Origin: Parvularcula sp. IMCC14364
GTDB lineage: Bacteria; Pseudomonadota; Alphaproteobacteria; Caulobacterales; Parvularculaceae
NCBI RefSeq assembly: GCF_030758415.1
Contig: NZ_CP132334.1
Coordinates: 806,001 to 870,000 of the forward strand
DNA: 64,000 nt
Direction of reading: 5' to 3'
The notes beneath the pieces were generated by a model. The model did not search any database, was not told the DNA's origin, and saw only the letters and a program-made list of their open reading frames with translations. The position numbers and the translations under genes are program-made. Below, piece after piece: positions 1-64,000 of the stretch. Position 1 is the first letter of the stretch, and each line of letters starts with the position of its first letter.

Positions 1-1
1 C

Positions 2-391
2 GGATTATTCCAGCACAATGCCACTTTGCAGCAGGAACTCGCCGGTGCCCGGCAGGAGGCCCGGCAGTTCAGCCGGTTGACGCTCAAATGTGGCGGGCGC
101 AGCATTTTTCTGGATGCCCATCAGATTGAATGGGCCAAAGCTGCCGGGAATTATGTAGAGCTCTTTTCGCAGGGCAAAACACATCTTGCCCGCATGACAC
201 TGACAGCGCTTGAAGACCAGCTTGTGGCTGCTGGCGCGGATACAGTAAGGGTGCACCGCTCATGGCTGGTCAACCGCAAGGCCATAGAACAGATCAGGCC
301 CGCAGCAGCAGGTGACCAGCAACTGCTTCTCACGTCAGAAATGCAGGTGCCGGTCAGTCGCCGTTATCGTGATCGGTTGTCTCTGGACTGA
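2..391 (+). CDS. LytTR-type DNA-binding regulator, C-terminal part
   Basis: The frame is already open at base 2, so the start codon lies left of the window and only about 129 C-terminal residues are visible. The segment matches a LytTR DNA-binding domain: a beta-rich core containing 'AAGNYVELF', then 'VRVHRSWLVNRKAI', and ending in 'VPVSRRYRDRL', the usual distal part of the fold. LytTR proteins bind direct repeats upstream of target genes. The part before it (Gln/Glu/Arg-rich, 'QQELAGARQEAR') could be a coiled-coil linker to a sensor or membrane domain outside the window. Its stop is immediately followed by the stop of a convergent hydrolase gene. The target is unknown. Confidence 0.8.
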   Translation, partial: GLFQHNATLQQELAGARQEARQFSRLTLKCGGRSIFLDAHQIEWAKAAGNYVELFSQGKTHLARMTLTALEDQLVAAGADTVRVHRSWLVNRKAIEQIRPAAAGDQQLLLTSEMQVPVSRRYRDRLSLD

Positions 392-1057
392 TCAGTCGTG
401 ATATTCGCCTTCCGGCGGCTGTGCCAGACGATAGTCGAGATAGCTTTCGGCGGTTTTCATATATTCGTCCGCATGGCTTTCAAAGAAATGGTCTGCGCCC
501 GGCACCATGGCGAAATCGACCTTCCGGCCTTTCTGGGTGCGGGTTTTTTCAACCATGTCCTTGGTTTCTTCCCATGGACAAATCTTGTCATTTTCACCGT
601 GAATGACGATGCCCGATGACGGGCAGGGCGCAAGGAAGGTGAAATCATACAGATTTGCCGAGGCTGATGCGGAGAGAAAACCGACAATCTCCGGCCTGCG
701 CATCAGAAGTTGCATTCCGATCCAGGCGCCAAAAGAGAACCCGGCAACCCAGACAAACGGGGCATTAGGGTTGAGCGACTGCAGATAGTCCAGCGCGGTT
801 GCCGCGTCGGAAAGTTCTCCCTGGCCCTGGTCATATTCACCCTGGCTCTTGTTTACGCCACGAAAATTAAAGCGCAGCACGGCAAAATCCCGCCGCGCGA
901 ACATGTGATACATCTCGTAGCAGATCTTGTTGTTCATGGTCCCGCCAAACTGCGGGTGTGGGTGCAGGATCAGCGCGATCGGCGCGGCCTCGCTGCGGGA
1001 TTTTTGGTAACGACCTTCGAGACGGCCTTCCGGGCCGGCAAAAATGACTTCAGGCAT
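392..1057 (-). CDS. alpha/beta hydrolase (COG2945-like)
   Basis: A 221-residue alpha/beta hydrolase without a signal peptide, so probably cytoplasmic. The N-terminal 'HPHP' (residues 32-35) followed by 'FGGTMNNK' is typical of the COG2945/DUF-type small hydrolases. The nucleophile elbow is GFSFG with Ser108, 'HGENDKICPW' (153-162) places the acid near Asp157, and the catalytic His is His190 in 'GADHFF'. The substrate cannot be read from the sequence; an ester or thioester is likely. It is transcribed away from the iscR-suf operon and converges on the LytTR gene with no gap between the two stop codons. Confidence 0.85.
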   Translation of the reverse strand: MPEVIFAGPEGRLEGRYQKSRSEAAPIALILHPHPQFGGTMNNKICYEMYHMFARRDFAVLRFNFRGVNKSQGEYDQGQGELSDAATALDYLQSLNPNAPFVWVAGFSFGAWIGMQLLMRRPEIVGFLSASASANLYDFTFLAPCPSSGIVIHGENDKICPWEETKDMVEKTRTQKGRKVDFAMVPGADHFFESHADEYMKTAESYLDYRLAQPPEGEYHD

Positions 1058-1165
1058 GAATGACCTTATGGGTTCGTCGGGGCGGGAATGTTATCCCGAG
1101 TGACCAACTCGGATTTTATATAAAGAATACTGAGATTCATTGATTTTCAGCCGCCCTGAAATGTT

Positions 1166-1178
1166 GACTAATTTGGTC
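1166..1178. promoter_or_regulatory. candidate IscR operator upstream of iscR
   Basis: GACTAATTTGGTC is a near-perfect palindrome with one mismatched pair around an odd centre. It lies about 90 bp before the iscR start codon, in the 210-bp spacer between the divergent hydrolase and iscR. Rrf2-family IscR proteins autoregulate their operons by binding palindromes in this position. The assignment rests on position and symmetry only; no clear -35/-10 pair could be assigned around it. Confidence 0.4.
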
Positions 1179-1268
1179 GGGTTTCTTACGTCTTGTCACG
1201 AAAGAAGCCGTTGAACGTGTGGCTATAGCACGTTTTTGGCCAAAAGCCAGAAAAGAGCAATAGAATCA

Positions 1269-1739
1269 ATGAAGCTGACCGCCAGAGCACGATATGCTGT
1301 CACCGCCATGGCTGACCTGGCTGCAGTAGCCGGGAATGATCCCGTGTCACTGTCCGAAGTATCCGAGCGCCAGAAAATTTCTGTCGCCTTTCTGGAGCAG
1401 TTGTTCAGAAAACTAAAAGCCGCCGATCTGGTGGCAAGCCAGCGCGGTGCATCCGGCGGATATATGCTGGCACAGACACCGGACAACATCCGCATTTCTG
1501 ATATTGTCAGGGCGGTTGATGAGCCTATTCGCACAACGGCCTGTCTGCCGGGGGAGGCTATCGGGTGCCGTGGCACATCCGTGCGCTGTCTGACTCATGA
1601 CCTATGGGATGAATTGGGGCGGCATATCGATGTCTTTCTGGGCTCGATCACGCTGGCAGACGTAACCGCCAAGCGCGTTCTTGGTCGTGCAATGATCAAC
1701 CCGCTGGATGATGCTGACCCGGCACGGGAAGTATCCTGA
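1269..1739 (+). CDS. iscR: Fe-S cluster regulator IscR (Rrf2 family)
   Basis: A 156-residue Rrf2-family repressor that normally senses Fe-S status by binding a [2Fe-2S] cluster. I chose the internal ATG at 1269 because family members begin M-(K/R)-L-T-x-(R/K)-x-RYAV; an in-frame extension of 11 codons upstream looks spurious. The winged helix covers roughly residues 1-70. The cluster ligands are visible as Cys92, Cys100 and Cys107 with His110. It heads the suf operon: its TGA overlaps the ATG of the next gene by one base. It therefore probably controls the whole 1.3-9.4 kb unit, including itself. Confidence 0.93.
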   Translation: MKLTARARYAVTAMADLAAVAGNDPVSLSEVSERQKISVAFLEQLFRKLKAADLVASQRGASGGYMLAQTPDNIRISDIVRAVDEPIRTTACLPGEAIGCRGTSVRCLTHDLWDELGRHIDVFLGSITLADVTAKRVLGRAMINPLDDADPAREVS

Positions 1740-2899
1740 TGGCGCGTATTTTTCTCGATCATAATGCAACGACCCCCCTCAAGCCTGCTGTGCGCGAGGC
1801 GATGATTGCCGCCATGGATGCGGGCAACCCGTCATCGGTACATACCGAGGGGCGCAAGGCGAAGGGGTTGCTGGAACAGTCCCGGCAGGAACTGGCGCAG
1901 CTTGTCGATGCCCCGACCAATGGTCTTGTGTTTACGGGTGGTGGCACGGAAGCCATCAACATGGCACTTTGGGGCATGGTGCGCCGGGCGGAAAACCCCG
2001 TGCGCCATCTCTATATCTCTGCCACGGAACATGATGCAGTCATCAACTGCGCAGAAGCCATCGAGAAATCTGGCCTGGCGACAAAAAAACTTATGAGCCC
2101 CCTCCTGTCGGGGGCCTATGATGCGGATCAGTTGCTGGCTGAACTGCAAAACCGGGAGGCACAGAAAGATGGTGCCTTCATGGTTTGTCTGATGCTGGCG
2201 AATAACGAGACCGGTGTCATTCAGGACCTTGCGCCGGTCAGGCGCGAAATTTTTGCCCGGGGTGGTTTCCTGTTTGTGGATGCTGCTCAGGCAGTCGGGA
2301 AGATTGATGTGTCATTTAATGATTTGCAGGCTGATTTGATGAGCATTGCGGGACATAAATTTGGTGGCCCAAAAGGTGTCGGGGCGCTGGCAACCAAGCC
2401 GGGCATCCCGCTGGAGCCATTGATGCAGGGGGGCGGTCAGGAATTGCGCCGCCGCGCTGGCACTGAAAATATGATCGCGATTGCCGGGCTTGGCGCTGCC
2501 GCAAGGGCCGCTGACATGCAGCAGATGGCTGACTTGAAACTGTTGCGGGATAAACTGGAGACTGGTCTGAACGCCATAGGTGTTGAAGGTTTGAAAATCT
2601 GGGGCGCGGCCACGGAGCGACTGCCCAACACAACCTGTTTTTCAGCACCCGGCTTTTCGTCAGAAACGCAAGTCATGGCGATGGACCTGGCAGGGATCGC
2701 TGTTTCTTCCGGGTCGGCATGTTCCTCCGGCAAGGTCAAGGCCAGCCATGTGCTGACTGCCATGGGCGCTAGCGAAGAAGACGCTGCTAGTGCGCTGCGC
2801 GTTTCACTCGGCTGGGACACCACAGAAGAAATGATCGATCTGTTTATCGAAAAATGGGGCGAGGCTTATGCCCGTGCCAGAAGGGGCAAAGCGGCATGA
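1739..2899 (+). CDS. cysteine desulfurase, IscS/NifS class
   Basis: A 386-residue PLP enzyme of the aminotransferase class-V fold that releases sulfane sulfur from cysteine for Fe-S assembly. Visible marks are 'LDHNATTP' at the N-terminus, 'TEHDA' near residue 97, NNETG (155-159), DAAQ (181-184), the PLP lysine Lys207 in 'AGHKFGGPKG', and the active-site Cys328 in 'SGSACSSGKV'. The Cys-bearing loop is the class I (IscS/NifS) type, unlike the SufS-type enzyme encoded later in the same operon. Start and stop overlap both neighbours, so it is translationally coupled to iscR and to the DUF1330 gene. Confidence 0.92.
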   Translation: MARIFLDHNATTPLKPAVREAMIAAMDAGNPSSVHTEGRKAKGLLEQSRQELAQLVDAPTNGLVFTGGGTEAINMALWGMVRRAENPVRHLYISATEHDAVINCAEAIEKSGLATKKLMSPLLSGAYDADQLLAELQNREAQKDGAFMVCLMLANNETGVIQDLAPVRREIFARGGFLFVDAAQAVGKIDVSFNDLQADLMSIAGHKFGGPKGVGALATKPGIPLEPLMQGGGQELRRRAGTENMIAIAGLGAAARAADMQQMADLKLLRDKLETGLNAIGVEGLKIWGAATERLPNTTCFSAPGFSSETQVMAMDLAGIAVSSGSACSSGKVKASHVLTAMGASEEDAASALRVSLGWDTTEEMIDLFIEKWGEAYARARRGKAA

Positions 2900-3198
2900 C
2901 CGTCTATTTTACGGCGCAGGTGAAAATCAAGAATCGAGAGGCCTATGATCGGTATGCGTCCCGGTTCATGGAAGTTTTCTCGAAATTCAAGGGCACCATG
3001 CTCGCCGCAGATTTCAACCCGACAGTGCTGGCAGGCAACTGGGACAGGGATCGGTTGATACTGATGTCCTTCCCGGATGAAGCCGCCCTCATGGAATGGC
3101 TGACCTCTGAAGAATACAAGGAGATTGGCAAGGATCGTGACGAGGGGGCAGAAATGCTTGCCCTGCTCGTACCAGCTTTGGAGTTACCGCAATCATGA
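2896..3198 (+). CDS. DUF1330-like protein in the suf operon
   Basis: A 100-residue protein beginning '[11 protein letters not shown]'. Its fold signature (an antiparallel ferredoxin-like dimeric alpha/beta barrel with 'Y..Y...' and 'L..FP....A..W..S.EY') matches DUF1330 and related proteins. The start at 2896 gives an ATGA overlap with the upstream desulfurase; a longer reading from 2854 would overlap that gene by 46 bases. Its own stop overlaps the sufB start in the same way, so all three are translated as a coupled block. A role in Fe-S assembly is only inferred from this position; no catalytic residues are evident. Confidence 0.75.
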
Positions 3199-4724
3199 CA
3201 GCAGTAAATGAACGTATTGATCAGGAAACCATCGACACGGCCCGGTCGCTTGAGACGTACAAGCACGGATTTGTGACGGATATCGAATCCGAGAAGGCGC
3301 CAAAAGGCCTGAACGAGGATACAGTTCGCTATATTTCTGCCAAGAAAGAGGAGCCTCAATGGATGCTCGACTGGCGACTTGAAGCGTTCCGGCGCTGGCA
3401 GCAGATGGACGAGCCGACATGGGCGCATGTTGATTATCCGATCATTGATTATCAGGACCACTATTATTACGCGGAGCCAAAAGCTGGCGCGAAATATGAG
3501 TCCATTGATGATGTGCCGCCAGAAATTCTCGCCGATTTTGAGAAACTCGGCATCCCGCTGCGTGAGGCAGAGGTTCTGCTTGGCGTGGAAGGAGCCGCGG
3601 CAAGTGCCGCAGAGGCGCGCACAGGTGCCAATCCCGGGGCGAGCCCGAAGGTCGCGGTGGATGCCGTTTTCGACTCTGTTTCTGTGGCAACAACCTTTCA
3701 GGCTGAATTGCAGAAAGCCGGCGTGATCTTCATGTCGATCTCGGAAGCAATCCGGGAGCATCCTGAACTGGTCCGGAAATATCTTGGTTCCGTTGTGCCG
3801 GTCACGGATAATTTCTTTGCCACCTTGAACTCGGCAGTTTTTTCGGACGGTACATTCGTTTATGTGCCCGAGGGGGTGCGGTGCCCGATGGAGTTGTCCA
3901 CTTACTTCCGGATCAACGAAGCCAATACAGGCCAGTTTGAGCGGACGCTGATTATTGCGGAAAAAGGCGCCTATGTTTCCTATCTGGAAGGGTGTACAGC
4001 GCCGATGCGCGATGAAAACCAGCTCCATGCGGCGGTGGTTGAGCTGGTCGCGCTGGAAGATGCCGAGATAAAATATTCCACTGTGCAGAACTGGTATCCC
4101 GGCGACAAAAACGGCAAGGGTGGAATCTATAATTTTGTAACCAAGCGTGCCGACTGCCGGGGAGACAATTCCAAAGTATCCTGGACTCAGGTCGAAACAG
4201 GCTCTGCGGTTACCTGGAAATACCCCTCCTGTGTGCTGCGCGGTGATAATTCGGTTGGCGAATTTTACTCAATCGCGATCACCAATAACCATCAACAGGC
4301 AGACACGGGCACCAAGATGATTCATCTGGGCAAGAACACGAAAAGCCGGATCATTTCAAAGGGTATCTCTGCAGGCAAGTCTGACCAGACGTATCGCGGC
4401 CTCGTCTCCGTGCACCGCAAGGCAGATGGTGTACGTAACTTCACCCAGTGTGACTCCCTCTTGATTGGCGATCAGTGCGGCGCACACACTGTCCCGTATG
4501 TGGAGTGCAAGAATGCAGGAGCGATCCTGGAACATGAGGCAACAACGTCGCGCCTGTCGGAGGACCAGTTGTTTTACTGCCGTCAGCGCGGCCTCGACGA
4601 AGAAGAAGCAGTGGCGCTGTTGGTCAACGGCTTCTGCCGCGAAGTATTGCAGGAACTGCCGATGGAGTTTGCCGTTGAGGCGCAGAAACTGGTGCAGGTA
4701 TCACTTGAGGGGAGTGTTGGATAA
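3195..4724 (+). CDS. sufB: Fe-S assembly scaffold SufB
   Basis: A 509-residue SufB, the scaffold subunit of the SufBC2D complex on which clusters are built. The N-terminal region '[15 protein letters not shown]', the middle '[17 protein letters not shown]' and the beta-helix segment carrying '[20 protein letters not shown]' are characteristic. The conserved cysteine region '[16 protein letters not shown]' and the C-terminal '[17 protein letters not shown]' are all present. The length is normal for the family. It is coupled by four-base overlap to the DUF1330 gene and by one base to the following SDR-like gene, which separates it from sufC. Confidence 0.97.
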
Positions 4725-5428
4725 TGACCAATAAAAAAGCAATTATTTGTGGTGTCGGGCCGGGTAATGGCATGGCCATTGCGCGCGCTTTTGCCAAAGG
4801 CGGCTACGATCTGGCGCTGCTGGCGCGGAACAAACAGAAACTTGAGGGCTATGCAGAAGATGACGGCCTGAAAGATGTTGCGGTCAAAACCGTCGCCGCT
4901 GATTTCTCTGATATGGAGAGTACGGATAAAGGTGTGCGTCAGGCCATCGCAGAACTGGGCGGTGTCGATGTGCTACTGTACAACGCTTCGCTTTATGTTG
5001 CCAAAGGCTGGCGCGAACTGACAGGGCCTGACTTGATGGGTGAAGTCACCGTTGGCGCGGGCTCTGCCGTCGCCGCCATGCGTGCAGCGGGAGAAACAAT
5101 GGCGGATAATGGCGGTGGCACAATCATCGCCACAGGCGGGGGGTCGGCGCTCGACCCCACACTGGTTACAGAAGCCCCCGGCCTTGCCGTCACGAAAGGG
5201 GCCATGCGCAACGCCGTGCTCGCCCTTGCACCGCAATATGCCAAAGACGACATCTATCTCGCCACAGTCACCATCATGGGCACAGTGCAGGCCGGCACAT
5301 TCTATGATCCTGCGAATATCGCCGATGCGATTTATGAAGTCGCTCATGGCAGTGAAAATGAACGCTACACGGAAGTTCTGTATGCAAGTGAACAGGACAA
5401 ACAGGAGTTTCTGAACAGAAATGCTTAA
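4724..5428 (+). CDS. SDR-fold protein lacking the catalytic tyrosine
   Basis: A 234-residue Rossmann-fold protein of the short-chain dehydrogenase/reductase superfamily. The dinucleotide loop is 'GVGPGNG' (residues 10-16) rather than the classical TGxxxGIG. Where classical SDRs have Tyr-x-x-x-Lys, this protein reads Leu154-Ala-Val-Thr-Lys158, so the catalytic Tyr is replaced while Lys158 and Ser141 remain. It may bind NAD(P) without standard reductase chemistry. It sits between sufB and sufC with one-base and eight-base overlaps, so it is made with the SufBCD complex. Its function in that pathway is unknown. Confidence 0.85.
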   Translation: MTNKKAIICGVGPGNGMAIARAFAKGGYDLALLARNKQKLEGYAEDDGLKDVAVKTVAADFSDMESTDKGVRQAIAELGGVDVLLYNASLYVAKGWRELTGPDLMGEVTVGAGSAVAAMRAAGETMADNGGGTIIATGGGSALDPTLVTEAPGLAVTKGAMRNAVLALAPQYAKDDIYLATVTIMGTVQAGTFYDPANIADAIYEVAHGSENERYTEVLYASEQDKQEFLNRNA

Positions 5429-6170
5429 AATCGACAACCTATACACCTCCGTAAGTGGGGCAGACATCCTCAAAGGTCTTTCCCTGGAAGTGCCGGCCGG
5501 CGAAGTACACGCGATCATGGGCCCAAACGGCTCTGGCAAGTCTACCTTGTCCTATGCGGTTACGGGCCGTGATGACTATGAGATCACGCAAGGGGATATT
5601 CTGCTGGAAGGCGACAGCCTTCTTGATATGGAGCCGGAAGAACGCGCCGGAGCCGGGCTGTTTCTCTCCTTCCAGCACCCGATGGAAATTCCCGGTGTTG
5701 CCACCATGAATTTCATCCGCACCAGCCTCAATGCCCAGCGTAAAGTGCGCGGCGAAGAAGAGGTAAGCGCTGCCGATTTCCTGCGGCTCGTGCGTGAAAA
5801 GGCCAAGGTTGTTGGCCTGTCCGATGAAAAGCTGAAGCGTCCGTTCAATGTTGGTTTCTCCGGCGGCGAAAAGAAGCGTATGGAGATGCTGCAAATGGCA
5901 ATCTTCGAGCCGCGCTTTGCGATCATGGATGAAACAGATTCAGGCCTCGATATCGATGCGTTGAAAATGGTTGGCACTGTCGTGAACGAACTGCGCAGCC
6001 CCGATCGTGGCTTTCTGGTCATCACCCATTATCAGCGTCTGCTGGATCATATCAAACCAGACCGCATTCACGTTCTGGCTGATGGCCGCATCGTGAAAAC
6101 GGGTGGGCCGGAACTGGCGCTGGAGCTGGAGTCAGAAGGCTACGACAAATTTGTCGGTGAGGCGGCCTAA
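5421..6170 (+). CDS. sufC: Fe-S assembly ATPase SufC
   Basis: A 249-residue ABC-type ATPase that powers the SufBCD scaffold. The Walker A motif is GPNGSGKS at residues 34-41, the signature is 'FSGGEKKRMEM', and Walker B/D-loop is 'FAIMDETDSGLD', where the Glu-Thr-Asp variant is typical of SufC. There are no membrane segments, as expected for this soluble member. The ATG lies eight bases inside the upstream SDR gene, and the TAA overlaps the sufD ATG by one base, giving tight translational coupling. Confidence 0.97.
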   Translation: MLKIDNLYTSVSGADILKGLSLEVPAGEVHAIMGPNGSGKSTLSYAVTGRDDYEITQGDILLEGDSLLDMEPEERAGAGLFLSFQHPMEIPGVATMNFIRTSLNAQRKVRGEEEVSAADFLRLVREKAKVVGLSDEKLKRPFNVGFSGGEKKRMEMLQMAIFEPRFAIMDETDSGLDIDALKMVGTVVNELRSPDRGFLVITHYQRLLDHIKPDRIHVLADGRIVKTGGPELALELESEGYDKFVGEAA

Positions 6171-7363
6171 TGGCACAGCAGCTGAAACACACAGATTCTG
6201 AAAACTCGCTTCTGGCGCTGTTGCCTGCCGGTAACGATGCGGCGCTATTGCGCTCGCAGGGCTTGCCGGGGCGGCGCACGGAAGACTGGCGCTGGTCAGA
6301 TTTGCGCGGTGTACTGAAAGGGCCGATTGCCCTTTCGGATAAATTTGCCGGCAGCATGTCGGCGGGCCTTCCCGTGCCGGATGCCCTGACATTCACTTTT
6401 GCCAATGGACAGTTGATGTCGTCTCCGGAGAACGTGCCGGAGCAGATCCGCTATCTGGTCGGTGCACAGCGCGAAGAAACCGTTTCCGCTGCAATGCCAC
6501 AACTGGCCGCGTCGCTGGTCGATCAGACGCATACACTCGAAATCACAGGAGAGTGCGCACAGCCTGTGCACCTGCGCTACCTCTCTGATGGTACCGGGAT
6601 GCACCAGACAAGAGTTCGCATCAGGCTGTCTGAAGGCGCACGGGCCACTATTGTTGAGGAATTCACTGGCGGTGAGCAGGCCTGGCTGGCCAACAGCCTG
6701 TCGGAATTTTCACTTTCAGAGAAGGCGGTTCTGACACGGATCGTTTTGCAGGAAGCTGCCCCCGCAGCGATTACCGTTAACACAGCTCTGCTTGATTTGC
6801 AGGCGCGCAGCCGTTTTCACCAAACAACGGTGGCTTTTGGCGGGCGCCTGACGCGTCTTGAGACGCAGCTTGTGCAAGGCGCACCTGACAGCCAGGCGAC
6901 GCTGAATGCGGCCTATCTTCTGAACCAGCAGAACCATCTTGATATGACAACCCTAGTGCATCACCTTGCCGAGCGCGGGGTCACGGGCGAACTGGTCAAG
7001 GGTGTACTGGCGGATGCCAGTTGCGGCGTCTTTCAGGGGAAATTCCTCGTGGCGCGCGGGGCACAGAAAATTGATGCCCGCATGGCACATAACGCCTTGC
7101 TTCTGTCGGAAAAAGCGGAAGTCAATGCAAAGCCTGAACTGGAAATCTATGCTGATGATGTGGAATGCGCGCATGGCAACACAGCCGGCGCACTGGATGA
7201 TCAGGCTCTGTTTTACATGCGTCAGCGCGGGCTTTCCGAGCATCAGGCGCGGGCTATTCTGGTTGACGCCTTTCTGGGTGAGGTGCTGGATGACGTGGAA
7301 GATGATGCCTTGCGCGCACAGCTCACGGAACGTGTGGGCGCGTTCATGGAGCAGCAATCATGA
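6170..7363 (+). CDS. sufD: Fe-S assembly protein SufD
   Basis: A 397-residue paralogue of SufB forming the SufB-SufD heterodimer. The N-terminal helical part contains 'LPGRRTEDWRWSDLRG', a variant of the family's 'R.E.W..T' segment. The C-terminal beta-helix region holds 'NAKPELEIYADDVECAHG', with the His that SufD contributes to the dimer interface, followed by 'LFYMRQRGLSEHQAR'. Length is slightly under that of enterobacterial SufD. The ATG overlaps the sufC stop, and its TGA overlaps the sufS ATG. Confidence 0.95.
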   Translation: MAQQLKHTDSENSLLALLPAGNDAALLRSQGLPGRRTEDWRWSDLRGVLKGPIALSDKFAGSMSAGLPVPDALTFTFANGQLMSSPENVPEQIRYLVGAQREETVSAAMPQLAASLVDQTHTLEITGECAQPVHLRYLSDGTGMHQTRVRIRLSEGARATIVEEFTGGEQAWLANSLSEFSLSEKAVLTRIVLQEAAPAAITVNTALLDLQARSRFHQTTVAFGGRLTRLETQLVQGAPDSQATLNAAYLLNQQNHLDMTTLVHHLAERGVTGELVKGVLADASCGVFQGKFLVARGAQKIDARMAHNALLLSEKAEVNAKPELEIYADDVECAHGNTAGALDDQALFYMRQRGLSEHQARAILVDAFLGEVLDDVEDDALRAQLTERVGAFMEQQS

Positions 7364-8580
7364 CCTTTGACCTGACTGCCATGCGCGCCCAGTTTCCAAT
7401 CCTTGAGCAGGAAGTTTACGGCAAGCCCCTTGTCTATCTTGATAACGCAGCATCAGTGCAGAAGCCCAGAGCTGTTATAGAGCGCATGACGGATGTGTTG
7501 ACCGGGGGCTATGCCAATGTGCATCGCGGCCTTCATTTCATGTCCAACAAGGCAACGGCTGATTATGAAACAGCGCGTGAGAGTGTCCGGAAATATCTGA
7601 ATGCCGCCAGTAAGGATGAAATAATTTTCACCATGGGGGGCACGGATGCCATCAACCTTGTGGCACATTCGCTTGGTGTCGCGCAGTTGCAGGAAGGAGA
7701 TGAAATCATCCTCTCCGTCATGGAGCACCATTCCAATATTGTACCCTGGCATCTACTGCGTGAGCGCAAAGGCATCGTTCTGAAGTGGCTTGATGTATCA
7801 GAAGATGGCGATATTGACCTTGCGGCTTTTGAGGCGCTGTTTTCTGACCGCACAAAACTGGTCGGCGTGACAGGGCTGTCCAATGTTCTGGGCTGTGAGC
7901 CGCCGGTGCAGGAAATGGCAGAAATCGCCCATGCGCATAACGCGCTCATGCTTGTGGACGGGTGCCAGAAATCCGTGCACGGGCCTGTTGATGTGCAGGC
8001 GCTGGGCGTCGATTTCTATATTTTGACGGGACACAAGGTCTATGGTCCCAATGGGATTGGTGTTCTGTACGGACGCAAAAAAATTCTGGATCAGATGCCC
8101 CCGTTCCGCGGCGGCGGCGAGATGATCGACAAGGTGACACAGGATGAGGTCACCTATAATGATCCGCCACACCGCTTTGAGGCAGGAACACCGCCGATAA
8201 CCGAAGCTATCGCGCTGGGCGCAGCGGTTGAGTGGGTCATGCAGCAGGATATTCAGGGAGTGCAGGCGCATGAACGGGCGTTGACTGATCATGCCATGGA
8301 GGCGTTGGGGGCCTTGAACTTCATTACCCTTTATGGCCGCGACCCTGAAAAAGGCCCGGTTGTTGCTTTCAATCTGGAGGGCGCGCACCCACATGATGTA
8401 AGCACGATCCTTGACCGCTCAGGCGTTGCCGTGCGGGCAGGGCACCATTGCTGTCAGCCGCTGATGCACAAACTGGGCGTTACGGCCACGGCACGGGCAT
8501 CATTTGCCGCGTATAACAGTCACGAAGAGATTGATGTATTTGTTGAGGCGCTGCACAAAGCGCATAATATGCTGGGATAA
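7360..8580 (+). CDS. sufS: cysteine desulfurase SufS
   Basis: A 406-residue class II PLP desulfurase. Marks are 'YLDNAASVQKP' near the N-terminus, 'ANVHRG' (the substrate-loop region), 'EHHSNIVPW', the PLP lysine near residue 226 in 'LTGHKVYGPNG', and the active cysteine near residue 364 in 'RAGHHCCQPLM'. SufS normally passes sulfur to SufE or SufU; neither gene is in this operon. This is the second desulfurase of the operon, of a different class from the one at 1739. It overlaps sufD by four bases and is followed after 5 bp by sufT. Confidence 0.96.
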   Translation: MTFDLTAMRAQFPILEQEVYGKPLVYLDNAASVQKPRAVIERMTDVLTGGYANVHRGLHFMSNKATADYETARESVRKYLNAASKDEIIFTMGGTDAINLVAHSLGVAQLQEGDEIILSVMEHHSNIVPWHLLRERKGIVLKWLDVSEDGDIDLAAFEALFSDRTKLVGVTGLSNVLGCEPPVQEMAEIAHAHNALMLVDGCQKSVHGPVDVQALGVDFYILTGHKVYGPNGIGVLYGRKKILDQMPPFRGGGEMIDKVTQDEVTYNDPPHRFEAGTPPITEAIALGAAVEWVMQQDIQGVQAHERALTDHAMEALGALNFITLYGRDPEKGPVVAFNLEGAHPHDVSTILDRSGVAVRAGHHCCQPLMHKLGVTATARASFAAYNSHEEIDVFVEALHKAHNMLG

Positions 8581-8585
8581 AGAAT

Positions 8586-8996
8586 ATGTCTGAAGTGCAT
8601 GATATTATTGACCTTTCCGGTGGTAACCAATCCACAGCCTCAGCTGGCGATGCCGCTGCTGTTGCCGCTCAGCCAGAGCTCGACCGGATTACGGCCGACA
8701 TCGTGAAAGCGTTGAAAAGTGTTTATGATCCTGAAATTCCGGTAGATATTTATGAACTGGGGCTGATCTATCGTGTCGATTATGAGCCCGAAGGCGAAAA
8801 TCAGGGTCTGGTGGTTATCGACATGACCCTGACGGCCCCGGGGTGTCCTGTTGCCGGCGAAATGCCGATCTGGGTTCAGAATGCGGTTACGGAAGTCGAG
8901 GGCGTCAAAAAAGTTGTTGTCGAAATGGTGTTTGAACCTCCCTGGACACCAGAGCGGATGTCGGAAGAAGCCAAACTCGAACTCGGATGGATGTGA
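8586..8996 (+). CDS. sufT: SufT-type Fe-S maturation factor (MIP18/DUF59)
   Basis: A 136-residue protein with a 35-residue Ala/Gly-rich leader followed by the MIP18/DUF59 domain: 'VYDPEIPVDIYELGLIY', then 'LTAPGCPVAGEMP' with the conserved Cys, and 'EPPWTPERMSEEAKLELG' at the end. SufT proteins help deliver or maintain clusters under high Fe-S demand. Placement directly after sufS and one base into sufA is standard for alphaproteobacterial suf operons. Confidence 0.92.
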   Translation: MSEVHDIIDLSGGNQSTASAGDAAAVAAQPELDRITADIVKALKSVYDPEIPVDIYELGLIYRVDYEPEGENQGLVVIDMTLTAPGCPVAGEMPIWVQNAVTEVEGVKKVVVEMVFEPPWTPERMSEEAKLELGWM

Positions 8997-9373
8997 TGGC
9001 AAGAAGACCAAGACCCAAGGCTGTAACCCTGACGGATGAAGCCGCGACGCGGATGCAGGAAATCATGGCAGCTGCAGAAGATAACTTCATTGGTGTGCGC
9101 ATCGGTGTCAAAAATGGCGGCTGCGCCGGTATGGAATACACGATGGACTATGCAGAAGCAGCACAGCCACTGGAAGAAGTGGTTGAAGACAACGGCGTCA
9201 CCATTTTCATCGACCCGAAAGCGATCCTGTTCCTGCTCGGCACGGAAATCGATTACGTGGTCGAGAAACTGTCCTCCCGGTTTGTCTTCAACAATCCAAA
9301 CCAGACAGACGCCTGCGGCTGCGGCGAAAGCGTGACCATTGTGCCCGCCCGGCAACAGTCAGTCGAGGCATAA
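8996..9373 (+). CDS. sufA: A-type Fe-S carrier (SufA/IscA family)
   Basis: A 125-residue A-type carrier that transfers clusters from the scaffold to apoproteins. The three conserved cysteines are visible in 'GGCAGMEY' and in 'DACGCGESV'. I chose the ATG at 8996, which overlaps the sufT stop (TGATG); an alternative at 8987 adds only three residues. It is the last gene of the suf unit; the 95 bp before the next gene contain no obvious hairpin terminator. The family cannot be split reliably into SufA, IscA or ErpA by sequence, so the symbol follows context. Confidence 0.9.
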   Translation: MARRPRPKAVTLTDEAATRMQEIMAAAEDNFIGVRIGVKNGGCAGMEYTMDYAEAAQPLEEVVEDNGVTIFIDPKAILFLLGTEIDYVVEKLSSRFVFNNPNQTDACGCGESVTIVPARQQSVEA

Positions 9374-9468
9374 TGCGCTGTCACTGAATGGTCATGTAAC
9401 TGAAAAATCTCTGTAACAAATCTGGCGCAGATAGCGTCCATTGGGTCTATTTTTACAGGGGTTCTCCG

Positions 9469-12276
9469 ATGAAAAAAACTATCGCGCTACTTGGCGCCGC
9501 TTCCATTCTTGCCATGTCTGCTGCACAAGCCGCAGAAATCACTGGCCGCGTCACAGATGGTTCGAAATCTGTTCCATTGAGCGGCGCGGAAATTCGCGTT
9601 CAACAAACTGGCCAGCGCGTCACTACTGAGCGTGACGGGACATTCCGCATCACTGGCCTGGAAGCTGGCAGCTACGATCTGCGCATCACTTACATCGGTG
9701 CGCCTGAGGCGAGTGTCTCCGTCAACCTTGAAGATGCTGATGATATTTCCAGCGTGGAAGTTTCATTGGGAGAAGAGGTTGAACTGGAAGACAGCATCGT
9801 TGTTATTGGTCAGCGCGGTGCCTTGCTGCGGGCTCTGAACGAACAGCGCGCTGCTGATAACATCGTTACGGTTCTTTCTTCAGATGCGATTGGTCAGCTG
9901 CCAGATGAAAACGTGGCTGAAGCAACACGACGTGCATTGGGGGTCAATGTTCTGAATGACCAGGGCGAAGGCCGTTTCGTCTCAATCCGTGGTATTGACC
10001 CGAATCTGAACTCTGTTTCGGTTAACGGTGTGCGCTTGCCGTCACCAGAAGCTGAAGACCGTCAGGTCCCGCTGGATGTTATCGACTCAGACGTTCTGGA
10101 CAGCATTGTTATTACCAAGTCCCTGACACCTGATCTGGATGGGGACTCAATCGGTGGTAACATCGAAATTCGTACCCTTTCCGGCCTTGGCCGCAAAGAC
10201 CCGCTAGCCAAACTCAAAATCGGTGGCATTTACAGCGAGTTGACAGAAGAATGGGGCGAAAAAATCTCCGGCACATACGCTAATAATTACTATGATGGCC
10301 GCTTCGGGGTCGCAATCTCAGGTAATTATCAGAGCCGTGAGTTTGGTTCCGAAAACAAGGAAGTTGATGGCGGTTGGGACTTCGACAACGCCGTTTCATT
10401 CGCTGAAGAGTATGAGCTGCGCGATTACCTCATCACACGTGAGCGTACAAACCTGGCATTGAACCTCGATTATATGCTCAGCGATAATTACCGCGTGTAT
10501 CTGAATTCGCAGTATTCTGATTTTGAAGATCAGGAGTTCCGCTCTCGCGTTGAGAACAAGTTTGAAGATCCGGATTTTGCCCGTGCCGATGGCAATGTAG
10601 CTGTGTTCGACGCTTCAACAGGTGACCCGTTTGAAGTTGATCGCGATATCAAAGATCGTCTTGAAACTCAGGAAATCTACTCAATCGCTGCGGGTGGTGA
10701 GTGGACAAAAGACATCTGGCAGATCGATTATCAAGTCTCCTTTGCCTACGCTGAAGAAGCTGAGCCAAACAGATTGGATACAGATTTCCGGGGCGAATTC
10801 GATTCTGGTGAATTCGGTCTGAATGTATCAGACCCTCTTAATCCGGTTCTGGCTTTTCCTGACTCGGCGGCTGAAGCAGCCTACTTTGATACAGACAATT
10901 ATGAGCTCAACGCGATTGAACTCACAAATGGTATCTCCGAGGATGAAGAGACAGCATTCACGTTTAATGTACGCAAAGACGTCATGTTTGGTGAAAACCC
11001 TGGTTTCATCAAAACAGGCTTGAAGTATCGGACACGCGAAAAGTCATATGATCAGGACCTGGATATTTATGAACCAGTCAATGATGTTCTGCTGACAGAT
11101 TTTGCGAATATCGTTGATTATCCGCTGGATCGGATCGGGACGACACCAAGCGCCGGGGCTGTCCGTGACTTCTTTTTCGCGAACATAAACAATACGGCCG
11201 TATTGGAGCTTGAAGCCGACGATTCATTGGTTGAGTCCAGAGTTGCAGACTATGATGCTGAGGAGGACATTTGGGCTGGTTACCTGATGGCCCAAGCCGA
11301 CATCAATAATCTACGCTTAACAGGTGGTCTGCGGATCGAAGACACTGACTATTCAGCGAGTGGCTTCCTTGTTGATGAAGATGCCGCAACGATTACGCAA
11401 ATCACAACCGGAGACAGCTATACAGATGTTTTGCCGAGCGTGAATGCTCGTTACGAGTTTAGCGAAAACCTGATCGGTCGTGCTGCGTATTTTGCATCAA
11501 TCATACGTCCGAACTTCAACGAGGTTGCGCCACGTGCACTGACCAATGAAGATAATGAAGTTGAAGCAGGCAATCCGGATCTGGATCGTGCTGAAGCTGA
11601 TAGCTTCGACCTGTCTCTTGAATACTACCCGGATAACAGCTCTGTTATTCAAGGTGGCATTTTCTATAAAAACATCGAGAATTTTATTTCGACTGTTTTC
11701 TCTGAAACCGCCGGTACGTTCAATGGCATCACTTATGAAGAACTTGCAACATCAGCGAACATTGGTGATGCCGAGGTTTGGGGGATTGAGTTTGGTTACC
11801 AGCGCACATTCGATGCTCTGCCAGCTCCTTGGGACGGCCTTCTCGCAGGTGTGAACTTCACATATGTGGATGCAGATGTAGAACTGGATGCTGGTGGTAC
11901 AGTAGCACTGCCAAACCAGTCTGAATATGTTGCAAACCTGATCGTCGGGTATGACAAAGGTCCTTGGGATCTGCGTGCAGCAGTTTCATATCGCGATGAG
12001 TATGTGGATGAACTCGGCGCTGAAATTGAACTTGATGCTCAGGGTGGCGTCGTCAGCTTCAGCCAGGGTGATTTCAACCGCGTCGTCCTGGATCACACAC
12101 AGATTGATCTGTCTGCAAAATATAAAATCAATGATAATTTCAAACTCTTTATTGATTACAAAAACACAACCGACGAGCCATTCCAGGCTGCTCAACGTTA
12201 CTCACAAGGTGACTTCCTTGGGCAATTTGAGGAGTATGGCTACACCATTAACGCTGGACTTGTGTACAAATATTAA
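9469..12276 (+). CDS. TonB-dependent receptor with N-terminal CarboxypepD_reg-like domain
   Basis: A 935-residue outer-membrane receptor. A signal peptide covers residues 1-22 (cleavage after AQA or AQAA). Residues about 23-105 form a carboxypeptidase-regulatory-like beta sandwich ('ITGRVTDGSKSVPLSGAEI'). The plug follows ('ALGVNVLNDQGEGRFVSIRG'), then the beta barrel, ending in the aromatic 'INAGLVYKY'. It belongs to the Caulobacter/Xanthomonas receptor type used for plant- or alga-derived substrates. The next gene is a phytase lipoprotein in the same direction, so inositol phosphates or released inositol are a reasonable ligand guess. RBS AGGGG lies before the ATG. Confidence 0.93.
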   Translation: MKKTIALLGAASILAMSAAQAAEITGRVTDGSKSVPLSGAEIRVQQTGQRVTTERDGTFRITGLEAGSYDLRITYIGAPEASVSVNLEDADDISSVEVSLGEEVELEDSIVVIGQRGALLRALNEQRAADNIVTVLSSDAIGQLPDENVAEATRRALGVNVLNDQGEGRFVSIRGIDPNLNSVSVNGVRLPSPEAEDRQVPLDVIDSDVLDSIVITKSLTPDLDGDSIGGNIEIRTLSGLGRKDPLAKLKIGGIYSELTEEWGEKISGTYANNYYDGRFGVAISGNYQSREFGSENKEVDGGWDFDNAVSFAEEYELRDYLITRERTNLALNLDYMLSDNYRVYLNSQYSDFEDQEFRSRVENKFEDPDFARADGNVAVFDASTGDPFEVDRDIKDRLETQEIYSIAAGGEWTKDIWQIDYQVSFAYAEEAEPNRLDTDFRGEFDSGEFGLNVSDPLNPVLAFPDSAAEAAYFDTDNYELNAIELTNGISEDEETAFTFNVRKDVMFGENPGFIKTGLKYRTREKSYDQDLDIYEPVNDVLLTDFANIVDYPLDRIGTTPSAGAVRDFFFANINNTAVLELEADDSLVESRVADYDAEEDIWAGYLMAQADINNLRLTGGLRIEDTDYSASGFLVDEDAATITQITTGDSYTDVLPSVNARYEFSENLIGRAAYFASIIRPNFNEVAPRALTNEDNEVEAGNPDLDRAEADSFDLSLEYYPDNSSVIQGGIFYKNIENFISTVFSETAGTFNGITYEELATSANIGDAEVWGIEFGYQRTFDALPAPWDGLLAGVNFTYVDADVELDAGGTVALPNQSEYVANLIVGYDKGPWDLRAAVSYRDEYVDELGAEIELDAQGGVVSFSQGDFNRVVLDHTQIDLSAKYKINDNFKLFIDYKNTTDEPFQAAQRYSQGDFLGQFEEYGYTINAGLVYKY

Positions 12277-12355
12277 TCAGTACAAACCTTTCAGGTTTGT
12301 ATAGCTGATTTATATGGGCGCGCGTTGTCGAATTAGATGGCGCGCGCTCCTTTTT
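12276..12355 (+). terminator. two stacked hairpins between receptor and phytase
   Basis: Just after the receptor stop, ACAAACCT (12282-12289) pairs with AGGTTTGT (12293-12300) around a 3-base loop, with outer ATCAG/CTGAT flanks. A second hairpin pairs GCGCGCG (12318-12324) with CGCGCGC (12341-12347) and is followed by CTCC and five T. The phytase RBS begins right after the T run. This could be a partial terminator that lowers phytase expression relative to the receptor. The T tract is short, so termination efficiency is uncertain. Confidence 0.45.
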
Positions 12356-12366
12356 GGAGATTGACG

Positions 12367-13422
12367 ATGAGAAGATTAGCTCTTTGTGCTGCTTTTTTGA
12401 CGATGGCTGGATGTAGTACAACATCTCCCGAATCTGACGATGTTATCGAAGTGGTGGCGGCGGTTGAAACGACGCCAGTAGAGTCGCAAGGGGATGCTGC
12501 CGATGATCCGGCAATCTGGATCAATGCTGAACTGCCGGAAGAGAGTTTAATTCTTGGTACGGATAAAAAATCTGGTTTGGCTGTCTACGACCTTGATGGT
12601 GATTTGATACAGTTTCTTCCCGTTGGCCGCTTGAACAATGTTGATTTGCGCCAGAATGTAAGTGTTGGCGACTGGAAAGGTGACCTGGCAGTCGCAACCA
12701 ACCGAACAGATGACACGGTGGTTTTATTCGAAATCGCATCAGGTACTGTTTCTGAGCTTGGCCGTTTCGATGCCACACTGACAGAGCCTTATGGCGTTTG
12801 TATGGGTACAATCAGTAATCGTATGATTGTCACCGTTACTCATAAGACCGGCCAAGCCCGCTTGTTTGCGGTTAAGCAAGTAAATGACGGGAAGGTGTCG
12901 GCTGATCTCGTCGCAGAGATTGTTTTTGATAGTCAACTAGAGGGCTGTGTGCATGATGACAGCCTGAACCAGTTATTCGTTGGCGAGGAAGAGCGTGGCA
13001 TTTGGCGCGTATCTCTTGCGTTGAGTGATGACAAATTGGATCATGCCAAGCCTCTATTGGTTGATGAGGTAGAGGGGCCTACAGGGCTCGCGATTGATGT
13101 GGAGGGGCTCACATTGTATCCGATTGGCGAAAAAGGTGGTTATCTGATTGCATCTTCTCAGGGCAATAACAGCTTTGCCATTTATGAACGCAGTGGTCAG
13201 AATAATTTCTTGGGAAGGTTTCGGATTACAGATACACCGAATGGGGGCATTGATGGGGCACAGGAAACTGATGGTATAGATGCGACGTCTGTTCCGCTTG
13301 GCCCGAATTTCCCGATGGGTGTACTGGTCGTTCAGGATGGGTATAACGATCCGTCTGGTGACAAGCAGAATTTCAAGATAGTTGATTGGCGTGCAATCAA
13401 TGCGGCGTTGGAACTTGATTAG
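12367..13422 (+). CDS. beta-propeller phytase lipoprotein
   Basis: A 351-residue 3-phytase-like beta-propeller enzyme that hydrolyses phytate to release phosphate. The start at 12367 is preceded by GGAGA; the signal 'LTMAGC' is a lipobox, so the mature enzyme is probably lipid-anchored. Family marks are 'DAADDPAIWIN' after the linker, 'LNNVDLRQNV', 'GCVHDDSLNQLFVGEEERGIW' split over the middle blades, and 'QETDGIDAT' near the end, which together carry the acidic Ca-binding side chains. It follows a TonB-dependent receptor by 90 bp; such receptor/phytase pairs are known in Caulobacter-like and sphingomonad genomes. Its stop overlaps the convergent MBL gene by four bases. Confidence 0.93.
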   Translation: MRRLALCAAFLTMAGCSTTSPESDDVIEVVAAVETTPVESQGDAADDPAIWINAELPEESLILGTDKKSGLAVYDLDGDLIQFLPVGRLNNVDLRQNVSVGDWKGDLAVATNRTDDTVVLFEIASGTVSELGRFDATLTEPYGVCMGTISNRMIVTVTHKTGQARLFAVKQVNDGKVSADLVAEIVFDSQLEGCVHDDSLNQLFVGEEERGIWRVSLALSDDKLDHAKPLLVDEVEGPTGLAIDVEGLTLYPIGEKGGYLIASSQGNNSFAIYERSGQNNFLGRFRITDTPNGGIDGAQETDGIDATSVPLGPNFPMGVLVVQDGYNDPSGDKQNFKIVDWRAINAALELD

Positions 13423-14288
13423 CGCTCAGTTGAACGATGTGTTGATATATCACGAGTCTCGCCCGGCTCTGTAAACAGATCATACCCCTGATATTCAGCG
13501 GGGCGGCTTGCAGGATCATCCGGCATGGCCTCTGGCACATGTGTGCCTACTGAGTGATAAGGCTTCAAGCGATCTTCGAGCACTTCGCGGCCGCCTTCTG
13601 CGAGGAAGTACCAGTAAGGCGGGAAGGCCATATTGATTTCTCGTGCCGCCCAGTAGTCTGCGTCCTGCGCAAAGTGCAGATCACGCGGGTCCGCGTCTCC
13701 CATATGCAAGACTGTAATGTCATCTGCGAGCGTGACCCGCCAGGCAATGTTTTCAACATCAAGCCGCCCTGTGGGCCACCCTGCATGAGGTATGCGCACC
13801 GCATCAATCTTGATGCCTGATATTTCATGGGAAACCGGCTTTTCCCCATACTGAAGATTGACAGAGGTGATGCGGTCAAAAACAGGTTCATCTTGAGTTG
13901 TTGCCACATCACGCATGGCGCTCACCGCCTGCAAGGGGGCCGCAAGTTTCAGGTTGGTATGTGCTTTCATCAACGCAAGGATGTCAGCGGGAGAAAAGTG
14001 ATCCCCATGAAAATGGCTGACAAAAATCATATCAACACCGTCATAAGGCGGTGTCCCTGCAAACAGGGCCTCGCGCATGTCAGCAGGTGGCAAGTGATAT
14101 TGACCGTATGAGTTTTCAAACAGAGGGTCGAAAACCACCTTGGTTTCACCGCGAACGACCATTACCCCTTCATTCGCGAGATAGTGTGCGGTGGCAGTTT
14201 CCGCCCTGGTGACTTGTGCTTCACCACTACAGGCACCTGTCATGCCAACAAGGAAGCATACTGAGAGGCAAAGGGATGAGCGATGCAT
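13419..14288 (-). CDS. MBL-fold metallo-hydrolase lipoprotein
   Basis: A 289-residue metallo-beta-lactamase-fold protein. I start at the ATG at 14288 because it follows GGAGAAATAG and opens a lipoprotein signal ('CFLVGMTGAC', lipidated Cys20); the longer frame runs into the preceding amidase gene. The metal motif is His92-x-His94-x-Asp96-His97, with further ligands likely in 'HMGDADPRD' and a late His in 'YHSVGTH'. The substrate is not evident; the UlaG-like arrangement suggests a small ester, lactone or phosphodiester. It follows the amidase by one base and is probably co-transcribed with it. Confidence 0.85.
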   Translation of the reverse strand: MHRSSLCLSVCFLVGMTGACSGEAQVTRAETATAHYLANEGVMVVRGETKVVFDPLFENSYGQYHLPPADMREALFAGTPPYDGVDMIFVSHFHGDHFSPADILALMKAHTNLKLAAPLQAVSAMRDVATTQDEPVFDRITSVNLQYGEKPVSHEISGIKIDAVRIPHAGWPTGRLDVENIAWRVTLADDITVLHMGDADPRDLHFAQDADYWAAREINMAFPPYWYFLAEGGREVLEDRLKPYHSVGTHVPEAMPDDPASRPAEYQGYDLFTEPGETRDISTHRSTER

Positions 14289-14289
14289 C

Positions 14290-15942
14290 CTATTTCTCCG
14301 AGGCAAGGGGAGACATGGCCTCTCCAATCCGCTCAACATCTTCCACGGTCTGTCTGTAGGCCGGTTTGGTGATCTTGTTTGACGCCTGTTCATAGATATA
14401 TCCGGCTTTCAGGACTTCTGCATCGTCCCAGGCGGTACCCATTATGGACAAACCAACCGGCAGTCCACGGATGGTGCCCATTGGCACCGTGATATGTGGA
14501 TAACCCGCAATAGCAGCGATATAGCCCGCCCCAACGCCGCCGGGGTAGTTATCGCCATGTACCGGATCAATCAGGAAGCTCGGCCGTGCGGTTGGCACAA
14601 TCAGCAAATCCACATCGTGATCTGCTAGCATCTTGTCGATACCATCCTCACGCGTACCTTTGAGTATGCTGGCCAGAGCAGCCTGGTAGGTTTCATCGTC
14701 CAGACCGGGCAGCGCATCTGAGTCCACCAGAATGTCCTGATGGAACAGCGCCAGCTCAATATCAGCATTTTCCTTATTAAAAGCGATGACATCACTCAGG
14801 GTGCGTTGGGTGATATTATCAGGTGTCGTGGCGAGGTACTCATTCAGTGAAGCCTTGAACTCTGCCTTCAGCACGAGGAACTCATTCCCCCCCAATCCGT
14901 CCGGTGCGTCATATTCATCGATATCAATGAATACCGCACCTTGCGCTTCCAGTGTTTCAAGGGCGTCGTCAAACAGGGCATTAATCTCGGGAACATTACC
15001 CTGCGCAAAGCGCAATACACCGATGCGTTTACCAGCAAGCGATGCGTTATCCAGCGCTGCTGTAAAGTCTGTCTTCATACTGTCTGATTTTGCAGTGGCG
15101 GCATCTGCCGGGTCAGTGCCTGCCATCGCGGTCAGCATCATGGCGGCGTCGCGGACGGAGCGGGTCATTGGCCCTGCCGTATCCTGTGTAGGGGAGATCG
15201 GCACAATATGCGTGCGCGATACCAGTCCGACCGTTGGCTTGAAGCCGACAATACCGTTCATGACAGACGGGCAGATAATCGACCCATTTGTTTCTGTACC
15301 CACAGACCCAGCGGCAAGTGCTGCCGCCGTCGCTGCGCCACTGCCTGAACTGGAGCCACACGGTGACCTGTCCAGCACATGCGGATTGCGGACCTGGCCC
15401 CCAATCGCACTCCAGCCGCTGATCGAGTTGGTTGAGCGGAAATTGGCCCATTGTGACAGGTTCGTTTTGCCAAGGATGATGGCACCTGCTTCGCGCAGAC
15501 CCGCAATCCCGGGGGCATCACGCCCGGTGTAATTCTCTTTCAGAACCAGCGCCCCGGCCGTGGTTGGCATATTGTCTTTTGTCTCAATATTGTCCTTCAA
15601 CAGGACGGGCACGCCATGCAGCGGGCCGCGGATATTGCCTGCGGCACGTTCGGCATCCATTTGACGCGTGAGTGTCAGTGCATCCGGGTTGAGGGCGATA
15701 ATGCTGTTCAGGGTCGGGCCATTACGGTCAATATTCTCGATACGGTAGAGATAAGCCGCGACGATTTCCTCTGATGTCACATCACCATTGCGGATGGCAG
15801 CTGCAATATCCGAGAGGGAACCGATCGCCAGCATCTCTGCTTTGGTTGGTGTGGTATTTTCCGCTTGGGTGTCCATCGTTGTGCAGGCGGCAGTTAAAAG
15901 GGTGGCAGACAAAAATGCGGCACGCAGGGCTTTACTGAACAT
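14290..15942 (-). CDS. amidase-signature family lipoprotein
   Basis: A 550-residue amidase-signature enzyme. The ATG at 15942 has a good GGAGAG site nine bases upstream and opens a lipobox signal 'SATLLTAAC' (Cys20); a start at 15966 would place eight residues before it. The Ser-cisSer-Lys core is visible as Lys in 'VPVLLKDNIETKDN', the glycine-serine stretch 'PCGSSSGSGAA', and 'TETNGSIICPS', which carries the nucleophile region. Such exported amidases hydrolyse amides or peptides; the specific substrate is unknown. It is the first gene of a probable two-gene unit with the MBL lipoprotein. Confidence 0.9.
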   Translation of the reverse strand: MFSKALRAAFLSATLLTAACTTMDTQAENTTPTKAEMLAIGSLSDIAAAIRNGDVTSEEIVAAYLYRIENIDRNGPTLNSIIALNPDALTLTRQMDAERAAGNIRGPLHGVPVLLKDNIETKDNMPTTAGALVLKENYTGRDAPGIAGLREAGAIILGKTNLSQWANFRSTNSISGWSAIGGQVRNPHVLDRSPCGSSSGSGAATAAALAAGSVGTETNGSIICPSVMNGIVGFKPTVGLVSRTHIVPISPTQDTAGPMTRSVRDAAMMLTAMAGTDPADAATAKSDSMKTDFTAALDNASLAGKRIGVLRFAQGNVPEINALFDDALETLEAQGAVFIDIDEYDAPDGLGGNEFLVLKAEFKASLNEYLATTPDNITQRTLSDVIAFNKENADIELALFHQDILVDSDALPGLDDETYQAALASILKGTREDGIDKMLADHDVDLLIVPTARPSFLIDPVHGDNYPGGVGAGYIAAIAGYPHITVPMGTIRGLPVGLSIMGTAWDDAEVLKAGYIYEQASNKITKPAYRQTVEDVERIGEAMSPLASEK

Positions 15943-15997
15943 TGAGATCTCTCCAAATTTTTCCAAACGCTAGCAGATGCGAACAAGACTGAACAGG

Positions 15998-17425
15998 TCA
16001 CAGAAGTGCCGCAGGAATGTCGTGCTCTGCCTGTAAAACGATTTTCTGCAGTAACCCGTCGAAGGCACCTGAAGAAAGAATGAGAAAAACCTGCCGTGCC
16101 GGATCGGCATTTGCGATCATTTCCCGCCAGTTGCTGCTGTCAAACGTACGCACATCCGGGTGATGCGCCGCCGTTTCGACGAGAATTTCTGAAAGGGTCA
16201 GCTGGTCATGGGTATCTGCCCCTTGTGTTGGGGGCTGGTAGAGATAAACGCGCTGCGCGCCGTTGAATACATCGCGATACTGGTCAAGTCTGGCCCTGTT
16301 GCGCCAGCTGAACGTATGCGGCTCAAACAGTACGACAAGGTCGCGGCCAGCGTAATGTTCAGCAACGGCAGTTATTGCAGCGCGGGCTTTTTCATAGGAG
16401 GAGCCAAAGCCTTCATAGATTGGCAGACGGGTTTTTTCTGACTTGAGGTCAAGCCGTCGATCCAGCCCCGTAAAGGCAGAGATGGCTGAGCTGAACTCGG
16501 AAAAGGTGAGAATTTTTTTGCCAATCAGCCAGGCGGCCGCGCCGACGATGTTTTGTACATTATGACGCCCCAGCAGCGTGGTCTGCACCGTGCCTAAGGA
16601 TTTGTCGCCCTGCATCAGCTCGAATGTGGTGATACTGCCCGGCTGGATTTTTTTTGCTGACCAGTCAGCACCGTCTTCAAGGCCATACGAGACCTTGTTG
16701 CCTGAGAAGCCGGCAAAGAGATCAGCAGAATTTTTTTCGTCGATGCAGGCGATCAACTGGCCGGATTTTTTTTGCAGGCCATCCAGTAATGCCAGGAAGG
16801 GGGCGTGATAGCTTTCAAGGGTTGGGTAGATGTTCACATGATCATGGCAGGCGGAGGTGAGGATCACGGTTTCCGGATCATAGTGGAGGAATTTGGCACG
16901 GTCATCCCAGTTGGCAGCGGGGTATTCGTCGCCTTCAAAGATGAAATGCTTGCCCGCCCCGAGATGCGAGGAGTTTTCGAGATTTTTCGGGATTGCGCCA
17001 ATGAAATAGCCGGGATCCTGCCCGACATGGACCAGGCACCAGGTGATGATGCTGGTGAGGGTAGACTTGCCATAGCTGCCGGCGACAACCACGCGGGATT
17101 TTTTTTCTGAGAGAGACGCGAGCACCTCAGGGAAGGATTTGACCCGGTCAGATTTTTTTTCGAGGGCAAAGCGCACCTCGTCATTTGTTTCTGGCACCAG
17201 CTTGGCATTCTTGCCGATGACAATGAGATCAACATTTTCGGGAATATTTGTCGTGCGATAGCCTTCCTGGCAGGGAATGCCGAGGCGGGCGATATAGTCG
17301 CTGACGGGGGGATAGAACCCCGCATCTGAGCCGGAAACGTCATATCCGTCCTGCTGAAGCAGCCAGGCGACCGCAGACATGCCGGCGCCGCAAATGCCGA
17401 TAAGATGTGCTTTGGGCTGTGTCAT
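15998..17425 (-). CDS. mpl: Mpl-like murein peptide ligase
   Basis: A 475-residue Mur ligase resembling Mpl, which joins recycled murein tripeptide to UDP-MurNAc. The N-terminal Rossmann segment is 'HLIGICGAGMSAVA'. The P-loop is Gly116-Ser-Tyr-Gly-Lys120-Ser-Thr rather than the usual GTHGKT. 'FEGDEYPAANWD' and 'SACHDHVNIYPT' are ATP- and metal-site segments typical of Mpl, and 'GLDRRLDLK' with 'FEPHTFSWRNR' marks the C-terminal domain. The gene contains six coding-strand poly-A tracts of 7-8 bases, unusual in this GC-rich neighbourhood. It is probably cytoplasmic and stands alone, 55 bp from the amidase start. Confidence 0.85.
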   Translation of the reverse strand: MTQPKAHLIGICGAGMSAVAWLLQQDGYDVSGSDAGFYPPVSDYIARLGIPCQEGYRTTNIPENVDLIVIGKNAKLVPETNDEVRFALEKKSDRVKSFPEVLASLSEKKSRVVVAGSYGKSTLTSIITWCLVHVGQDPGYFIGAIPKNLENSSHLGAGKHFIFEGDEYPAANWDDRAKFLHYDPETVILTSACHDHVNIYPTLESYHAPFLALLDGLQKKSGQLIACIDEKNSADLFAGFSGNKVSYGLEDGADWSAKKIQPGSITTFELMQGDKSLGTVQTTLLGRHNVQNIVGAAAWLIGKKILTFSEFSSAISAFTGLDRRLDLKSEKTRLPIYEGFGSSYEKARAAITAVAEHYAGRDLVVLFEPHTFSWRNRARLDQYRDVFNGAQRVYLYQPPTQGADTHDQLTLSEILVETAAHHPDVRTFDSSNWREMIANADPARQVFLILSSGAFDGLLQKIVLQAEHDIPAALL

Positions 17426-17524
17426 GGGACCCAGTATAAGGTGGTTCGTATGAGGGGCACTTAGATTTGCGGGTTTTCAGGTAAAAGGGAACATCTGATC
17501 CCAATAGCTTTTTATGTGGCGTTT

Positions 17525-18361
17525 CTAATTCTGCCACTTGTCCATGATCCACCCGAGCACAGGGGCGTAGCGGCGGGGCAAGAGGCGCTGGGTGGCGGAG
17601 ATGACATGGGCGTCGGGACCGATCAGGATGCGCGGGTTGTTGCGCTCCAGACCTTTGAGGATGACGGCGGCGGCTTCATCGGCGCTGGTGCGCACATTGC
17701 TTTCAAAGCGTTTTTCCAGATCTGCGCGGCTTTCCATGCCATCGGGCAGGGCATCAATCTCGGCATTACGAACGATATTGGTGTCAATGCCGCCGGGGTG
17801 TACGGAATGGACTTGCACGCCCTTCTCTTTCAGTTCCATGCCGATGGTTTCGGAAAAGCCGCGTACAGCGAATTTTGAGGCGCAGTAATGGGCGTTGCCC
17901 GGATAACCGATAAAGCCGAACACACTGGAGATATTGGTGAGGTGCCCTTTGCTCTCTATGAGCTGCGGCAGGAACGCTTTGGACATGCGCACCACGCCCC
18001 AGAAATTGACATCAACGACCTTCTCCATCGCTTCAATATCAGTCTCTTCAAAACTGCCGACCCGGGCAAGGCCGGCCACATTCATGACATGCTGCGCCGA
18101 CCCGAAGGCTTCTTTCACTTTCGGCGCATAGGCTTTGATCGCCGCTGCGTCGGCCATGTCCAGCCTGTCAGTGAGGATTTTATTGGACGCCTTGCCGCCA
18201 GCAAGCGCCGCCGTTTCGGCGAGGCCTTCTTCATTGACATCGGACAGGGCCAGCATCGCACCAGCCTTGCCAAGGCGGACCGCAAGGGCGCGGCCTATGC
18301 CCGAGGCTGCACCGGTGATTACGCAGGTCTGGCCCGCAAAGGTGGCATCTGAATAAGACAT
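17525..18361 (-). CDS. short-chain dehydrogenase/reductase
   Basis: A 278-residue classical SDR. The cofactor loop TGAASGIG spans residues 16-23, NVAG is at 94-97, and the catalytic set is Ser145/146, Tyr159 and Lys163 ('AHYCASKFAVRG'). The C-terminal tail 'RLLPRRYAPVLGWIMDKWQ' is hydrophobic and basic and resembles membrane-associated SDRs acting on lipophilic substrates. An RBS-like GAGG lies before the ATG. It is transcribed alone on the minus strand, with a 100-bp gap to mpl. The substrate is not determinable. Confidence 0.88.
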   Translation of the reverse strand: MSYSDATFAGQTCVITGAASGIGRALAVRLGKAGAMLALSDVNEEGLAETAALAGGKASNKILTDRLDMADAAAIKAYAPKVKEAFGSAQHVMNVAGLARVGSFEETDIEAMEKVVDVNFWGVVRMSKAFLPQLIESKGHLTNISSVFGFIGYPGNAHYCASKFAVRGFSETIGMELKEKGVQVHSVHPGGIDTNIVRNAEIDALPDGMESRADLEKRFESNVRTSADEAAAVILKGLERNNPRILIGPDAHVISATQRLLPRRYAPVLGWIMDKWQN

Positions 18362-18520
18362 TATTCCTCACTTTTCGCGTGAAGATAAATCATGTGGCAT
18401 ATCATGTGCCAGTGAAAATGACAGCTACGCTGGTCCGGGAAGCCCTCGGATATTATCCCTGAGGGCGTTCTCCATAACACTCTGTTTACTGTGTTTGTTC
18501 GCAATTCATATACTGATTAA
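18362..18520 (+). other. structured leader or possible small RNA ahead of a terminator
   Basis: No protein is evident between the divergent SDR and the next gene. The segment has a strong hairpin at 18443-18465: CCCTC-GGAT / ATCC-(CT)-GAGGG around ATT. About 55 bases later there is a plus-strand rho-independent terminator. A terminator here, with no annotated plus-strand gene upstream, suggests a short non-coding transcript or an attenuated leader for the following ORF. No promoter could be assigned with confidence. Confidence 0.35.
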
Positions 18521-18540
18521 CCCTGCTTGCAGGGGTTTTT
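18521..18540 (+). terminator. rho-independent terminator
   Basis: CCCTGC (18521-18526) pairs with GCAGGG (18529-18534) and is followed by G and five T. The T run is on the plus strand only, so it would stop rightward transcription before the ORF at 18615. Confidence 0.55.
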
Positions 18541-18614
18541 GTCAATTTCTCTCTGGTACACCACCGGCAAGCTGAAGACAGCTGTTGCAGGATGCAACTG
18601 AAAGGATACTGACT

Positions 18615-19187
18615 ATGTCGCCCGGATCAATTCCACCTGTTGCCACGCCCCTTGTCTCGTCACTTGCGGCCTCTAGGCCGCCCGATCGCGGCGATGACGG
18701 TGGCAGGTCAGGTGACAATACCGTCGGGAATGGCAACGCTGCAGATATTTCCGGCGGTGGAACCGGTAACACCGGCAGCGCAGAAGTTAGCATACGTTCG
18801 AGCAGTGGCACGCAAGCACCACCGGTTGCTGAAAAGGCGTCTGATATGCCGATCAATGACGCGGCAATCAGACAGCGGACGTCAAGCCCGGCAGCCAGTG
18901 TCAAGTCACAGCCCAGCTTTGCCGAGTCTCTTTTCACGGGCACTGTGGTGGAGGCAGGGGGCACCCTGTTCAGCGAATCGCAACAGCAGCAAGCGGGCAG
19001 GTTGCCAAATGAGACATCGCTGGAAGCAGCGAAAGTCTACGAGCTGGTCCGTCAAATACAGGCAGAGCCAGCCCCATCCAGCCAGCAACAAACAAACACG
19101 ACTTTCCGCGCTGAAGCGCAGGGGTATTCCAGCACGGGTGCCCAACAGCAGGCATCACCCAGCGTTGCGGCACGCATTCAAGTCTGA
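18615..19187 (+). CDS. low-complexity hypothetical protein
   Basis: A 190-residue protein rich in Ser, Gly, Ala, Pro, Thr and Gln, with no signal peptide or membrane segment, likely disordered. The start at 18615 is preceded by AAAGGA at a fair distance. The tail contains Gln runs ('SESQQQQAG', 'SSQQQTNTT'). A second, overlapping frame (18640-19230) is also open but is Arg/Pro/His-rich, the usual look of a shadow in GC-rich DNA. I do not recognise the family; secreted or surface-appendage accessory proteins sometimes look like this. Confidence 0.45.
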   Translation: MSPGSIPPVATPLVSSLAASRPPDRGDDGGRSGDNTVGNGNAADISGGGTGNTGSAEVSIRSSSGTQAPPVAEKASDMPINDAAIRQRTSSPAASVKSQPSFAESLFTGTVVEAGGTLFSESQQQQAGRLPNETSLEAAKVYELVRQIQAEPAPSSQQQTNTTFRAEAQGYSSTGAQQQASPSVAARIQV

Positions 19188-19313
19188 CGCTGTGTTCAGC
19201 GCCCTGTACGGATGGCAGCGCGCAAGCTGATCCTGCCTGCCGTTCCGGCGTTGCCGCTTCTCGCGTGACAGAGCAGCAGAAAGTCTTACACTGCTCTCCA
19301 ACAGGAGAGACAG

Positions 19314-20558
19314 ATGCTGCAGAATAATCTCACCACCTATCGCCCGACCTTTGTCACCAATCTGGAATGCTCGATTTCCGGGGCTGATGATTATGCGGCT
19401 GACGAAGTGCATGGGCTGTCGCGGGAAGGGCGGCCCTTGCTGGTGCGCTATGATCTGGCAGGGGTGAAAGCGGCTGTGTCGCGGGATGATCTTGCGGGCC
19501 GCACCCATGACTTTTGGCGGTATCGCGAATTGCTGCCGGTGCGGCATACGGAGAATATCGTCTCGCTGGGGGAGGCAATAACACCGCTGGTGCGGCTCAG
19601 CAATCTTGAGCGCGAGATGGGCGCGGGGGAAATCATCGTCAAGGATGAAGGACGATTACCAACTGGCTCGTTTAAGGCGCGTGGGCTGGCCATGGCCGTA
19701 TCCATGGCAAAGGAGCTTGGAATCACGAAGGCGGCGATGCCCACCAATGGCAATGCTGGCGCAGCGCTGGCGGCTTATTGTTCGCGGGCCGGGATTGAGT
19801 CCTATGTGTTCTGCCCGGAGGATACACCGGAAGTGAATGTGCGCGAAATCGCGTTGCAGGGCGCGAAGGTCTGGCGGGTGAACGGGCTGATCAATGATTG
19901 TGGCAAGATTGTCGGGGAGGGCAAGGAGCAGATGGGCTGGTATGATGTCAGTACCCTGAAAGAGCCGTATCGGATTGAAGGCAAAAAGACGATGGGTCTG
20001 GAACTGGCCGAGCAGCTTGGCTGGGATGTGCCGGACGTTATTTTCTACCCCACAGGTGGCGGCACCGGGTTGATCGGCATGTGGAAAGCCTTTGCCGAAC
20101 TGGAAGCGCTGGGCTGGATCGGGGCAAAGCGCCCGCGCATGGTGGCGGTACAGGCAACGGGCTGTGCGCCGATTGTCAAAGCCTTCGAGGAAGGCGTGGA
20201 GCATGCGCCGCTGTGGGAAGAGGCGCACACCATCGCCAGCGGCATTCGTGTGCCTGTGGCTGTGGGGGATTTTCTGATCCTGCGGGCGGTGCGCGAAAGT
20301 GGTGGCTTTGCCATTGCGGTGAGCGATGACGCGATTGATCAGGCGCACAGGGATGTTGCGCGCAAGGATGGGTTTCTTCTGTGCCCGGAAGGGGCGGCAA
20401 CATTTGCGGCCTATCAGCAGTCTCTGGCAGAGGGGCGCGTATCGAAGTCTGACCGGGTGGTCCTGTTCAACTGCGGCTCGGGCCTGAAATATCCGATGCC
20501 GCCTGCGGAGCAGTTTCTGGATCGAACAAAGCCGATTGATTATGGAGCGTTGAATTAA
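19314..20558 (+). CDS. thrC: threonine synthase
   Basis: A 414-residue PLP fold-type II enzyme converting O-phosphohomoserine to threonine. The N-terminal 'LECSISGADDYAADEVHGLS' and 'ENIVSLGEAITPL' match the threonine synthase branch related to plant enzymes. The PLP lysine is Lys121 in 'PTGSFKARG', and the phosphate loop is 'PTGGGTGLIGM'. GGAGAG precedes the ATG. Bases 20511-20552 of its 3' end recur at 21342-21383 with two mismatches, on the far side of the following methyltransferase gene. The enzyme itself appears intact. Confidence 0.93.
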   Translation: MLQNNLTTYRPTFVTNLECSISGADDYAADEVHGLSREGRPLLVRYDLAGVKAAVSRDDLAGRTHDFWRYRELLPVRHTENIVSLGEAITPLVRLSNLEREMGAGEIIVKDEGRLPTGSFKARGLAMAVSMAKELGITKAAMPTNGNAGAALAAYCSRAGIESYVFCPEDTPEVNVREIALQGAKVWRVNGLINDCGKIVGEGKEQMGWYDVSTLKEPYRIEGKKTMGLELAEQLGWDVPDVIFYPTGGGTGLIGMWKAFAELEALGWIGAKRPRMVAVQATGCAPIVKAFEEGVEHAPLWEEAHTIASGIRVPVAVGDFLILRAVRESGGFAIAVSDDAIDQAHRDVARKDGFLLCPEGAATFAAYQQSLAEGRVSKSDRVVLFNCGSGLKYPMPPAEQFLDRTKPIDYGALN

Positions 20559-20559
20559 G

Positions 20560-21243
20560 ATGTTGAAGCGATCTGAAGGTGATCTGGACCTGGCTGCCAG
20601 AGTGGACACTTTCTTGGAAGAAAAGTTGTTGTCTGTTGATCCTGTACTTGAGGGGGCTCTGCTGAAGAGTGATGCAGCAGGGTTGGAGCCGATTGCTGTT
20701 TCGCCCTTACTGGGGGCTTTTCTGCAAATTCTTGTGAAATCTACACAGGCCAAACGGATATTGGAAATTGGGACTCTCGGGGGATATTCAACAATCTGGA
20801 TGGCGCGGGCGTTGTCAGTCGATGGTGAGTTGGTCACGATTGAAGTTGATCCGTCAACTGTAGGTATAGCTGTCCAAAACATCACGTCGGCAGGATTGTC
20901 AGATCGCGTGCGCGTTATTGAGGGCCTGGCGGCTGATGTACTAACCAGTTTGATTGATGATGACACTCCGCCGTTCGATTTTATTTTTGTTGATGCGGAT
21001 AAGATGTCGAGCCTGCAATATCTGGAACTTTGCCTGAAGCTGTCGCGGCCCGGTACACTGATGGTTTTTGACAATGTGGTACGCGGCGGGCGTGTTCTTG
21101 AGGTTGGGTGCGATGACCCTGGCGTCATGGGTGTACAGAAATTTCTTGATCATTTTGCTGAATTGGGTGGTGTATCAGTCTCAGCTTTGCAGACCGTCGG
21201 CGCTAAAGGGTATGATGGATTTGCAATGGTAGTGGTAGATTAA
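20560..21243 (+). CDS. class I SAM-dependent O-methyltransferase (family 3)
   Basis: A 227-residue methyltransferase like caffeoyl-CoA/catechol O-methyltransferases. The SAM-binding motif is 'ILEIGTLGGYST' (67-78), the acidic loop 'IEVDPSTV' follows at 94-101, and the metal/substrate motif is 'FVDADK' (143-148). It starts two bases after the thrC stop, and its likely RBS (GGAG at 20544) lies inside the thrC coding end. Base composition is visibly more AT-rich than thrC. It is enclosed between the thrC 3' end and a displaced copy of that end, which points to acquisition as cargo behind thrC. The substrate is unknown. Confidence 0.9.
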   Translation: MLKRSEGDLDLAARVDTFLEEKLLSVDPVLEGALLKSDAAGLEPIAVSPLLGAFLQILVKSTQAKRILEIGTLGGYSTIWMARALSVDGELVTIEVDPSTVGIAVQNITSAGLSDRVRVIEGLAADVLTSLIDDDTPPFDFIFVDADKMSSLQYLELCLKLSRPGTLMVFDNVVRGGRVLEVGCDDPGVMGVQKFLDHFAELGGVSVSALQTVGAKGYDGFAMVVVD

Positions 21244-21341
21244 TGGTTTTGTCGATATAGATCAGCACACAAGATTTCTACGAGCGCCTCTGAGAGTAGG
21301 CACTGTTTTGGTGAGTCCTGTTGGAGTATAGTTATTTTTTT

Positions 21342-21389
21342 CAGTTTCTGTATCGAACAAAGCCGATTGATTATGGAGGGTTGGGGTGA
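21342..21389 (+). pseudogene. displaced copy of the thrC 3' end
   Basis: Sixteen codons including a stop, reading QFLYRTKPIDYGGLG. They match the thrC C-terminus QFLDRTKPIDYGALN. At DNA level 40 of 42 bases agree between 21342-21383 and 20511-20552. The copy is in frame and ends in its own TGA, as expected for the original gene end left behind when cargo and a replacement end were inserted upstream. It encodes nothing by itself. Confidence 0.85.
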
Positions 21390-21573
21390 TTTCTTATCTT
21401 GAGCCTGTAGATTGCTGGTATGCAAATGCTTTGTGTTTTGTGAGGCCCCCTCCGCCTCACTTCGTTCGGCACCTCCCCCGTAAACGGGGGAGGAGTATTT
21501 GCGAGGCGCGGCGCCATTCTTCCCCCCGCTTGCGGGGGAAGTGGGCCGAACCGTAGGTTCGGGTCGAAGGGGG
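21390..21573. repeat. palindromic intergenic segment with two GC-rich hairpins
   Basis: CCTCCCCCG (21472-21480) pairs with CGGGGGAGG (21485-21493) around TAAA, and a second stem spans 21520-21540 (TTCCCCC.GC / GCGGGGGAA). The sequence type, which reads 'SPVYGGGAERSEAEG' in one minus-strand frame, resembles a dispersed intergenic element common in alphaproteobacterial genomes. It sits between the displaced thrC and uvrB ends and probably served as the shared terminator of the ancestral convergent pair. No gene is supported here, although a minus-strand frame (21240-21617) is open. Confidence 0.6.
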
Positions 21574-21693
21574 TTAAGGCACCTTTCTGGCCCGCTTCTT
21601 TTTCGGCTTGCTTGCACCCTTTGGTTTTGAGGTCAGGGTGCTGACGGTCCCTTCGGACTTGGTAATGCGACCATCGGATTTGGCCGTGGTGGA
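21574..21693 (-). pseudogene. displaced copy of the uvrB 3' end
   Basis: On the minus strand this reads 39 codons plus TAA, from STTAKSDGRITKSEG through [13 protein letters not shown] to a Lys/Arg tail. It matches the intact UvrB C-terminus ([15 protein letters not shown]..., then the same [13 protein letters not shown]) with scattered substitutions. An in-frame TAA lies directly upstream, so it is only a gene tail. Two genes (21702-22629) separate it from the intact uvrB end. This mirrors the arrangement at thrC but with more divergence between the copies. Confidence 0.88.
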
Positions 21694-21701
21694 TTATGAC
21701 T

Positions 21702-22193
21702 TCATTTCGGGGCTGGCTCAGTCATATGTAATGGTGACATACTTAGAACTGAAATAGATGATGCTGCTCCAATAAAAGCAAGTTGGGGTTGCAGCGCTTT
21801 AGGAACAACTTCACCGAAGGCTAGTAAAAACATGTCCGAGTAACCGAGGTAGTTTTTTGCTTCCCAAGACCAAGCTAGCCTTTTGCCAACAACATTGAAG
21901 TGAGAGTTAATGTCAGTCAGAAAGCGCTTATTGCCAAGGGTCTTCAACAATCGGATGATAAGCTCATCTGTATCCCAATTTACAACTATCTCAATTATGC
22001 CTATTAAGTTTACAAAGTACAATGCTTCTGCGGAGAATGTTCCATCTGATAATTTGCACGGGTGATCTGCCAGAATCTCGGTTATAGTCAATCCGTTCAC
22101 TTCTTCCCAATCGAATTGTAACACTGATAACTCCTTACTTATCTCAAGCCGTGGCAATGCGGGAGATAGAAACCTCTTATTCGCTAAAGACAT
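21702..22193 (-). CDS. hypothetical protein in uvrB-linked cargo
   Basis: A 163-residue protein I do not recognise. It contains 'FDWEEVNGLTITEILADHP' followed by 'AEALYFVNLIGIIEIVVNWD', suggesting an alpha/beta fold with a hydrophobic central strand; no signal peptide or clear membrane helix. Its start overlaps the upstream lipoprotein gene by 17 bases, so the two are coupled. Composition is AT-rich compared with uvrB. It ends eight bases before the displaced uvrB tail. A role as a partner or immunity-type protein for the adjacent lipoprotein is possible but unsupported. Confidence 0.65.
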   Translation of the reverse strand: MSLANKRFLSPALPRLEISKELSVLQFDWEEVNGLTITEILADHPCKLSDGTFSAEALYFVNLIGIIEIVVNWDTDELIIRLLKTLGNKRFLTDINSHFNVVGKRLAWSWEAKNYLGYSDMFLLAFGEVVPKALQPQLAFIGAASSISVLSMSPLHMTEPAPK

Positions 22194-22629
22194 CAGACAG
22201 TAACGGTCTACCTACCCAAGTACCCTCCTTTATCAAACCTCGACCGCCAACTTCATATAAGAGATAGTCAAATTCGGCACCATTCTCGGTGAAAACATCG
22301 TACCCGTAAGAAATCAGGAGGAGGTCATATGTTTTCTGAAATCTATACTCCATATACACTTTTCCGCCCAAACGGACCTCGTCCTCGTAGGTGTTGCTTT
22401 CGCCTTTAACATCCACAGTGATGATTTTTTTGTCACCCCCGCTTGGGATGTAATTGCAATGTTGTATCTTTAGTTCCTCATGAACTGTTGCACCTGGCTC
22501 GGCTGACACGATTAACTCTGCGTTCATAACGCAATAATTCAAGTCTGAGTCCCGATATTTTTCGGCAGACGTAGTGCAAGCGGAAAGCAGAAGGGCTAAT
22601 CCAATTAAGGCGGTGAAATTCTTGCACAT
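22177..22629 (-). CDS. putative lipoprotein in uvrB-linked cargo
   Basis: A 150-residue protein with a lipoprotein signal ('LALLLSAC') and a small beta-rich mature part containing several Tyr and the segment 'GGKVYMEYRFQKTYDLLL'. I prefer the ATG at 22629, preceded by AAGGGG; a TTG at 22635 would overlap the uvrB stop. That ribosome-binding site lies within the last codons of uvrB, so the gene is positioned to be co-translated with uvrB. AT-rich composition and the enclosing uvrB-end duplication indicate acquisition. No family recognised. Confidence 0.7.
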   Translation of the reverse strand: MCKNFTALIGLALLLSACTTSAEKYRDSDLNYCVMNAELIVSAEPGATVHEELKIQHCNYIPSGGDKKIITVDVKGESNTYEDEVRLGGKVYMEYRFQKTYDLLLISYGYDVFTENGAEFDYLLYEVGGRGLIKEGTWVGRPLLSDVFSE

Positions 22630-22631
22630 AT

Positions 22632-25001
22632 TCAAGGCCCCTTCCTAGAGCGCTTTCTTCGTGGCCCGCTCGCCCCCTTCGGTTTTGAGGTCAGGGTGCT
22701 GACAGTACCTTCTGATCTCGTGATGCGGCCATCGGATTTGTCTGTGATGGATTGTTCGACGGCGGACTGGCGGGCGAGGGGGTCTGCGGCGATGGTGAGT
22801 TCCACTTCCTGCAGGCGCTTGATCTCATCGCGCAGGCGCGCGGCTTCTTCAAATTCCAGGTTGGAGGCAGCTTCGCGCATCTGGGTTTCCATTGCATCCA
22901 GATGTTTCCTGAGATTGTCGCCGGGCTCAAACTCAGCCCCGTCCTCGCCAAACCCTTGCGCGCCTTTGGTCATGTGCTGACCAACAAAGCTGGCACCGGC
23001 GGCGGCTTTCACGCTTTCATCATCGGCGTTCATGGCTTCGGCAATTTTCGCCTTGACGGTGGTGGGCGTGATGCCATGGGCTTCATTATGGGCGATCTGC
23101 TTTTCACGGCGGCGTTTGGTCTCGGCCATGGCGCGTTCCATGGAACCGGTCATGCCATCCGCATAGAGAATGACACGGCCATCGACGTTTCGCGCGGCGC
23201 GGCCGATCGTCTGGACCAGCGACGTCTCTGAGCGCAGGAAGCCTTCCTTGTCGGCATCGAGAATGGCGACCAGCTGACATTCGGGAATGTCGAGACCTTC
23301 GCGCAGCAGATTGATGCCGACCAGCACGTCGAATGCCCCAAGGCGCAAATCGCGGATGATCTCAATGCGCTCCAATGTGTCGATATCCGAATGCATATAG
23401 CGCACGCGCACGCCCTGATCGTGCATATATTCGGTCAGATCCTCGGCCATGCGTTTCGTCAGGGTCGTGACGAGAATGCGCCCGCCTGCCGCCGCCACTT
23501 TTTTGCACTCGTCAATCACGTCATCGACCTGGCTGGCCCCGTCTTTTGAGACCGGGCGAATTTCCACGGGCGGGTCAATGAGACCCGTCGGGCGAATGAC
23601 CTGTTCGGTGAAGACACCGGCGGTCTGCTCCATCTCCCAGCCGCCGGGCGTGGCCGAGACGTGGACCGTCTGGGGGCGCATCGCTTCCCATTCCTCAAAT
23701 TTGAGCGGGCGGTTATCCATGCAGGAGGGCAGGCGGAAGCCATATTCCGCCAACGTCCTTTTGCGGGCAAAGTCACCCCGGAACATGGCGCCAATCTGCG
23801 GCACGGTGACGTGGCTTTCATCGACGAAGATCAGGGCATTGTCGGGCAGATATTCAAACAGGGTTGGTGGCGGCTCGCCGGGTTTGCGCCCGGTGAGATA
23901 GCGCGAGTAATTCTCGATGCCGTTGCAGGAACCCGTGGCGGCAAGCATTTCCAGATCAAACTGCACGCGCTGCTCGATGCGCTGGGCTTCAATCAGCTTG
24001 CCCTCGGCATGGAGGATCGGCAGGGTGCGGGCGAGTTCCTCCTTGATGCTGTTAATGGCCTGGGTAAGGGTCGGGCGCGGCGTGACATAGTGCGAGTTCG
24101 CGAACATGCGCACCTGTTCCAGGTCCTGCGTTTTCTGGCCTGTAAGGGGATCAAACTCCGTGATCGTCTCAATTTCATCGCCAAACAGGGAGACGCGCCA
24201 GGCGCGGTCTTCATAGTGGGCCGGGAAAATTTCGATAAGATCGCCGCGCGCCCGAAACGCGCCGCGCACAAAGGCCATGTCATTGCGCTTGTATTGCAGG
24301 GCGACAAGGTCCGCGAGCAGCTTTTTGCGTTCGATTACCTGGCCGACCGCGAGGTCGAATGTCATGGCGGTGTACGTTTCGACCGAGCCAATACCGTAGA
24401 TACAGGAGACTGAGGCCACGATGATCACATCATCCCGCTCCAGCAGGGAGCGGGTGGCGGAGTGGCGCATCCGGTCGATCTGCTCGTTGATGGAGCTTTC
24501 TTTCTCAATATAGGTGTCGGTGCGCGGCACATAGGCTTCCGGCTGGTAGTAGTCGTAATACGAGACAAAATACTCGACCGCGTTGTTGGGGAAGAAGCTC
24601 TTGAATTCCGAGTAGAGCTGGGCCGCGAGAGTCTTGTTATGGGCGAGAATCAGGGCCGGGCGCTGGCATGACTCGATCACCTTGGCCATGGTGTAGGTTT
24701 TGCCGGAGCCGGTGACGCCGAGCAGCACCTGGTCCATCTCGTGATCCTTGATGCCCTGGGAGAGCTCTGCGATGGCCGCCGGCTGGTCCCCCGCAGGTTC
24801 ATATTCCGAGACGACCTCCAATTTGATCCCGCCGCGCGTTTTCTCCGGCCGAGCCGGGCGATGGGGCGACCAGCTCTGCGCCTCTGCCATGCGCTCGTGA
24901 TAGGTCTCGATGGCCTCGGAAAAGCCGGTGCCATCGGGCAGGGTTTCGGGCGTTTCGGGATAGGTGAGATCGGTGTCAGACATGGAACTTACGTAGAACA
25001 T
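22632..25001 (-). CDS. uvrB: excinuclease ABC subunit B
   Basis: A 789-residue UvrB, the damage-verifying helicase of nucleotide excision repair. Walker A is GVTGSGKT with Lys101. The beta-hairpin region '[19 protein letters not shown]' follows, then the helicase motifs 'FVDESHVT', '[13 protein letters not shown]' and '[14 protein letters not shown]'. The C-terminal UVR domain is '[20 protein letters not shown]', followed by a basic tail. It is longer than the 673-residue enterobacterial protein because of an N-terminal extension of about 60 residues and insertions before the UVR domain. The start is uncertain: ATGs at 25001 and 24983 both lack a good RBS. Its last 40 codons have a displaced, diverged copy at 21574. 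Confidence 0.95.
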
Positions 25002-25122
25002 TCGAAAGGCTGGTCAAGAGCCGGCGCGCCGGTGCCGGATGCTGGGCCGGGTGCTGTGCCCGATGCTGTGGCAGGGCGCTGCGGTCACGCCGATTTGGGT
25101 GGTGGCTGGCGTTTTCTGCCAT
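24976..25122 (-). CDS. possible 48-residue leader ORF before uvrB
   Basis: An ATG at 25122 with an excellent AGGAGA site nine bases upstream opens a short frame rich in His, Arg, Pro and Ala ('[16 protein letters not shown]'), ending 26 bases inside uvrB. The uvrB starts themselves lack good ribosome-binding sites, so translation of this leader could feed ribosomes into uvrB. It may equally be an untranslated stretch with chance features; only the RBS and overlap support it. Confidence 0.35.
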
Positions 25123-25372
25123 GATGATGAGTCTCCTCTGATGTCTGGTGCCTACCATAAGGCCACTCAGAGGGGGGCACATAAGTTTTCCGGTTTTCAT
25201 ATTTTTCAATAAAAACAATGGCTTGTAATCATGTGTGCAAGGCGCATGGATTATTTTGTCAAAAAAGTGTTAATTTGAAACCGACTCGGTTTTACGGGGC
25301 AGGGACGGCACATGGTTGCGCTGTTCCATTCTGCGCGGTTGGCGCGCCAAGTCATAGAGAGGAAACAATAAC

Positions 25373-27745
25373 ATGAAAAAATCAATTCATCTGCTTTCTG
25401 CCAGTGCAGCGTCGCTGCTGCTGATGGGAGTCGGCACAGCGCAGGCGCAGCTCGACGAGATCATCGTCACGGCACAGAAGACCGAGCAGAACCTGCAGGA
25501 CGTGCCGATTGCCGTCAGTGTGCTGCCGTCCGAGGTTATCGAAAACAAATATGCAAATAACATCGAGAATTTGCAGACGCTGGTGCCATCCATCAGCTTC
25601 CGCAAGGGCTCGACCAACGCCAACTCTGCGATCTCCATTCGCGGCATCGGGACGGTTTCTTTCTCGCTCGCCGCTGAGCCAGCAGTCTCCACCGTTGTGG
25701 ACGGCGTGGTGCTCGGGCGCTCCGGGCAGGCGTTTACGGACCTTTTTGACATCGAGCGTATTGAAGTGCTGCGGGGCCCACAGGGCACACTTTACGGCAA
25801 GAACGCACAGGCTGGTGTGATCAATATTGTCACCAAGCGCCCGTCCGACACGCTGGAAGGATTCGTTGAAGCGTCTTTCTTCGAGGATAACGAGTACAAG
25901 GTACGGGGCAAGATTTCCGGGCCGATTTCTGATACGGTGAATGGCAGCCTGGTCATGACAAAGTCAGAATTTGACGGGCATATCTTCAACACTTTCAATA
26001 ATCAGCAGGTCAATGGCTATGAGCGCTCTGGTCTGCGCGGCATGCTGGAATTCCTGCCGAGTGATGATCTCGACATTCTCCTGATCTATGAGCACACAGA
26101 GTCAGACGATGATTGCTGTGCGGATCTTGAAGTATTGCCTAGTGGTCGTAATCCCAATTCACCGGCGGCGCCTGACAGCGCAGGCATCGTCAATGGCGTG
26201 GCTGACCTCGATCTGGACCAGCGTCTCGTTGACCATGATCTGATTACACAGACTATTGATGAGACTGATGCGATCTCGGCTGAGGTCAACAAGGAATTCG
26301 ATAATGGCCATGTGCTGACCTCGATCACGGCTTACAGGACCTGGGAAAACACTGAAATCCGTGAAGGGGATTTCACCTCTATTGGGGGCAGTTCTGACCA
26401 GCCAGTGTTCGGTGTGCCGTTCCTGCTGCATGATGATGGTACGCGCGACTGGAAACAGTTCTCGCAGGAATTGCGCATTGCTTCACCACAGGATGCGCGT
26501 TTCCGCTATCAGGTCGGCTTCTATTATCTGGACCTTGATGTGGAGGCGGACTTTACGCGCCTTGCAAGTTGTCAAAACAATGGCGGGCAGAACCAGCCAA
26601 TTCTCGATGCCAATCCGGGCTTGACCTGTAATGCCAACGATCTGGTTTCTGCGACCGGCTTCTTTAACAATAACTTCGAAAACTATGCCTTCTTTGGGCA
26701 GGCAGATTTCGATTTTACAGAAGCGGTTAGTGGTTTCTTCGGTTTCCGTCAGACCCATGATGAAGTGAGTTTTGTCTATACACGGCGAAACAATGATGAG
26801 TTTGGCCGTCAGGGTGTCGGTGTACGTCCGGCTGCGCCTAACAGTCAGTTCTCTGCAGCCAGCGGCGGCTTTGACAACACATTCTCCAACAGCACGGAAG
26901 AGGATAACTTCTCTGTCAAGGCGGGGTTGCGGGCTGATCTTTCGGAACTGTTCCAGTCTGACCGTAACATAGGCGACGTATACTTCACTTTTGCCCAAGG
27001 CTATAAAGGGCCAGGCTTCAACACGTTCTATAATATGGGAACGAACGATGCCTTGCCGATTGCTGCAGAAGAAAGTCAGTCTTTTGAGATCGGTTATAAA
27101 TTCAATGCGGGGCCGTTGCTGCTGAACATCGCGGCATACTCTGCCGAGATTGATGACTTCCAGGCCAACAACTTTGACAACTCTACCGGTGTCACTATTA
27201 CCCGCCTGACCAACGCGGGTACGGTTGAAACGCAGGGTGTCGAGGTTGATGCGATCTGGCAGGCTACAGAGAACCTGACCTTGACAGCAGCTCTGGCCGT
27301 CAATGATGCAACGATCAAGGAGTTCAACTGTCCGATCGACCAGACCACAGGCCAACCGCCTGCGAACTGTACGTCCCGTTCAGGTCTTGACCTGTTCTTC
27401 TCACCGGACGTGAATTACTCACTTGGTTTCGATTATGAAACACCGGTGTCAGACACGACAGACCTGTTCTTGAACGGTAATTTCTCGCATGTGGATGACC
27501 AGCAGTCTCTGCTGCCGGGGAATGATGGCTCCATCAGTCCAAACAGCCCGCTGCCGAGCTATGACCAGCTCGACGTGAATGTCGGCCTGTCCATGTATGA
27601 TGACAAATATCGTGTGACACTGATCGGCAAGAACCTGACAGATGACAGCTTCGTGACCACCTTCTCCGGTGACGGCTTCCGCTATCAGATCCCGCGTGAA
27701 GCAGACCGCTATTTCGGCGTCAGCTTCCGCGCCTCGCTGAACTAG
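25373..27745 (+). CDS. TonB-dependent receptor
   Basis: A 790-residue outer-membrane receptor with a signal peptide ending at 'GTAQAQ' (about residue 25), a TonB box-like 'DEIIVTAQK', the plug ('NLQDVPIAVSVLPSEVIEN', 'SIRGIGTVSF', 'LRGPQGTLYGKNAQAG') and a 22-strand-type barrel ending 'YFGVSFRASLN'. It belongs to the iron-complex/vitamin-type receptor class found in many copies in sphingomonad- and Hyphomonas-like genomes. AGAGG precedes the ATG. The 250-bp leader is AT-rich and holds no gene. It is monocistronic, closed by a strong terminator. The ligand is not predictable. Confidence 0.93.
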   Translation: MKKSIHLLSASAASLLLMGVGTAQAQLDEIIVTAQKTEQNLQDVPIAVSVLPSEVIENKYANNIENLQTLVPSISFRKGSTNANSAISIRGIGTVSFSLAAEPAVSTVVDGVVLGRSGQAFTDLFDIERIEVLRGPQGTLYGKNAQAGVINIVTKRPSDTLEGFVEASFFEDNEYKVRGKISGPISDTVNGSLVMTKSEFDGHIFNTFNNQQVNGYERSGLRGMLEFLPSDDLDILLIYEHTESDDDCCADLEVLPSGRNPNSPAAPDSAGIVNGVADLDLDQRLVDHDLITQTIDETDAISAEVNKEFDNGHVLTSITAYRTWENTEIREGDFTSIGGSSDQPVFGVPFLLHDDGTRDWKQFSQELRIASPQDARFRYQVGFYYLDLDVEADFTRLASCQNNGGQNQPILDANPGLTCNANDLVSATGFFNNNFENYAFFGQADFDFTEAVSGFFGFRQTHDEVSFVYTRRNNDEFGRQGVGVRPAAPNSQFSAASGGFDNTFSNSTEEDNFSVKAGLRADLSELFQSDRNIGDVYFTFAQGYKGPGFNTFYNMGTNDALPIAAEESQSFEIGYKFNAGPLLLNIAAYSAEIDDFQANNFDNSTGVTITRLTNAGTVETQGVEVDAIWQATENLTLTAALAVNDATIKEFNCPIDQTTGQPPANCTSRSGLDLFFSPDVNYSLGFDYETPVSDTTDLFLNGNFSHVDDQQSLLPGNDGSISPNSPLPSYDQLDVNVGLSMYDDKYRVTLIGKNLTDDSFVTTFSGDGFRYQIPREADRYFGVSFRASLN

Positions 27746-27773
27746 TCAGCAAGCAACAGCAACTTAAATCATA

Positions 27774-27806
27774 ACCGGCCACTCCCCTCGAGTGGCCGGT
27801 TTTTTT
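27774..27806 (+). terminator. strong rho-independent terminator
   Basis: ACCGGCCACT (27774-27783) pairs perfectly with AGTGGCCGGT (27791-27800) around a 7-base loop and is followed by an uninterrupted T run. It ends the TonB receptor transcript 28 bases after the stop codon. Confidence 0.9.
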
Positions 27807-27809
27807 GTC

Positions 27810-27827
27810 TGAAATTACTGGCGACCC
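27810..27827. repeat. 18-bp direct repeat, candidate island boundary
   Basis: TGAAATTACTGGCGACCC is identical to 37190-37207, where the last nine bases are the 3' end (acceptor plus CCA complement) of a tRNA-Arg(CCU) fragment and the first nine its downstream flank. The copies diverge after base 18. The repeat lies right after a terminator, at the point where gene density drops. An ancient attachment site is the simplest reading; chance similarity of 18 bases is unlikely. Confidence 0.5.
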
Positions 27828-28092
27828 GGTTCCGGGCAAACTTGAAGACGTCAATCACATCTCCTTTAGCAAGAGTGGGGACAAGTTTGTGACCGCCATC
27901 CAGGGTGGCTACGCCTGTCTTAGCCCCTTATGACTGTGCCACTTAATTCGTATAACTCTAGGAGAAGGTGGCGGTGCTGGAATACCCTGCGTAGCGACAT
28001 AAGGCCGCTACGTCATCTGTCGAATCTACGAGAGAGTGCGATCCGTTGGGGCCAATATCTGGACAACCTGGTGCTCGTGGTTAGGAGGGTTA
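27828..28092. other. intergenic, no gene found
   Basis: I see no ORF with a ribosome-binding site, hairpin terminator or repeat in this stretch between the direct repeat and the 3' end of the TIR gene. Stop codons are frequent in the plus-strand frames. Confidence 0.5.
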
Positions 28093-29637
28093 TTAGTACC
28101 GCCGACTGATTAACTTGGCCTCGTTGATGCGGCGCTTGTCGCGATACACAATTCCGCTTATTTCCTCATAGGTATTAACCTGGATCGATTCTGTGTCGCT
28201 CAAAATATCCGAGTAACGTGCGAGACCGTGGACTTCTATCGCCTTGATGGCGTTCCAAGCCATGAATATCATCAGTACTGCCCCGGTACAATATGTTAGC
28301 ACGCCGCGTATTGTGTCCATGGCCTCAGCTGTCACAAACCACATCCCCCCCATGGCGAGGAGTGTGATCATTGCCAGCAGAAACAATAGCTTCAGAGTGT
28401 TTACCATGCTGCCAAATGAAAAGGTTGTGACGCTGAAATAATCGGTTAGAGCATCCGTTCTATAGCCATACCAAAGGGCGATGCGTGTCCACCAGGCGGC
28501 ATTGTCTGCACTGTCCTCACTGGCTTCGTCTGGTTTGATTTGCGTGCCCATATCAGCTTCTGACGCATCATCCGTCTTGTAAATAGCGTATTTTAAATTT
28601 GTTGTGAATTCGGAGATGATGCGAAACCAGGTCGCATTCAATATGCTGGAGTTATAATCACTCGATGTGTTATAAAATCGTGTCAAAATTGAATAATATA
28701 GCCATGTGGGGATCAAATACGCCCCCAGAGTGATAACCGGCATATAGATGTTCTGATCGATCCGCAAACGGATGTAATCCGACAGTAAGTAATCGATATA
28801 CCCATAATTCAGAAAAAGTAGAAGGTAGCCAAGCACCGGGATCGATATCAGGACCGCCGCGGCCCAGAGATTGGTGTTGCGAATGTCTTCTGCACGGTCT
28901 AGAAATTTGTAAATCCCTTCATTGAGGGGAAATTTTTCACGATGTTCCTTTTTGGCAGCGGATCTGTAGGAATCAAAAAACGGCAGCTTGTGGTTTTCCG
29001 ATGTAAGATTCCGCGTGTAATAGACGTGATCATTCACATACTCTCGGTTCCCGAAGAAATAATCCGCGCCCGGTTCGCCCAGATCGATCTGTTCAGTTTC
29101 CAGACGTTTGAACAAAAAGCCGGGCCGGCGATAGCTTGACTGGGTCTGGGTCTTGATTTCCTCAAGCTTTTTTGCCTCACGGGCCATGACCGGGGCCTGG
29201 ACCGGCTGACTTTCCTGGGATGGCAGCCGCGGTGCTTGGCCGGTTTGCTCCGAGACGATCTCATCGACCCGGCGGATCACTTGCTGCCATCTTTCATCAT
29301 CGGGATCGCCTTTCCAGTTGGTGAGATCCGACGTGTGGATCTGGCCAAATCCCAGGGGCGGCGTAATCTCGTCAATCATCACCGGGACTAACACTTCCCG
29401 TTCTAGGCCTCTGCCAGCCTCATCTTTAACAAAGTTTCGAGTAATAGAAACGGAAGACCATACCACCAGCACGCAATGTGCGCTGTCCAGTTGGCGCTCA
29501 AGCTTGCGTGACCAGTTTTCGCCCGGCGCGATGTCCATATCGATGAAGACAGTGAAGCCAGCATCGCGCAATTCCGATTCAACTCTTTGCACCCGACTGC
29601 GGTCAGCGCGCGCATATGCGACGAATATATCGGCCAT
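28093..29637 (-). CDS. TIR-domain multi-pass membrane protein
   Basis: A 514-residue protein with an N-terminal TIR domain (about 1-130): 'DIFVAYARADRSRVQRVE', 'FIDMDIAPGENW', 'VLVVWSSVSITRNFVKDEA' and 'LVPVMID'. Glu73 in 'VKDEA' is at the position of the catalytic Glu of NAD-cleaving TIR domains. After a linker, hydrophobic segments at about 257-278, 298-317, 415-436 and 444-463 suggest four membrane helices in two pairs, with a cytosolic loop between. A good RBS (GAGGGGG) precedes the ATG. Bacterial TIR proteins commonly act as immune effectors that deplete NAD or make signals; the membrane part could be a sensor or pore. No recognisable partner gene is adjacent. Confidence 0.85.
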   Translation of the reverse strand: MADIFVAYARADRSRVQRVESELRDAGFTVFIDMDIAPGENWSRKLERQLDSAHCVLVVWSSVSITRNFVKDEAGRGLEREVLVPVMIDEITPPLGFGQIHTSDLTNWKGDPDDERWQQVIRRVDEIVSEQTGQAPRLPSQESQPVQAPVMAREAKKLEEIKTQTQSSYRRPGFLFKRLETEQIDLGEPGADYFFGNREYVNDHVYYTRNLTSENHKLPFFDSYRSAAKKEHREKFPLNEGIYKFLDRAEDIRNTNLWAAAVLISIPVLGYLLLFLNYGYIDYLLSDYIRLRIDQNIYMPVITLGAYLIPTWLYYSILTRFYNTSSDYNSSILNATWFRIISEFTTNLKYAIYKTDDASEADMGTQIKPDEASEDSADNAAWWTRIALWYGYRTDALTDYFSVTTFSFGSMVNTLKLLFLLAMITLLAMGGMWFVTAEAMDTIRGVLTYCTGAVLMIFMAWNAIKAIEVHGLARYSDILSDTESIQVNTYEEISGIVYRDKRRINEAKLISRRY

Positions 29638-30125
29638 GATCTGAACCCCCTCAACAAAACTTATGCTGACGATAGCAGATCAACAAAGGCTGTAAACTGG
29701 CAAAACTGTCTCCAGCACAGCCGTCACATGTTTGTCACTTTGTTTACGGGTTACAGAAACCCGGTTACGGCGCTGCGAATATCTTGCGAGTTTTCAATTG
29801 GCTGGGTCTTCCGTAAAGCCCCATTATTATGGGCCATTTCTTGATAGAGGGACATGTACTCTTGAAGCGCTCCCAAATGTTAGACCATCTGACCGGAGGA
29901 TGTTCCGGGGTGATGATGTGAGGTGCCATTAAGCAATACAGGGATAATATATCCAAACGTCTGCAAGGTAATTGAGAAAAGGCGGTGCACACAACCTACG
30001 CGCTCGCATAATTTTAAGATATCAATTATAAGGGTAAAGGCTCATCGTTTTACCACGGGCATCAAGAAGTACAGATTTAATGTTTCGCGTAATTGGCATG
30101 CTGAAGCAGCTAGAGGAGCCCACCC
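29638..30125. other. divergent promoter region, no gene found
   Basis: A 488-bp space between the divergent TIR gene and the giant secreted protein gene. It holds a small hairpin at 29747-29763 (CGGGTT/AACCCG) and several AT-rich tracts that could be promoters. Short open frames exist but lack ribosome-binding sites or family resemblance. The RBS for the giant gene (GAGGAG, near 30111-30116) closes the region. Confidence 0.5.
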
Positions 30126-33100
30126 ATGGCCAACAGATCCAAAGGTGATATTTTAACGAGCGACTTGCTGTTGGCAGAGAGTTTGAGTGCCAGCGACAGC
30201 TCATTTACGGTGCCCTGGAGCGGCGGTTTCAGCTTCGTCGCTGAAGTACTTGATATTTCATTCCTGACTCTGCCGAAGCCTGTAATACAAGCCGAGGTCA
30301 CCAATTTTCAATTGAAATCCGGCAGCATGGACAGTTCCCTGAGTACGCTCTGGGGCGGGTTCCAGGCCGCCATGGCGCGCTCGACGGAAGATAGTGGCAA
30401 GGTTGCTGCTGCGGCGTTCAGGGAAGTACCAGAAGTGACCATGTTCGGTGAACATGTCGTCGTGGATGTCACTGCCCGGGACGGCAATGCTGCCGCCTTG
30501 CTGGAAGAACTGGAAGAGCTGGGCCTGCAGTATGGTGCCGCTTTTGGTGGCCTTGTCTCTGGGCTTTTGCCGGTCGCTGCGCTGGGCGCGCTCGAAGCCG
30601 CGCAACATGTCAGGTATGCCTCGGCCAGCTTGATGAAAACCAACACCGGTTCGGTCACCAATCAGGGTGATGCGGCAATGCTGGCAGATGATGCCCGCGC
30701 CACTTTCAGTGTCGATGGTACCGGCCTGACCATCGGAACGCTGTCGGACAGTTATGACAACCTGGCTGGAGAAGCGGCAGGGATCGCCTCGGGCGATCTG
30801 CCAGATGATGTCATTGTGTTGGAGGATCTCGGCTCGGGTGGTTCCGATGAAGGTCGTGGCATGATGGAGCTTATTTTTGATACTGCACCGGGTGCTGATC
30901 AATTATTCCATACGGCATTTCTGGGGCAGGCAAACTTTGCCCAGGGTATCATTGACCTGCAAAATGCCGGAGCTGATATAATAGTTGATGATGTCTTCTA
31001 TTTTGCGGAACCATTTTTCCAGGACGGCATCATAGCGCAAGCGGTTGATCAGGTCGTTGGAAACGGTGCCCTTTATTTTTCTTCCGCGGGTAACTCTGGC
31101 AGGGATTCCTGGGAGGATGGCTTCCGCGCGTCAGCGGATACTATTTCCGGCATAGATGGCACCTTACATGATTTTGATTCAGGGGCAGGCGACGATGCCC
31201 GGATGAACATAACATTGGCGAATAATCAAAGTATCCGACTTTCGTTCCAGTGGGATGAGCCCTTTGCCGCTGCCGGTGGCACGGGCTCCGCCAGTGACGT
31301 CGACATCTTCCTTCTCAATGCTGGAACAGATACGATCGTTGCAGGCTCAGCAGCCGATAATATCGCCAATGGTGATCCTGTTGAAATCTTTTCATTTACC
31401 AACACCACAGGCTCCATCCAGAATTATGATATTGTCATCAGTCTGTTTGCGGGGGCTGCACCCGGCCTGATGAAGTTCATCGACTTTGATGGTGCTACGT
31501 ATAATGAGTATTTCACTTTCAGTTCGACCGTCGTCGGACACTCCAATGCCGAAGGCGCGAACGCGATCGGGGCCTCAGCTTTCTTTTTCACTCCGGAATT
31601 CGGTCAGAGCCCGCCGGTATTGAACAATTTCTCTTCTTTCGGCGTCACACCCATCTTCTTTGAAGATGACGGCACCCGCCTGGCCACAGAAGAAATCCGC
31701 ACCGGCCCGGTCTTCACTGCCCCTGATGGCGGTAACACTACCTTCTTCGGGTCGGACTCCGGCGCTGACGCTGATGCATTCCCGAACTTCTTCGGCACAT
31801 CTGCCGCAGCGCCCAATGCCGCCGCCGCTGCTGCACTCCTGAAAGAAGCGGTCCCCACGGCCACAAATGAGCAGATCATCCCGGCTCTTACCGAGACGGC
31901 AATTGACATTCGGCAGAATTCCGATGGCGTCCCCCTTGCGGTCGGTACGGACGAAGGGTCCGGTGCCGGTCTCATTCAGGTTGATGACGCTATTATTCGC
32001 CTGCAGGAACTGGCAAGCGCTGGCAATACGGCCCCTGTGGCCCAGGATGATGACGTCACAACCGATGAAGACACAGTTCTGACCGGGGAAGTGCTCATAG
32101 ATAATGGCAATGGCGCGGACAGTGACGCCGATGGGGATACTCTCACGATTACCACGGTGAATGGCGAGACGGCAGATGTTGGGCAGCAGGTGACGTTGGC
32201 TTCTGGCGCTCTCCTGACAGTCAATGCCGACGGTACTTTCTCTTACGACCCGAACGGACAATTTGAGAGCCTCGCGGTCAATGAAACCGATACCGATAGT
32301 TTCACCTACACGGTGATGGATGATGATACTGGTGTTAGCAGCCCAGCCACGGTGACGGTCACTATCGATGGTGTGAATGATGCGCCTGAGTTTGACGAAC
32401 TGACGCTTGTGCCTGCGAGTGTGGATGAAGAAGGCTCGATCACTGTTGATGGGACATTCCTTGACCCTGATCTGTCAGACACGCATACGATCACCATTGA
32501 TTGGGGGGATGGCTCTTCTTCGACTGTGGTCGAACTGACGGGTGGCGAACGGTCATTTCAGGCTGAGCATCAGTATCTGGATGATGATCCATCGGGCACG
32601 GCGTCTGATGATTACACGATCAGCTTTAGTATTGCCGACAATAACGCTGGCGGTGATAGTACGACCCGTGATGTGACGGTCAGCAATGTTGCGCCCGTAG
32701 CTACTGTTGATACAGCGACGACGGATGAAGACACCGTGCTGAGTGCTATTGCCGTGTTGAGTAATGATACGGATGCAGCGGCAGATACACTGACGATTGA
32801 TTCTATCGACAGTTCAGGCACAGTTGGGCTCGTTGCAGACAATGGCGACGGAACGATCACCTACGACCCTAACGGCCAGTTCGAGTTCCTGGCTGCCGGA
32901 GAAAGCACAACAGACACATTCAGCTACACGATCAGCGATGACGATACCGGCACCGATTCAGCTACTGTCACGGTCACGATCAATGGTGTGAATGATGCGC
33001 CTGAGTTTGATGAACTGACGGTTGTGCCTGCGAGTGTGAATGAAGAAGGCTCGATCACTGTTAATGGGACATTCCTTGACCCTGATCTGTCAGATACGCA

Positions 33101-36100
33101 TGCAATCACCATTGATTGGGGGGATGGCTTTTCTTCGACTGTGATCGAACTGACGGCGGGTGAACGGTCATTTCAGGCTGAGCATCAGTATCTGGATGAT
33201 GATCCATCGGGCACGGCGTCTGATGATTACACGATCAGCTTTAGCATAGTCGACAATAACGCTGGCGGTGATAGTGCGACCCGTGATGTGACGGTCAATA
33301 ATGTTGCGCCCGTAGCTACTGTTGATACAGCGACGACGGATGAAGACACCGTGCTGAGTGCTATTGCCGTGTTGAGTAATGATACGGATGCAGCGGCAGA
33401 TACACTGACGATTGATTCTATCGATAGTTCAGGGACACTCGGGCTCGTTACAGACAATGGCGACGGAACGATCACCTACGACCCTAACGGCCAGTTCGAG
33501 TTCCTGGCTGCCGGAGAAAGCACAACAGACACATTCAGCTACACGATCAGCGATGACGACACCGGCACCGATACAGCTACCGTGACGGTCACGATCAATG
33601 GTGTGAATGATGCGCCTACAGCCAATGACGACGCGTTGACGGTAAGCGAAGATGACGGCCCGATTTTTGGATCAAATCTGCTGGATAACGATCAGGACCC
33701 AGATCTCACGGACATATTCTCGATTTTCTTTGTCGATGGTTCGGGACCTAATGTTGACAATGAATTCGCTCTGGATTCCGGCGCACTGGTAACAGTCAAT
33801 ACAGACGGATCATGGGTGTACAATCCAAACGGACAATTTGAAGACCTTGGAGTGGGGCAATTTGCTACGGACGAATTTGATTACTTTATGAATGATGGGA
33901 TTGGTGGAAGCGACGGCGCGACAGTCACGGTCACAATTCTTGGCCAGAATGATGCGCCCGTGGCGTCAGATGACGAGTTTGCAACAGACGAAAGTATATC
34001 CGTTACTGGAAACCTTTTTATCTTCAATGGCACCGGATTTGATCAAGATACTGATGCAGGTGATTCTTTCACACTCACGGCCTTGAATGATATAACGTCG
34101 GATGTTGGCCAGGAGACAGTTCTGCCTTCCGGAGCTTTGTTACTCCTGAATGCAGATGGTACATTCTCCTACGCCCCCAACGGCCAATATGAAACGCTGG
34201 GGGCGGGTGAAACGGCATCTGACACATTCGATTATACAATAACTGATGGCAACGGTGCTTCTGCCACAGCAACAGTCACCATAGCCATTAGTGGCGTCAA
34301 CGATGAGCCGGTTGCCATCAATGATGGGTATGTAATCACAGAAGACGGGAAAATTCTCGATGGAGATGTTTTCAGCGACACGGGTAGTGGGGCCGACTTC
34401 GATATTGATTTAAACGATACTCTCTCTGTATTGAGCATTGAGGGAAATGAAGCCAACGTCGGTCAGCAGATCACGCTGGCCTCAGGGGCATTGTTGACTC
34501 TGAACACAGATGGCACCTTCATCTACAACACCAATGGTCAGTTTGCGTCGCTGGATACAGGCGAGAGTGCATTAGAGACATTTACCTATACAGTCACAGA
34601 CGGCCAGTTCGATCAGGTTGCCGCGACCTTTGATCCAGATATTCTTCCATCTCGCCTTGATGGAAGCGATGGCTTTGTCATTAACGGGAATGGATTTAGG
34701 GCTGGCAGCGGGCGTGTAGTTTCTTCCGCAGGCGATTTTAATGCAGATGGAATAGATGACCTGCTCATAAGCGCAGATAATCAGGTTAATGTTGTTTTTG
34801 GCCAAAGCAATGGCTTTTTGTCTGACGTTGAACTTTCATCCCTGGACGGGGCAAATGGATTTAGGGTCAACGGCCTTGAGCAGTTTGATAAATTTGGTGG
34901 GGCAATTGCCGCCGCAGGAGACCTGAATGGGGATGGCATCGATGACATTATCGTAGGCGCATCTGGTGCAGATGGTGGATATAGCAATTCAGGCGAATCC
35001 TATGTGATTTTTGGTACGTCTGCTTCGTTGTCGCCGATCTTTGACCTGACCGATCTCGATGGCACAAACGGGTTTGTGCTGGATGGAAGCGTCTTTAACG
35101 GTTTTAGCGGCGTTGCAGTTTCAAATGTCGGTGATCTTAATGGTGATGGGTTGCAGGATGTAGCAGTTTCGGCCCCATTCGCCGGAGAAGGCGGGCAGTC
35201 AACCGGACAGGTATATATTGTATACGGAAAACTTGACCCTTTCGCAGCCCGGTTCAGCTTTTCTGAACTTGATGGCAGTAACGGCTTCACGATCAATGGG
35301 ATTGATAATTTTGATAATATTGGTAATACAAAAGACTCCATCTCCGGCGTGGGGGATGTGAACGGCGATGGCATCGATGATCTGCTGATTGGTGCAATTT
35401 TTGGCGGTTCGCTGCTTGGTAGCGGTGCTTCGTACATAGTTTTTGGTTCAACCGGGGATAGGCCAGCATCGCTGTTTTTATCGGATCTGGATGGCACAAA
35501 TGGTTTCACATTAAGTGGATCAGTTGAAAATGAAAGAAGTGGGTATGCTGTAGCCGATATAGGGGATGTCAATGGCGACGGTTTTGATGACTTTGGTATT
35601 GGAGCACCGGACAGTTTTGTTGCTGGCGACCGTATAGGCAAAGTGTACGTTGTATTTGGTACGGACACCGGAGTTGCACCGGATATTGTGCTCTCGACAC
35701 TGAATGGTGCTAACGGATTTATCATTAACGGCATTGACAGGTTTGATGAAGCCGGCACGTCGTTATCGTCAGCAGGTGACATAAATGGGGACGGTTTAGA
35801 CGATATTTTAATCGGTGCACATTTTGCCGACAAAAATAATCAAACAAACTCCGGGCAGGCCTATGTTGTGTTCGGGTCGACTGATGGATTCGGGTCAAAT
35901 CTGTCTCTTTCCGATCTGGATGGAACGACTGGATTCAGAATAACCGGCCTGAATACTCAGGATTATGTCGGCGTTTCTGTTTCTTCAGCTGGAGACGTCA
36001 ACGGAGATGGTTTCGACGATTTGATCGTTGGCGCCAGTGGAGCAGATCCCAACGAAGACCGAAGCGGGGAAACATACGTTATCTTTGGCCGTGCAGAGTT

Positions 36101-36908
36101 CACACCTGTGCGGAGCAACACCGCCACGGTGACGATCACCATCAATGGCGCAAATGATATCAACATTCTGGGTACGTTTCGTCCCGAGACGCTGACGGGG
36201 GGCGACGAAGGCGAAAACATTACCGGGTTTGGCGGTAATGACACCCTCATCGGCAATGGCGGAAATGACCTGATCGACGGCGGTAATGGTCGTGATATTA
36301 TTGATGGCGGCCTGGGGAACGATGAACTGATCGGCGGTAATGGCGGCGATACCATATTTGGCGGTGAGGGCGATGATATTATTTCCGGGCGCCGTGGGTC
36401 TGATCTAATTGATGGCGGGAGCGGGAATGACTTTATCGCTGGCCGCGGACTAACGGACATTATTTCCGGAGGCGACGGCAATGATGATCTGCGTGGCAAT
36501 GGCGGTGACGATATGTTGAATGGCGATGCTGGCGATGACACTCTTGTCGGTGGCGCCGGCAATGACACGCTTTTTGGTGGTGATGGGGGCGACATTCTGG
36601 ATGGCCGCCGAGATGATGACATTCTTTCAGGCGGTGCGGGGAATGATGTCCTGTTCGGGAAGGCAGGATTCGATACTTTTCTGTTCGAGGATGATTTTGG
36701 CAATGATGTTATCGCGGATTTTAATGCCGCAGACGGTGAGGAAGATATTGACCTCTCTGCGGTAACGGCCATCACGGACTTTGCAGACTTGGAAAATGAT
36801 CACTTGACCCAGGACGGGTTAGACGCACTGATAACTGACGGCGCCAATACCATTCGTCTCCTGAATGTTAATGTGAATGACCTTGATGCCACCGATTTCA
36901 TTTTCTGA
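30126..36908 (+). CDS. giant secreted protease/VCBS/FG-GAP/RTX protein
   Basis: A 2260-residue protein without a Sec signal. Residues about 190-630 form a subtilase-like domain with Asp208 ('TLSDSYD'), oxyanion Asn323 ('SSAGNSG') and Ser559 ('FGTSAAAPN'); the usual HGTxVA motif is replaced by Asp-Glu242-Gly-Arg ('DEGRGMMELI'). Residues about 635-1500 are VCBS/cadherin-like repeats, including two near-identical 205-residue units. About 1510-1995 are seven FG-GAP repeats with Ca-binding 'DxNGDGxDD' loops, fitting a seven-blade propeller. About 2030-2180 are RTX nonapeptides ('GGNDTLIGNGGND'), and the Asp-rich C-terminus suits type I secretion. No type I secretion genes are nearby. Likely a Ca-stabilised surface protease or adhesin. 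Confidence 0.9.
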   Translation: MANRSKGDILTSDLLLAESLSASDSSFTVPWSGGFSFVAEVLDISFLTLPKPVIQAEVTNFQLKSGSMDSSLSTLWGGFQAAMARSTEDSGKVAAAAFREVPEVTMFGEHVVVDVTARDGNAAALLEELEELGLQYGAAFGGLVSGLLPVAALGALEAAQHVRYASASLMKTNTGSVTNQGDAAMLADDARATFSVDGTGLTIGTLSDSYDNLAGEAAGIASGDLPDDVIVLEDLGSGGSDEGRGMMELIFDTAPGADQLFHTAFLGQANFAQGIIDLQNAGADIIVDDVFYFAEPFFQDGIIAQAVDQVVGNGALYFSSAGNSGRDSWEDGFRASADTISGIDGTLHDFDSGAGDDARMNITLANNQSIRLSFQWDEPFAAAGGTGSASDVDIFLLNAGTDTIVAGSAADNIANGDPVEIFSFTNTTGSIQNYDIVISLFAGAAPGLMKFIDFDGATYNEYFTFSSTVVGHSNAEGANAIGASAFFFTPEFGQSPPVLNNFSSFGVTPIFFEDDGTRLATEEIRTGPVFTAPDGGNTTFFGSDSGADADAFPNFFGTSAAAPNAAAAAALLKEAVPTATNEQIIPALTETAIDIRQNSDGVPLAVGTDEGSGAGLIQVDDAIIRLQELASAGNTAPVAQDDDVTTDEDTVLTGEVLIDNGNGADSDADGDTLTITTVNGETADVGQQVTLASGALLTVNADGTFSYDPNGQFESLAVNETDTDSFTYTVMDDDTGVSSPATVTVTIDGVNDAPEFDELTLVPASVDEEGSITVDGTFLDPDLSDTHTITIDWGDGSSSTVVELTGGERSFQAEHQYLDDDPSGTASDDYTISFSIADNNAGGDSTTRDVTVSNVAPVATVDTATTDEDTVLSAIAVLSNDTDAAADTLTIDSIDSSGTVGLVADNGDGTITYDPNGQFEFLAAGESTTDTFSYTISDDDTGTDSATVTVTINGVNDAPEFDELTVVPASVNEEGSITVNGTFLDPDLSDTHAITIDWGDGFSSTVIELTAGERSFQAEHQYLDDDPSGTASDDYTISFSIVDNNAGGDSATRDVTVNNVAPVATVDTATTDEDTVLSAIAVLSNDTDAAADTLTIDSIDSSGTLGLVTDNGDGTITYDPNGQFEFLAAGESTTDTFSYTISDDDTGTDTATVTVTINGVNDAPTANDDALTVSEDDGPIFGSNLLDNDQDPDLTDIFSIFFVDGSGPNVDNEFALDSGALVTVNTDGSWVYNPNGQFEDLGVGQFATDEFDYFMNDGIGGSDGATVTVTILGQNDAPVASDDEFATDESISVTGNLFIFNGTGFDQDTDAGDSFTLTALNDITSDVGQETVLPSGALLLLNADGTFSYAPNGQYETLGAGETASDTFDYTITDGNGASATATVTIAISGVNDEPVAINDGYVITEDGKILDGDVFSDTGSGADFDIDLNDTLSVLSIEGNEANVGQQITLASGALLTLNTDGTFIYNTNGQFASLDTGESALETFTYTVTDGQFDQVAATFDPDILPSRLDGSDGFVINGNGFRAGSGRVVSSAGDFNADGIDDLLISADNQVNVVFGQSNGFLSDVELSSLDGANGFRVNGLEQFDKFGGAIAAAGDLNGDGIDDIIVGASGADGGYSNSGESYVIFGTSASLSPIFDLTDLDGTNGFVLDGSVFNGFSGVAVSNVGDLNGDGLQDVAVSAPFAGEGGQSTGQVYIVYGKLDPFAARFSFSELDGSNGFTINGIDNFDNIGNTKDSISGVGDVNGDGIDDLLIGAIFGGSLLGSGASYIVFGSTGDRPASLFLSDLDGTNGFTLSGSVENERSGYAVADIGDVNGDGFDDFGIGAPDSFVAGDRIGKVYVVFGTDTGVAPDIVLSTLNGANGFIINGIDRFDEAGTSLSSAGDINGDGLDDILIGAHFADKNNQTNSGQAYVVFGSTDGFGSNLSLSDLDGTTGFRITGLNTQDYVGVSVSSAGDVNGDGFDDLIVGASGADPNEDRSGETYVIFGRAEFTPVRSNTATVTITINGANDINILGTFRPETLTGGDEGENITGFGGNDTLIGNGGNDLIDGGNGRDIIDGGLGNDELIGGNGGDTIFGGEGDDIISGRRGSDLIDGGSGNDFIAGRGLTDIISGGDGNDDLRGNGGDDMLNGDAGDDTLVGGAGNDTLFGGDGGDILDGRRDDDILSGGAGNDVLFGKAGFDTFLFEDDFGNDVIADFNAADGEEDIDLSAVTAITDFADLENDHLTQDGLDALITDGANTIRLLNVNVNDLDATDFIF
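32370..33599 (+). repeat. two tandem 615-bp repeats in the giant gene
   Basis: Bases 32370-32984 and 32985-33599 are near-identical direct repeats of 205 codons, each beginning at 'GVNDAPEFDEL' and ending before the next 'GVNDAP'. The few differences are mostly single bases (for example Asp/Asn in 'ASVDEEG' versus 'ASVNEEG'). This is a recent or gene-conversion-maintained duplication, expected to vary in copy number between strains. Confidence 0.9.
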
Positions 36909-37189
36909 TCTGTTTCCTGGGAGCTCTATCAACTTAGACTGGCCGGTTTTTAATCCGACCGTCTTGCCTTGGTCGACGTCAGAAACAATTTTCTATACTG
37001 CTGCAACGCCATAAAAACGGAAGCGGCTGCGCCATAAAGGCAGATTAATCATCAGTCTACATCTTAAATATCCAAGCCACATCCGGGGTGTTGACTTTGT
37101 TCATGGCTGCCTGAAACGGAACGTCCTCAGAGTTGATGAGCAATGTGAGCACAGCTCGCGACATCAAAAATTCGTTTTTCGCTATTCAT
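36909..37189. other. intergenic, no gene found
   Basis: The stretch between the giant gene and the tRNA fragment contains no convincing ORF or terminator. It is AT-rich and looks like decayed sequence inside the repeat-bounded segment. Confidence 0.45.
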
Positions 37190-37244
37190 TGAAATTACTG
37201 GCGACCCCGACAGGATTCGAACCTGTGGCCCCCAGATTAGGAAT
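37190..37244 (-). pseudogene. 3' half of tRNA-Arg(CCU), attachment-site remnant
   Basis: On the minus strand, 37244 to 37199 reads as a tRNA from anticodon loop to CCA: loop TTCCTAA (anticodon CCU), stem strand TCTGG, variable GGGCC, T-arm ACAGG-TTCGAAT-CCTGT, acceptor CGGGGTC, discriminator G and encoded CCA. The 5' half is missing: the sequence right of 37244 no longer pairs with the anticodon stem beyond one base. A 3' tRNA half ending at the anticodon loop next to an integrase gene is the hallmark of an attachment site left by an integrated island. The intact tRNA should lie to the right of the island and is not in this window. Confidence 0.85.
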
Positions 37245-37291
37245 GTGAAGACTGACGGTATATTCGCTTTCCTGGCATTACACAGAGAAAC

Positions 37292-37370
37292 AATTATCAG
37301 CAAAATGCTTATACATAGAGATATTGAAATACCTGATAATTCTTCCCATGTGGTAGCATGGTGGTAGCAC
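37292..37370. repeat. integrase-proximal inverted and direct repeats
   Basis: AATTATCAG (37292-37300) is the inverse of CTGATAATT (37333-37341). Next to it GTGGTAGCA occurs twice with an 11-bp period (37350-37358 and 37361-37369). These lie between the tRNA-derived core and the integrase start, where arm-type sites for the recombinase or its directionality factor are expected. Function is inferred from position only. Confidence 0.45.
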
Positions 37371-37404
37371 GTTACTTGGCGTTGATGAATCAGGAGCCGT
37401 TACA

Positions 37405-38556
37405 TTGACAGATACTATTACAAAAAGGCGCGTTGATGCCGCCAAGCCGGGCGAGACGATTTGGGATCGCAAATTGAGCGGTTACGGCCTTCGGGTCTCT
37501 AAGGGTGGAACAAAATCCTATTGCTTAAAGTTTAGAAGTGGCGCGGTTCAGAGATGGTTGACAATTGGCAGGCACGGACCATTTACGCCTGAAACTGCCC
37601 GAAAGGAGGCGCAGCGCCTGTTGGCTGAAATTTCGCTAGGGAATGATCCAGTTGCAACACGGCAGCAGGCTGCAAAGTCCGAAACTGTGGGTCAGTTTGC
37701 TGAGCGGTACATGCGCGAACATGCAATCCCAACTAAAAAGCCACGCTCAGTAGAGGAAGACCACCGTAATCTGCGTCTACATATATTTCCTTTCATTGGC
37801 AAAATGAAAATTGGTGAAGTAAAGCGTGAACACATAGCCAAGATTATCAATAAAATGAGCGACAGGCCTTACGGAGCAAATCGGGTGCTAGCGCTCTTGT
37901 CTCATATGTTTACAAAAGCTGAGGCGTGGGGCGTCAGGCCCGACTATTCAAACCCATGCCGTCACATCAAGAAATTCAAAGAATCGAAGCGTGAACGGTT
38001 TTTGAATCAAGATGAATTGATCCGGCTTGGAGAGGCGTTAATAGAAGCGGAAAGCGAAGGAGAAAGCCCGTACGTCATTGTTGCAGTCAGGCTGCTTTTA
38101 CTCACCGGAGCCCGCCTTAGTGAAATTCTGACCCTGAAATGGACCGATGTTGACATTGAGGCACGTTTAATTCGTTTGTCAGACTCTAAAACTGGCAAGA
38201 AAACAATCGTTGTTCCAGCTCCCGCCCTTGATTTGCTTTCCGCATTGCCAAAAATGAAGAATAATCCGTACGTCATATGTGGGATGAAAGATGGAACTCA
38301 CCTTGTCAATTTGCAAAGACCATGGAGGCGGATTAGAGCAAGGGCAGGTCTTAAAGATGTTCGACTGCACGACTTACGCCACAGTTTTGCGTCGTTTGCT
38401 GTCGCGGGCGGCATGTCACTTCCATTGATTGGCTCACTACTTGGTCATAGCCAACCGCAAACAACGGCACGGTATGCTCATTTAGCTGATGATCCACGCC
38501 ATGCTGCGGCAGCAGCTGTTGCTGAGAATATTGCGGCAAGTATGGCAGGAAAATGA
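37405..38556 (+). CDS. tyrosine recombinase, island integrase
   Basis: A 383-residue site-specific recombinase of the P4/tRNA-island type. Residues about 1-85 are the DUF4102 arm-binding domain ('KPGETIWDRKLSGYGLRVS'), 95-175 the core-binding helical domain, and the C-terminal catalytic domain carries Arg237 ('TGARLSEIL'), Lys262, His322-x-x-Arg325 ('HDLRHSFAS'), His348 and Tyr357 ('TARYAHL'). All catalytic residues are present, so it may be active. The start is a TTG with GGAG eight bases upstream. It reads away from the tRNA-Arg fragment, placing the island to its right. Confidence 0.95.
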   Translation: MTDTITKRRVDAAKPGETIWDRKLSGYGLRVSKGGTKSYCLKFRSGAVQRWLTIGRHGPFTPETARKEAQRLLAEISLGNDPVATRQQAAKSETVGQFAERYMREHAIPTKKPRSVEEDHRNLRLHIFPFIGKMKIGEVKREHIAKIINKMSDRPYGANRVLALLSHMFTKAEAWGVRPDYSNPCRHIKKFKESKRERFLNQDELIRLGEALIEAESEGESPYVIVAVRLLLLTGARLSEILTLKWTDVDIEARLIRLSDSKTGKKTIVVPAPALDLLSALPKMKNNPYVICGMKDGTHLVNLQRPWRRIRARAGLKDVRLHDLRHSFASFAVAGGMSLPLIGSLLGHSQPQTTARYAHLADDPRHAAAAAVAENIAASMAGK

Positions 38557-38769
38557 TGAGTGATTTTAAGAAGGCGAATTACTGCTGGCAACTGCGTCAG
38601 TCACATAGAAAATGATACGCTTGAACACGCGGAATTCATGGTTTTATTGATGCTGAAATTCAGTACCTTTTTCACGTTGAAATTCTTATGCAAAAATAAT
38701 TGTTACCGGTGAAAATAAATTCAGTGATGGGACAATATATTGTCCAAGGTATAGAATTTATTCCACTCA

Positions 38770-39069
38770 TTAAGAGACGAAGAATCCGACTTGTGATGCC
38801 CTGATCAGTTGAGCAGCTTCTACGACGGCATTCAGGTGCTGCTTTGATACATCGCCACTGGTTCTGTAGTAGTCATGGATATAATCCGCCAAGCCGGGAA
38901 AGCGACCAGCAAATACTACGGCTTGTAGTTTTACTTCCTTATCATCCAACTCTAGTTCGCCCCTGATCCATTCGTCATATGTCTGTGCGAGTTCAAGAAA
39001 GGCTTCTCGGTCCTTTTTATGATTTTCTCTTGAATGCCTTCTAATGAATTCGAGGCTTGTTTTATCCAT
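38770..39069 (-). CDS. small hypothetical protein
   Basis: A 99-residue, charged, mainly helical protein ('RENHKKDREAFLELAQTYDEW') with no signal or membrane segment. It resembles no family I can name. It lies beside the integrase on the opposite strand and shares the AT-rich composition of the island. Coding potential is judged from the even amino-acid mix; the ribosome-binding site is weak. Confidence 0.5.
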   Translation of the reverse strand: MDKTSLEFIRRHSRENHKKDREAFLELAQTYDEWIRGELELDDKEVKLQAVVFAGRFPGLADYIHDYYRTSGDVSKQHLNAVVEAAQLIRASQVGFFVS

Positions 39070-39275
39070 GGCGGTTCTGCGTTAGCGTTATGTGGGGTTC
39101 AGAAATTATTTATCCCAAATATGTATTGGACGCATCCTCTTATGGTAAACTTGTTGCGCGTCTATGGCCTCTCTGTCGGTGCGTATATGCGCGGTGCCGC
39201 TTTGTCAGTGCCGACGCCCCGAGCCAGCAAGTTCTCAAATCAGGTGCTGCTATGCAGAAGAATACTAACTAAACC

Positions 39276-39326
39276 CGCTCAAGCCTTGTGCCACAGCAGA
39301 GCCCATTTTCCGGCTGGGCTTGAGCG
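39276..39326. repeat. 10-bp inverted repeat in a 320-bp gene-poor gap
   Basis: CGCTCAAGCC (39276-39285) pairs with GGCTTGAGCG (39317-39326) across 31 bases, with minor internal pairing. No T run follows on either side, so it is not a standard terminator. The rest of the gap (39070-39389) holds only an open frame at 39034 that lacks a ribosome-binding site. Confidence 0.4.
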
Positions 39327-39389
39327 ATTATCATCGCTATCGGTGCAGCATCATCGAAAGATAATAAATTATTGTTCGGAGGTTGAAGT

Positions 39390-39623
39390 ATGGCGATCTT
39401 CGATATTGAAAAGGATGACTTGCTTCGCTTGTTCGATGATCGATTGGGTGAAAAATACAATAATATCAATGAGTTAATGGTGTTCGTGTGCGCTATGTGT
39501 GCGGTCAGAAATAGTCAGTACTCTGCTGAAGTGAGTGGCTGGAATAAAAAACTTCAGCTAAATTTCGAAGAAACTAGGAAGCACGTCATTGCCGTGACAC
39601 GGAAAACTACCCCTTCGCCGTGA
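39390..39623 (+). CDS. small hypothetical protein
   Basis: A 77-residue protein with a strong GGAGG site seven bases before its ATG. It begins 'MAIFDIEKDDLLRLFDDRLGE' in part and has a short hydrophobic patch ('VFVCAMCAV') too short to call a membrane helix. No family recognised. It stands alone between the integrase region and the glucan-utilisation genes, which are on the opposite strand. Confidence 0.55.
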   Translation: MAIFDIEKDDLLRLFDDRLGEKYNNINELMVFVCAMCAVRNSQYSAEVSGWNKKLQLNFEETRKHVIAVTRKTTPSP

Positions 39624-39767
39624 CCCTCCCACTTCAAACCAACCATATTCTTAGCACTCGTGGCTGCGTTCAATGGGGAAGCAGACCTGCTCCGCTTGTG
39701 GTCTGTTTGGTTAGACCCCGCCAATCCTACTTTAAATCGGTTGATTTATGTTTTTACGTATAGGGTG

Positions 39768-40808
39768 TTAGCGCGGCTGCATGGCTAACTTTGGTGAGCG
39801 ATCTACGTAAAATAAACCCCAGTGCTTCTCGGCCCCTAGCGGATCATTCGGGTCTCCTTTCCATGGTTCGTCGAACGCTTCAAAGAAGAAAACTGTCGTA
39901 TTTGTGTCCCGCGCCCAAGAGGAAATGTCTGTAAAATATCGGAGTTGCTTTTCTTCACTGGCCCTCGGGCCGAACTCACTTGCAATTGTGGCCCATCCAG
40001 CTTCGAGAATAGCAATCGTCTTACCCGGCAGAGCTTGCTGCACGCCAAGGATGTTCTCTGCAGTGTACTCAAGGCCGTCTTCTGTATCGCGCTCTTCCCA
40101 AATGGGATATGTATGTACGCCAATGAAATCCAGTTCGTTAGCTAGGGGTAAGCCGCTCTCAATCCACCAGGCATAATTTTCTGCGACTGTAACGGGTTGT
40201 GATGTTCGAGACTTCACATCTCTTACATAGGCAATCACTTGATCCACAGGAACCATATGATCTGTCCAAGAGACGAGTGCTTCATTGCCGATATTTATAG
40301 CGATGATGATGTCGCTGAACGTGGTGGCTAAGTCGATCCCTCGTTCGATTTCTTCGGAATTTCGAATCTTGTTACCTGCAAGCCTCTCGACAGAGATAGG
40401 CTCAGTGAGCCATGGGCACCCTTCGTGATTGCTAAGTTCAGCGTCAAGCCAGATGCCTAAAAGTACCTTGATAGGAAGGCGTTCTTCGCGAATGATTTCA
40501 AGAGTAGTCTTGGCATTTTCACCTGAATCATAAAGCCGGATCAAGGTAAATTCATTGTCTATAAGTATTTTCAAGTCCTCGAGGATTTCCGCTCGACTCG
40601 GGTTATTGGCACCGGCCCCTCGATCTGGATACTGACCTTCTCGAAAACCAGAGTATGCAATTGCCATAGTCTCGCCGGCAATTAAGTCACTTTTTGATTG
40701 CATGTAATTTACCCCGCTAACTGGTATTTCCTCACTCGCCTTTGGCTCACACGCAGAAATGCAACAAAACAGGATCAATGAAATCGCATATAATATTTTA
40801 TCGCGCAT
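39768..40808 (-). CDS. GH17-like beta-1,3-glucanase lipoprotein
   Basis: A 346-residue glycoside hydrolase of family 17 type (clan GH-A barrel). The signal ends in 'CCISAC' with Cys20 lipidated, so it is anchored in the envelope. The acid/base is Glu176 in 'INIGNEALV' and the nucleophile Glu269 in 'AILEAGWAT', the standard pair for this family. GH17 enzymes cut or transglycosylate beta-1,3-glucans such as laminarin. It lies downstream of a second, cytosolic GH17 gene on the same strand (76-bp gap), so the two probably share an operon under the LacI operator at 41834. Confidence 0.85.
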   Translation of the reverse strand: MRDKILYAISLILFCCISACEPKASEEIPVSGVNYMQSKSDLIAGETMAIAYSGFREGQYPDRGAGANNPSRAEILEDLKILIDNEFTLIRLYDSGENAKTTLEIIREERLPIKVLLGIWLDAELSNHEGCPWLTEPISVERLAGNKIRNSEEIERGIDLATTFSDIIIAINIGNEALVSWTDHMVPVDQVIAYVRDVKSRTSQPVTVAENYAWWIESGLPLANELDFIGVHTYPIWEERDTEDGLEYTAENILGVQQALPGKTIAILEAGWATIASEFGPRASEEKQLRYFTDISSWARDTNTTVFFFEAFDEPWKGDPNDPLGAEKHWGLFYVDRSPKLAMQPR

Positions 40809-40884
40809 ATCTCTTTAACCTCTAAGTTATTCTCGCGTCGCTCATGCTTAGGCAACTGATTGAAATTTTTGCATGAAAAGATAT

Positions 40885-41775
40885 TTATAATGAATATTTA
40901 GGCGCGCCGTCCTTATCCCAAAGCCCCCAAAAGGCACCAACATCTCCCTCTTTTTCAATTTTCCAAGACTCGTCGAACGAAGAAAAATAGAAAATTTCGA
41001 TTCCTTCCTCCTCAGCCCACTGGTAAGCATCAATGAAATAACTCATAGCATTCTCAGGGGATGGAACAGCGCTTTCTTCCGGCGTGCCTACATTTGGCCA
41101 ACCGGTTTCGGCTATCACCACTTTTTTGCCGTCGGAGACACGTTGGGCGCGGCGATACATCTCTCTCATGTAAATATGTGCATGCTCAGCTGGATATCCC
41201 TCCCAGAAAGGGTAGCAATTGACTAGAATAGTCTCGCAGGCTGCCGCTACACGTGGGTGGTCTTCGAACTTGAAATAAGCATCAACGTAGCCAACTGGAA
41301 TAGCCCCAACCGCCGCTTTGGCGCGTTCGATGTAATCTATCAATTCTTCTTCAGATATTTCATCGCGCAGTAGCACTTCGTTACCAATAGCCAAAATATC
41401 AGCATGTCCCGCTTTGGCGATGTCTATTGCATTTTCGAGTTCAAGTTCATTCCGCTCTCTGTCGTCATCAATCCAGGCGCCAACCATCGTTTTTAGGCCA
41501 CAGGACTTAGCGATCTCCGGGATATACTCATTTCCATCTGTACACGAGAAAGTACGCACCCAGTTCACAAATGGCACGATGATTCTTATTCTTTCGGAGA
41601 TTTGTGCCTTAGAGATAACAGACCCTGGGCCTTGATTATCAACATATGGACTGAAAGAAATGCCATGGAACTTGTCGTTACGAATCTGATTGAACGCGAC
41701 TAGCAGGTTTTGTCGGTCCTTCGGTTGAGCTGGACTGTGGTAATGGAGTTTCCCATCGTAGTACTTTTTAGACAC
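40885..41775 (-). CDS. GH17-like beta-1,3-glucanase, cytosolic
   Basis: A 296-residue family-17 type hydrolase without a signal peptide. It has 'FHGISFSPY' at the first strand, acid/base Glu133 ('LAIGNEVLLR') and nucleophile Glu223 ('VIAETGWPNV'). The start is GTG with AGGA just upstream. Its cytoplasmic location, opposite to its lipoprotein paralogue, suggests it acts on laminari-oligosaccharides after import, alongside the unsignalled GH3 enzyme. It is divergent from the GH16 gene with a LacI-type operator in between. Confidence 0.87.
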   Translation of the reverse strand: MSKKYYDGKLHYHSPAQPKDRQNLLVAFNQIRNDKFHGISFSPYVDNQGPGSVISKAQISERIRIIVPFVNWVRTFSCTDGNEYIPEIAKSCGLKTMVGAWIDDDRERNELELENAIDIAKAGHADILAIGNEVLLRDEISEEELIDYIERAKAAVGAIPVGYVDAYFKFEDHPRVAAACETILVNCYPFWEGYPAEHAHIYMREMYRRAQRVSDGKKVVIAETGWPNVGTPEESAVPSPENAMSYFIDAYQWAEEEGIEIFYFSSFDESWKIEKEGDVGAFWGLWDKDGAPKYSL

Positions 41776-41833
41776 TTTCCTGTCCTGAGCTTTCTAAGGG
41801 CACGGATTGCACATACTCGAAGCGATCAAAAAT

Positions 41834-41845
41834 GACAACGTTGTC
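41834..41845. promoter_or_regulatory. LacI-type operator between divergent GH17 and GH16 genes
   Basis: GACAACGTTGTC is a perfect 12-bp palindrome with the central CG typical of LacI-family sites. The identical 12-mer recurs at 47648-47659 before the TonB receptor, and a LacI-family gene lies in the same locus. Leftward, a TTGACG (41879-41874) could be the -35 of the GH17 unit, placing the operator near its transcription start; no convincing -10 was found. Confidence 0.8.
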
Positions 41846-41922
41846 TTCTCCGTTTTTTTCGACTATGGTGATGCGTCAAACACAATAGTAGATTGTGAAT
41901 TAAAAAAAATAGGGTGGAAAAA

Positions 41923-42870
41923 ATGTCAAAAAAGTATTGGCTGATGGTAGCTGCGATTGCCAGCTGCGTATTGGGCTATGGGGCGGTAGCGCTTGAGGCG
42001 GACGATGGGAATTGGGAGCTTGTTTGGTCCGACGAATTTAATGGTGATGAAATTGATTTCACCAAATGGTCTCATGAAGTCGATTGCTGGGGCGGCGGAA
42101 ACGAAGAGCGCCAATGTTACACTAAGAGACCTGAAAACTCATTCGTAGCAGATGGTTACCTTAATATTGTGGCCCGTTATGAAACAGCATCTGGTCCGGC
42201 CCTGCCTCGAAAAATGCGAGAAGGTCTATCCGTTGAAGAGAGACGCGCAAAAAAAGAGCAACCTTTTACGTCGGCTCGACTAAATACAAAGGGTAAAGCG
42301 GATTGGACTTACGGACGATTTGAGGTGCGGGCTAAAATGCCGAGGGGACAAGGCATGTGGCCAGCGATCTGGATGTTGCCAACTGAAGAGAAGTATGGCG
42401 CATGGGCGGCGTCTGGCGAAATTGACATTGCTGAGGTGGTAAACCTAGGTGCGAAGTGTGAGAAGTGTGAGGGGGGCTTGGAAAACAGTGTTGTTGGCAC
42501 AGTTCACTACGGCGGTGAATGGCCTCGTAATAAATACAAGGGCGACGAAACTGAACTGCCACCGTCAGATGAAGGTTTTCATGTTTACTCCGTTGAATGG
42601 CGGGAAGGATCGATTTCTTGGTTCGTGGACGGAATGCATTATTCTACCCTGACATCCAAAGACTGGGGGCCGCAGGCAATGTTTACAAAGCTACCCCCAA
42701 ATTCTCCATTCGACCAACCTTTTCATATGATACTAAACGTCGCAATAGGTGGTCATTTACCTGAAGCTGAGAACGAAGGTGGCGTCTCTTTGTTAGGCTT
42801 CCCAAAGGCTATGCAGGTTGACTGGGTTCGAGTGTACAAAAAAAGCGCCCACGATTCAGGTGATCTCTGA
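41923..42870 (+). CDS. GH16 laminarinase
   Basis: A 315-residue exported glycoside hydrolase of family 16. The start at 41923 follows AGGGTGGA; a GTG at 41914 would overlap that site. The signal peptide is about residues 1-24. The catalytic motif is Glu166-Ile-Asp168-Ile-Ala-Glu171, the beta-bulge (ExDxxE) form typical of laminarinases, and 'WPAIWMLP' and 'FHVYSVEW' are substrate-cleft segments. It is expected to cut beta-1,3-glucan endolytically outside the cytoplasm. It starts a plus-strand operon with a transporter, GH3 enzyme and the LacI regulator, and its stop overlaps the transporter start. Confidence 0.93.
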   Translation: MSKKYWLMVAAIASCVLGYGAVALEADDGNWELVWSDEFNGDEIDFTKWSHEVDCWGGGNEERQCYTKRPENSFVADGYLNIVARYETASGPALPRKMREGLSVEERRAKKEQPFTSARLNTKGKADWTYGRFEVRAKMPRGQGMWPAIWMLPTEEKYGAWAASGEIDIAEVVNLGAKCEKCEGGLENSVVGTVHYGGEWPRNKYKGDETELPPSDEGFHVYSVEWREGSISWFVDGMHYSTLTSKDWGPQAMFTKLPPNSPFDQPFHMILNVAIGGHLPEAENEGGVSLLGFPKAMQVDWVRVYKKSAHDSGDL

Positions 42871-44312
42871 TGGAGACTACCAAGCCTGAAGACCGGGTGC
42901 CATTGTTTCAGAAACTTGTTTATGGATCCGGGGCTTTTGTAAATAATCTCCTTGCTGGTTCGATTGGCGGGATGATGATTGTCCTCAATTTGGGCTTGGG
43001 AATGAACCCGGCGCTCGTCGGTTTGTTGGGGGCGCTCCCACGCTTTTTTGATGCGCTAACCGACCCGCTGATGGGCTATATTTCGGACAATACCAGAACG
43101 CGGTGGGGAAGGAGAAGGCCCTACATATTTGTTGGCGCTATTCTTGTTGGGATCATTTTCATCGCCTTATGGCAATTGCCGGAAGGGCAAAGTGAGACGT
43201 TTTATTTTTGGTATTTCCTAATAGGCTCCTTGGCATTCTACCTTGCTTACACAATTTTTGCGACGCCATGGGTTGCTCTGGGATATGAAATGACGCCGGA
43301 TTATAACGAGCGCACCCGATTAATGGGTACCCAGAATTTTATTGGTCAGTTGGCATACTTTATCCCGCCGTGGCTTCTCCTTATTATGCAATGGGACGTA
43401 TTATTCGACGATATGGTCGAAGGGGCCGCTGGTGTTGCGATAGTTATCGGTGTCTTCGTCATTGCAGCAGGCGTTTTGCCGGCGATTTTCCTCCGTGAGC
43501 GCGTGCCCTCCGGAAATCCAGGTGACAAAGCCCAGGCAGCCAAGACTATAGGTATTTCAGCGCGCGTTGCTGATTTCGCGCTTGGTTTCTACAGGGCATT
43601 GAAGTTTTTGCCATTTTTGAAGCTCTGCATTGCAACATTTCTTGTATTTAATGGTTTCATTCTGATCGCTGCATTCCAAACGTATGTCATAATTTACTAT
43701 GTTTTTGACGGAGATCAGGTGGCTGGCGCAACCTATGCGGGGTATGCTGGGACGGTCGCTACATTTTCAACCTTTGGCGTCATCGCATTTATAACCTGGG
43801 TTGGGACAAAAATCGGAAAGAGGAAAGCGTTTGCGCTTTCGACAGCAATTTCAATGATTGGTTATGCATTGAAATGGTTCTGTTATAGTCCGGAATATCC
43901 AATTCTCGTCCTCCTTCCCGCGCCTCTGATTGCATTTGGGCTCGGGGGACTTTTTACGCTGATGCCATCGATGATGGCCGATGTTGTGGATATGGATGAG
44001 TTGAAAACAAATCAACGCCGCGAGGGAATGTTTGGTTCGATTTACTGGTGGGTTGTCAAGCTGGGTATGGCAGCTGCACTTGCTGGTGGTGGATTTTTGC
44101 TCAATGCCACCGGTTTCGATGTCGCGTTAGGTGGCGATCAAAGTGAGCGAACAATTGTACTTTTGCGGCTGTTTGACGCATTTGTTCCTGTCGTCGCTTC
44201 TGGCATTGCAATCTGGGCGGTTGCAACTTTTGGTATTACGAAGGAAAAGGCCCGCGAAATTAGACGAGAGCTTGAGGGCCGTCGTGGTGTCGTGCCTAGC
44301 GTGTCCGAGTAG
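42870..44312 (+). CDS. GPH-family sugar transporter
   Basis: A 480-residue, twelve-helix major-facilitator protein of the glycoside-pentoside-hexuronide:cation symporter family. The motif 'DALTDPLMGYISDNTRTRWG' near residue 70 and the following 'RRRPYIFVGA' are diagnostic. Placed between the exported GH16 and the cytosolic GH3 and GH17 enzymes, it probably moves laminari-oligosaccharides across the inner membrane. It overlaps the GH16 stop by one base, and GH3 follows after 17 bp. Confidence 0.92.
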   Translation: METTKPEDRVPLFQKLVYGSGAFVNNLLAGSIGGMMIVLNLGLGMNPALVGLLGALPRFFDALTDPLMGYISDNTRTRWGRRRPYIFVGAILVGIIFIALWQLPEGQSETFYFWYFLIGSLAFYLAYTIFATPWVALGYEMTPDYNERTRLMGTQNFIGQLAYFIPPWLLLIMQWDVLFDDMVEGAAGVAIVIGVFVIAAGVLPAIFLRERVPSGNPGDKAQAAKTIGISARVADFALGFYRALKFLPFLKLCIATFLVFNGFILIAAFQTYVIIYYVFDGDQVAGATYAGYAGTVATFSTFGVIAFITWVGTKIGKRKAFALSTAISMIGYALKWFCYSPEYPILVLLPAPLIAFGLGGLFTLMPSMMADVVDMDELKTNQRREGMFGSIYWWVVKLGMAAALAGGGFLLNATGFDVALGGDQSERTIVLLRLFDAFVPVVASGIAIWAVATFGITKEKAREIRRELEGRRGVVPSVSE

Positions 44313-44329
44313 AATCGGAGTCAAGGTGT

Positions 44330-46540
44330 ATGATAAAATCAATGAGTGTGGCTTTGGAAAAGAATAGAGGGAAAGACCTCTGGGCTACTCTTCAAAAGAT
44401 GAGCCTGCGTGACAAGATCGGACAATTGCGACAGGTTGATGGTTCGGGGGGGCGATCTGATGCATCACTCCTTGAAGCCATTCGCCATGGTAGGGTTGGT
44501 TCAGTCATTAACGTTGTCGATCCAGATCTGGTAAATGAGTTACAAGAAATTGCACTTCATGAAAGCCCTGCTGGAGTCCCGCTTGTATTTGCCCGGGATG
44601 TGATTCACGGCTTCAAAACAATTTTCCCGATACCACTCGGTCAAGCCGCGACTTGGGATACTGATCTTGCGAGAGAAGCGGCCCATCTTGCAGCATTAGA
44701 AGCTTATGCTGTCGGAATACGTTGGACATTTGCTCCCATGATTGATGTTTCGCGTGACCCGAGATGGGGGCGCATCGCTGAGAGTTTTGGGGAGGACCCT
44801 CTTCTGAATGCGCTATTCGGGCGGGCTATGATAGATGGGTTTCAGGGAAATGATTTGAGTGCCGAAGGGTCTATCGCTGCCTGTGCTAAGCATTTTGTTG
44901 GGTATGGTGATTCCGAAGCGGGTATAGATTACGGCTCAACTAATGTGTCGGAATTCGAACTGCGCAATGTTCATCTGGAGCCATTCAGAGCAGCCGTCGC
45001 AGCAGGTGTGGCATCCGTGATGTCATCTTTAAGTGATGTGGATGGTATACCTGCAACTGCGCATAGGGACCTTATACGCGGTGTGTTGCGTGACGAATGG
45101 GGTTTTGCTGGTCTTGTAGTAAGTGACTGGGATTCCGTTAAGCAATTGTCCGTTCATGGTATAACTTCTGATGATAAAGAGTCTGCCTATCAGGCGGCAG
45201 AGGCTAGAATCGATGTGGAGATGACTAGCGATACATATGAGAATCACCTTGCTGACTTGGTCAGCTCCGGCCAGATTGGCATTGAGGCGGTTGATTCTAT
45301 GGCCATGAGTGTTCTCAAGTTCAAAAAGAATCTTGGTCTTTTCGATAGACCGTATACACCTAAGAACTACAAATCAGGAATTTCTGAGGCGGAAATTAAA
45401 GACTGTGCCCGCCGTCAGGCATCAGAGAGCTTTATTCTATTAAAAAATAGTGATTCTGTCCTTCCGCTTAATCAAAAGAAGCTTTCTTCTATTTGTCTTG
45501 TCGGTCCTATGGCTGACCAAGATCGAGAACAGTTAGGTACTTGGGTATTTGACGGTGATCCGGCGCGGAGTGAGACGCCATTAAAGGCATTTCAAGATCT
45601 ATTGCAGCCAGATTGCGAGGTGTTGTTTGAAAAAGGTCTGGCGACAACGCGATCAAGCTGTGCTGAATTGGCGGACTTCGCTGTTGAGAAGGCGCAACAC
45701 GCGGACGCGGTTGTGGCTATCATTGGCGAAGAGGCTATATTGTCCGGCGAAGCTCATTGCCGTGCTAACATCGATCTACCTGGTGAACAGGTGGAATTGA
45801 TCAGACGTCTGAAGGCTACAGGTAAAACTATCATCGTTGTAATTCTATCGGGGCGCCCTTTGACGATCGGCGACCTGTTGCCACATGCTGATGCGGTTTT
45901 GTTTGCTTTGCATCCTGGAACTATGACGGGACCAGCCATTTGTGATTTATTATTTGGCCATAAGGCACCTTCTGGAAAGTTGCCTTTTACATTGCCCAAG
46001 TCCGTTGGGCAGGTGCCAATTTACTATAGCAAGAAGAATGGGGGCCGTCCTGCGACGCATGACAGCATCATGTCTATTGATGATATTCCGGCAGGCGCCG
46101 AGCAAACATCTTTTGGCATGACGGCTTTTCACCTTGATGATGGGTTTGAGCCACTATTCCCTTTTGGTTTTGGTTTGTCGTATACAGAGTTTACTTATAG
46201 CGATCTTCATATTCTCTCGAATGAACTGTCCCGAGGTGGGGAGCTGCATGTGTCCGTTTGTGTTAGGAATACAGGATTGCAAGATGCTTTTGAAGTGGTG
46301 CAACTTTATACGCGTGACCGTGTCGGAAGTGTTACGAGGCCGGTTAAAGAGTTGAAGGCCTTCAATAGAGTTCTTGTCCGCTCTGGAGAGGCCCAAACAA
46401 TGCGTTTCTCATTATCCCGGGAAGATTTGTCTTTTTATCGTAGGTGTAGGGAATATGGAGTAGAGGCTGGAGAGTTTGACTTATGGGTGGGGGGGTCTTC
46501 GCAGGCTGACTTGCATGTGACCTTCGAAATTGATGCCTGA
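44330..46540 (+). CDS. GH3 beta-glucosidase, cytosolic
   Basis: A 736-residue family-3 beta-glucosidase with no signal peptide. The N-terminal barrel has 'FARDVIHGFKTIFPIPLG', 'DPRWGRIAESFGEDP', 'CAKHFVGYG' and the nucleophile Asp266 in 'LVVSDWDS'. The second domain carries 'ILLKNSDSVLPL', and a C-terminal fibronectin-III-like domain follows. It should remove glucose from imported beta-glucan oligosaccharides, feeding glucokinase and the downstream Entner-Doudoroff genes. Its end overlaps the LacI gene by 11 bases. Confidence 0.93.
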   Translation: MIKSMSVALEKNRGKDLWATLQKMSLRDKIGQLRQVDGSGGRSDASLLEAIRHGRVGSVINVVDPDLVNELQEIALHESPAGVPLVFARDVIHGFKTIFPIPLGQAATWDTDLAREAAHLAALEAYAVGIRWTFAPMIDVSRDPRWGRIAESFGEDPLLNALFGRAMIDGFQGNDLSAEGSIAACAKHFVGYGDSEAGIDYGSTNVSEFELRNVHLEPFRAAVAAGVASVMSSLSDVDGIPATAHRDLIRGVLRDEWGFAGLVVSDWDSVKQLSVHGITSDDKESAYQAAEARIDVEMTSDTYENHLADLVSSGQIGIEAVDSMAMSVLKFKKNLGLFDRPYTPKNYKSGISEAEIKDCARRQASESFILLKNSDSVLPLNQKKLSSICLVGPMADQDREQLGTWVFDGDPARSETPLKAFQDLLQPDCEVLFEKGLATTRSSCAELADFAVEKAQHADAVVAIIGEEAILSGEAHCRANIDLPGEQVELIRRLKATGKTIIVVILSGRPLTIGDLLPHADAVLFALHPGTMTGPAICDLLFGHKAPSGKLPFTLPKSVGQVPIYYSKKNGGRPATHDSIMSIDDIPAGAEQTSFGMTAFHLDDGFEPLFPFGFGLSYTEFTYSDLHILSNELSRGGELHVSVCVRNTGLQDAFEVVQLYTRDRVGSVTRPVKELKAFNRVLVRSGEAQTMRFSLSREDLSFYRRCREYGVEAGEFDLWVGGSSQADLHVTFEIDA

Positions 46541-47591
46541 GTTATCTAATGCAAAGCGCGCTGGAGCTGCGACCATTGTTGATGTCGCGCGATCGGCGGG
46601 TGTTTCAATAAAAACTGTGTCAAGGGTAATCAATAACGAGGTTTCTGTACGGCAAAGTACACGTGCAAAAGTCGTCGAGGCGATAGAGCATCTCGGTTAT
46701 AAGAGAAACCTGTTTGCAAGAAGTCTGCGGGCGGATAAGTCCTTCGCTTTCGGATTGCTTTATGAAAACCCGCAAGGCGACTACTCTGCGGACATTTTGC
46801 ATGGCGCGCTTAGCGCCTGCCAAGAAAGAGGTTACCACCTGGTTGTGGAAATTGTGTCAGATAATGACCTTTCAAGTCAGGTTGAAAGGTTTCTGGCTAC
46901 GACAAAAGTGGATGGCGTTTTTCTTACTCCGCCTGTTTGCGATGACCCCGGGGTTTTGAGTGTTTTGGAGCGAACCGCGACTCCGTTTGTTCGGATATCG
47001 CCTCTTAATCCTGCGGCTGGTGAGCCTTACGTGGCTATTAATGATTTTGAGGCGGCGCGAGAAATCACAAACTATCTCCTTTCTCTTGGTCATATGCGAA
47101 TTGGACATATTGCAGGCCCAGCAAACCATCATTCCGCAAGGGAGCGTCACCGCGGATATCAAACAGCCTTAGAGGAAGCGGGGATAGTATATGATGATTG
47201 CTTGGTTTTGCCGGGAAACTTTAATTTCGATTCTGGCAAGAAAGCCGCAGGTACATTTTTCGCTTTAGATGAGCCGCCAACTGCTATTTTTGCATCTAAT
47301 GATCAGATGGCAGCCGGCGTGCTGGCGCGCGCTCATGAACTAAAGATACAAATTCCCGATGAGTATTCTCTCGTCGGCTTCGATGGAGGCACGATTTCGG
47401 AGGTTGTCTGGCCGAGGCTGACAACAATTAATCAATCAGTTCGCGGCCTTGGGGTAGATGCGATCAGATTGCTCGTAAATATCAGCGAGGACCCGGATAT
47501 TGAGCGCGAGCCTGTTTTTTTACCGTATGAAATGAAGTTTGGAGCATCAACATCGCGGTTAGAGCATGCTCCAAGAGCAGGTAAGTCCTGA
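46530..47591 (+). CDS. LacI-family repressor of the glucan locus
   Basis: A 353-residue LacI/GalR regulator. The helix-turn-helix and hinge lie at about residues 15-60 ('TIVDVARSAGVSIKTVSRV', then 'VVEAIEHLGYKRN'), followed by a periplasmic-binding-protein-like sensor domain ('AIFASNDQMAAGVLARAHE', 'EYSLVGFDGG'). A second Met at 46533 could be the start. It is coupled to GH3 by overlap. The two identical palindromes at 41834 and 47648 are its likely operators; glucose or a laminari-oligosaccharide is the likely inducer. Confidence 0.93.
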   Translation: MMPELSNAKRAGAATIVDVARSAGVSIKTVSRVINNEVSVRQSTRAKVVEAIEHLGYKRNLFARSLRADKSFAFGLLYENPQGDYSADILHGALSACQERGYHLVVEIVSDNDLSSQVERFLATTKVDGVFLTPPVCDDPGVLSVLERTATPFVRISPLNPAAGEPYVAINDFEAAREITNYLLSLGHMRIGHIAGPANHHSARERHRGYQTALEEAGIVYDDCLVLPGNFNFDSGKKAAGTFFALDEPPTAIFASNDQMAAGVLARAHELKIQIPDEYSLVGFDGGTISEVVWPRLTTINQSVRGLGVDAIRLLVNISEDPDIEREPVFLPYEMKFGASTSRLEHAPRAGKS

Positions 47592-47608
47592 CTGTTGCCT
47601 AAATGCAA

Positions 47609-47659
47609 TTGACGAAGATTTGCTATCGGCGCTATATTCCAAAAAAAGACAACGTTGTC
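47609..47659 (+). promoter_or_regulatory. promoter with LacI-type operator before the TonB receptor
   Basis: TTGACG (47609-47614) and TATATT (47633-47638) are separated by 18 bases, a good sigma-70 type promoter. The palindrome GACAACGTTGTC (47648-47659) lies at about the transcription start, the classical position for repression, and is identical to the one at 41834. Repression by the adjacent LacI protein is the natural reading. Confidence 0.8.
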
Positions 47660-47691
47660 ATAACTATAACTATAGCCGTGGGAGGCAAATT

Positions 47692-50469
47692 ATGAAGGGC
47701 TTAAGCAAACAATCTATATTAACGTCGCTGCTACTTTCGAGCTGTCTGGTAGCGCCAGCTGCGTTTGCGCAGGATGAGGAAGATGACCTGACTCTTCTCG
47801 AGGAAGAAGACGTAATCATCGTTACAGTTGAGCGCCGCGAGCAAAGTCTGCAAGATTATGCAGGTACAGCTGCCGTTTTTGATGGTGATGATCTTAAGGC
47901 CGTTGGTGTTCAAAACATACAAGACTTGGATGGTGAGGTCCCTGGGTTATCGATTTCAAATAATACCGGCAATATAGAAATCTACATCCGTGGTATTGGC
48001 TCCAGTAATAACACAGAGCTTGGCGACCCTGCCGGTGCGACGCACCTTAATGACGTTTATGTGCCTCGCCCATCTGGTTTTGGGGCGGCTTTCTTTGATA
48101 TCCAGCGTGTGGAAGTGAATCTTGGGCCACAGGGCACGTTGCGTGGCCGAAATGCTACGGCTGGCTCTGTTAACATCATTCCATGGAAGCCCGGTCTTGG
48201 TGTGCGCGACTTCATGCTCGAGGCATCATACGGTAACTTTGATGAAACAACTGTTGAAGGGATGGCAAACATTCCCCTAACAGATACGTCTGCATTCAGA
48301 ATTGCCGGTTTCTCTAAAGAGCATGACAGTTACTATAAAAGCGTGACGCCAGACAGTGCCGACTTGGGGCTAAGCATTCCTACTTCGGAGGCAGAAGGCG
48401 TTGGTGTTGCGGAAGCAGCTGACGACATGGGTTTTCGCGCCACATATCTCAACGAGCTTACCGACAGAGCTAAGCTAACTCTTACCTATGACTATATTGA
48501 GCAAAAGGGTACAGGTTATACCGGTACGAACTATGCTAATCCGTTAGGAAATGGTGTGAATCCAGAGGACATTTCTGACCCAAGAGAAGTGTTTGGGCGC
48601 GGGTTTACGCCTAGGGAAGATACAGAGCATTGGGGTTTTAAGGCGCACCTGGAATACGAGTTTGATAACTTTAACGTAGAATATATCGGTTCTTACCGAG
48701 ATTTGCTTTTTGATTTCGAGTTTATTACGCCTGCTGGTCCAAATTATGCGGGCGCTTTGGATACGTTCGTGCCGTTTGATTCTGTGTTCGATAATTTTAG
48801 TCGAGTAAAGTTTATCACGGATTCTGAATCTGTCGTTCACGAAATACGGCTTTTTGGTGAGGAGGAAAAATTCTTGTGGACAGCGGGCGCGTTCTACTTC
48901 CTTGAAAATCAGGCGACTTTCCTCGGCACTACCGGGGATAGAAATCCATTCTTTCAGGGGGTGGAGTTTAATCAGCGCACGGATACTGAGAGTCTCTCCT
49001 TCTATGGAGATGCTACCTATGATGTGAGCGACCGTTTCAGGTTGACTGGCGGCCTGCGCTACACAGAAGAAGAAAAGAACCGATTCGGAATAAATGCACG
49101 TTATGCTTTTGGTATCGGCGGTCCAGACTTTAGCTGCTGCTTCATAAACGGTGTGGCGCATGGTACTGAAGGGTTCCAGTTTACTGGGCTGGATCGGACT
49201 ATTTTTAATCCTGATACTAATGGTGATGGTCAAATTGATGCAAATGAATCCATCGCGTTCTTCTTTGATGGTATTCGCACGTTTGGCAACCGAGATGGTT
49301 TCGATGATGTTTTCCCGAATGGTCAGCAAATTCAGGATGTCTTTCCGGACCCGACCACAAGGCCTGAGTGTGAAGGGTCTTTCGCTTTTGTGGGTAGTTG
49401 TGCCAACTTCGTGCCCGATTTTGATGGCGTAATTGATTTCTCTCTGGCGCCGTTTAATTCTAGCTTCGCTATTCAAAACGGTAGTACTCAGGCTGACTTT
49501 TTGGACTGGCGTTTGCGGGCAGAATACGATTTGTCTGACGACAATCTCCTTTATGCGCTTGTTGCGACTGGCAACAAATCTGGTGGTTTTAACGATAACG
49601 TTGCAGATACTGATGGTATTGCAGTGGCTAGCCCTGCTGATAATGCTCCACAAGATTTTGACACTGACACTTTGGCACCGACATACAAAGAGGAGAGCGT
49701 AACTCTTTACGAGGTGGGGTCTAAAAACGAGTTCACTATTGGTGACGTCGATGCTACGTTTAATGCCACAGCATTTTTCTATGATTACGTAGATCTGCAG
49801 CTTACTAGTTTACAGTCCACCGCTCAGATTCTGCAATTTGAAGGTATTGATCTGACCGACGACCAAATAACTAGATTGGGAGGCCAGGTAAACAGTTTTA
49901 CGTTTAATGCTTCGGATGCTGAAATTTATGGTGCACAATTCGATGGTAGTTTACAGTTCCCTGGTAATTGGAACTTGAAAGCAAATCTGCTTTTCCTTGA
50001 AACGGAGATCGTTGGCTCTCAGGAGATCCAGGACAGCCGCTTTCAGGCAGATGTCTCTCCAACTGAAGCCGTGAACCAGTCCATTGAAGGTAACGAGTTA
50101 CCGAGGACACCAAACGTCCAGTTCAATGGTTCTGTATCTAAGGCGATTGAAACAGACACGGGTCGTTGGGACTTTATTGGGTCTGCTGGTTACCGTTCGT
50201 CACAGTTCATGACTTTTTTCAATGGTATTGACTATCAAAATCCAGATAATCCAAGGCTTCGTCTTAATGATAAAGTTGAAGGATATTGGACATTCGACGC
50301 TGGTGTTGGATACTCGCATGGTGATGACGACAAGCTTCGGTTTGAGGCGTACGTCAACAACCTGACAGACGAGCAACGTGAGCAAGCTATTATTATCACG
50401 CAGTTTGATAATACGCGCTTTTTCAACCGTCCACGTACATACGGTGTTAGAGCACGGGTTCGTTTCTAG
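47692..50469 (+). CDS. TonB-dependent receptor of the glucan locus
   Basis: A 925-residue receptor. The ATG at 47692 has a GGGAGG site and opens a clear signal peptide ending 'APAAFAQ'; an upstream in-frame extension to 47566 would run through the promoter and operator and is rejected. Plug segments 'VGVQNIQDLDGEVPGLSI' and 'LGPQGTLRGRNATAGSVNI' and a barrel ending in 'TYGVRARVRF' are typical. Position and the shared operator argue that it imports laminari-oligosaccharides across the outer membrane. It is closed by a terminator 20 bases downstream. Confidence 0.92.
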   Translation: MKGLSKQSILTSLLLSSCLVAPAAFAQDEEDDLTLLEEEDVIIVTVERREQSLQDYAGTAAVFDGDDLKAVGVQNIQDLDGEVPGLSISNNTGNIEIYIRGIGSSNNTELGDPAGATHLNDVYVPRPSGFGAAFFDIQRVEVNLGPQGTLRGRNATAGSVNIIPWKPGLGVRDFMLEASYGNFDETTVEGMANIPLTDTSAFRIAGFSKEHDSYYKSVTPDSADLGLSIPTSEAEGVGVAEAADDMGFRATYLNELTDRAKLTLTYDYIEQKGTGYTGTNYANPLGNGVNPEDISDPREVFGRGFTPREDTEHWGFKAHLEYEFDNFNVEYIGSYRDLLFDFEFITPAGPNYAGALDTFVPFDSVFDNFSRVKFITDSESVVHEIRLFGEEEKFLWTAGAFYFLENQATFLGTTGDRNPFFQGVEFNQRTDTESLSFYGDATYDVSDRFRLTGGLRYTEEEKNRFGINARYAFGIGGPDFSCCFINGVAHGTEGFQFTGLDRTIFNPDTNGDGQIDANESIAFFFDGIRTFGNRDGFDDVFPNGQQIQDVFPDPTTRPECEGSFAFVGSCANFVPDFDGVIDFSLAPFNSSFAIQNGSTQADFLDWRLRAEYDLSDDNLLYALVATGNKSGGFNDNVADTDGIAVASPADNAPQDFDTDTLAPTYKEESVTLYEVGSKNEFTIGDVDATFNATAFFYDYVDLQLTSLQSTAQILQFEGIDLTDDQITRLGGQVNSFTFNASDAEIYGAQFDGSLQFPGNWNLKANLLFLETEIVGSQEIQDSRFQADVSPTEAVNQSIEGNELPRTPNVQFNGSVSKAIETDTGRWDFIGSAGYRSSQFMTFFNGIDYQNPDNPRLRLNDKVEGYWTFDAGVGYSHGDDDKLRFEAYVNNLTDEQREQAIIITQFDNTRFFNRPRTYGVRARVRF

Positions 50470-50490
50470 TCACCATCGTATTTCCAAATC

Positions 50491-50527
50491 AACCCGCGAC
50501 CATATAGTTGGTTGCGGGTTTTTTTTT
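50491..50527 (+). terminator. strong rho-independent terminator
   Basis: AACCCGCGACC (50491-50501) pairs with GGTTGCGGGTT (50510-50520), with one G-T pair, around an 8-base loop, and an uninterrupted T run follows. It ends the receptor transcript and separates it from the zwf operon. Confidence 0.9.
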
Positions 50528-50558
50528 ATCACTTGGTGATTTATTCGGCGAGTAGGTC

Positions 50559-50572
50559 TATAATACTAGTAT
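50559..50572 (+). promoter_or_regulatory. -10 box overlapped by a palindrome before zwf
   Basis: A perfect TATAAT (50559-50564) lies 39 bases before the zwf ATG. The palindrome ATACTAGTAT (50563-50572) overlaps it and could be an operator for an unidentified regulator of the glucose operon. It does not match the GACAACGTTGTC site of the glucan genes. The -35 is weak (TTGGTG at 50533, 20-base spacing). Confidence 0.45.
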
Positions 50573-50602
50573 ACAGATTAAAACCACAGGGCTGGTGTTT
50601 AC

Positions 50603-52105
50603 ATGAACGGTCTCGAAGCGGATTCTTCTCCTCAACTATTACCCGTAAATGCCTTTGATATCGTTGTGTTTGGTGCTGCCGGTGATCTTGCCTTGCGCAA
50701 GCTGATTCCAGCATTGTTCCATCGCTGGCGAGATGGACAGATTCCAGAGAATTCCAAAATAGTTGGTACATCACGGGCGCAGATGTCGGATGATGAGTTT
50801 CGGCAACTTGCTCTGAACAGTTTCCGAAAGTTTCATCCCGCAGAGAAGGTAGACGACAACGAATGGGCTTCATTTAGCGGGCACATATTCTATGCGGGCC
50901 TTGATGCAACATCTGCAGATGCGAATTGGGCGCCATTACGAGAACGGCTGGATGATGACACCAGTAAACAGCGAGTTTTTTATCTTGCGCTTCCGCCTGG
51001 TATCTACGGTTCCGTTTGTCAAAACCTGGATAAAGCTGGTCTTAAATCTGATGGTGCACGAATCGTCCTGGAAAAACCTATCGGGAAAAACCTTGAGACA
51101 GCCCATGAAGTCAACGAGGCTGTCGGTGCGGTTTTTGAGGAGCATTCAATATTCCGTATTGATCACTATCTAGGAAAGGAAACTGTGCAGAACCTGATAG
51201 TTCTCCGTTTCATGAATTCTCTATTGGAACCAGTCTGGAATGCTAATGTCATAGATCATGTACAGATCACAGTAGCAGAAAGCATAGGTGCCGGTGGTCG
51301 TGCAAGTTACTACGATACTGCCGGAGCGCTGCGCGATATGGTTCAAAACCATCTCATGCAGTTGCTGTGCCTGGTAGCGATGGAACCTCCACTTGATCTT
51401 GAAGCTGATACGATTCGTGATGAGAAGATCAAGGTATTGCGTGCCCTGAGGCCAATCACTGCCGAGAATATAAGGCATGCGACAGTGCGCGGCCAGTATG
51501 AAGAAGGAGCACTACAGGGAGAGGCAGTACCCAGCTATGCAAGCGAACTGGGTAATTCAAGCAGTATTGAAACTTTCGTCGCCCTTAAGGCCAATATCGA
51601 CAACTGGCGCTGGAAGGGAACACCTTTTTATCTGCGTACTGGCAAGCGTATGCGCGAGCGGCGCTCAGAGATTATAATCCAATTTAAGAATGTAGCGCAT
51701 ACACTCGCGGCGCCGGAAGGTGATCAACTACAGCCAACCCGGCTTGTGATCCGGTTGCAACCGGATGAAGGTATGAGGTTAATGCTTGTTACTAAAGACC
51801 CTGGTCCTGGTGGCATGCGTCTTCGTTATGTGCCACTGAACCTCAGTTATGCTGATGCATTCTCCGCGCGGTACCCGGATGCCTATGAGCGACTGCTTAT
51901 GGCCGTCGTTCGCGGCAATCTTGGCTTATTCATGCGCCGCGATGAAGTAGAGGCTGCATGGAAATGGGTCGATAGCATCCTCGATGCGTGGAGCGGAGAT
52001 TCCACACCAATTCACAAATATGCTGCCGGTACTGACGGACCAGCTCAAGCTGCGATGATGCTTGATCGTGACAACCGGGAATGGTTTGATGGACTTCCTA
52101 CCTGA
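50603..52105 (+). CDS. zwf: glucose-6-phosphate 1-dehydrogenase
   Basis: A 500-residue enzyme oxidising glucose 6-phosphate to 6-phosphogluconolactone. The NADP-binding region 'IVVFGAAGDLALRKLIPAL' and 'RIVLEKPIGKNLETA' are present, and the active-site motif is Arg185-Ile-Asp-His-Tyr-Leu-Gly-Lys-Glu. 'LRTGKRMRERRSEIIIQFK' is the substrate-binding C-terminal segment. It is the first gene of a five-gene operon zwf-pgl-edd-glk-eda; its last 17 bases overlap pgl. Confidence 0.97.
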   Translation: MNGLEADSSPQLLPVNAFDIVVFGAAGDLALRKLIPALFHRWRDGQIPENSKIVGTSRAQMSDDEFRQLALNSFRKFHPAEKVDDNEWASFSGHIFYAGLDATSADANWAPLRERLDDDTSKQRVFYLALPPGIYGSVCQNLDKAGLKSDGARIVLEKPIGKNLETAHEVNEAVGAVFEEHSIFRIDHYLGKETVQNLIVLRFMNSLLEPVWNANVIDHVQITVAESIGAGGRASYYDTAGALRDMVQNHLMQLLCLVAMEPPLDLEADTIRDEKIKVLRALRPITAENIRHATVRGQYEEGALQGEAVPSYASELGNSSSIETFVALKANIDNWRWKGTPFYLRTGKRMRERRSEIIIQFKNVAHTLAAPEGDQLQPTRLVIRLQPDEGMRLMLVTKDPGPGGMRLRYVPLNLSYADAFSARYPDAYERLLMAVVRGNLGLFMRRDEVEAAWKWVDSILDAWSGDSTPIHKYAAGTDGPAQAAMMLDRDNREWFDGLPT

Positions 52106-52790
52106 GATTATTCAATTTGCTTCTAAAGAAGTGATGGCGGCGCGTCTGGCTGATGTGATTGAGGCTGAGTTGTCCCGGCACGACCGGTCTTCGATCGCCC
52201 TCTCTGGCGGCTCAACGCCCGCGCTGCTCTATGAGGTATTATCGCAGCGGCCTTGCCGCTGGTCGAGCGTGACTGGTTTGCTGGTCGATGAAAGATTAGT
52301 GCCGCCAACAGACAATGGTTCGAATGAGGCTTTCATCAACCGAACTCTACGGCAGCAAGAGGCAGTAAAGATGTCTTTATACGGGATGTGGCAGCCAGGT
52401 GCGAGCGCAGAACGCCTCGCGCAAATGCTTAATCACGAAATACCAGGACTGGCCTTGCCATTAGATGTTGTCATCTTGGGTATGGGAAATGATGGCCATA
52501 CGGCGTCATGGTTCCCGTATGCGAACGGCCTTGATGAAGCTTTGTCTGATAATGCGCCGGATGTTGTTGCAATTAAAGCGCAGGCCAGCGCCGTGACGGG
52601 TAACTATCTGGATCGCCTGACGCTCAGCTTACGGAAAGTAAGGGAGGCGCGGCGTATTTTTCTCCTGATTTCCGGAGAAGAAAAAATGAATACTTTTAAG
52701 TCCGCACTGCTAGAGGAACCAGTTGAAGCTATGCCTGTCCGCGCGATATTACGTGCACGACCTGACCTTTGGGTATGCTGGTCACCATAG
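52089..52790 (+). CDS. pgl: 6-phosphogluconolactonase
   Basis: A 233-residue lactonase of the DevB/NagB fold hydrolysing 6-phosphogluconolactone. The start at 52089 gives '[10 protein letters not shown]' and lies inside the zwf end with a GGGA site upstream; an ATG at 52062 is also open. Marks are '[16 protein letters not shown]', '[20 protein letters not shown]' and '[14 protein letters not shown]', the last carrying the substrate-binding Asp-Gly-His. It precedes edd by 10 bp. Confidence 0.94.
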
Positions 52791-52800
52791 GAGAGATGAT

Positions 52801-54654
52801 GTGACAAAACTGAATGACACTATAGCCGCCGTTACCGACCGCATTAAAGGGCGCAGCAAAGAGACGCGCGCCGCTTATGTAGAACAGATTCAGGCCGCTG
52901 CCGCCAGTGGTCCGCATCGCACGTCGGTCTCATGCGGAAATCTCGCCCATGCAGCTGCGGCGTGTCCGGCATCTGAAAAATCGATTCTGGCCAAAGGCGT
53001 GGCGCCGAACATTGGTATCGTTACGGCGTATAACGACATGCTATCCGCCCATCAGCCACTTGGGACTTATCCTGATATTATTAAGGAAACACTCTCCGAC
53101 CTTGGGGCGACAGCGCAAATCGCCGGTGGTGTGCCGGCTATGTGTGATGGTGTGACGCAAGGGCAGCCGGGTATGGATCTTTCCCTGTTTTCCCGGGACG
53201 TGATTGCAATGGCAACGGCAGTGTCGCTGTCTCATAACGTGTTTGACGGCGCGTTGATGCTCGGCGTCTGCGATAAGATCGTGCCTGGTCTGTTTATCGG
53301 GGCAGCGCGCTTCGGCCATTTGCCTGTGATCTTCATGCCGGCTGGGCCTATGCAGTCCGGATTGTCCAACGATGAAAAGGCCCGTGTTCGTCAGTTATAC
53401 GCGGAAGGCAAAGTGGGCCGGGACGACTTGCTGGAAGCTGAAAGCCGGAGTTATCACTCGCCGGGAACTTGTACCTTTTACGGGACGGCCAACTCCAACC
53501 AGATGCTGATGGAGATCATGGGTCTGCACCTGCCGGGGTCGGCGTTTGTAAACCCTGGTACGCCGTTGCGTGAGAAGATCGTCCAGGAAACTGCCCGCCA
53601 GATCGCCGGGATCACTGCTCTTGGCGAGGCGTATACGCCCTTCTACGAAGTCATAGATGAGCGAGCCATCGTAAATGCGATTGTGGGCCTGCATGCAACC
53701 GGCGGCTCCACCAATCATACAATCCATCTCGTAGCAATGGCCAAGTCTGTCGGAATCGAAACCAACTGGACAGATTTTTGTGATCTTTCCAAAGTAACAC
53801 CTTTGCTATGCCGAATCTATCCGAATGGGTATGCGGATGTAAATCACTTCCACGCGGCAGGGGGGCTGGCGTTTCTCATTCGGGAGCTTCTGGGGGCGGG
53901 CTTGTTGCACGAAGATGTCAAAACCGTTTTTGGCGAGGGGCTAGGCCACTACGCACAAGAGCCGGTGATGCAGGGTGGGGAACTGAACTGGCAGTTGCCA
54001 CCTGAGATCTCCGGTAACGCGGAGATTTTAGGGACTATCTCAGAACCTGCTTCACCAACAGGCGGTCTTGTGCTTCTCAATGGCAATCTTGGCAGGTCTG
54101 TGATTAAGGTCTCGGCAGTGAAGCCGGAACGGCAGGTAATTGAAGCACCGGCAATTGTTTTTTCTTCGCAACAGGCACTCATAGGTGCCTTCGAGGCCGG
54201 TGAGCTTGAGCGAGACTTTATCGCTGTGGTGCCTTTCCAGGGCCCCAAAGCGATCGGAATGCCGGAGTTGCATAAGCTTACACCACCGCTCAGTGTTCTG
54301 CAGAACAAAGGTTACAAAGTTGCGCTGGTGACAGATGGTAGGATGTCCGGGGCTAGTGGAACAGTACCAGCTGCAATCCACATGACACCTGAGGCACTTG
54401 ATGGTGGCGCGATCGGGTTAATACGGACTGGGGATGTAATCCGTCTTGATGCTGTTACTGGCACATTGGAAGCTATGGTTGAGCAGGCTGAGTTGGACAG
54501 CAGAGCGCGGCCGGAACCGTCTATATTCGAAGAACATTGGGGAACAGGGCGGGAGTTATTTGCCGGGATGCGCTCATTGGTGACAGGCGCAGAGCAGGGG
54601 GCCATGTCGTTCTCACTTAGTGAATACACAAGGCACATGGAGCCTGCGGAATGA
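52801..54654 (+). CDS. edd: phosphogluconate dehydratase
   Basis: A 617-residue Fe-S dehydratase making 2-keto-3-deoxy-6-phosphogluconate, the first committed Entner-Doudoroff step. I chose the GTG at 52801, which follows GGAGAG by five bases; the longer open frame from 52723 runs through the pgl end. Cluster ligands lie in '[17 protein letters not shown]' and '[20 protein letters not shown]', and '[18 protein letters not shown]' is the dihydroxyacid-dehydratase-type C-terminal motif. As a [4Fe-4S] enzyme it depends on clusters such as those made by the suf operon. Its stop overlaps glk by four bases. Confidence 0.95.
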
Positions 54655-55613
54655 CTGCGCCCACTCTTGTTGCTGACATTGGAGGTACCAACGCCCGTTT
54701 CGGTCTGTCCGTGCCGTCAGGTGGGGGACGCCAAGTCACGGACATTCAGAACTTTCGTGCTGTAGACTTTGAGACGGTCCGTGATGCAGCAGATGCCTAT
54801 CTTGAATCGGTCGGAGTGCGTCCAATTCATGCTTGCTTTGCCGTTGCAGGTCCCGTGTCGAGCGATGAAGTCACCTTCACCAATTCCCACTGGCGGCTCA
54901 AGGTTGATGAAACAAGATCAGGCATGACGCTCGACACTCTACAAGTCATCAATGACTTCCATGCTCTGGCCGCAGGCGTGACGCATCTACCGGACGACAG
55001 TTTTGAGGTTATTCGCCATGGAACAGGAGAGTCATTTTCCCCATTGCTGGTGATCGGCCCAGGCACAGGCCTCGGTCAGGCCTTGGTTATTCCATCAGAT
55101 AGCAGACAGATTGTTGTGCCCACGGAAGGTGGGCATGTGGCTTTTGCACCGCGTACTGAGGCAGAGATCGAAGTCATGAAGTTTATTGCCCGCGAGCACC
55201 CGCGGGTCTCCGTAGAGCGGGTGTTGTCGGGCCGTGGCCTAGTCAATATCCACCGCGCCTTGTGTATGATGTCCAATACACCTCGTGCATCCCTGCAGGC
55301 CAATGAGATTACCAAGGCGGCTCTTACCGGTGAGTATCCGATTGCGATTGAAGCCGTATCAATGTTCTGTGAGATACTTGGTAGCGCTGTTGGCGATGCG
55401 GTGCTCGCGAGCGGTGCCCGACAAGGAGTGGTGCTCGGTGGGGGCATTCTGCCGAAGGTCCGAGATTTTTTTGTGACAAGTGCGTTTGTAGATCGGTTTC
55501 TCGATAAGGGCCGAATGCGGAGCTATCTGGACGATGTGCCCATCCGGCTGATCATGAGGGAAGGGGCGGCACTTTATGGTGCAGCTGCAGTTCTGGAAGA
55601 AAGATTATCATGA
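54651..55613 (+). CDS. glk: glucokinase
   Basis: A 320-residue ATP-dependent glucokinase of the bacterial Glk family. The phosphate loop '[14 protein letters not shown]' opens the protein; '[12 protein letters not shown]' carries the catalytic Asp, '[10 protein letters not shown]' the second phosphate segment, and '[15 protein letters not shown]' is family-specific. It phosphorylates glucose released by the GH3 enzyme. ATGA overlaps join it to edd and eda. Confidence 0.95.
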
Positions 55614-56239
55614 AGATTGATGAAATCCTGAAGGCGGCAAGTGTGATTCCCGTGCTGGAGATTGGCGCGCTTGAGCACGCAGCGCCATTGGCGAGGGTAC
55701 TTGCGGCAGGCGGGCTTCGGGTCATTGAGGCGACATTGCGGACAGCTGTTGCGGTCGATGCAGTGAAAGCCATGAAGGATGCAGAGCCAGATCTTGTAAT
55801 AGGTATGGGAACGATATTGTCTGCGGAAGATATTGAAAAATCTGGGCCTTGCCAGCCTGATTTTCTGGTGACGCCGGGCGCAACGCGATCACTGTTTCGA
55901 GCACTGAATGAATATGGTATTCCGAGCCTGCCTGGCGTCGCGAGTGCAAGTGAAGCGATGATCGCCGCAGATGCCGGTTTCACGGCTCAAAAGTTTTTCC
56001 CGGCTGAACCTGCTGGCGGAATTGCCTATCTGAAAGCCTTAAAGGGGCCTTTACCCAAAATCACTTTTTGCCCGACCGGCAGTATTAGTGCAGACATCGC
56101 ACCGGATTATCTGGCCTTGCAAAATGTAGCCTGCGTTGGCGGCTCATGGATCGCTTCGAAAGACATGATCGCAGATGAAAAATGGGACCTCATTGAAGCT
56201 AATGCCCGACTGGCTGCTGAGATGAAGCAGGAAGCCTAA
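55610..56239 (+). CDS. eda: KDPG aldolase
   Basis: A 209-residue class I aldolase splitting 2-keto-3-deoxy-6-phosphogluconate into pyruvate and glyceraldehyde 3-phosphate. The catalytic Glu lies in 'PVLEIGALEHA', the Schiff-base Lys in 'AQKFFPAEPAGG', and 'FCPTGSISADIAPDYL' is the phosphate-binding end of the barrel. It completes the operon. Its stop overlaps the stop of a convergent transporter by four bases, so no terminator lies between them. Confidence 0.95.
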   Translation: MKIDEILKAASVIPVLEIGALEHAAPLARVLAAGGLRVIEATLRTAVAVDAVKAMKDAEPDLVIGMGTILSAEDIEKSGPCQPDFLVTPGATRSLFRALNEYGIPSLPGVASASEAMIAADAGFTAQKFFPAEPAGGIAYLKALKGPLPKITFCPTGSISADIAPDYLALQNVACVGGSWIASKDMIADEKWDLIEANARLAAEMKQEA

Positions 56240-57678
56240 ATAGGTGCTGACCGGCTGGCAGCCAAGTCCTCACTGATCTGTTCAAGCATTTCCTCCCGTA
56301 TCGGATAAAGCAAAAGAACCAATCCGTTCATCAGGGCGAGCGCCCCCGGAACCAAGCAAAAAATAACCCGCAAGCCAAACAATGCTTCGGGAGTTTGCTC
56401 CTGATTGGCAATGAAACCGATTATACCGAGCATGGCACCGGCACCGGCACCGCCGATGGTCAAGCCCATTTTCTGGGCAAACATAGCGGCAGAAAATACA
56501 AGGCCAGTACTCCTCCGCCCGGACCGCCACTCGCCGTAGTCTGCCACATCGGCATACATTGACCACACCAATGCCGGTGTAGGCCCTGCAAAAAAGCTTC
56601 CGATAATATTAACGATCAGCATAAGTGCGTATGCATCAGGGGGAATGACGAAAAAGACCATCATCGCAAATGCATTTAGCATGGTAAGTCCCATCAGTGC
56701 GTTCCGCTTACCGAGCTTTTGTGCCAATGCCTTTGTAAATAGTAGTCCTGCGATGAATGCAATCGAGCCAAGTGTCAGGAATAATGATGTCTTATCCAGA
56801 AAAAGAAAAACTGATGAGCCATCGTCGCCAACATAGTATTTAAAAAAATGGAACGTGACCGCATTTCGGACTGCTACATTGGATAGCGTCAATACACCAG
56901 CAAATGCCATTACTAGCCATGCCCTGTTTTGCAGCAATATAGCAAAGTCTTGGCGGATATTTTGTTCTTTGATTTTTGGCGGTGCGACTCTCTCTCTGGT
57001 GGTAAAAAACGTGAATAGAAACAGAATTGTGGCGAGTGTAGCCAGGATCAGAAAAGTCCATCGAAAACCAAGAGCTTCATTGAACCCAGGTGTACCTAGA
57101 CCGCCACCGAAAAAAGAAACCATAGGCCGTGCTGCCATGCCGATAATCAGACCAGCTGTAAACGCCCCTATAAAACGGTAACTTGAAAGGATCGTCCGCT
57201 GTTCAGAGTCTGATGTTATCACACCCATCAGAGCAGAGTAAGGGACGTTAATCGCGGTGTAGACCATCATCAGAAGAAGATAAGTGACCGCTGCATATGC
57301 GATTTTGATCGGTTCACTGAGGCTTGGAGCAGCGAAGGCCAAAAAAGTCATGACACCAAATGGTACTGCCATCCAGAGTAGATATGGCCTGTACTTTCCG
57401 TATTTGGTTTGTGTGCGATCTGCAATAATCCCCATGAGTGGATCATTGATGGTATCCCAGATACGGACACCGATGAAAATTAGAGCAACTGTCGCCGGGG
57501 ATAAGCCCATAACGTCAGTATAAAAGTAGAGCAGTAGAATATTGACGCCCTGGAACACGATGTTCGAGGCGGTATCCCCCATGCCATACCCAAGCTTTTC
57601 GCTCAGACTTGGCTTAGTTTCCGTTACTGTTTGCAGCGTCTCATCCCTTTTCGTAGTGAAGTCTAGGTTCAGGACCAA
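56236..57678 (-). CDS. GPH-family sugar transporter
   Basis: A 480-residue glycoside-pentoside-hexuronide symporter, a paralogue of the one at 42870. It has 'SEKLGYGMGDTASNIVFQ' at the first helix and 'RIWDTINDPLMGIIADRTQT' followed by 'KYGKYRPYLLW' at the diagnostic loop. The first in-frame start is a TTG at 57678 without a good ribosome-binding site, so the exact N-terminus is uncertain, although family alignment needs about this length. Convergent with eda, it may import glucose or a glucoside for the Entner-Doudoroff operon. Confidence 0.88.
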   Translation of the reverse strand: MVLNLDFTTKRDETLQTVTETKPSLSEKLGYGMGDTASNIVFQGVNILLLYFYTDVMGLSPATVALIFIGVRIWDTINDPLMGIIADRTQTKYGKYRPYLLWMAVPFGVMTFLAFAAPSLSEPIKIAYAAVTYLLLMMVYTAINVPYSALMGVITSDSEQRTILSSYRFIGAFTAGLIIGMAARPMVSFFGGGLGTPGFNEALGFRWTFLILATLATILFLFTFFTTRERVAPPKIKEQNIRQDFAILLQNRAWLVMAFAGVLTLSNVAVRNAVTFHFFKYYVGDDGSSVFLFLDKTSLFLTLGSIAFIAGLLFTKALAQKLGKRNALMGLTMLNAFAMMVFFVIPPDAYALMLIVNIIGSFFAGPTPALVWSMYADVADYGEWRSGRRSTGLVFSAAMFAQKMGLTIGGAGAGAMLGIIGFIANQEQTPEALFGLRVIFCLVPGALALMNGLVLLLYPIREEMLEQISEDLAASRSAPI

Positions 57679-57815
57679 TAAATCTTGTGGACTAATGCGA
57701 GCGGTGATTCAAGATTTCACAGGAGGTTTTGCAAAGAGCGGTTTGATCTGGTTATCCCCGGGGCAGATCGAACGGATACAGCCTGACTTTCCTTAATCCC
57801 ATAGAATTCTGCTGG

Positions 57816-58490
57816 TTGACGACAGGCGTCCTCGTGGCGATCGATATCTCAAAATACCGCCATGAAGTTCTTATCGCTGAACCGGGAAAGAAGCGTTGCC
57901 GCCGCTTGACGATCCAGAACAAACGGGAAGATTTTGACAGGTTGATCGCTCTGTTGATGGGGTATGGCAGGTCCTTCCGTATTGGGTTTGAGGCCACCGG
58001 CAACTATCATCGCAACATAGCCTATGCCCTTCATCAGGCGGGGTGCGAACTGAAGCTGATTTCGTCCGTATCTCTCGCACGCACACGAGAAGCGCTTCAC
58101 AATAGCTGGGATAAAAACGATCCAAAGGACGCACAGGTTATTCTACATATGCTGCAGATCGGTGCGTGTCAGTTCTATCACGACCCGCTCGTCCATTGCA
58201 TCACTGATATTCAAGAGCTGTCCAAAACCCACGATATTGTCTCACGGGCGAAGACAGAACTGTGGCATCGAATCCTAACCCACTATCTACCGCTCTATTT
58301 TCCGGAAGCAGAACGATTCCATCGGTCACCACGCAGCGATTGGTTCCTTGCCTTCCTTGAGGCGTTCCCATCGCTGCACATGTTTTTCTGCCGTCTTACG
58401 CGGCCCGGACCTTTTGCTCATCTTCGCTCCATAAAGGCTACGATGATCCAAAAACCCACCCTTAGCAAAAGGCCGTCACGTGTCTCATAA
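57816..58490 (+). pseudogene. truncated IS110-family transposase
   Basis: A 224-residue remnant. It has the DEDD (RuvC-like) nuclease domain of IS110 elements: Asp in 'VAIDISKYRHEV', Glu in 'IGFEATGNYHRNIA', and the late acidic pair in 'DKNDPKDAQ'. IS110 transposases usually reach 340-400 residues with a C-terminal Transposase_20 domain carrying the catalytic Ser; that part is absent and the frame ends in unrelated sequence. The only start is TTG, so the 5' end may also be damaged. It is probably inactive and marks a rearrangement point between the sugar genes and the following cluster. Confidence 0.8.
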
Positions 58491-58750
58491 TCCCTGACGG
58501 GTTACAAAGTTGAATACTGACACAACGCAAATCAGGTCTCCTGCGTTTGGTGCACCGCTCGAATTGAATGGGTGAGTGCCAGCGCAAACTATGGTTTCAT
58601 CTCGTTGTTTCACGTTCTCAGGTTCAAAATAAACTAGCCTAGCCCAAGGCACTTGAGTTTCCTTAGTATCGGGATAGCCCTACCAGTCCAATTTTGGCTG
58701 GGGGGCCTGGCGATCAATAAGCAAATATGGCGCTGTTCCATCTTGGCAGT
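58491..58750. other. intergenic, no gene found
   Basis: No convincing ORF, terminator or terminal inverted repeat of the IS110 remnant was seen in this stretch; IS110 elements normally lack inverted repeats, so the element edge cannot be placed. Confidence 0.4.
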
Positions 58751-59173
58751 TCATCCGATTTGCCTGAAGTACAAAGCCTCTACGATGGCTGCAAAAAGCG
58801 CGTCCTTTTGTTTTTCGACGTATGGCAATTCTTCGTAAGCGATGAGCATTGGATGAGTTTTCTTTTCTCCGTCTTTCACAGCACCATGGACCCAGCCATC
58901 CTCCATTTTTTGCTGCATCCACTGATCGTGCTGTGCGGAGTTCGGGGCTGAAGGGTTTTCTAGGCGGAATCGAATGCCCTGGAGTGTTGCTTCACGCATC
59001 CAATCTTCAATCTTATCATATGGCGGTTGAGAATTATCACCATGTGCCATGCAGAACGCGCGGATGGCCTCATGAACGACGCGGGAAATTACCACAAGCT
59101 GGTCTTCGTTTATTTCCATATGGCATGACATAGGCTTTTTAAGGTCACATTTCCAGCGCTGGACTAGCCGCAT
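58751..59173 (-). CDS. RyR-domain protein
   Basis: A protein of up to 140 residues whose C-terminal two thirds match the bacterial RyR (ryanodine-receptor repeat) domain: 'PYDKIEDWMREATLQGIRFR', 'DQWMQQKMEDGWVHGAVKDG', then 'KKTHPMLIAYEELPYVEKQK'. RyR domains occur in ligand-sensing and conflict-related bacterial proteins, probably binding a nucleotide-like ligand. There is no signal or membrane segment. The start is uncertain (Met 1, 15 or 19). It is divergent from the patatin gene 79 bp away, so the two may share regulation and work as sensor and effector; that pairing is an inference. Confidence 0.75.
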   Translation of the reverse strand: MRLVQRWKCDLKKPMSCHMEINEDQLVVISRVVHEAIRAFCMAHGDNSQPPYDKIEDWMREATLQGIRFRLENPSAPNSAQHDQWMQQKMEDGWVHGAVKDGEKKTHPMLIAYEELPYVEKQKDALFAAIVEALYFRQIG

Positions 59174-59252
59174 GTTCTCTGATCCATTCTTCCAATTGCG
59201 AGCCTTCTATGGTTAGATGAAAGCGTTAAACGGGCATGTCTGATGCAATCGG

Positions 59253-60494
59253 ATGGGAATGGGGGCTTCAGTGAATTTACCAGACATCGTGCGCAGTTGG
59301 TTCGGGCAAGTGGAAAACGAATTAGTATGTCGTCTCTCTCAATACTCACGCGGACTGGATGCTAAGCTAACCCCAGGACCGAAGAAGAGGATTTTATCCC
59401 TGGATGGCGGTGGTATTCGCGGGGCCATGGCTATTGGTGTGCTCGAGGGCATTGAGGATCTGTTGCGCAAGCGTCATGGCAACGACCCGGATTTTCGTCT
59501 GTGTGATTACTATGACCTGATCGGCGGCACCTCCACTGGGTCCATCATCGCGGCAGCGTTAGTCGCCAAGCGTTTCAGCGCCAGCGAAATCAAGGACTTT
59601 TATTTTGAACTTTCCCCGAAGATCTTCAGACCCTCTCTCTTACGCCAAGGCTTTAGCCGTGCGAAGTTTGATGGCTCCAGATTGCTGAATGCACTGGATG
59701 ATGTATTTGGTGACACGACACTTGGCGACAGCAGCCTGGAATCCGGTATCGCGATTGTTGCAAAAAGGATTGACACATCCAGCACATGGGTAATGCATAA
59801 TAATCCGTCAGCCCCGTTTTTTGGTGACCCTGCCGATGGCAGTTATATCGGTAACAAACATTATCTATTGAAGAACATTATTCGCGCCTCGACAGCAGCG
59901 CCCCATTACTTCAAGCCAGAACGCATTGAAATCATCAAAGATCAGGAATATGGGCTATTTGTTGATGGGGGTATGACCCCACACAACAATCCAGCCTTCC
60001 AGCTTGTGATGCTCGTTGGCATGAACGGACATGGCTATAATTGGGCGTTTGGTGCTGACCAGCTTTTGGTGACCAGTATTGGGACTGGTTCAATGTCAGA
60101 AAGGGTCGAGGCCGACAAGGTAAACCGGCAACTGCAAATCCAGAAAACCATGCAGGCATTGACTTCAATGATCACCAGTTCGGAAGACTTTGTCGAGCTA
60201 CTCATGCAATGGCTTGGAGAATCTTCTGATCCGACGGAAATCGATTCCGAGATTGGTACACTGGCGCAGGAGTTTCTCGCCCAAAAGCCCTTGTTTTCTT
60301 ATCAACGCTATCAGGCCACGTTAAACCAGTCCGCTCTCAAGTCTGATTTAGGTATTTCGATCAGTGCCAAGGAATTATCAGTACTGAGAGATATGACAGA
60401 CCCGGCAGCTACCGGCATTGCCCATGGCGTAGGGCAGATCATGGCAGACAAGCTGATCAAAGAAACACACTTTCCGACTGGGTTCGATTTGTAG
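59253..60494 (+). CDS. patatin-like phospholipase
   Basis: A 413-residue patatin. The oxyanion loop is 'SLDGGGIRGAMAIG' (49-62), the nucleophile Ser94 in 'GGTSTGS', and the catalytic Asp238 in 'LFVDGGMTPHNNP', so the dyad is complete. There is no signal peptide, and the C-terminal 170 residues have no recognised domain. Cytosolic patatins of this kind are membrane-degrading effectors in several bacterial anti-phage systems (for example CapV in CBASS), but no nucleotidyl-cyclase gene is visible here. The adjacent divergent gene encodes a RyR-domain protein. Confidence 0.88.
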   Translation: MGMGASVNLPDIVRSWFGQVENELVCRLSQYSRGLDAKLTPGPKKRILSLDGGGIRGAMAIGVLEGIEDLLRKRHGNDPDFRLCDYYDLIGGTSTGSIIAAALVAKRFSASEIKDFYFELSPKIFRPSLLRQGFSRAKFDGSRLLNALDDVFGDTTLGDSSLESGIAIVAKRIDTSSTWVMHNNPSAPFFGDPADGSYIGNKHYLLKNIIRASTAAPHYFKPERIEIIKDQEYGLFVDGGMTPHNNPAFQLVMLVGMNGHGYNWAFGADQLLVTSIGTGSMSERVEADKVNRQLQIQKTMQALTSMITSSEDFVELLMQWLGESSDPTEIDSEIGTLAQEFLAQKPLFSYQRYQATLNQSALKSDLGISISAKELSVLRDMTDPAATGIAHGVGQIMADKLIKETHFPTGFDL

Positions 60495-60545
60495 AATTCT
60501 TGAGGGATCTGTCACGAAAATTTGTCGATCAGAGTAACCAGAAAT

Positions 60546-61568
60546 TCATCTGCTCGTTATCCGGTCACCGATAATGCCAGCAGTGACGGCATAGTGAGCG
60601 GAGCAATTATATCTCAATATAGTTTCGAAATTTTTAGATACCAAGAACGTTCGATCGCTCCCTAAACGATACCGCAAAACGGACAATGGCGTATTATCGG
60701 TAAATACTTCCAGCACATCAGGCACTCCCAGGCTCTGCCATTCTTGCGCCTGCTTGGTCGTTGTTAGGTATGTTATCGGTTTGCAGCCTTTGGACTGCTT
60801 AAACTCAAACTGATTTCGCAGCACAGCTAGATCGGATGGCACTTCAACGCCCCAAGGTATCCCGGCACGCCACCCGTGACGCTGTAGATAGTTCGCGATT
60901 GATGCTAATGTATCTTTTTCCGAATCCCAAATATCGGACATACCGTCGTCATCACTGTCAACTGCATAATCGAGATAGGCTGATGGCATAAACTGAGGCT
61001 GTCCCATAGCGCCGGCCCAAGATCCCGTCATTTTTTCTATGTCAAGAACACCTCGTTCGTACATTTGGATCAAGCACCGAAGCTCGTATGCAAAATAGTC
61101 CGAGCGGCGATGATCAAATGCCAGCGTTGCTAAGGCTGATGCCACGTTATAAGGTCTGACCAACTTACCGAAGCGACTTTCTTGAGCCCAAATCCCAAAC
61201 AATACAGATGATGGCACCCCGTAGAAGGAGCGCAACTTCGACAAGAATGGTTGCAAAGCGCGAAACCGTTCGTATGCGTATTCCATATATGGCCCAAGCC
61301 GTAAATCAGCGAGATATTCATTCAGACTCAGATTAAACTCTGGTTGTGATCTGTCTTTCTGTAAAACTTCGGGTTTGAAGCTGACGCCTTTTAGGACATG
61401 CTTTGCAGCTGACTCCGAAACGCCAGCGCCTAGGGTGTCACCCAAAAAATTGTCTCGCCACTGATCGAACGATGAGGATATATCATTAGCCCAAGCAGAG
61501 GGTACAACTTGGCTCAAGAGTGACGCAGAGCCAAACAGAAATGAACGTCGCTTCATGAATACGGTCAT
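60546..61568 (-). CDS. Tat-exported lytic murein transglycosylase (MltB type)
   Basis: A 340-residue enzyme cutting the MurNAc-GlcNAc bond of peptidoglycan. 'KRRSFLFG' followed by a hydrophobic stretch and 'PSAWAND' is a Tat signal. The catalytic Glu130 lies in 'FGIWAQESRFG', and 'GSWAGAMGQPQFMPSAY' and 'DSDDDGMSDIWDSEKDTLAS' are SLT_2/MltB-family segments. ATGs at 61568 and 61556 are both possible. It follows the caspase-like/GH19 gene by 43 bp on the same strand and is probably co-transcribed, so two peptidoglycan-cutting enzymes are made together. Confidence 0.92.
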   Translation of the reverse strand: MTVFMKRRSFLFGSASLLSQVVPSAWANDISSSFDQWRDNFLGDTLGAGVSESAAKHVLKGVSFKPEVLQKDRSQPEFNLSLNEYLADLRLGPYMEYAYERFRALQPFLSKLRSFYGVPSSVLFGIWAQESRFGKLVRPYNVASALATLAFDHRRSDYFAYELRCLIQMYERGVLDIEKMTGSWAGAMGQPQFMPSAYLDYAVDSDDDGMSDIWDSEKDTLASIANYLQRHGWRAGIPWGVEVPSDLAVLRNQFEFKQSKGCKPITYLTTTKQAQEWQSLGVPDVLEVFTDNTPLSVLRYRLGSDRTFLVSKNFETILRYNCSAHYAVTAGIIGDRITSR

Positions 61569-61611
61569 TCAAACTACCCTGTTGAATTGCGATGCGTGCT
61601 GGTTAGGCAGA

Positions 61612-64000
61612 TCATTCTATGCCACAGTATGACTGATCAGTTTCCTTTGGAGGGGATAAAGAGCCGAAGCAGGTATTAGCACCAGAGTTGATTGCATCAA
61701 TCGCCGCCTGGCGCATCATCAAACACGTTGACAAAGAGTACCCGCCATCAGAGTTTTCGATTCCGTATTTTTCCTCAAACAATTGCACGGCCTCAGTTAG
61801 TGACGTAGCTGCCGGTCTCTCAGCCGAGTTTGTTTGTAAGGGCTGACTTTCAACTGAAGTATCTTCATTACCTGATTGGTTTTGACTACCGACTGCCTCG
61901 TTCAATTTACTCCATGTTGTTTCGTCAACATCACCTGTTTCCTCAAGTCCATAGTCCAATTGAAACAATACGACCGCTTGGCCGGTCCCGCGACCAAATA
62001 CTCCATCTGGGGTCCCAACCGGATACCCTAAATCTGCAAGTCTTTCTTGCAACTCTAGTACTTCAGGACCAGAGGAACCCACTGTTAAGTCAATTCGCCG
62101 CGCTCCAGATGCTGTTTCTGGTACAGCACATAGCCCTACTAGATAGGTATACATGTCTTGTTCTAAGGTCCGCTGCGTTGTGCCCGAAACTACGTCAGTT
62201 GAGAGTATTTGACTGGGATCATCAAATAGCACGCTTAACATACGGTTTGTCCAAGCAATACGGTCTTCTTCACTATGGGCATGACGGCTGGAGTTCGGGT
62301 TGCCGAGATTAACCCCGCGCGAAACAGCCCGTGCATCATTGCGGTCTGCATATTCACCGAGGTTGACATACTTGAAGTATGCCGCCGCAACTTCAATGGA
62401 CACATTTAGATCATCAAGTAATTCTGGATTAGACTCCAGATCGATCCCGATGATTTCACCGTAACGGCGATAGTTATCTCTACCGGTCAGCCGATAGAAG
62501 CCGCGTCCACGGTATTTCCAGCCGTCACCAGGCTGGGTGTTGCCCAGGGACTCTCGCCCATAAACATGATTGGCAATGGCTTCCGGATTACGGGCGAGAC
62601 GTTTGGCTTCCTCTTCGGTGACCCGGGTCGGGAAAGTCCTGCGCAAACCGGCGGCACTGTAATTCAGGTTTGCTTCATTAAAGCGCAAAAATCCTGTCTC
62701 GATGATACCTTGCCCCAAGAAGTGGGCTACCCGTAATGGCGTATTGATCTCATACTTCTTCAATATCGGTTCCGATCGCAGAATAGTGTTGAGGTAGCGA
62801 TATCGAGTACTAAATGGAGTGCTAATTTGCTGCCCAGGAAAAATGGTAATAAATTTGGTCATGTCAACTTGATTTATTGGGAGACCAAAAAAACTGGGGC
62901 CCACTACATCCATCGCATCGCTTGAATTTCTGGATGTTTCTGAAAAATCCTTGGTTAAATGGTTTTCTTCAACAAACCCTTGCACCTTATTATTGTTTAG
63001 ACGAAGACTCACGCGTGCCCAACCCTCAGGTATGGAAAGTTGTCGGCGAGTCACACCGACGGCAGTGCCAAGCGGCAAAAACGGGTGGAGTTTCAGGGTA
63101 TCAGTGTCCGGTCCCAGAAACAGAGGTGCAGTATCGCTCTTTATAAAGAAATTACGCGCCGCAAACTCATCCTTACAACTGATAAAACAAAATGCGTCAT
63201 TCTCAGCAGCCGAGATGAAGGGGCGCGATGGATTGCTTGCATAGGGTACTTCATCAGTGGCATCGGCTAGCGCCGCATTCACTCTCTCAACTTCGATAGA
63301 CAATGCCGCTTCGGTTAAAGCAGTTCGAGCCGACATTTCCGGATCTGTCAAAGAAGCTGAAACGAACCGTGAGAAGCGACCATCACTATCAGTCACTTCT
63401 CCAACATCAGCTCCAAACATAATGGTCACATTATCATGGTGCTGTTCAACAAACGTACTATTTTGAGAAATTACCCGCCCTCTACCTGGCGGCGTTAAAA
63501 CAAATTCCCATCTTGGAGCATCAACGAACAAATATGCACTTTTCACCGAGGCGCTTTGATCATCAAGAACATCTAAAAATCTCTGTACTGGGATTGCTTT
63601 CTCTCTGATCGACGTCAGCGTGCATTTGCCATTCAAGACTTTTCCATCGGCCGGGTCACGACATGGTTCAATATCGACGGGTAAAATGTAATTCTGCCGC
63701 TGTAGGCCAAATGCACTTGCAATTCCGAACGGCTTGGAGCCGCCATGGCCAGCGAAGTACATTACGGCAACTGTGTTCTCCGGATCTACGGCCAATTGGG
63801 CTGAAAATTCGTCAAGCGCAGTTTCAATTTGTAATGCTGTCAGATCTTCATGTCTTTGTATGAGTTCAAAATCCGTCGCTATCAAAAAAGATTCGACATT
63901 ATCCAAGTCACTGAAAATGCCCTTGTCAGATCTATATTCAGGCAAAGCTTCAGTCCCTTGAGGATAGTTTTCAATTCCAATCAACAGCGCGATTCGTCGT
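61612..64000 (-). CDS. pseudo-caspase/SH3/GH19/peptidoglycan-binding fusion, 5' end outside window
   Basis: The frame stays open to base 64000, where it reads 'RRIALLIGIENYP', the usual start of a caspase fold, so the true N-terminus lies just beyond. Numbering from the TTG at 63984: the caspase-like domain (1-270) keeps His80-Gly81 ('YFAGHGG'), but the expected DACR motif is Asp-Ala-Pro157-Arg, so the catalytic Cys is missing. Residues about 280-345 look like a bacterial SH3 domain. Then comes a GH19 chitinase/endolysin domain with Glu429 ('GQGIIETGF') and 'DGWKYRGRGFYRLTGRDNY', and a peptidoglycan-binding domain at 636-698. The last 90 residues are unassigned. No signal peptide is visible. 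Confidence 0.85.
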   Translation of the reverse strand, partial: RRIALLIGIENYPQGTEALPEYRSDKGIFSDLDNVESFLIATDFELIQRHEDLTALQIETALDEFSAQLAVDPENTVAVMYFAGHGGSKPFGIASAFGLQRQNYILPVDIEPCRDPADGKVLNGKCTLTSIREKAIPVQRFLDVLDDQSASVKSAYLFVDAPRWEFVLTPPGRGRVISQNSTFVEQHHDNVTIMFGADVGEVTDSDGRFSRFVSASLTDPEMSARTALTEAALSIEVERVNAALADATDEVPYASNPSRPFISAAENDAFCFISCKDEFAARNFFIKSDTAPLFLGPDTDTLKLHPFLPLGTAVGVTRRQLSIPEGWARVSLRLNNNKVQGFVEENHLTKDFSETSRNSSDAMDVVGPSFFGLPINQVDMTKFITIFPGQQISTPFSTRYRYLNTILRSEPILKKYEINTPLRVAHFLGQGIIETGFLRFNEANLNYSAAGLRRTFPTRVTEEEAKRLARNPEAIANHVYGRESLGNTQPGDGWKYRGRGFYRLTGRDNYRRYGEIIGIDLESNPELLDDLNVSIEVAAAYFKYVNLGEYADRNDARAVSRGVNLGNPNSSRHAHSEEDRIAWTNRMLSVLFDDPSQILSTDVVSGTTQRTLEQDMYTYLVGLCAVPETASGARRIDLTVGSSGPEVLELQERLADLGYPVGTPDGVFGRGTGQAVVLFQLDYGLEETGDVDETTWSKLNEAVGSQNQSGNEDTSVESQPLQTNSAERPAATSLTEAVQLFEEKYGIENSDGGYSLSTCLMMRQAAIDAINSGANTCFGSLSPPKETDQSYCGIE

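Follow-up and report, generated by a model that had tools for sequence, protein, structure and literature searches.

Element A, a 32.9-kb segment of the Parvularcula sp. IMCC14364 chromosome carrying predicted beta-glucan and Entner–Doudoroff genes, is bounded by displaced 3′ halves of tRNA-Arg(CCU), and a second element (B) lies between it and the intact tRNA gene. Taken as a whole, the observations make it fairly probable that A is an integrative island that entered at this tRNA, that B came later, and that A is now probably stuck. The window analysed is the 64,000-nucleotide stretch 806001–870000 of a single contig of 3,417,277 bases (a 3.42-Mb chromosome, judged 100% complete). The principal features are listed below, in window coordinates unless the chromosome is named.

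37199..37245, minus strand: frag1, displaced 3′ half of tRNA-Arg(CCU), the tRNA-distal att site of element A (sequence identity)
37351..37369, plus strand: pair of TGGTAGCA motifs at 37351 and 37362 (11-base spacing), putative arm-type sites (motif scan)
37405..38556, plus strand: tyrosine integrase of A, 383 codons, TTG start, complete (Pfam, alignment)
39768–40808, minus strand: GH17-like gene, below the Pfam cut-off (Pfam)
40885–41775, minus strand: GH17 gene (Pfam)
Within the glucan region 39768..50469: GH16, MFS_2 transporter, GH3, LacI regulator and TonB-dependent receptor genes (Pfam)
50603..56239, plus strand: Entner–Doudoroff genes zwf, pgl-like, edd, glucokinase and eda
42013..56205, plus strand: GH16-to-eda block, common to congeners G001 and G004 (DNA identity, gene order)
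Chromosome 843199–876086 (32.9 kb), window 37199..64000 and on to window coordinate 70086: element A, bounded by tRNA-Arg halves
Chromosome 874783–875984: insertion sequence of 1202 bases at the tRNA side of A, 55 bases from the repeat that flanks A
Chromosome 876087–932547 (56.5 kb): element B, bounded by the 876040 half and the intact tRNA

Two elements in tandem at tRNA-Arg(CCU)

Positions 37199–37244 of the window (minus strand) are identical at 46 of 46 bases to bases 32–77 of the intact tRNA-Arg(cct). The fragment thus defined, frag1, begins at the final base of the 5′ anticodon stem and takes in the seven-base anticodon loop and the rest of the tRNA through CCA. A first-pass annotation had described it as running from the anticodon loop to CCA; that description stands, but its start at 37190 was 9 bases too far to the left and one stem base has to be included. 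No whole tRNA was found inside the 64-kb window by ARAGORN, and an Rfam search of the region of frag1 and the integrase returned a weak microRNA-type match alone, far below the cut-off. When the 3,417,277 bases were searched with the 47-mer of frag1, allowing up to 3 mismatches, there were three copies; the backwards control gave 0, so that a chance match is excluded.

The three copies are all on one strand, at 843199 (frag1), 876040 and 932548. The last belongs to the intact tRNA-Arg(cct), chromosome 932548–932624 on the minus strand, 89 kb to the right of frag1. The copy at 876040 is a second displaced half, at window coordinate 70040 and 6 kb beyond the end of the window. Given the minus orientation of the tRNA, the 3′ fragments at the lower coordinates 876040 and 843199 are downstream of it. 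This is the arrangement of an Islander-type island, with an intact tRNA, fragments in the same orientation and an integrase inside the interval, and it is also that of a tandem array: A has frag1 and the integrase at 37405–38556, and B has the 876040 half and an integrase at 931226–932434. Because the next copy to the right of frag1 is another displaced half, there are two tandem elements, and the glucan and Entner–Doudoroff genes are on the first (843199–876086) alone.

The earlier annotation had seen no second copy of the tRNA 3′ end to the right inside the window, and had predicted that the island extends to the right and possibly carries the whole glucan and Entner–Doudoroff region, with an intact tRNA-Arg(CCU) and a second attachment copy to be sought beyond 64 kb. 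The chromosome bears this out in each respect, with the cargo genes lying between tRNA-Arg copies. The arrangements that would have spoken against it, an intact tRNA close to 38.6 kb that excluded the glucan genes or no such tRNA on the right, were not found.

A perfect 50-base repeat, extending 4 bases beyond CCA, is common to the two halves that flank A, and the portion of A outside the window is its last 6 kb. The G+C content is 48.4% in A and 52.8% in B, compared with 53.2% to the left and 56.5% to the right of both islands and 51.7 and 52.4% in two other chromosomal stretches.

The integrase of B is adjacent to the intact tRNA, and shows no match to that of A at E 0.001. B contains coupling and type IV secretion genes (T4SS-DNA_transf, T2SSE, CagE_TrbE_VirB, TrbL, CagX and TrbI). 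The sole relaxase candidate among the B proteins scanned is a DUF3363 protein (PF11843), a family that we take to be linked to relaxases. B is therefore like the integrative and conjugative elements in its integrase, coupling protein and Trb/VirB-like secretion genes, but differs from those with a clear relaxase in having the DUF3363 candidate alone. It is best described as a conjugative-type element, whose transfer is predicted from its genes. A TGAACCTA motif is repeated at both ends of B; the two ends have four 9-mers in common, a number that shuffles also reach (mean 0.26, maximum 6). A 41-base perfect piece of tRNA-Met (bases 30–70, minus strand) is present in B at chromosome 876375–876415 (window coordinate 70375–70415), 289 bases from the 876040 half, and no whole matching tRNA-Met occurs in B. 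This piece might point to a chimeric B or to past use of tRNA-Met by B.

How does this site appear in relatives? In comparisons of the tRNA neighbourhood and of anchor genes, matches covering less than 30% of the query were dropped. The two genes upstream of the tRNA also adjoin it in five of seven relatives by protein comparison; in the other two, G001 and G004, the first upstream gene reaches the contig ends, by DNA comparison. The downstream side of the tRNA has neither A nor B in any of the seven. In G004 the tRNA is intact and the gene upstream of it is the same (75.8% DNA identity over 906 bases), but the downstream genes differ from those to the left of frag1. The genes left of frag1 are beside the tRNA in none of the seven relatives, and no unoccupied site with matching genes on both sides was found among them. 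The downstream genes differ from one relative to another, save that G001 and G004 have some in common, and that G002 and G005 have two in common at unequal distances from the tRNA. An ancestral empty site was thus not recovered, the downstream genes being variable across the relatives examined. The uvrB and NfeD-like genes were tried as anchors and rejected, their distance from the tRNA not being kept among relatives; gene order is strongly shuffled across the genus. In G001 an 11-kb prophage-like element (contig C59, 5913–17036) directly follows tRNA-Arg(CCU), with a 17-base copy of the tRNA end on its far side, and this element is absent from G004. It uses a different sublocation in the same tRNA, and from these sequences the tRNA-Arg(CCU) site is a hotspot.

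Two further genes lie to the left of frag1: one encoding a protein of 2260 aa (window 30126–36908) with cadherin-like, FG-GAP, RTX calcium-binding and weak subtilase matches, and, to its left, a TIR-domain gene (window 28093–29637).

The integrase of A, its family and the putative arm sites

Pfam assigns four models to the integrase of A: Phage_integrase, Arm-DNA-bind_3 and two for N-terminal or central domains, a SAM-like one among them. R237, K262, H322, R325, H348 and Y357, which we take to be the catalytic six of the tyrosine integrases, do not vary across 11 aligned sequences. With its complete reading frame, the gene is intact with all its catalytic residues, as the first-pass annotation had stated. 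The start of the gene faces the att half, 159 bases away. A promoter and terminator scan between the att half and the gene revealed no promoter-like site, with no excess over shuffles. The layout nevertheless recalls the KplE1/IntS type, in which the promoter overlaps the att region, and by analogy the gene may be self-repressed. In the KplE1/IntS survey, predicted self-regulated integrase genes have a mean att-to-start distance of 208–228 bases, and the integrases covered are beside intact tRNA genes, whereas that of A adjoins a displaced half (PMC2951348).

How general is this layout? Among the first 11 relatives, 7 have a clear tRNA half near the integrase, 1 has a weak 21-base match and 3 have none. 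We then took as homologues the best 80 of 581 matches, all from named genomes, leaving out 7 loci with <300 bases upstream. Of the 73 testable loci from these best 80 of 581, 44 carry, no more than 600 bases upstream and on the opposite strand, the displaced 3′ half of a tRNA gene, compared with 1/71, 0/62, 0/77 and 0/61 in control windows. Forty-one of these 44 halves are 156–257 bases from the start of the integrase match. All 80 loci of the best 80 of 581 together give 46 with a 3′ half and 3 with a whole tRNA, and 31 with no tRNA match in a library of 54 tRNAs. Where a matching intact tRNA occurs within the 10-kb flanks, it is beyond the integrase, on the opposite strand and 5.6–10.4 kb away in 10 of 10 loci (best 80 of 581). 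The displaced half upstream is thus a trait of the integrase family.

The tRNA target varies. The 44 halves (best 80 of 581) derive from tRNA-Met in 27 cases, Lys in 5, Thr in 4, Arg(cct) in 2 and six others once each, and close homologues in G014 and G030 adjoin tRNA-Asn halves. We found no integrase phylogeny that tracks the target: in a quick tree that draws on the best 80 of 581, omitting 2 of the 80 for stops or frame, there are at least 19 target changes over 51 labelled of 88 rows. The three whole tRNA genes that stand directly upstream of the integrase in place of a half (L210 9768–9843, L214 9725–9800 and L219 9589–9661) perhaps reflect elements carrying an entire tRNA gene, or a different mode of integration. 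In addition, G015 (C1:2771797–2771839), G014 (C60:24791–24829) and G027 (C12:115331–115370) each contain the 5′ half of a gene resembling tRNA-Arg(CCU), 98–100% identical to the query, as if some elements had displaced the 5′ side.

Between frag1 and the integrase gene is the TGGTAGCA pair, the sole such tandem pair in 144 kb scanned. Within 180 bases upstream of the integrase, 43 of 80 loci (best 80 of 581) contain two exact copies of an 8-base motif spaced 9–13 bases apart, whereas in 20 shuffles the count averaged 0.9 and never exceeded 4; the spacing is 11 bases in 34 of the 43 pairs in this best 80 of 581. In 8 of the 10 complete elements from the same best 80 of 581 the pair recurs 64–89 bases from the tRNA end, with 0/100 shuffles as good in each, and the two elements that fail this two-end test are L168 and L216. 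On this pattern the motif pairs, TGGTAGCA in A, are probably arm-type sites of the integrase.

At the other end of A the pair is missing. Near the 876040 half 96–100 of 100 shuffles do as well, and a scan of the rest of A that allowed up to 3 mismatches found no second pair. A thus does not have a pair at each of its two ends, as a mobile member of the family would, although this absence is not decisive because 2 of the 10 complete elements also fail. The place is now taken by the insertion sequence at 874783–875984, 100% identical to a copy at 1375779–1376980, which has inverted ends and no target duplication visible by eye. The sequence on its other side looks, in our reading, like the start of a cut-short IS110 reading frame. 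A partial copy is found inside B at 901521–902511 (99% over 991 bases). On the simplest interpretation, the tRNA-side arm of A was lost in a deletion caused by insertion-sequence activity. Because the insertion sequence occupies the expected site of those motifs, A is probably stuck, no longer able to excise by its own integrase. An intact integrase is therefore no proof of a mobile island.

Cargo of element A and its location in congeners

The components of a laminarin-type beta-glucan locus, as predicted from the genes, are present together on A: glycoside hydrolases, receptor, transporter and regulator. A is predicted to encode beta-glucan degradation and uptake, together with the Entner–Doudoroff genes. 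The genome contains a single match each for edd (E 1e-150) and G6PD_C (PF02781, for zwf; E 0.001), and both are on A. A search with the PF00365 phosphofructokinase family alone found no match here or in 5 congeners, and matches in 9 of 14 control genomes. A also encodes another transporter, a phospholipase, a lytic transglycosylase, and caspase-like and TIR proteins, and contains an IS110 gene and transposase genes of two families. Genes for RyR-domain, patatin phospholipase, lytic transglycosylase, caspase-like and TIR proteins are found at window 58751–64000 and chromosome 870176–870697, and are possibly a defence cluster. The patatin phospholipase resembles CBASS effectors in PADLOC. When 8 proteins, 7 from A, were scanned against a defence library, TIR and phospholipase-effector matches alone were obtained and no complete system.

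We compared 14 edd-bearing stretches from 13 relatives, some of them incomplete at their ends, dropping matches that cover <40% of the query here and in the G001 junction comparison. G001 and G004 have GH16 to eda in the same gene order; the remaining stretches have Entner–Doudoroff genes without glucan genes. The congeners G002 (C1:568339–574030) and G005 (C1:352428–358118) are examples, with zwf-pgl-edd-glk-eda and an edd about 65% identical, and thus the Entner–Doudoroff part can stand alone. G003, judged 99% complete, has no edd at E 1e-150 and no G6PD_C at E 0.001.

The block occupies three locations in three species. In G004 it sits between two genes, presumably phosphoenolpyruvate-carboxylase-like and cyanophycinase-like from their translations, whose junction is unoccupied in G001. 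In G001 it is on a different contig from that junction, beside two other chromosomal genes that we take to be accD-like and folC-like. The block of this genome is about 77% identical in DNA to that of G004 over 14.2 kb, where other DNA common to the two ranges from 75–76% to 81.5%; between G001 and G004 the block is 87.9% identical and the adjacent DNA 84–89%. Its G+C content is low in all three genomes, at 49.5–49.8%. Since the block lies elsewhere in two congeners and its divergence is about that of the chromosome, it would have moved within the lineage rather than arrived recently from afar; on these comparisons it looks old in this lineage, and relocated. No tRNA was seen near the block in G004, and thus it appears able to travel by other means.

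History of the region and its alternatives

We infer the following order of events for A as an island. Its integrase would have carried out a crossover between the anticodon loop of the tRNA gene and a matching element site. The 3′ half supplied by the element would then have restored the tRNA, and the original 3′ half would have ended up at the far end, next to the integrase gene. B, with a different integrase, would later have inserted into the rebuilt tRNA, pushing A one step outward. With the insertion sequence now at the expected place of the tRNA-side arm sites of A, self-excision would probably have been lost. Several observations count against A as an island: no unoccupied site with matching genes on both sides was found in the seven relatives, the block moved in G004 with no tRNA seen nearby, and no promoter-like site was found between the att half and the integrase gene. 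Size also counts against it, since complete members of the family span 5.6–10.4 kb (10-kb flanks; best 80 of 581) and A is 32.9 kb. That difference is one ground for thinking that A might be a fusion, in which a small family element (frag1, the integrase and a few kb) was joined by an insertion-sequence-mediated deletion to the right end of another at the 876040 half, the block having come by another route. The missing motif pair at the 876040 end, the insertion sequences that fill that end and the presence of the block at non-tRNA places in G001 and G004 all fit such a fusion. Yet A contains neither a third integrase nor an internal tRNA-Arg half, and the 50-base repeat around it fits a single event, so that we regard the fusion as rather unlikely.

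Could A and B instead form a single composite island of 89 kb, mobile as a whole, with the middle half as a relic? They have the same orientation and the same tRNA, and excision between frag1 and the tRNA would remove both. However, each part has its own integrase, the G+C contents differ (48.4 and 52.8%), and B has its own TGAACCTA at both ends, although the count of four common 9-mers is within the shuffle range. On the two integrases and the differing G+C we judge the single island very improbable. That the region is resident chromosome with unrelated relics of the tRNA is more improbable still. The divergence of the block from its congeners does resemble that of chromosomal DNA, but the halves are exact, with three genomic copies of the 47-mer against 0 in the control, and there is an integrase in each element. 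The location of the block differs in each of the three congeners, with the place used in G004 unoccupied in G001, and G003 is without edd or zwf matches. We therefore rejected chance relics in a resident chromosome.

A as an island that preceded B belongs to a well-known kind. Of the 3919 islands listed by Islander, 2083 are of the anticodon type, and 125 tandems with at least two members are recorded; like these A and B have an intact tRNA, same-orientation 3′ halves and an integrase for each element (PMC4383910). A differs from the islands as described there in having its integrase at the tRNA-distal end beside the displaced half, and a cargo with the sole zwf and edd found in the genome. 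The tandem also resembles CIME-type accretion, in which a conjugative and a non-conjugative element meet at one att site, as B and A do at one tRNA, but A and B have unlike integrases. By this analogy mobilisation of A by B is a possibility. What is added here is the cargo and its three locations, the family-wide layout with its motif pairs, and an arm that A has probably lost. A search of titles and abstract openings found no title naming this case, and we do not claim that it is absent from print.

The displaced half together with the motif pair upstream of the integrase provides a simple rule for finding and sizing islands whose integrase is far from the intact tRNA. Such islands would be missed by searches for integrases beside tRNA genes.

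A central sugar pathway is less ordinary cargo. Here central sugar catabolism, beyond accessory functions, is on an island-type segment, and congeners hold the block elsewhere or are without edd and zwf matches. We tentatively suggest that the pathway from beta-glucan to pyruvate (receptor, hydrolases, transporter, regulator and Entner–Doudoroff enzymes, in a genome with no PF00365 match) is a single itinerant block, which may be in a tRNA island in this species and in two unrelated places in congeners, and which may have been fixed here by an insertion sequence replacing the tRNA-side arms. It would ride with a widespread alphaproteobacterial integrase family in which the gene is tRNA-distal beside the displaced half, 11-base-spaced arm pairs are at both ends, and the tRNA target is frequently switched. 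This distribution makes the genus a natural setting in which to test how a core pathway is acquired, relocated and fixed.
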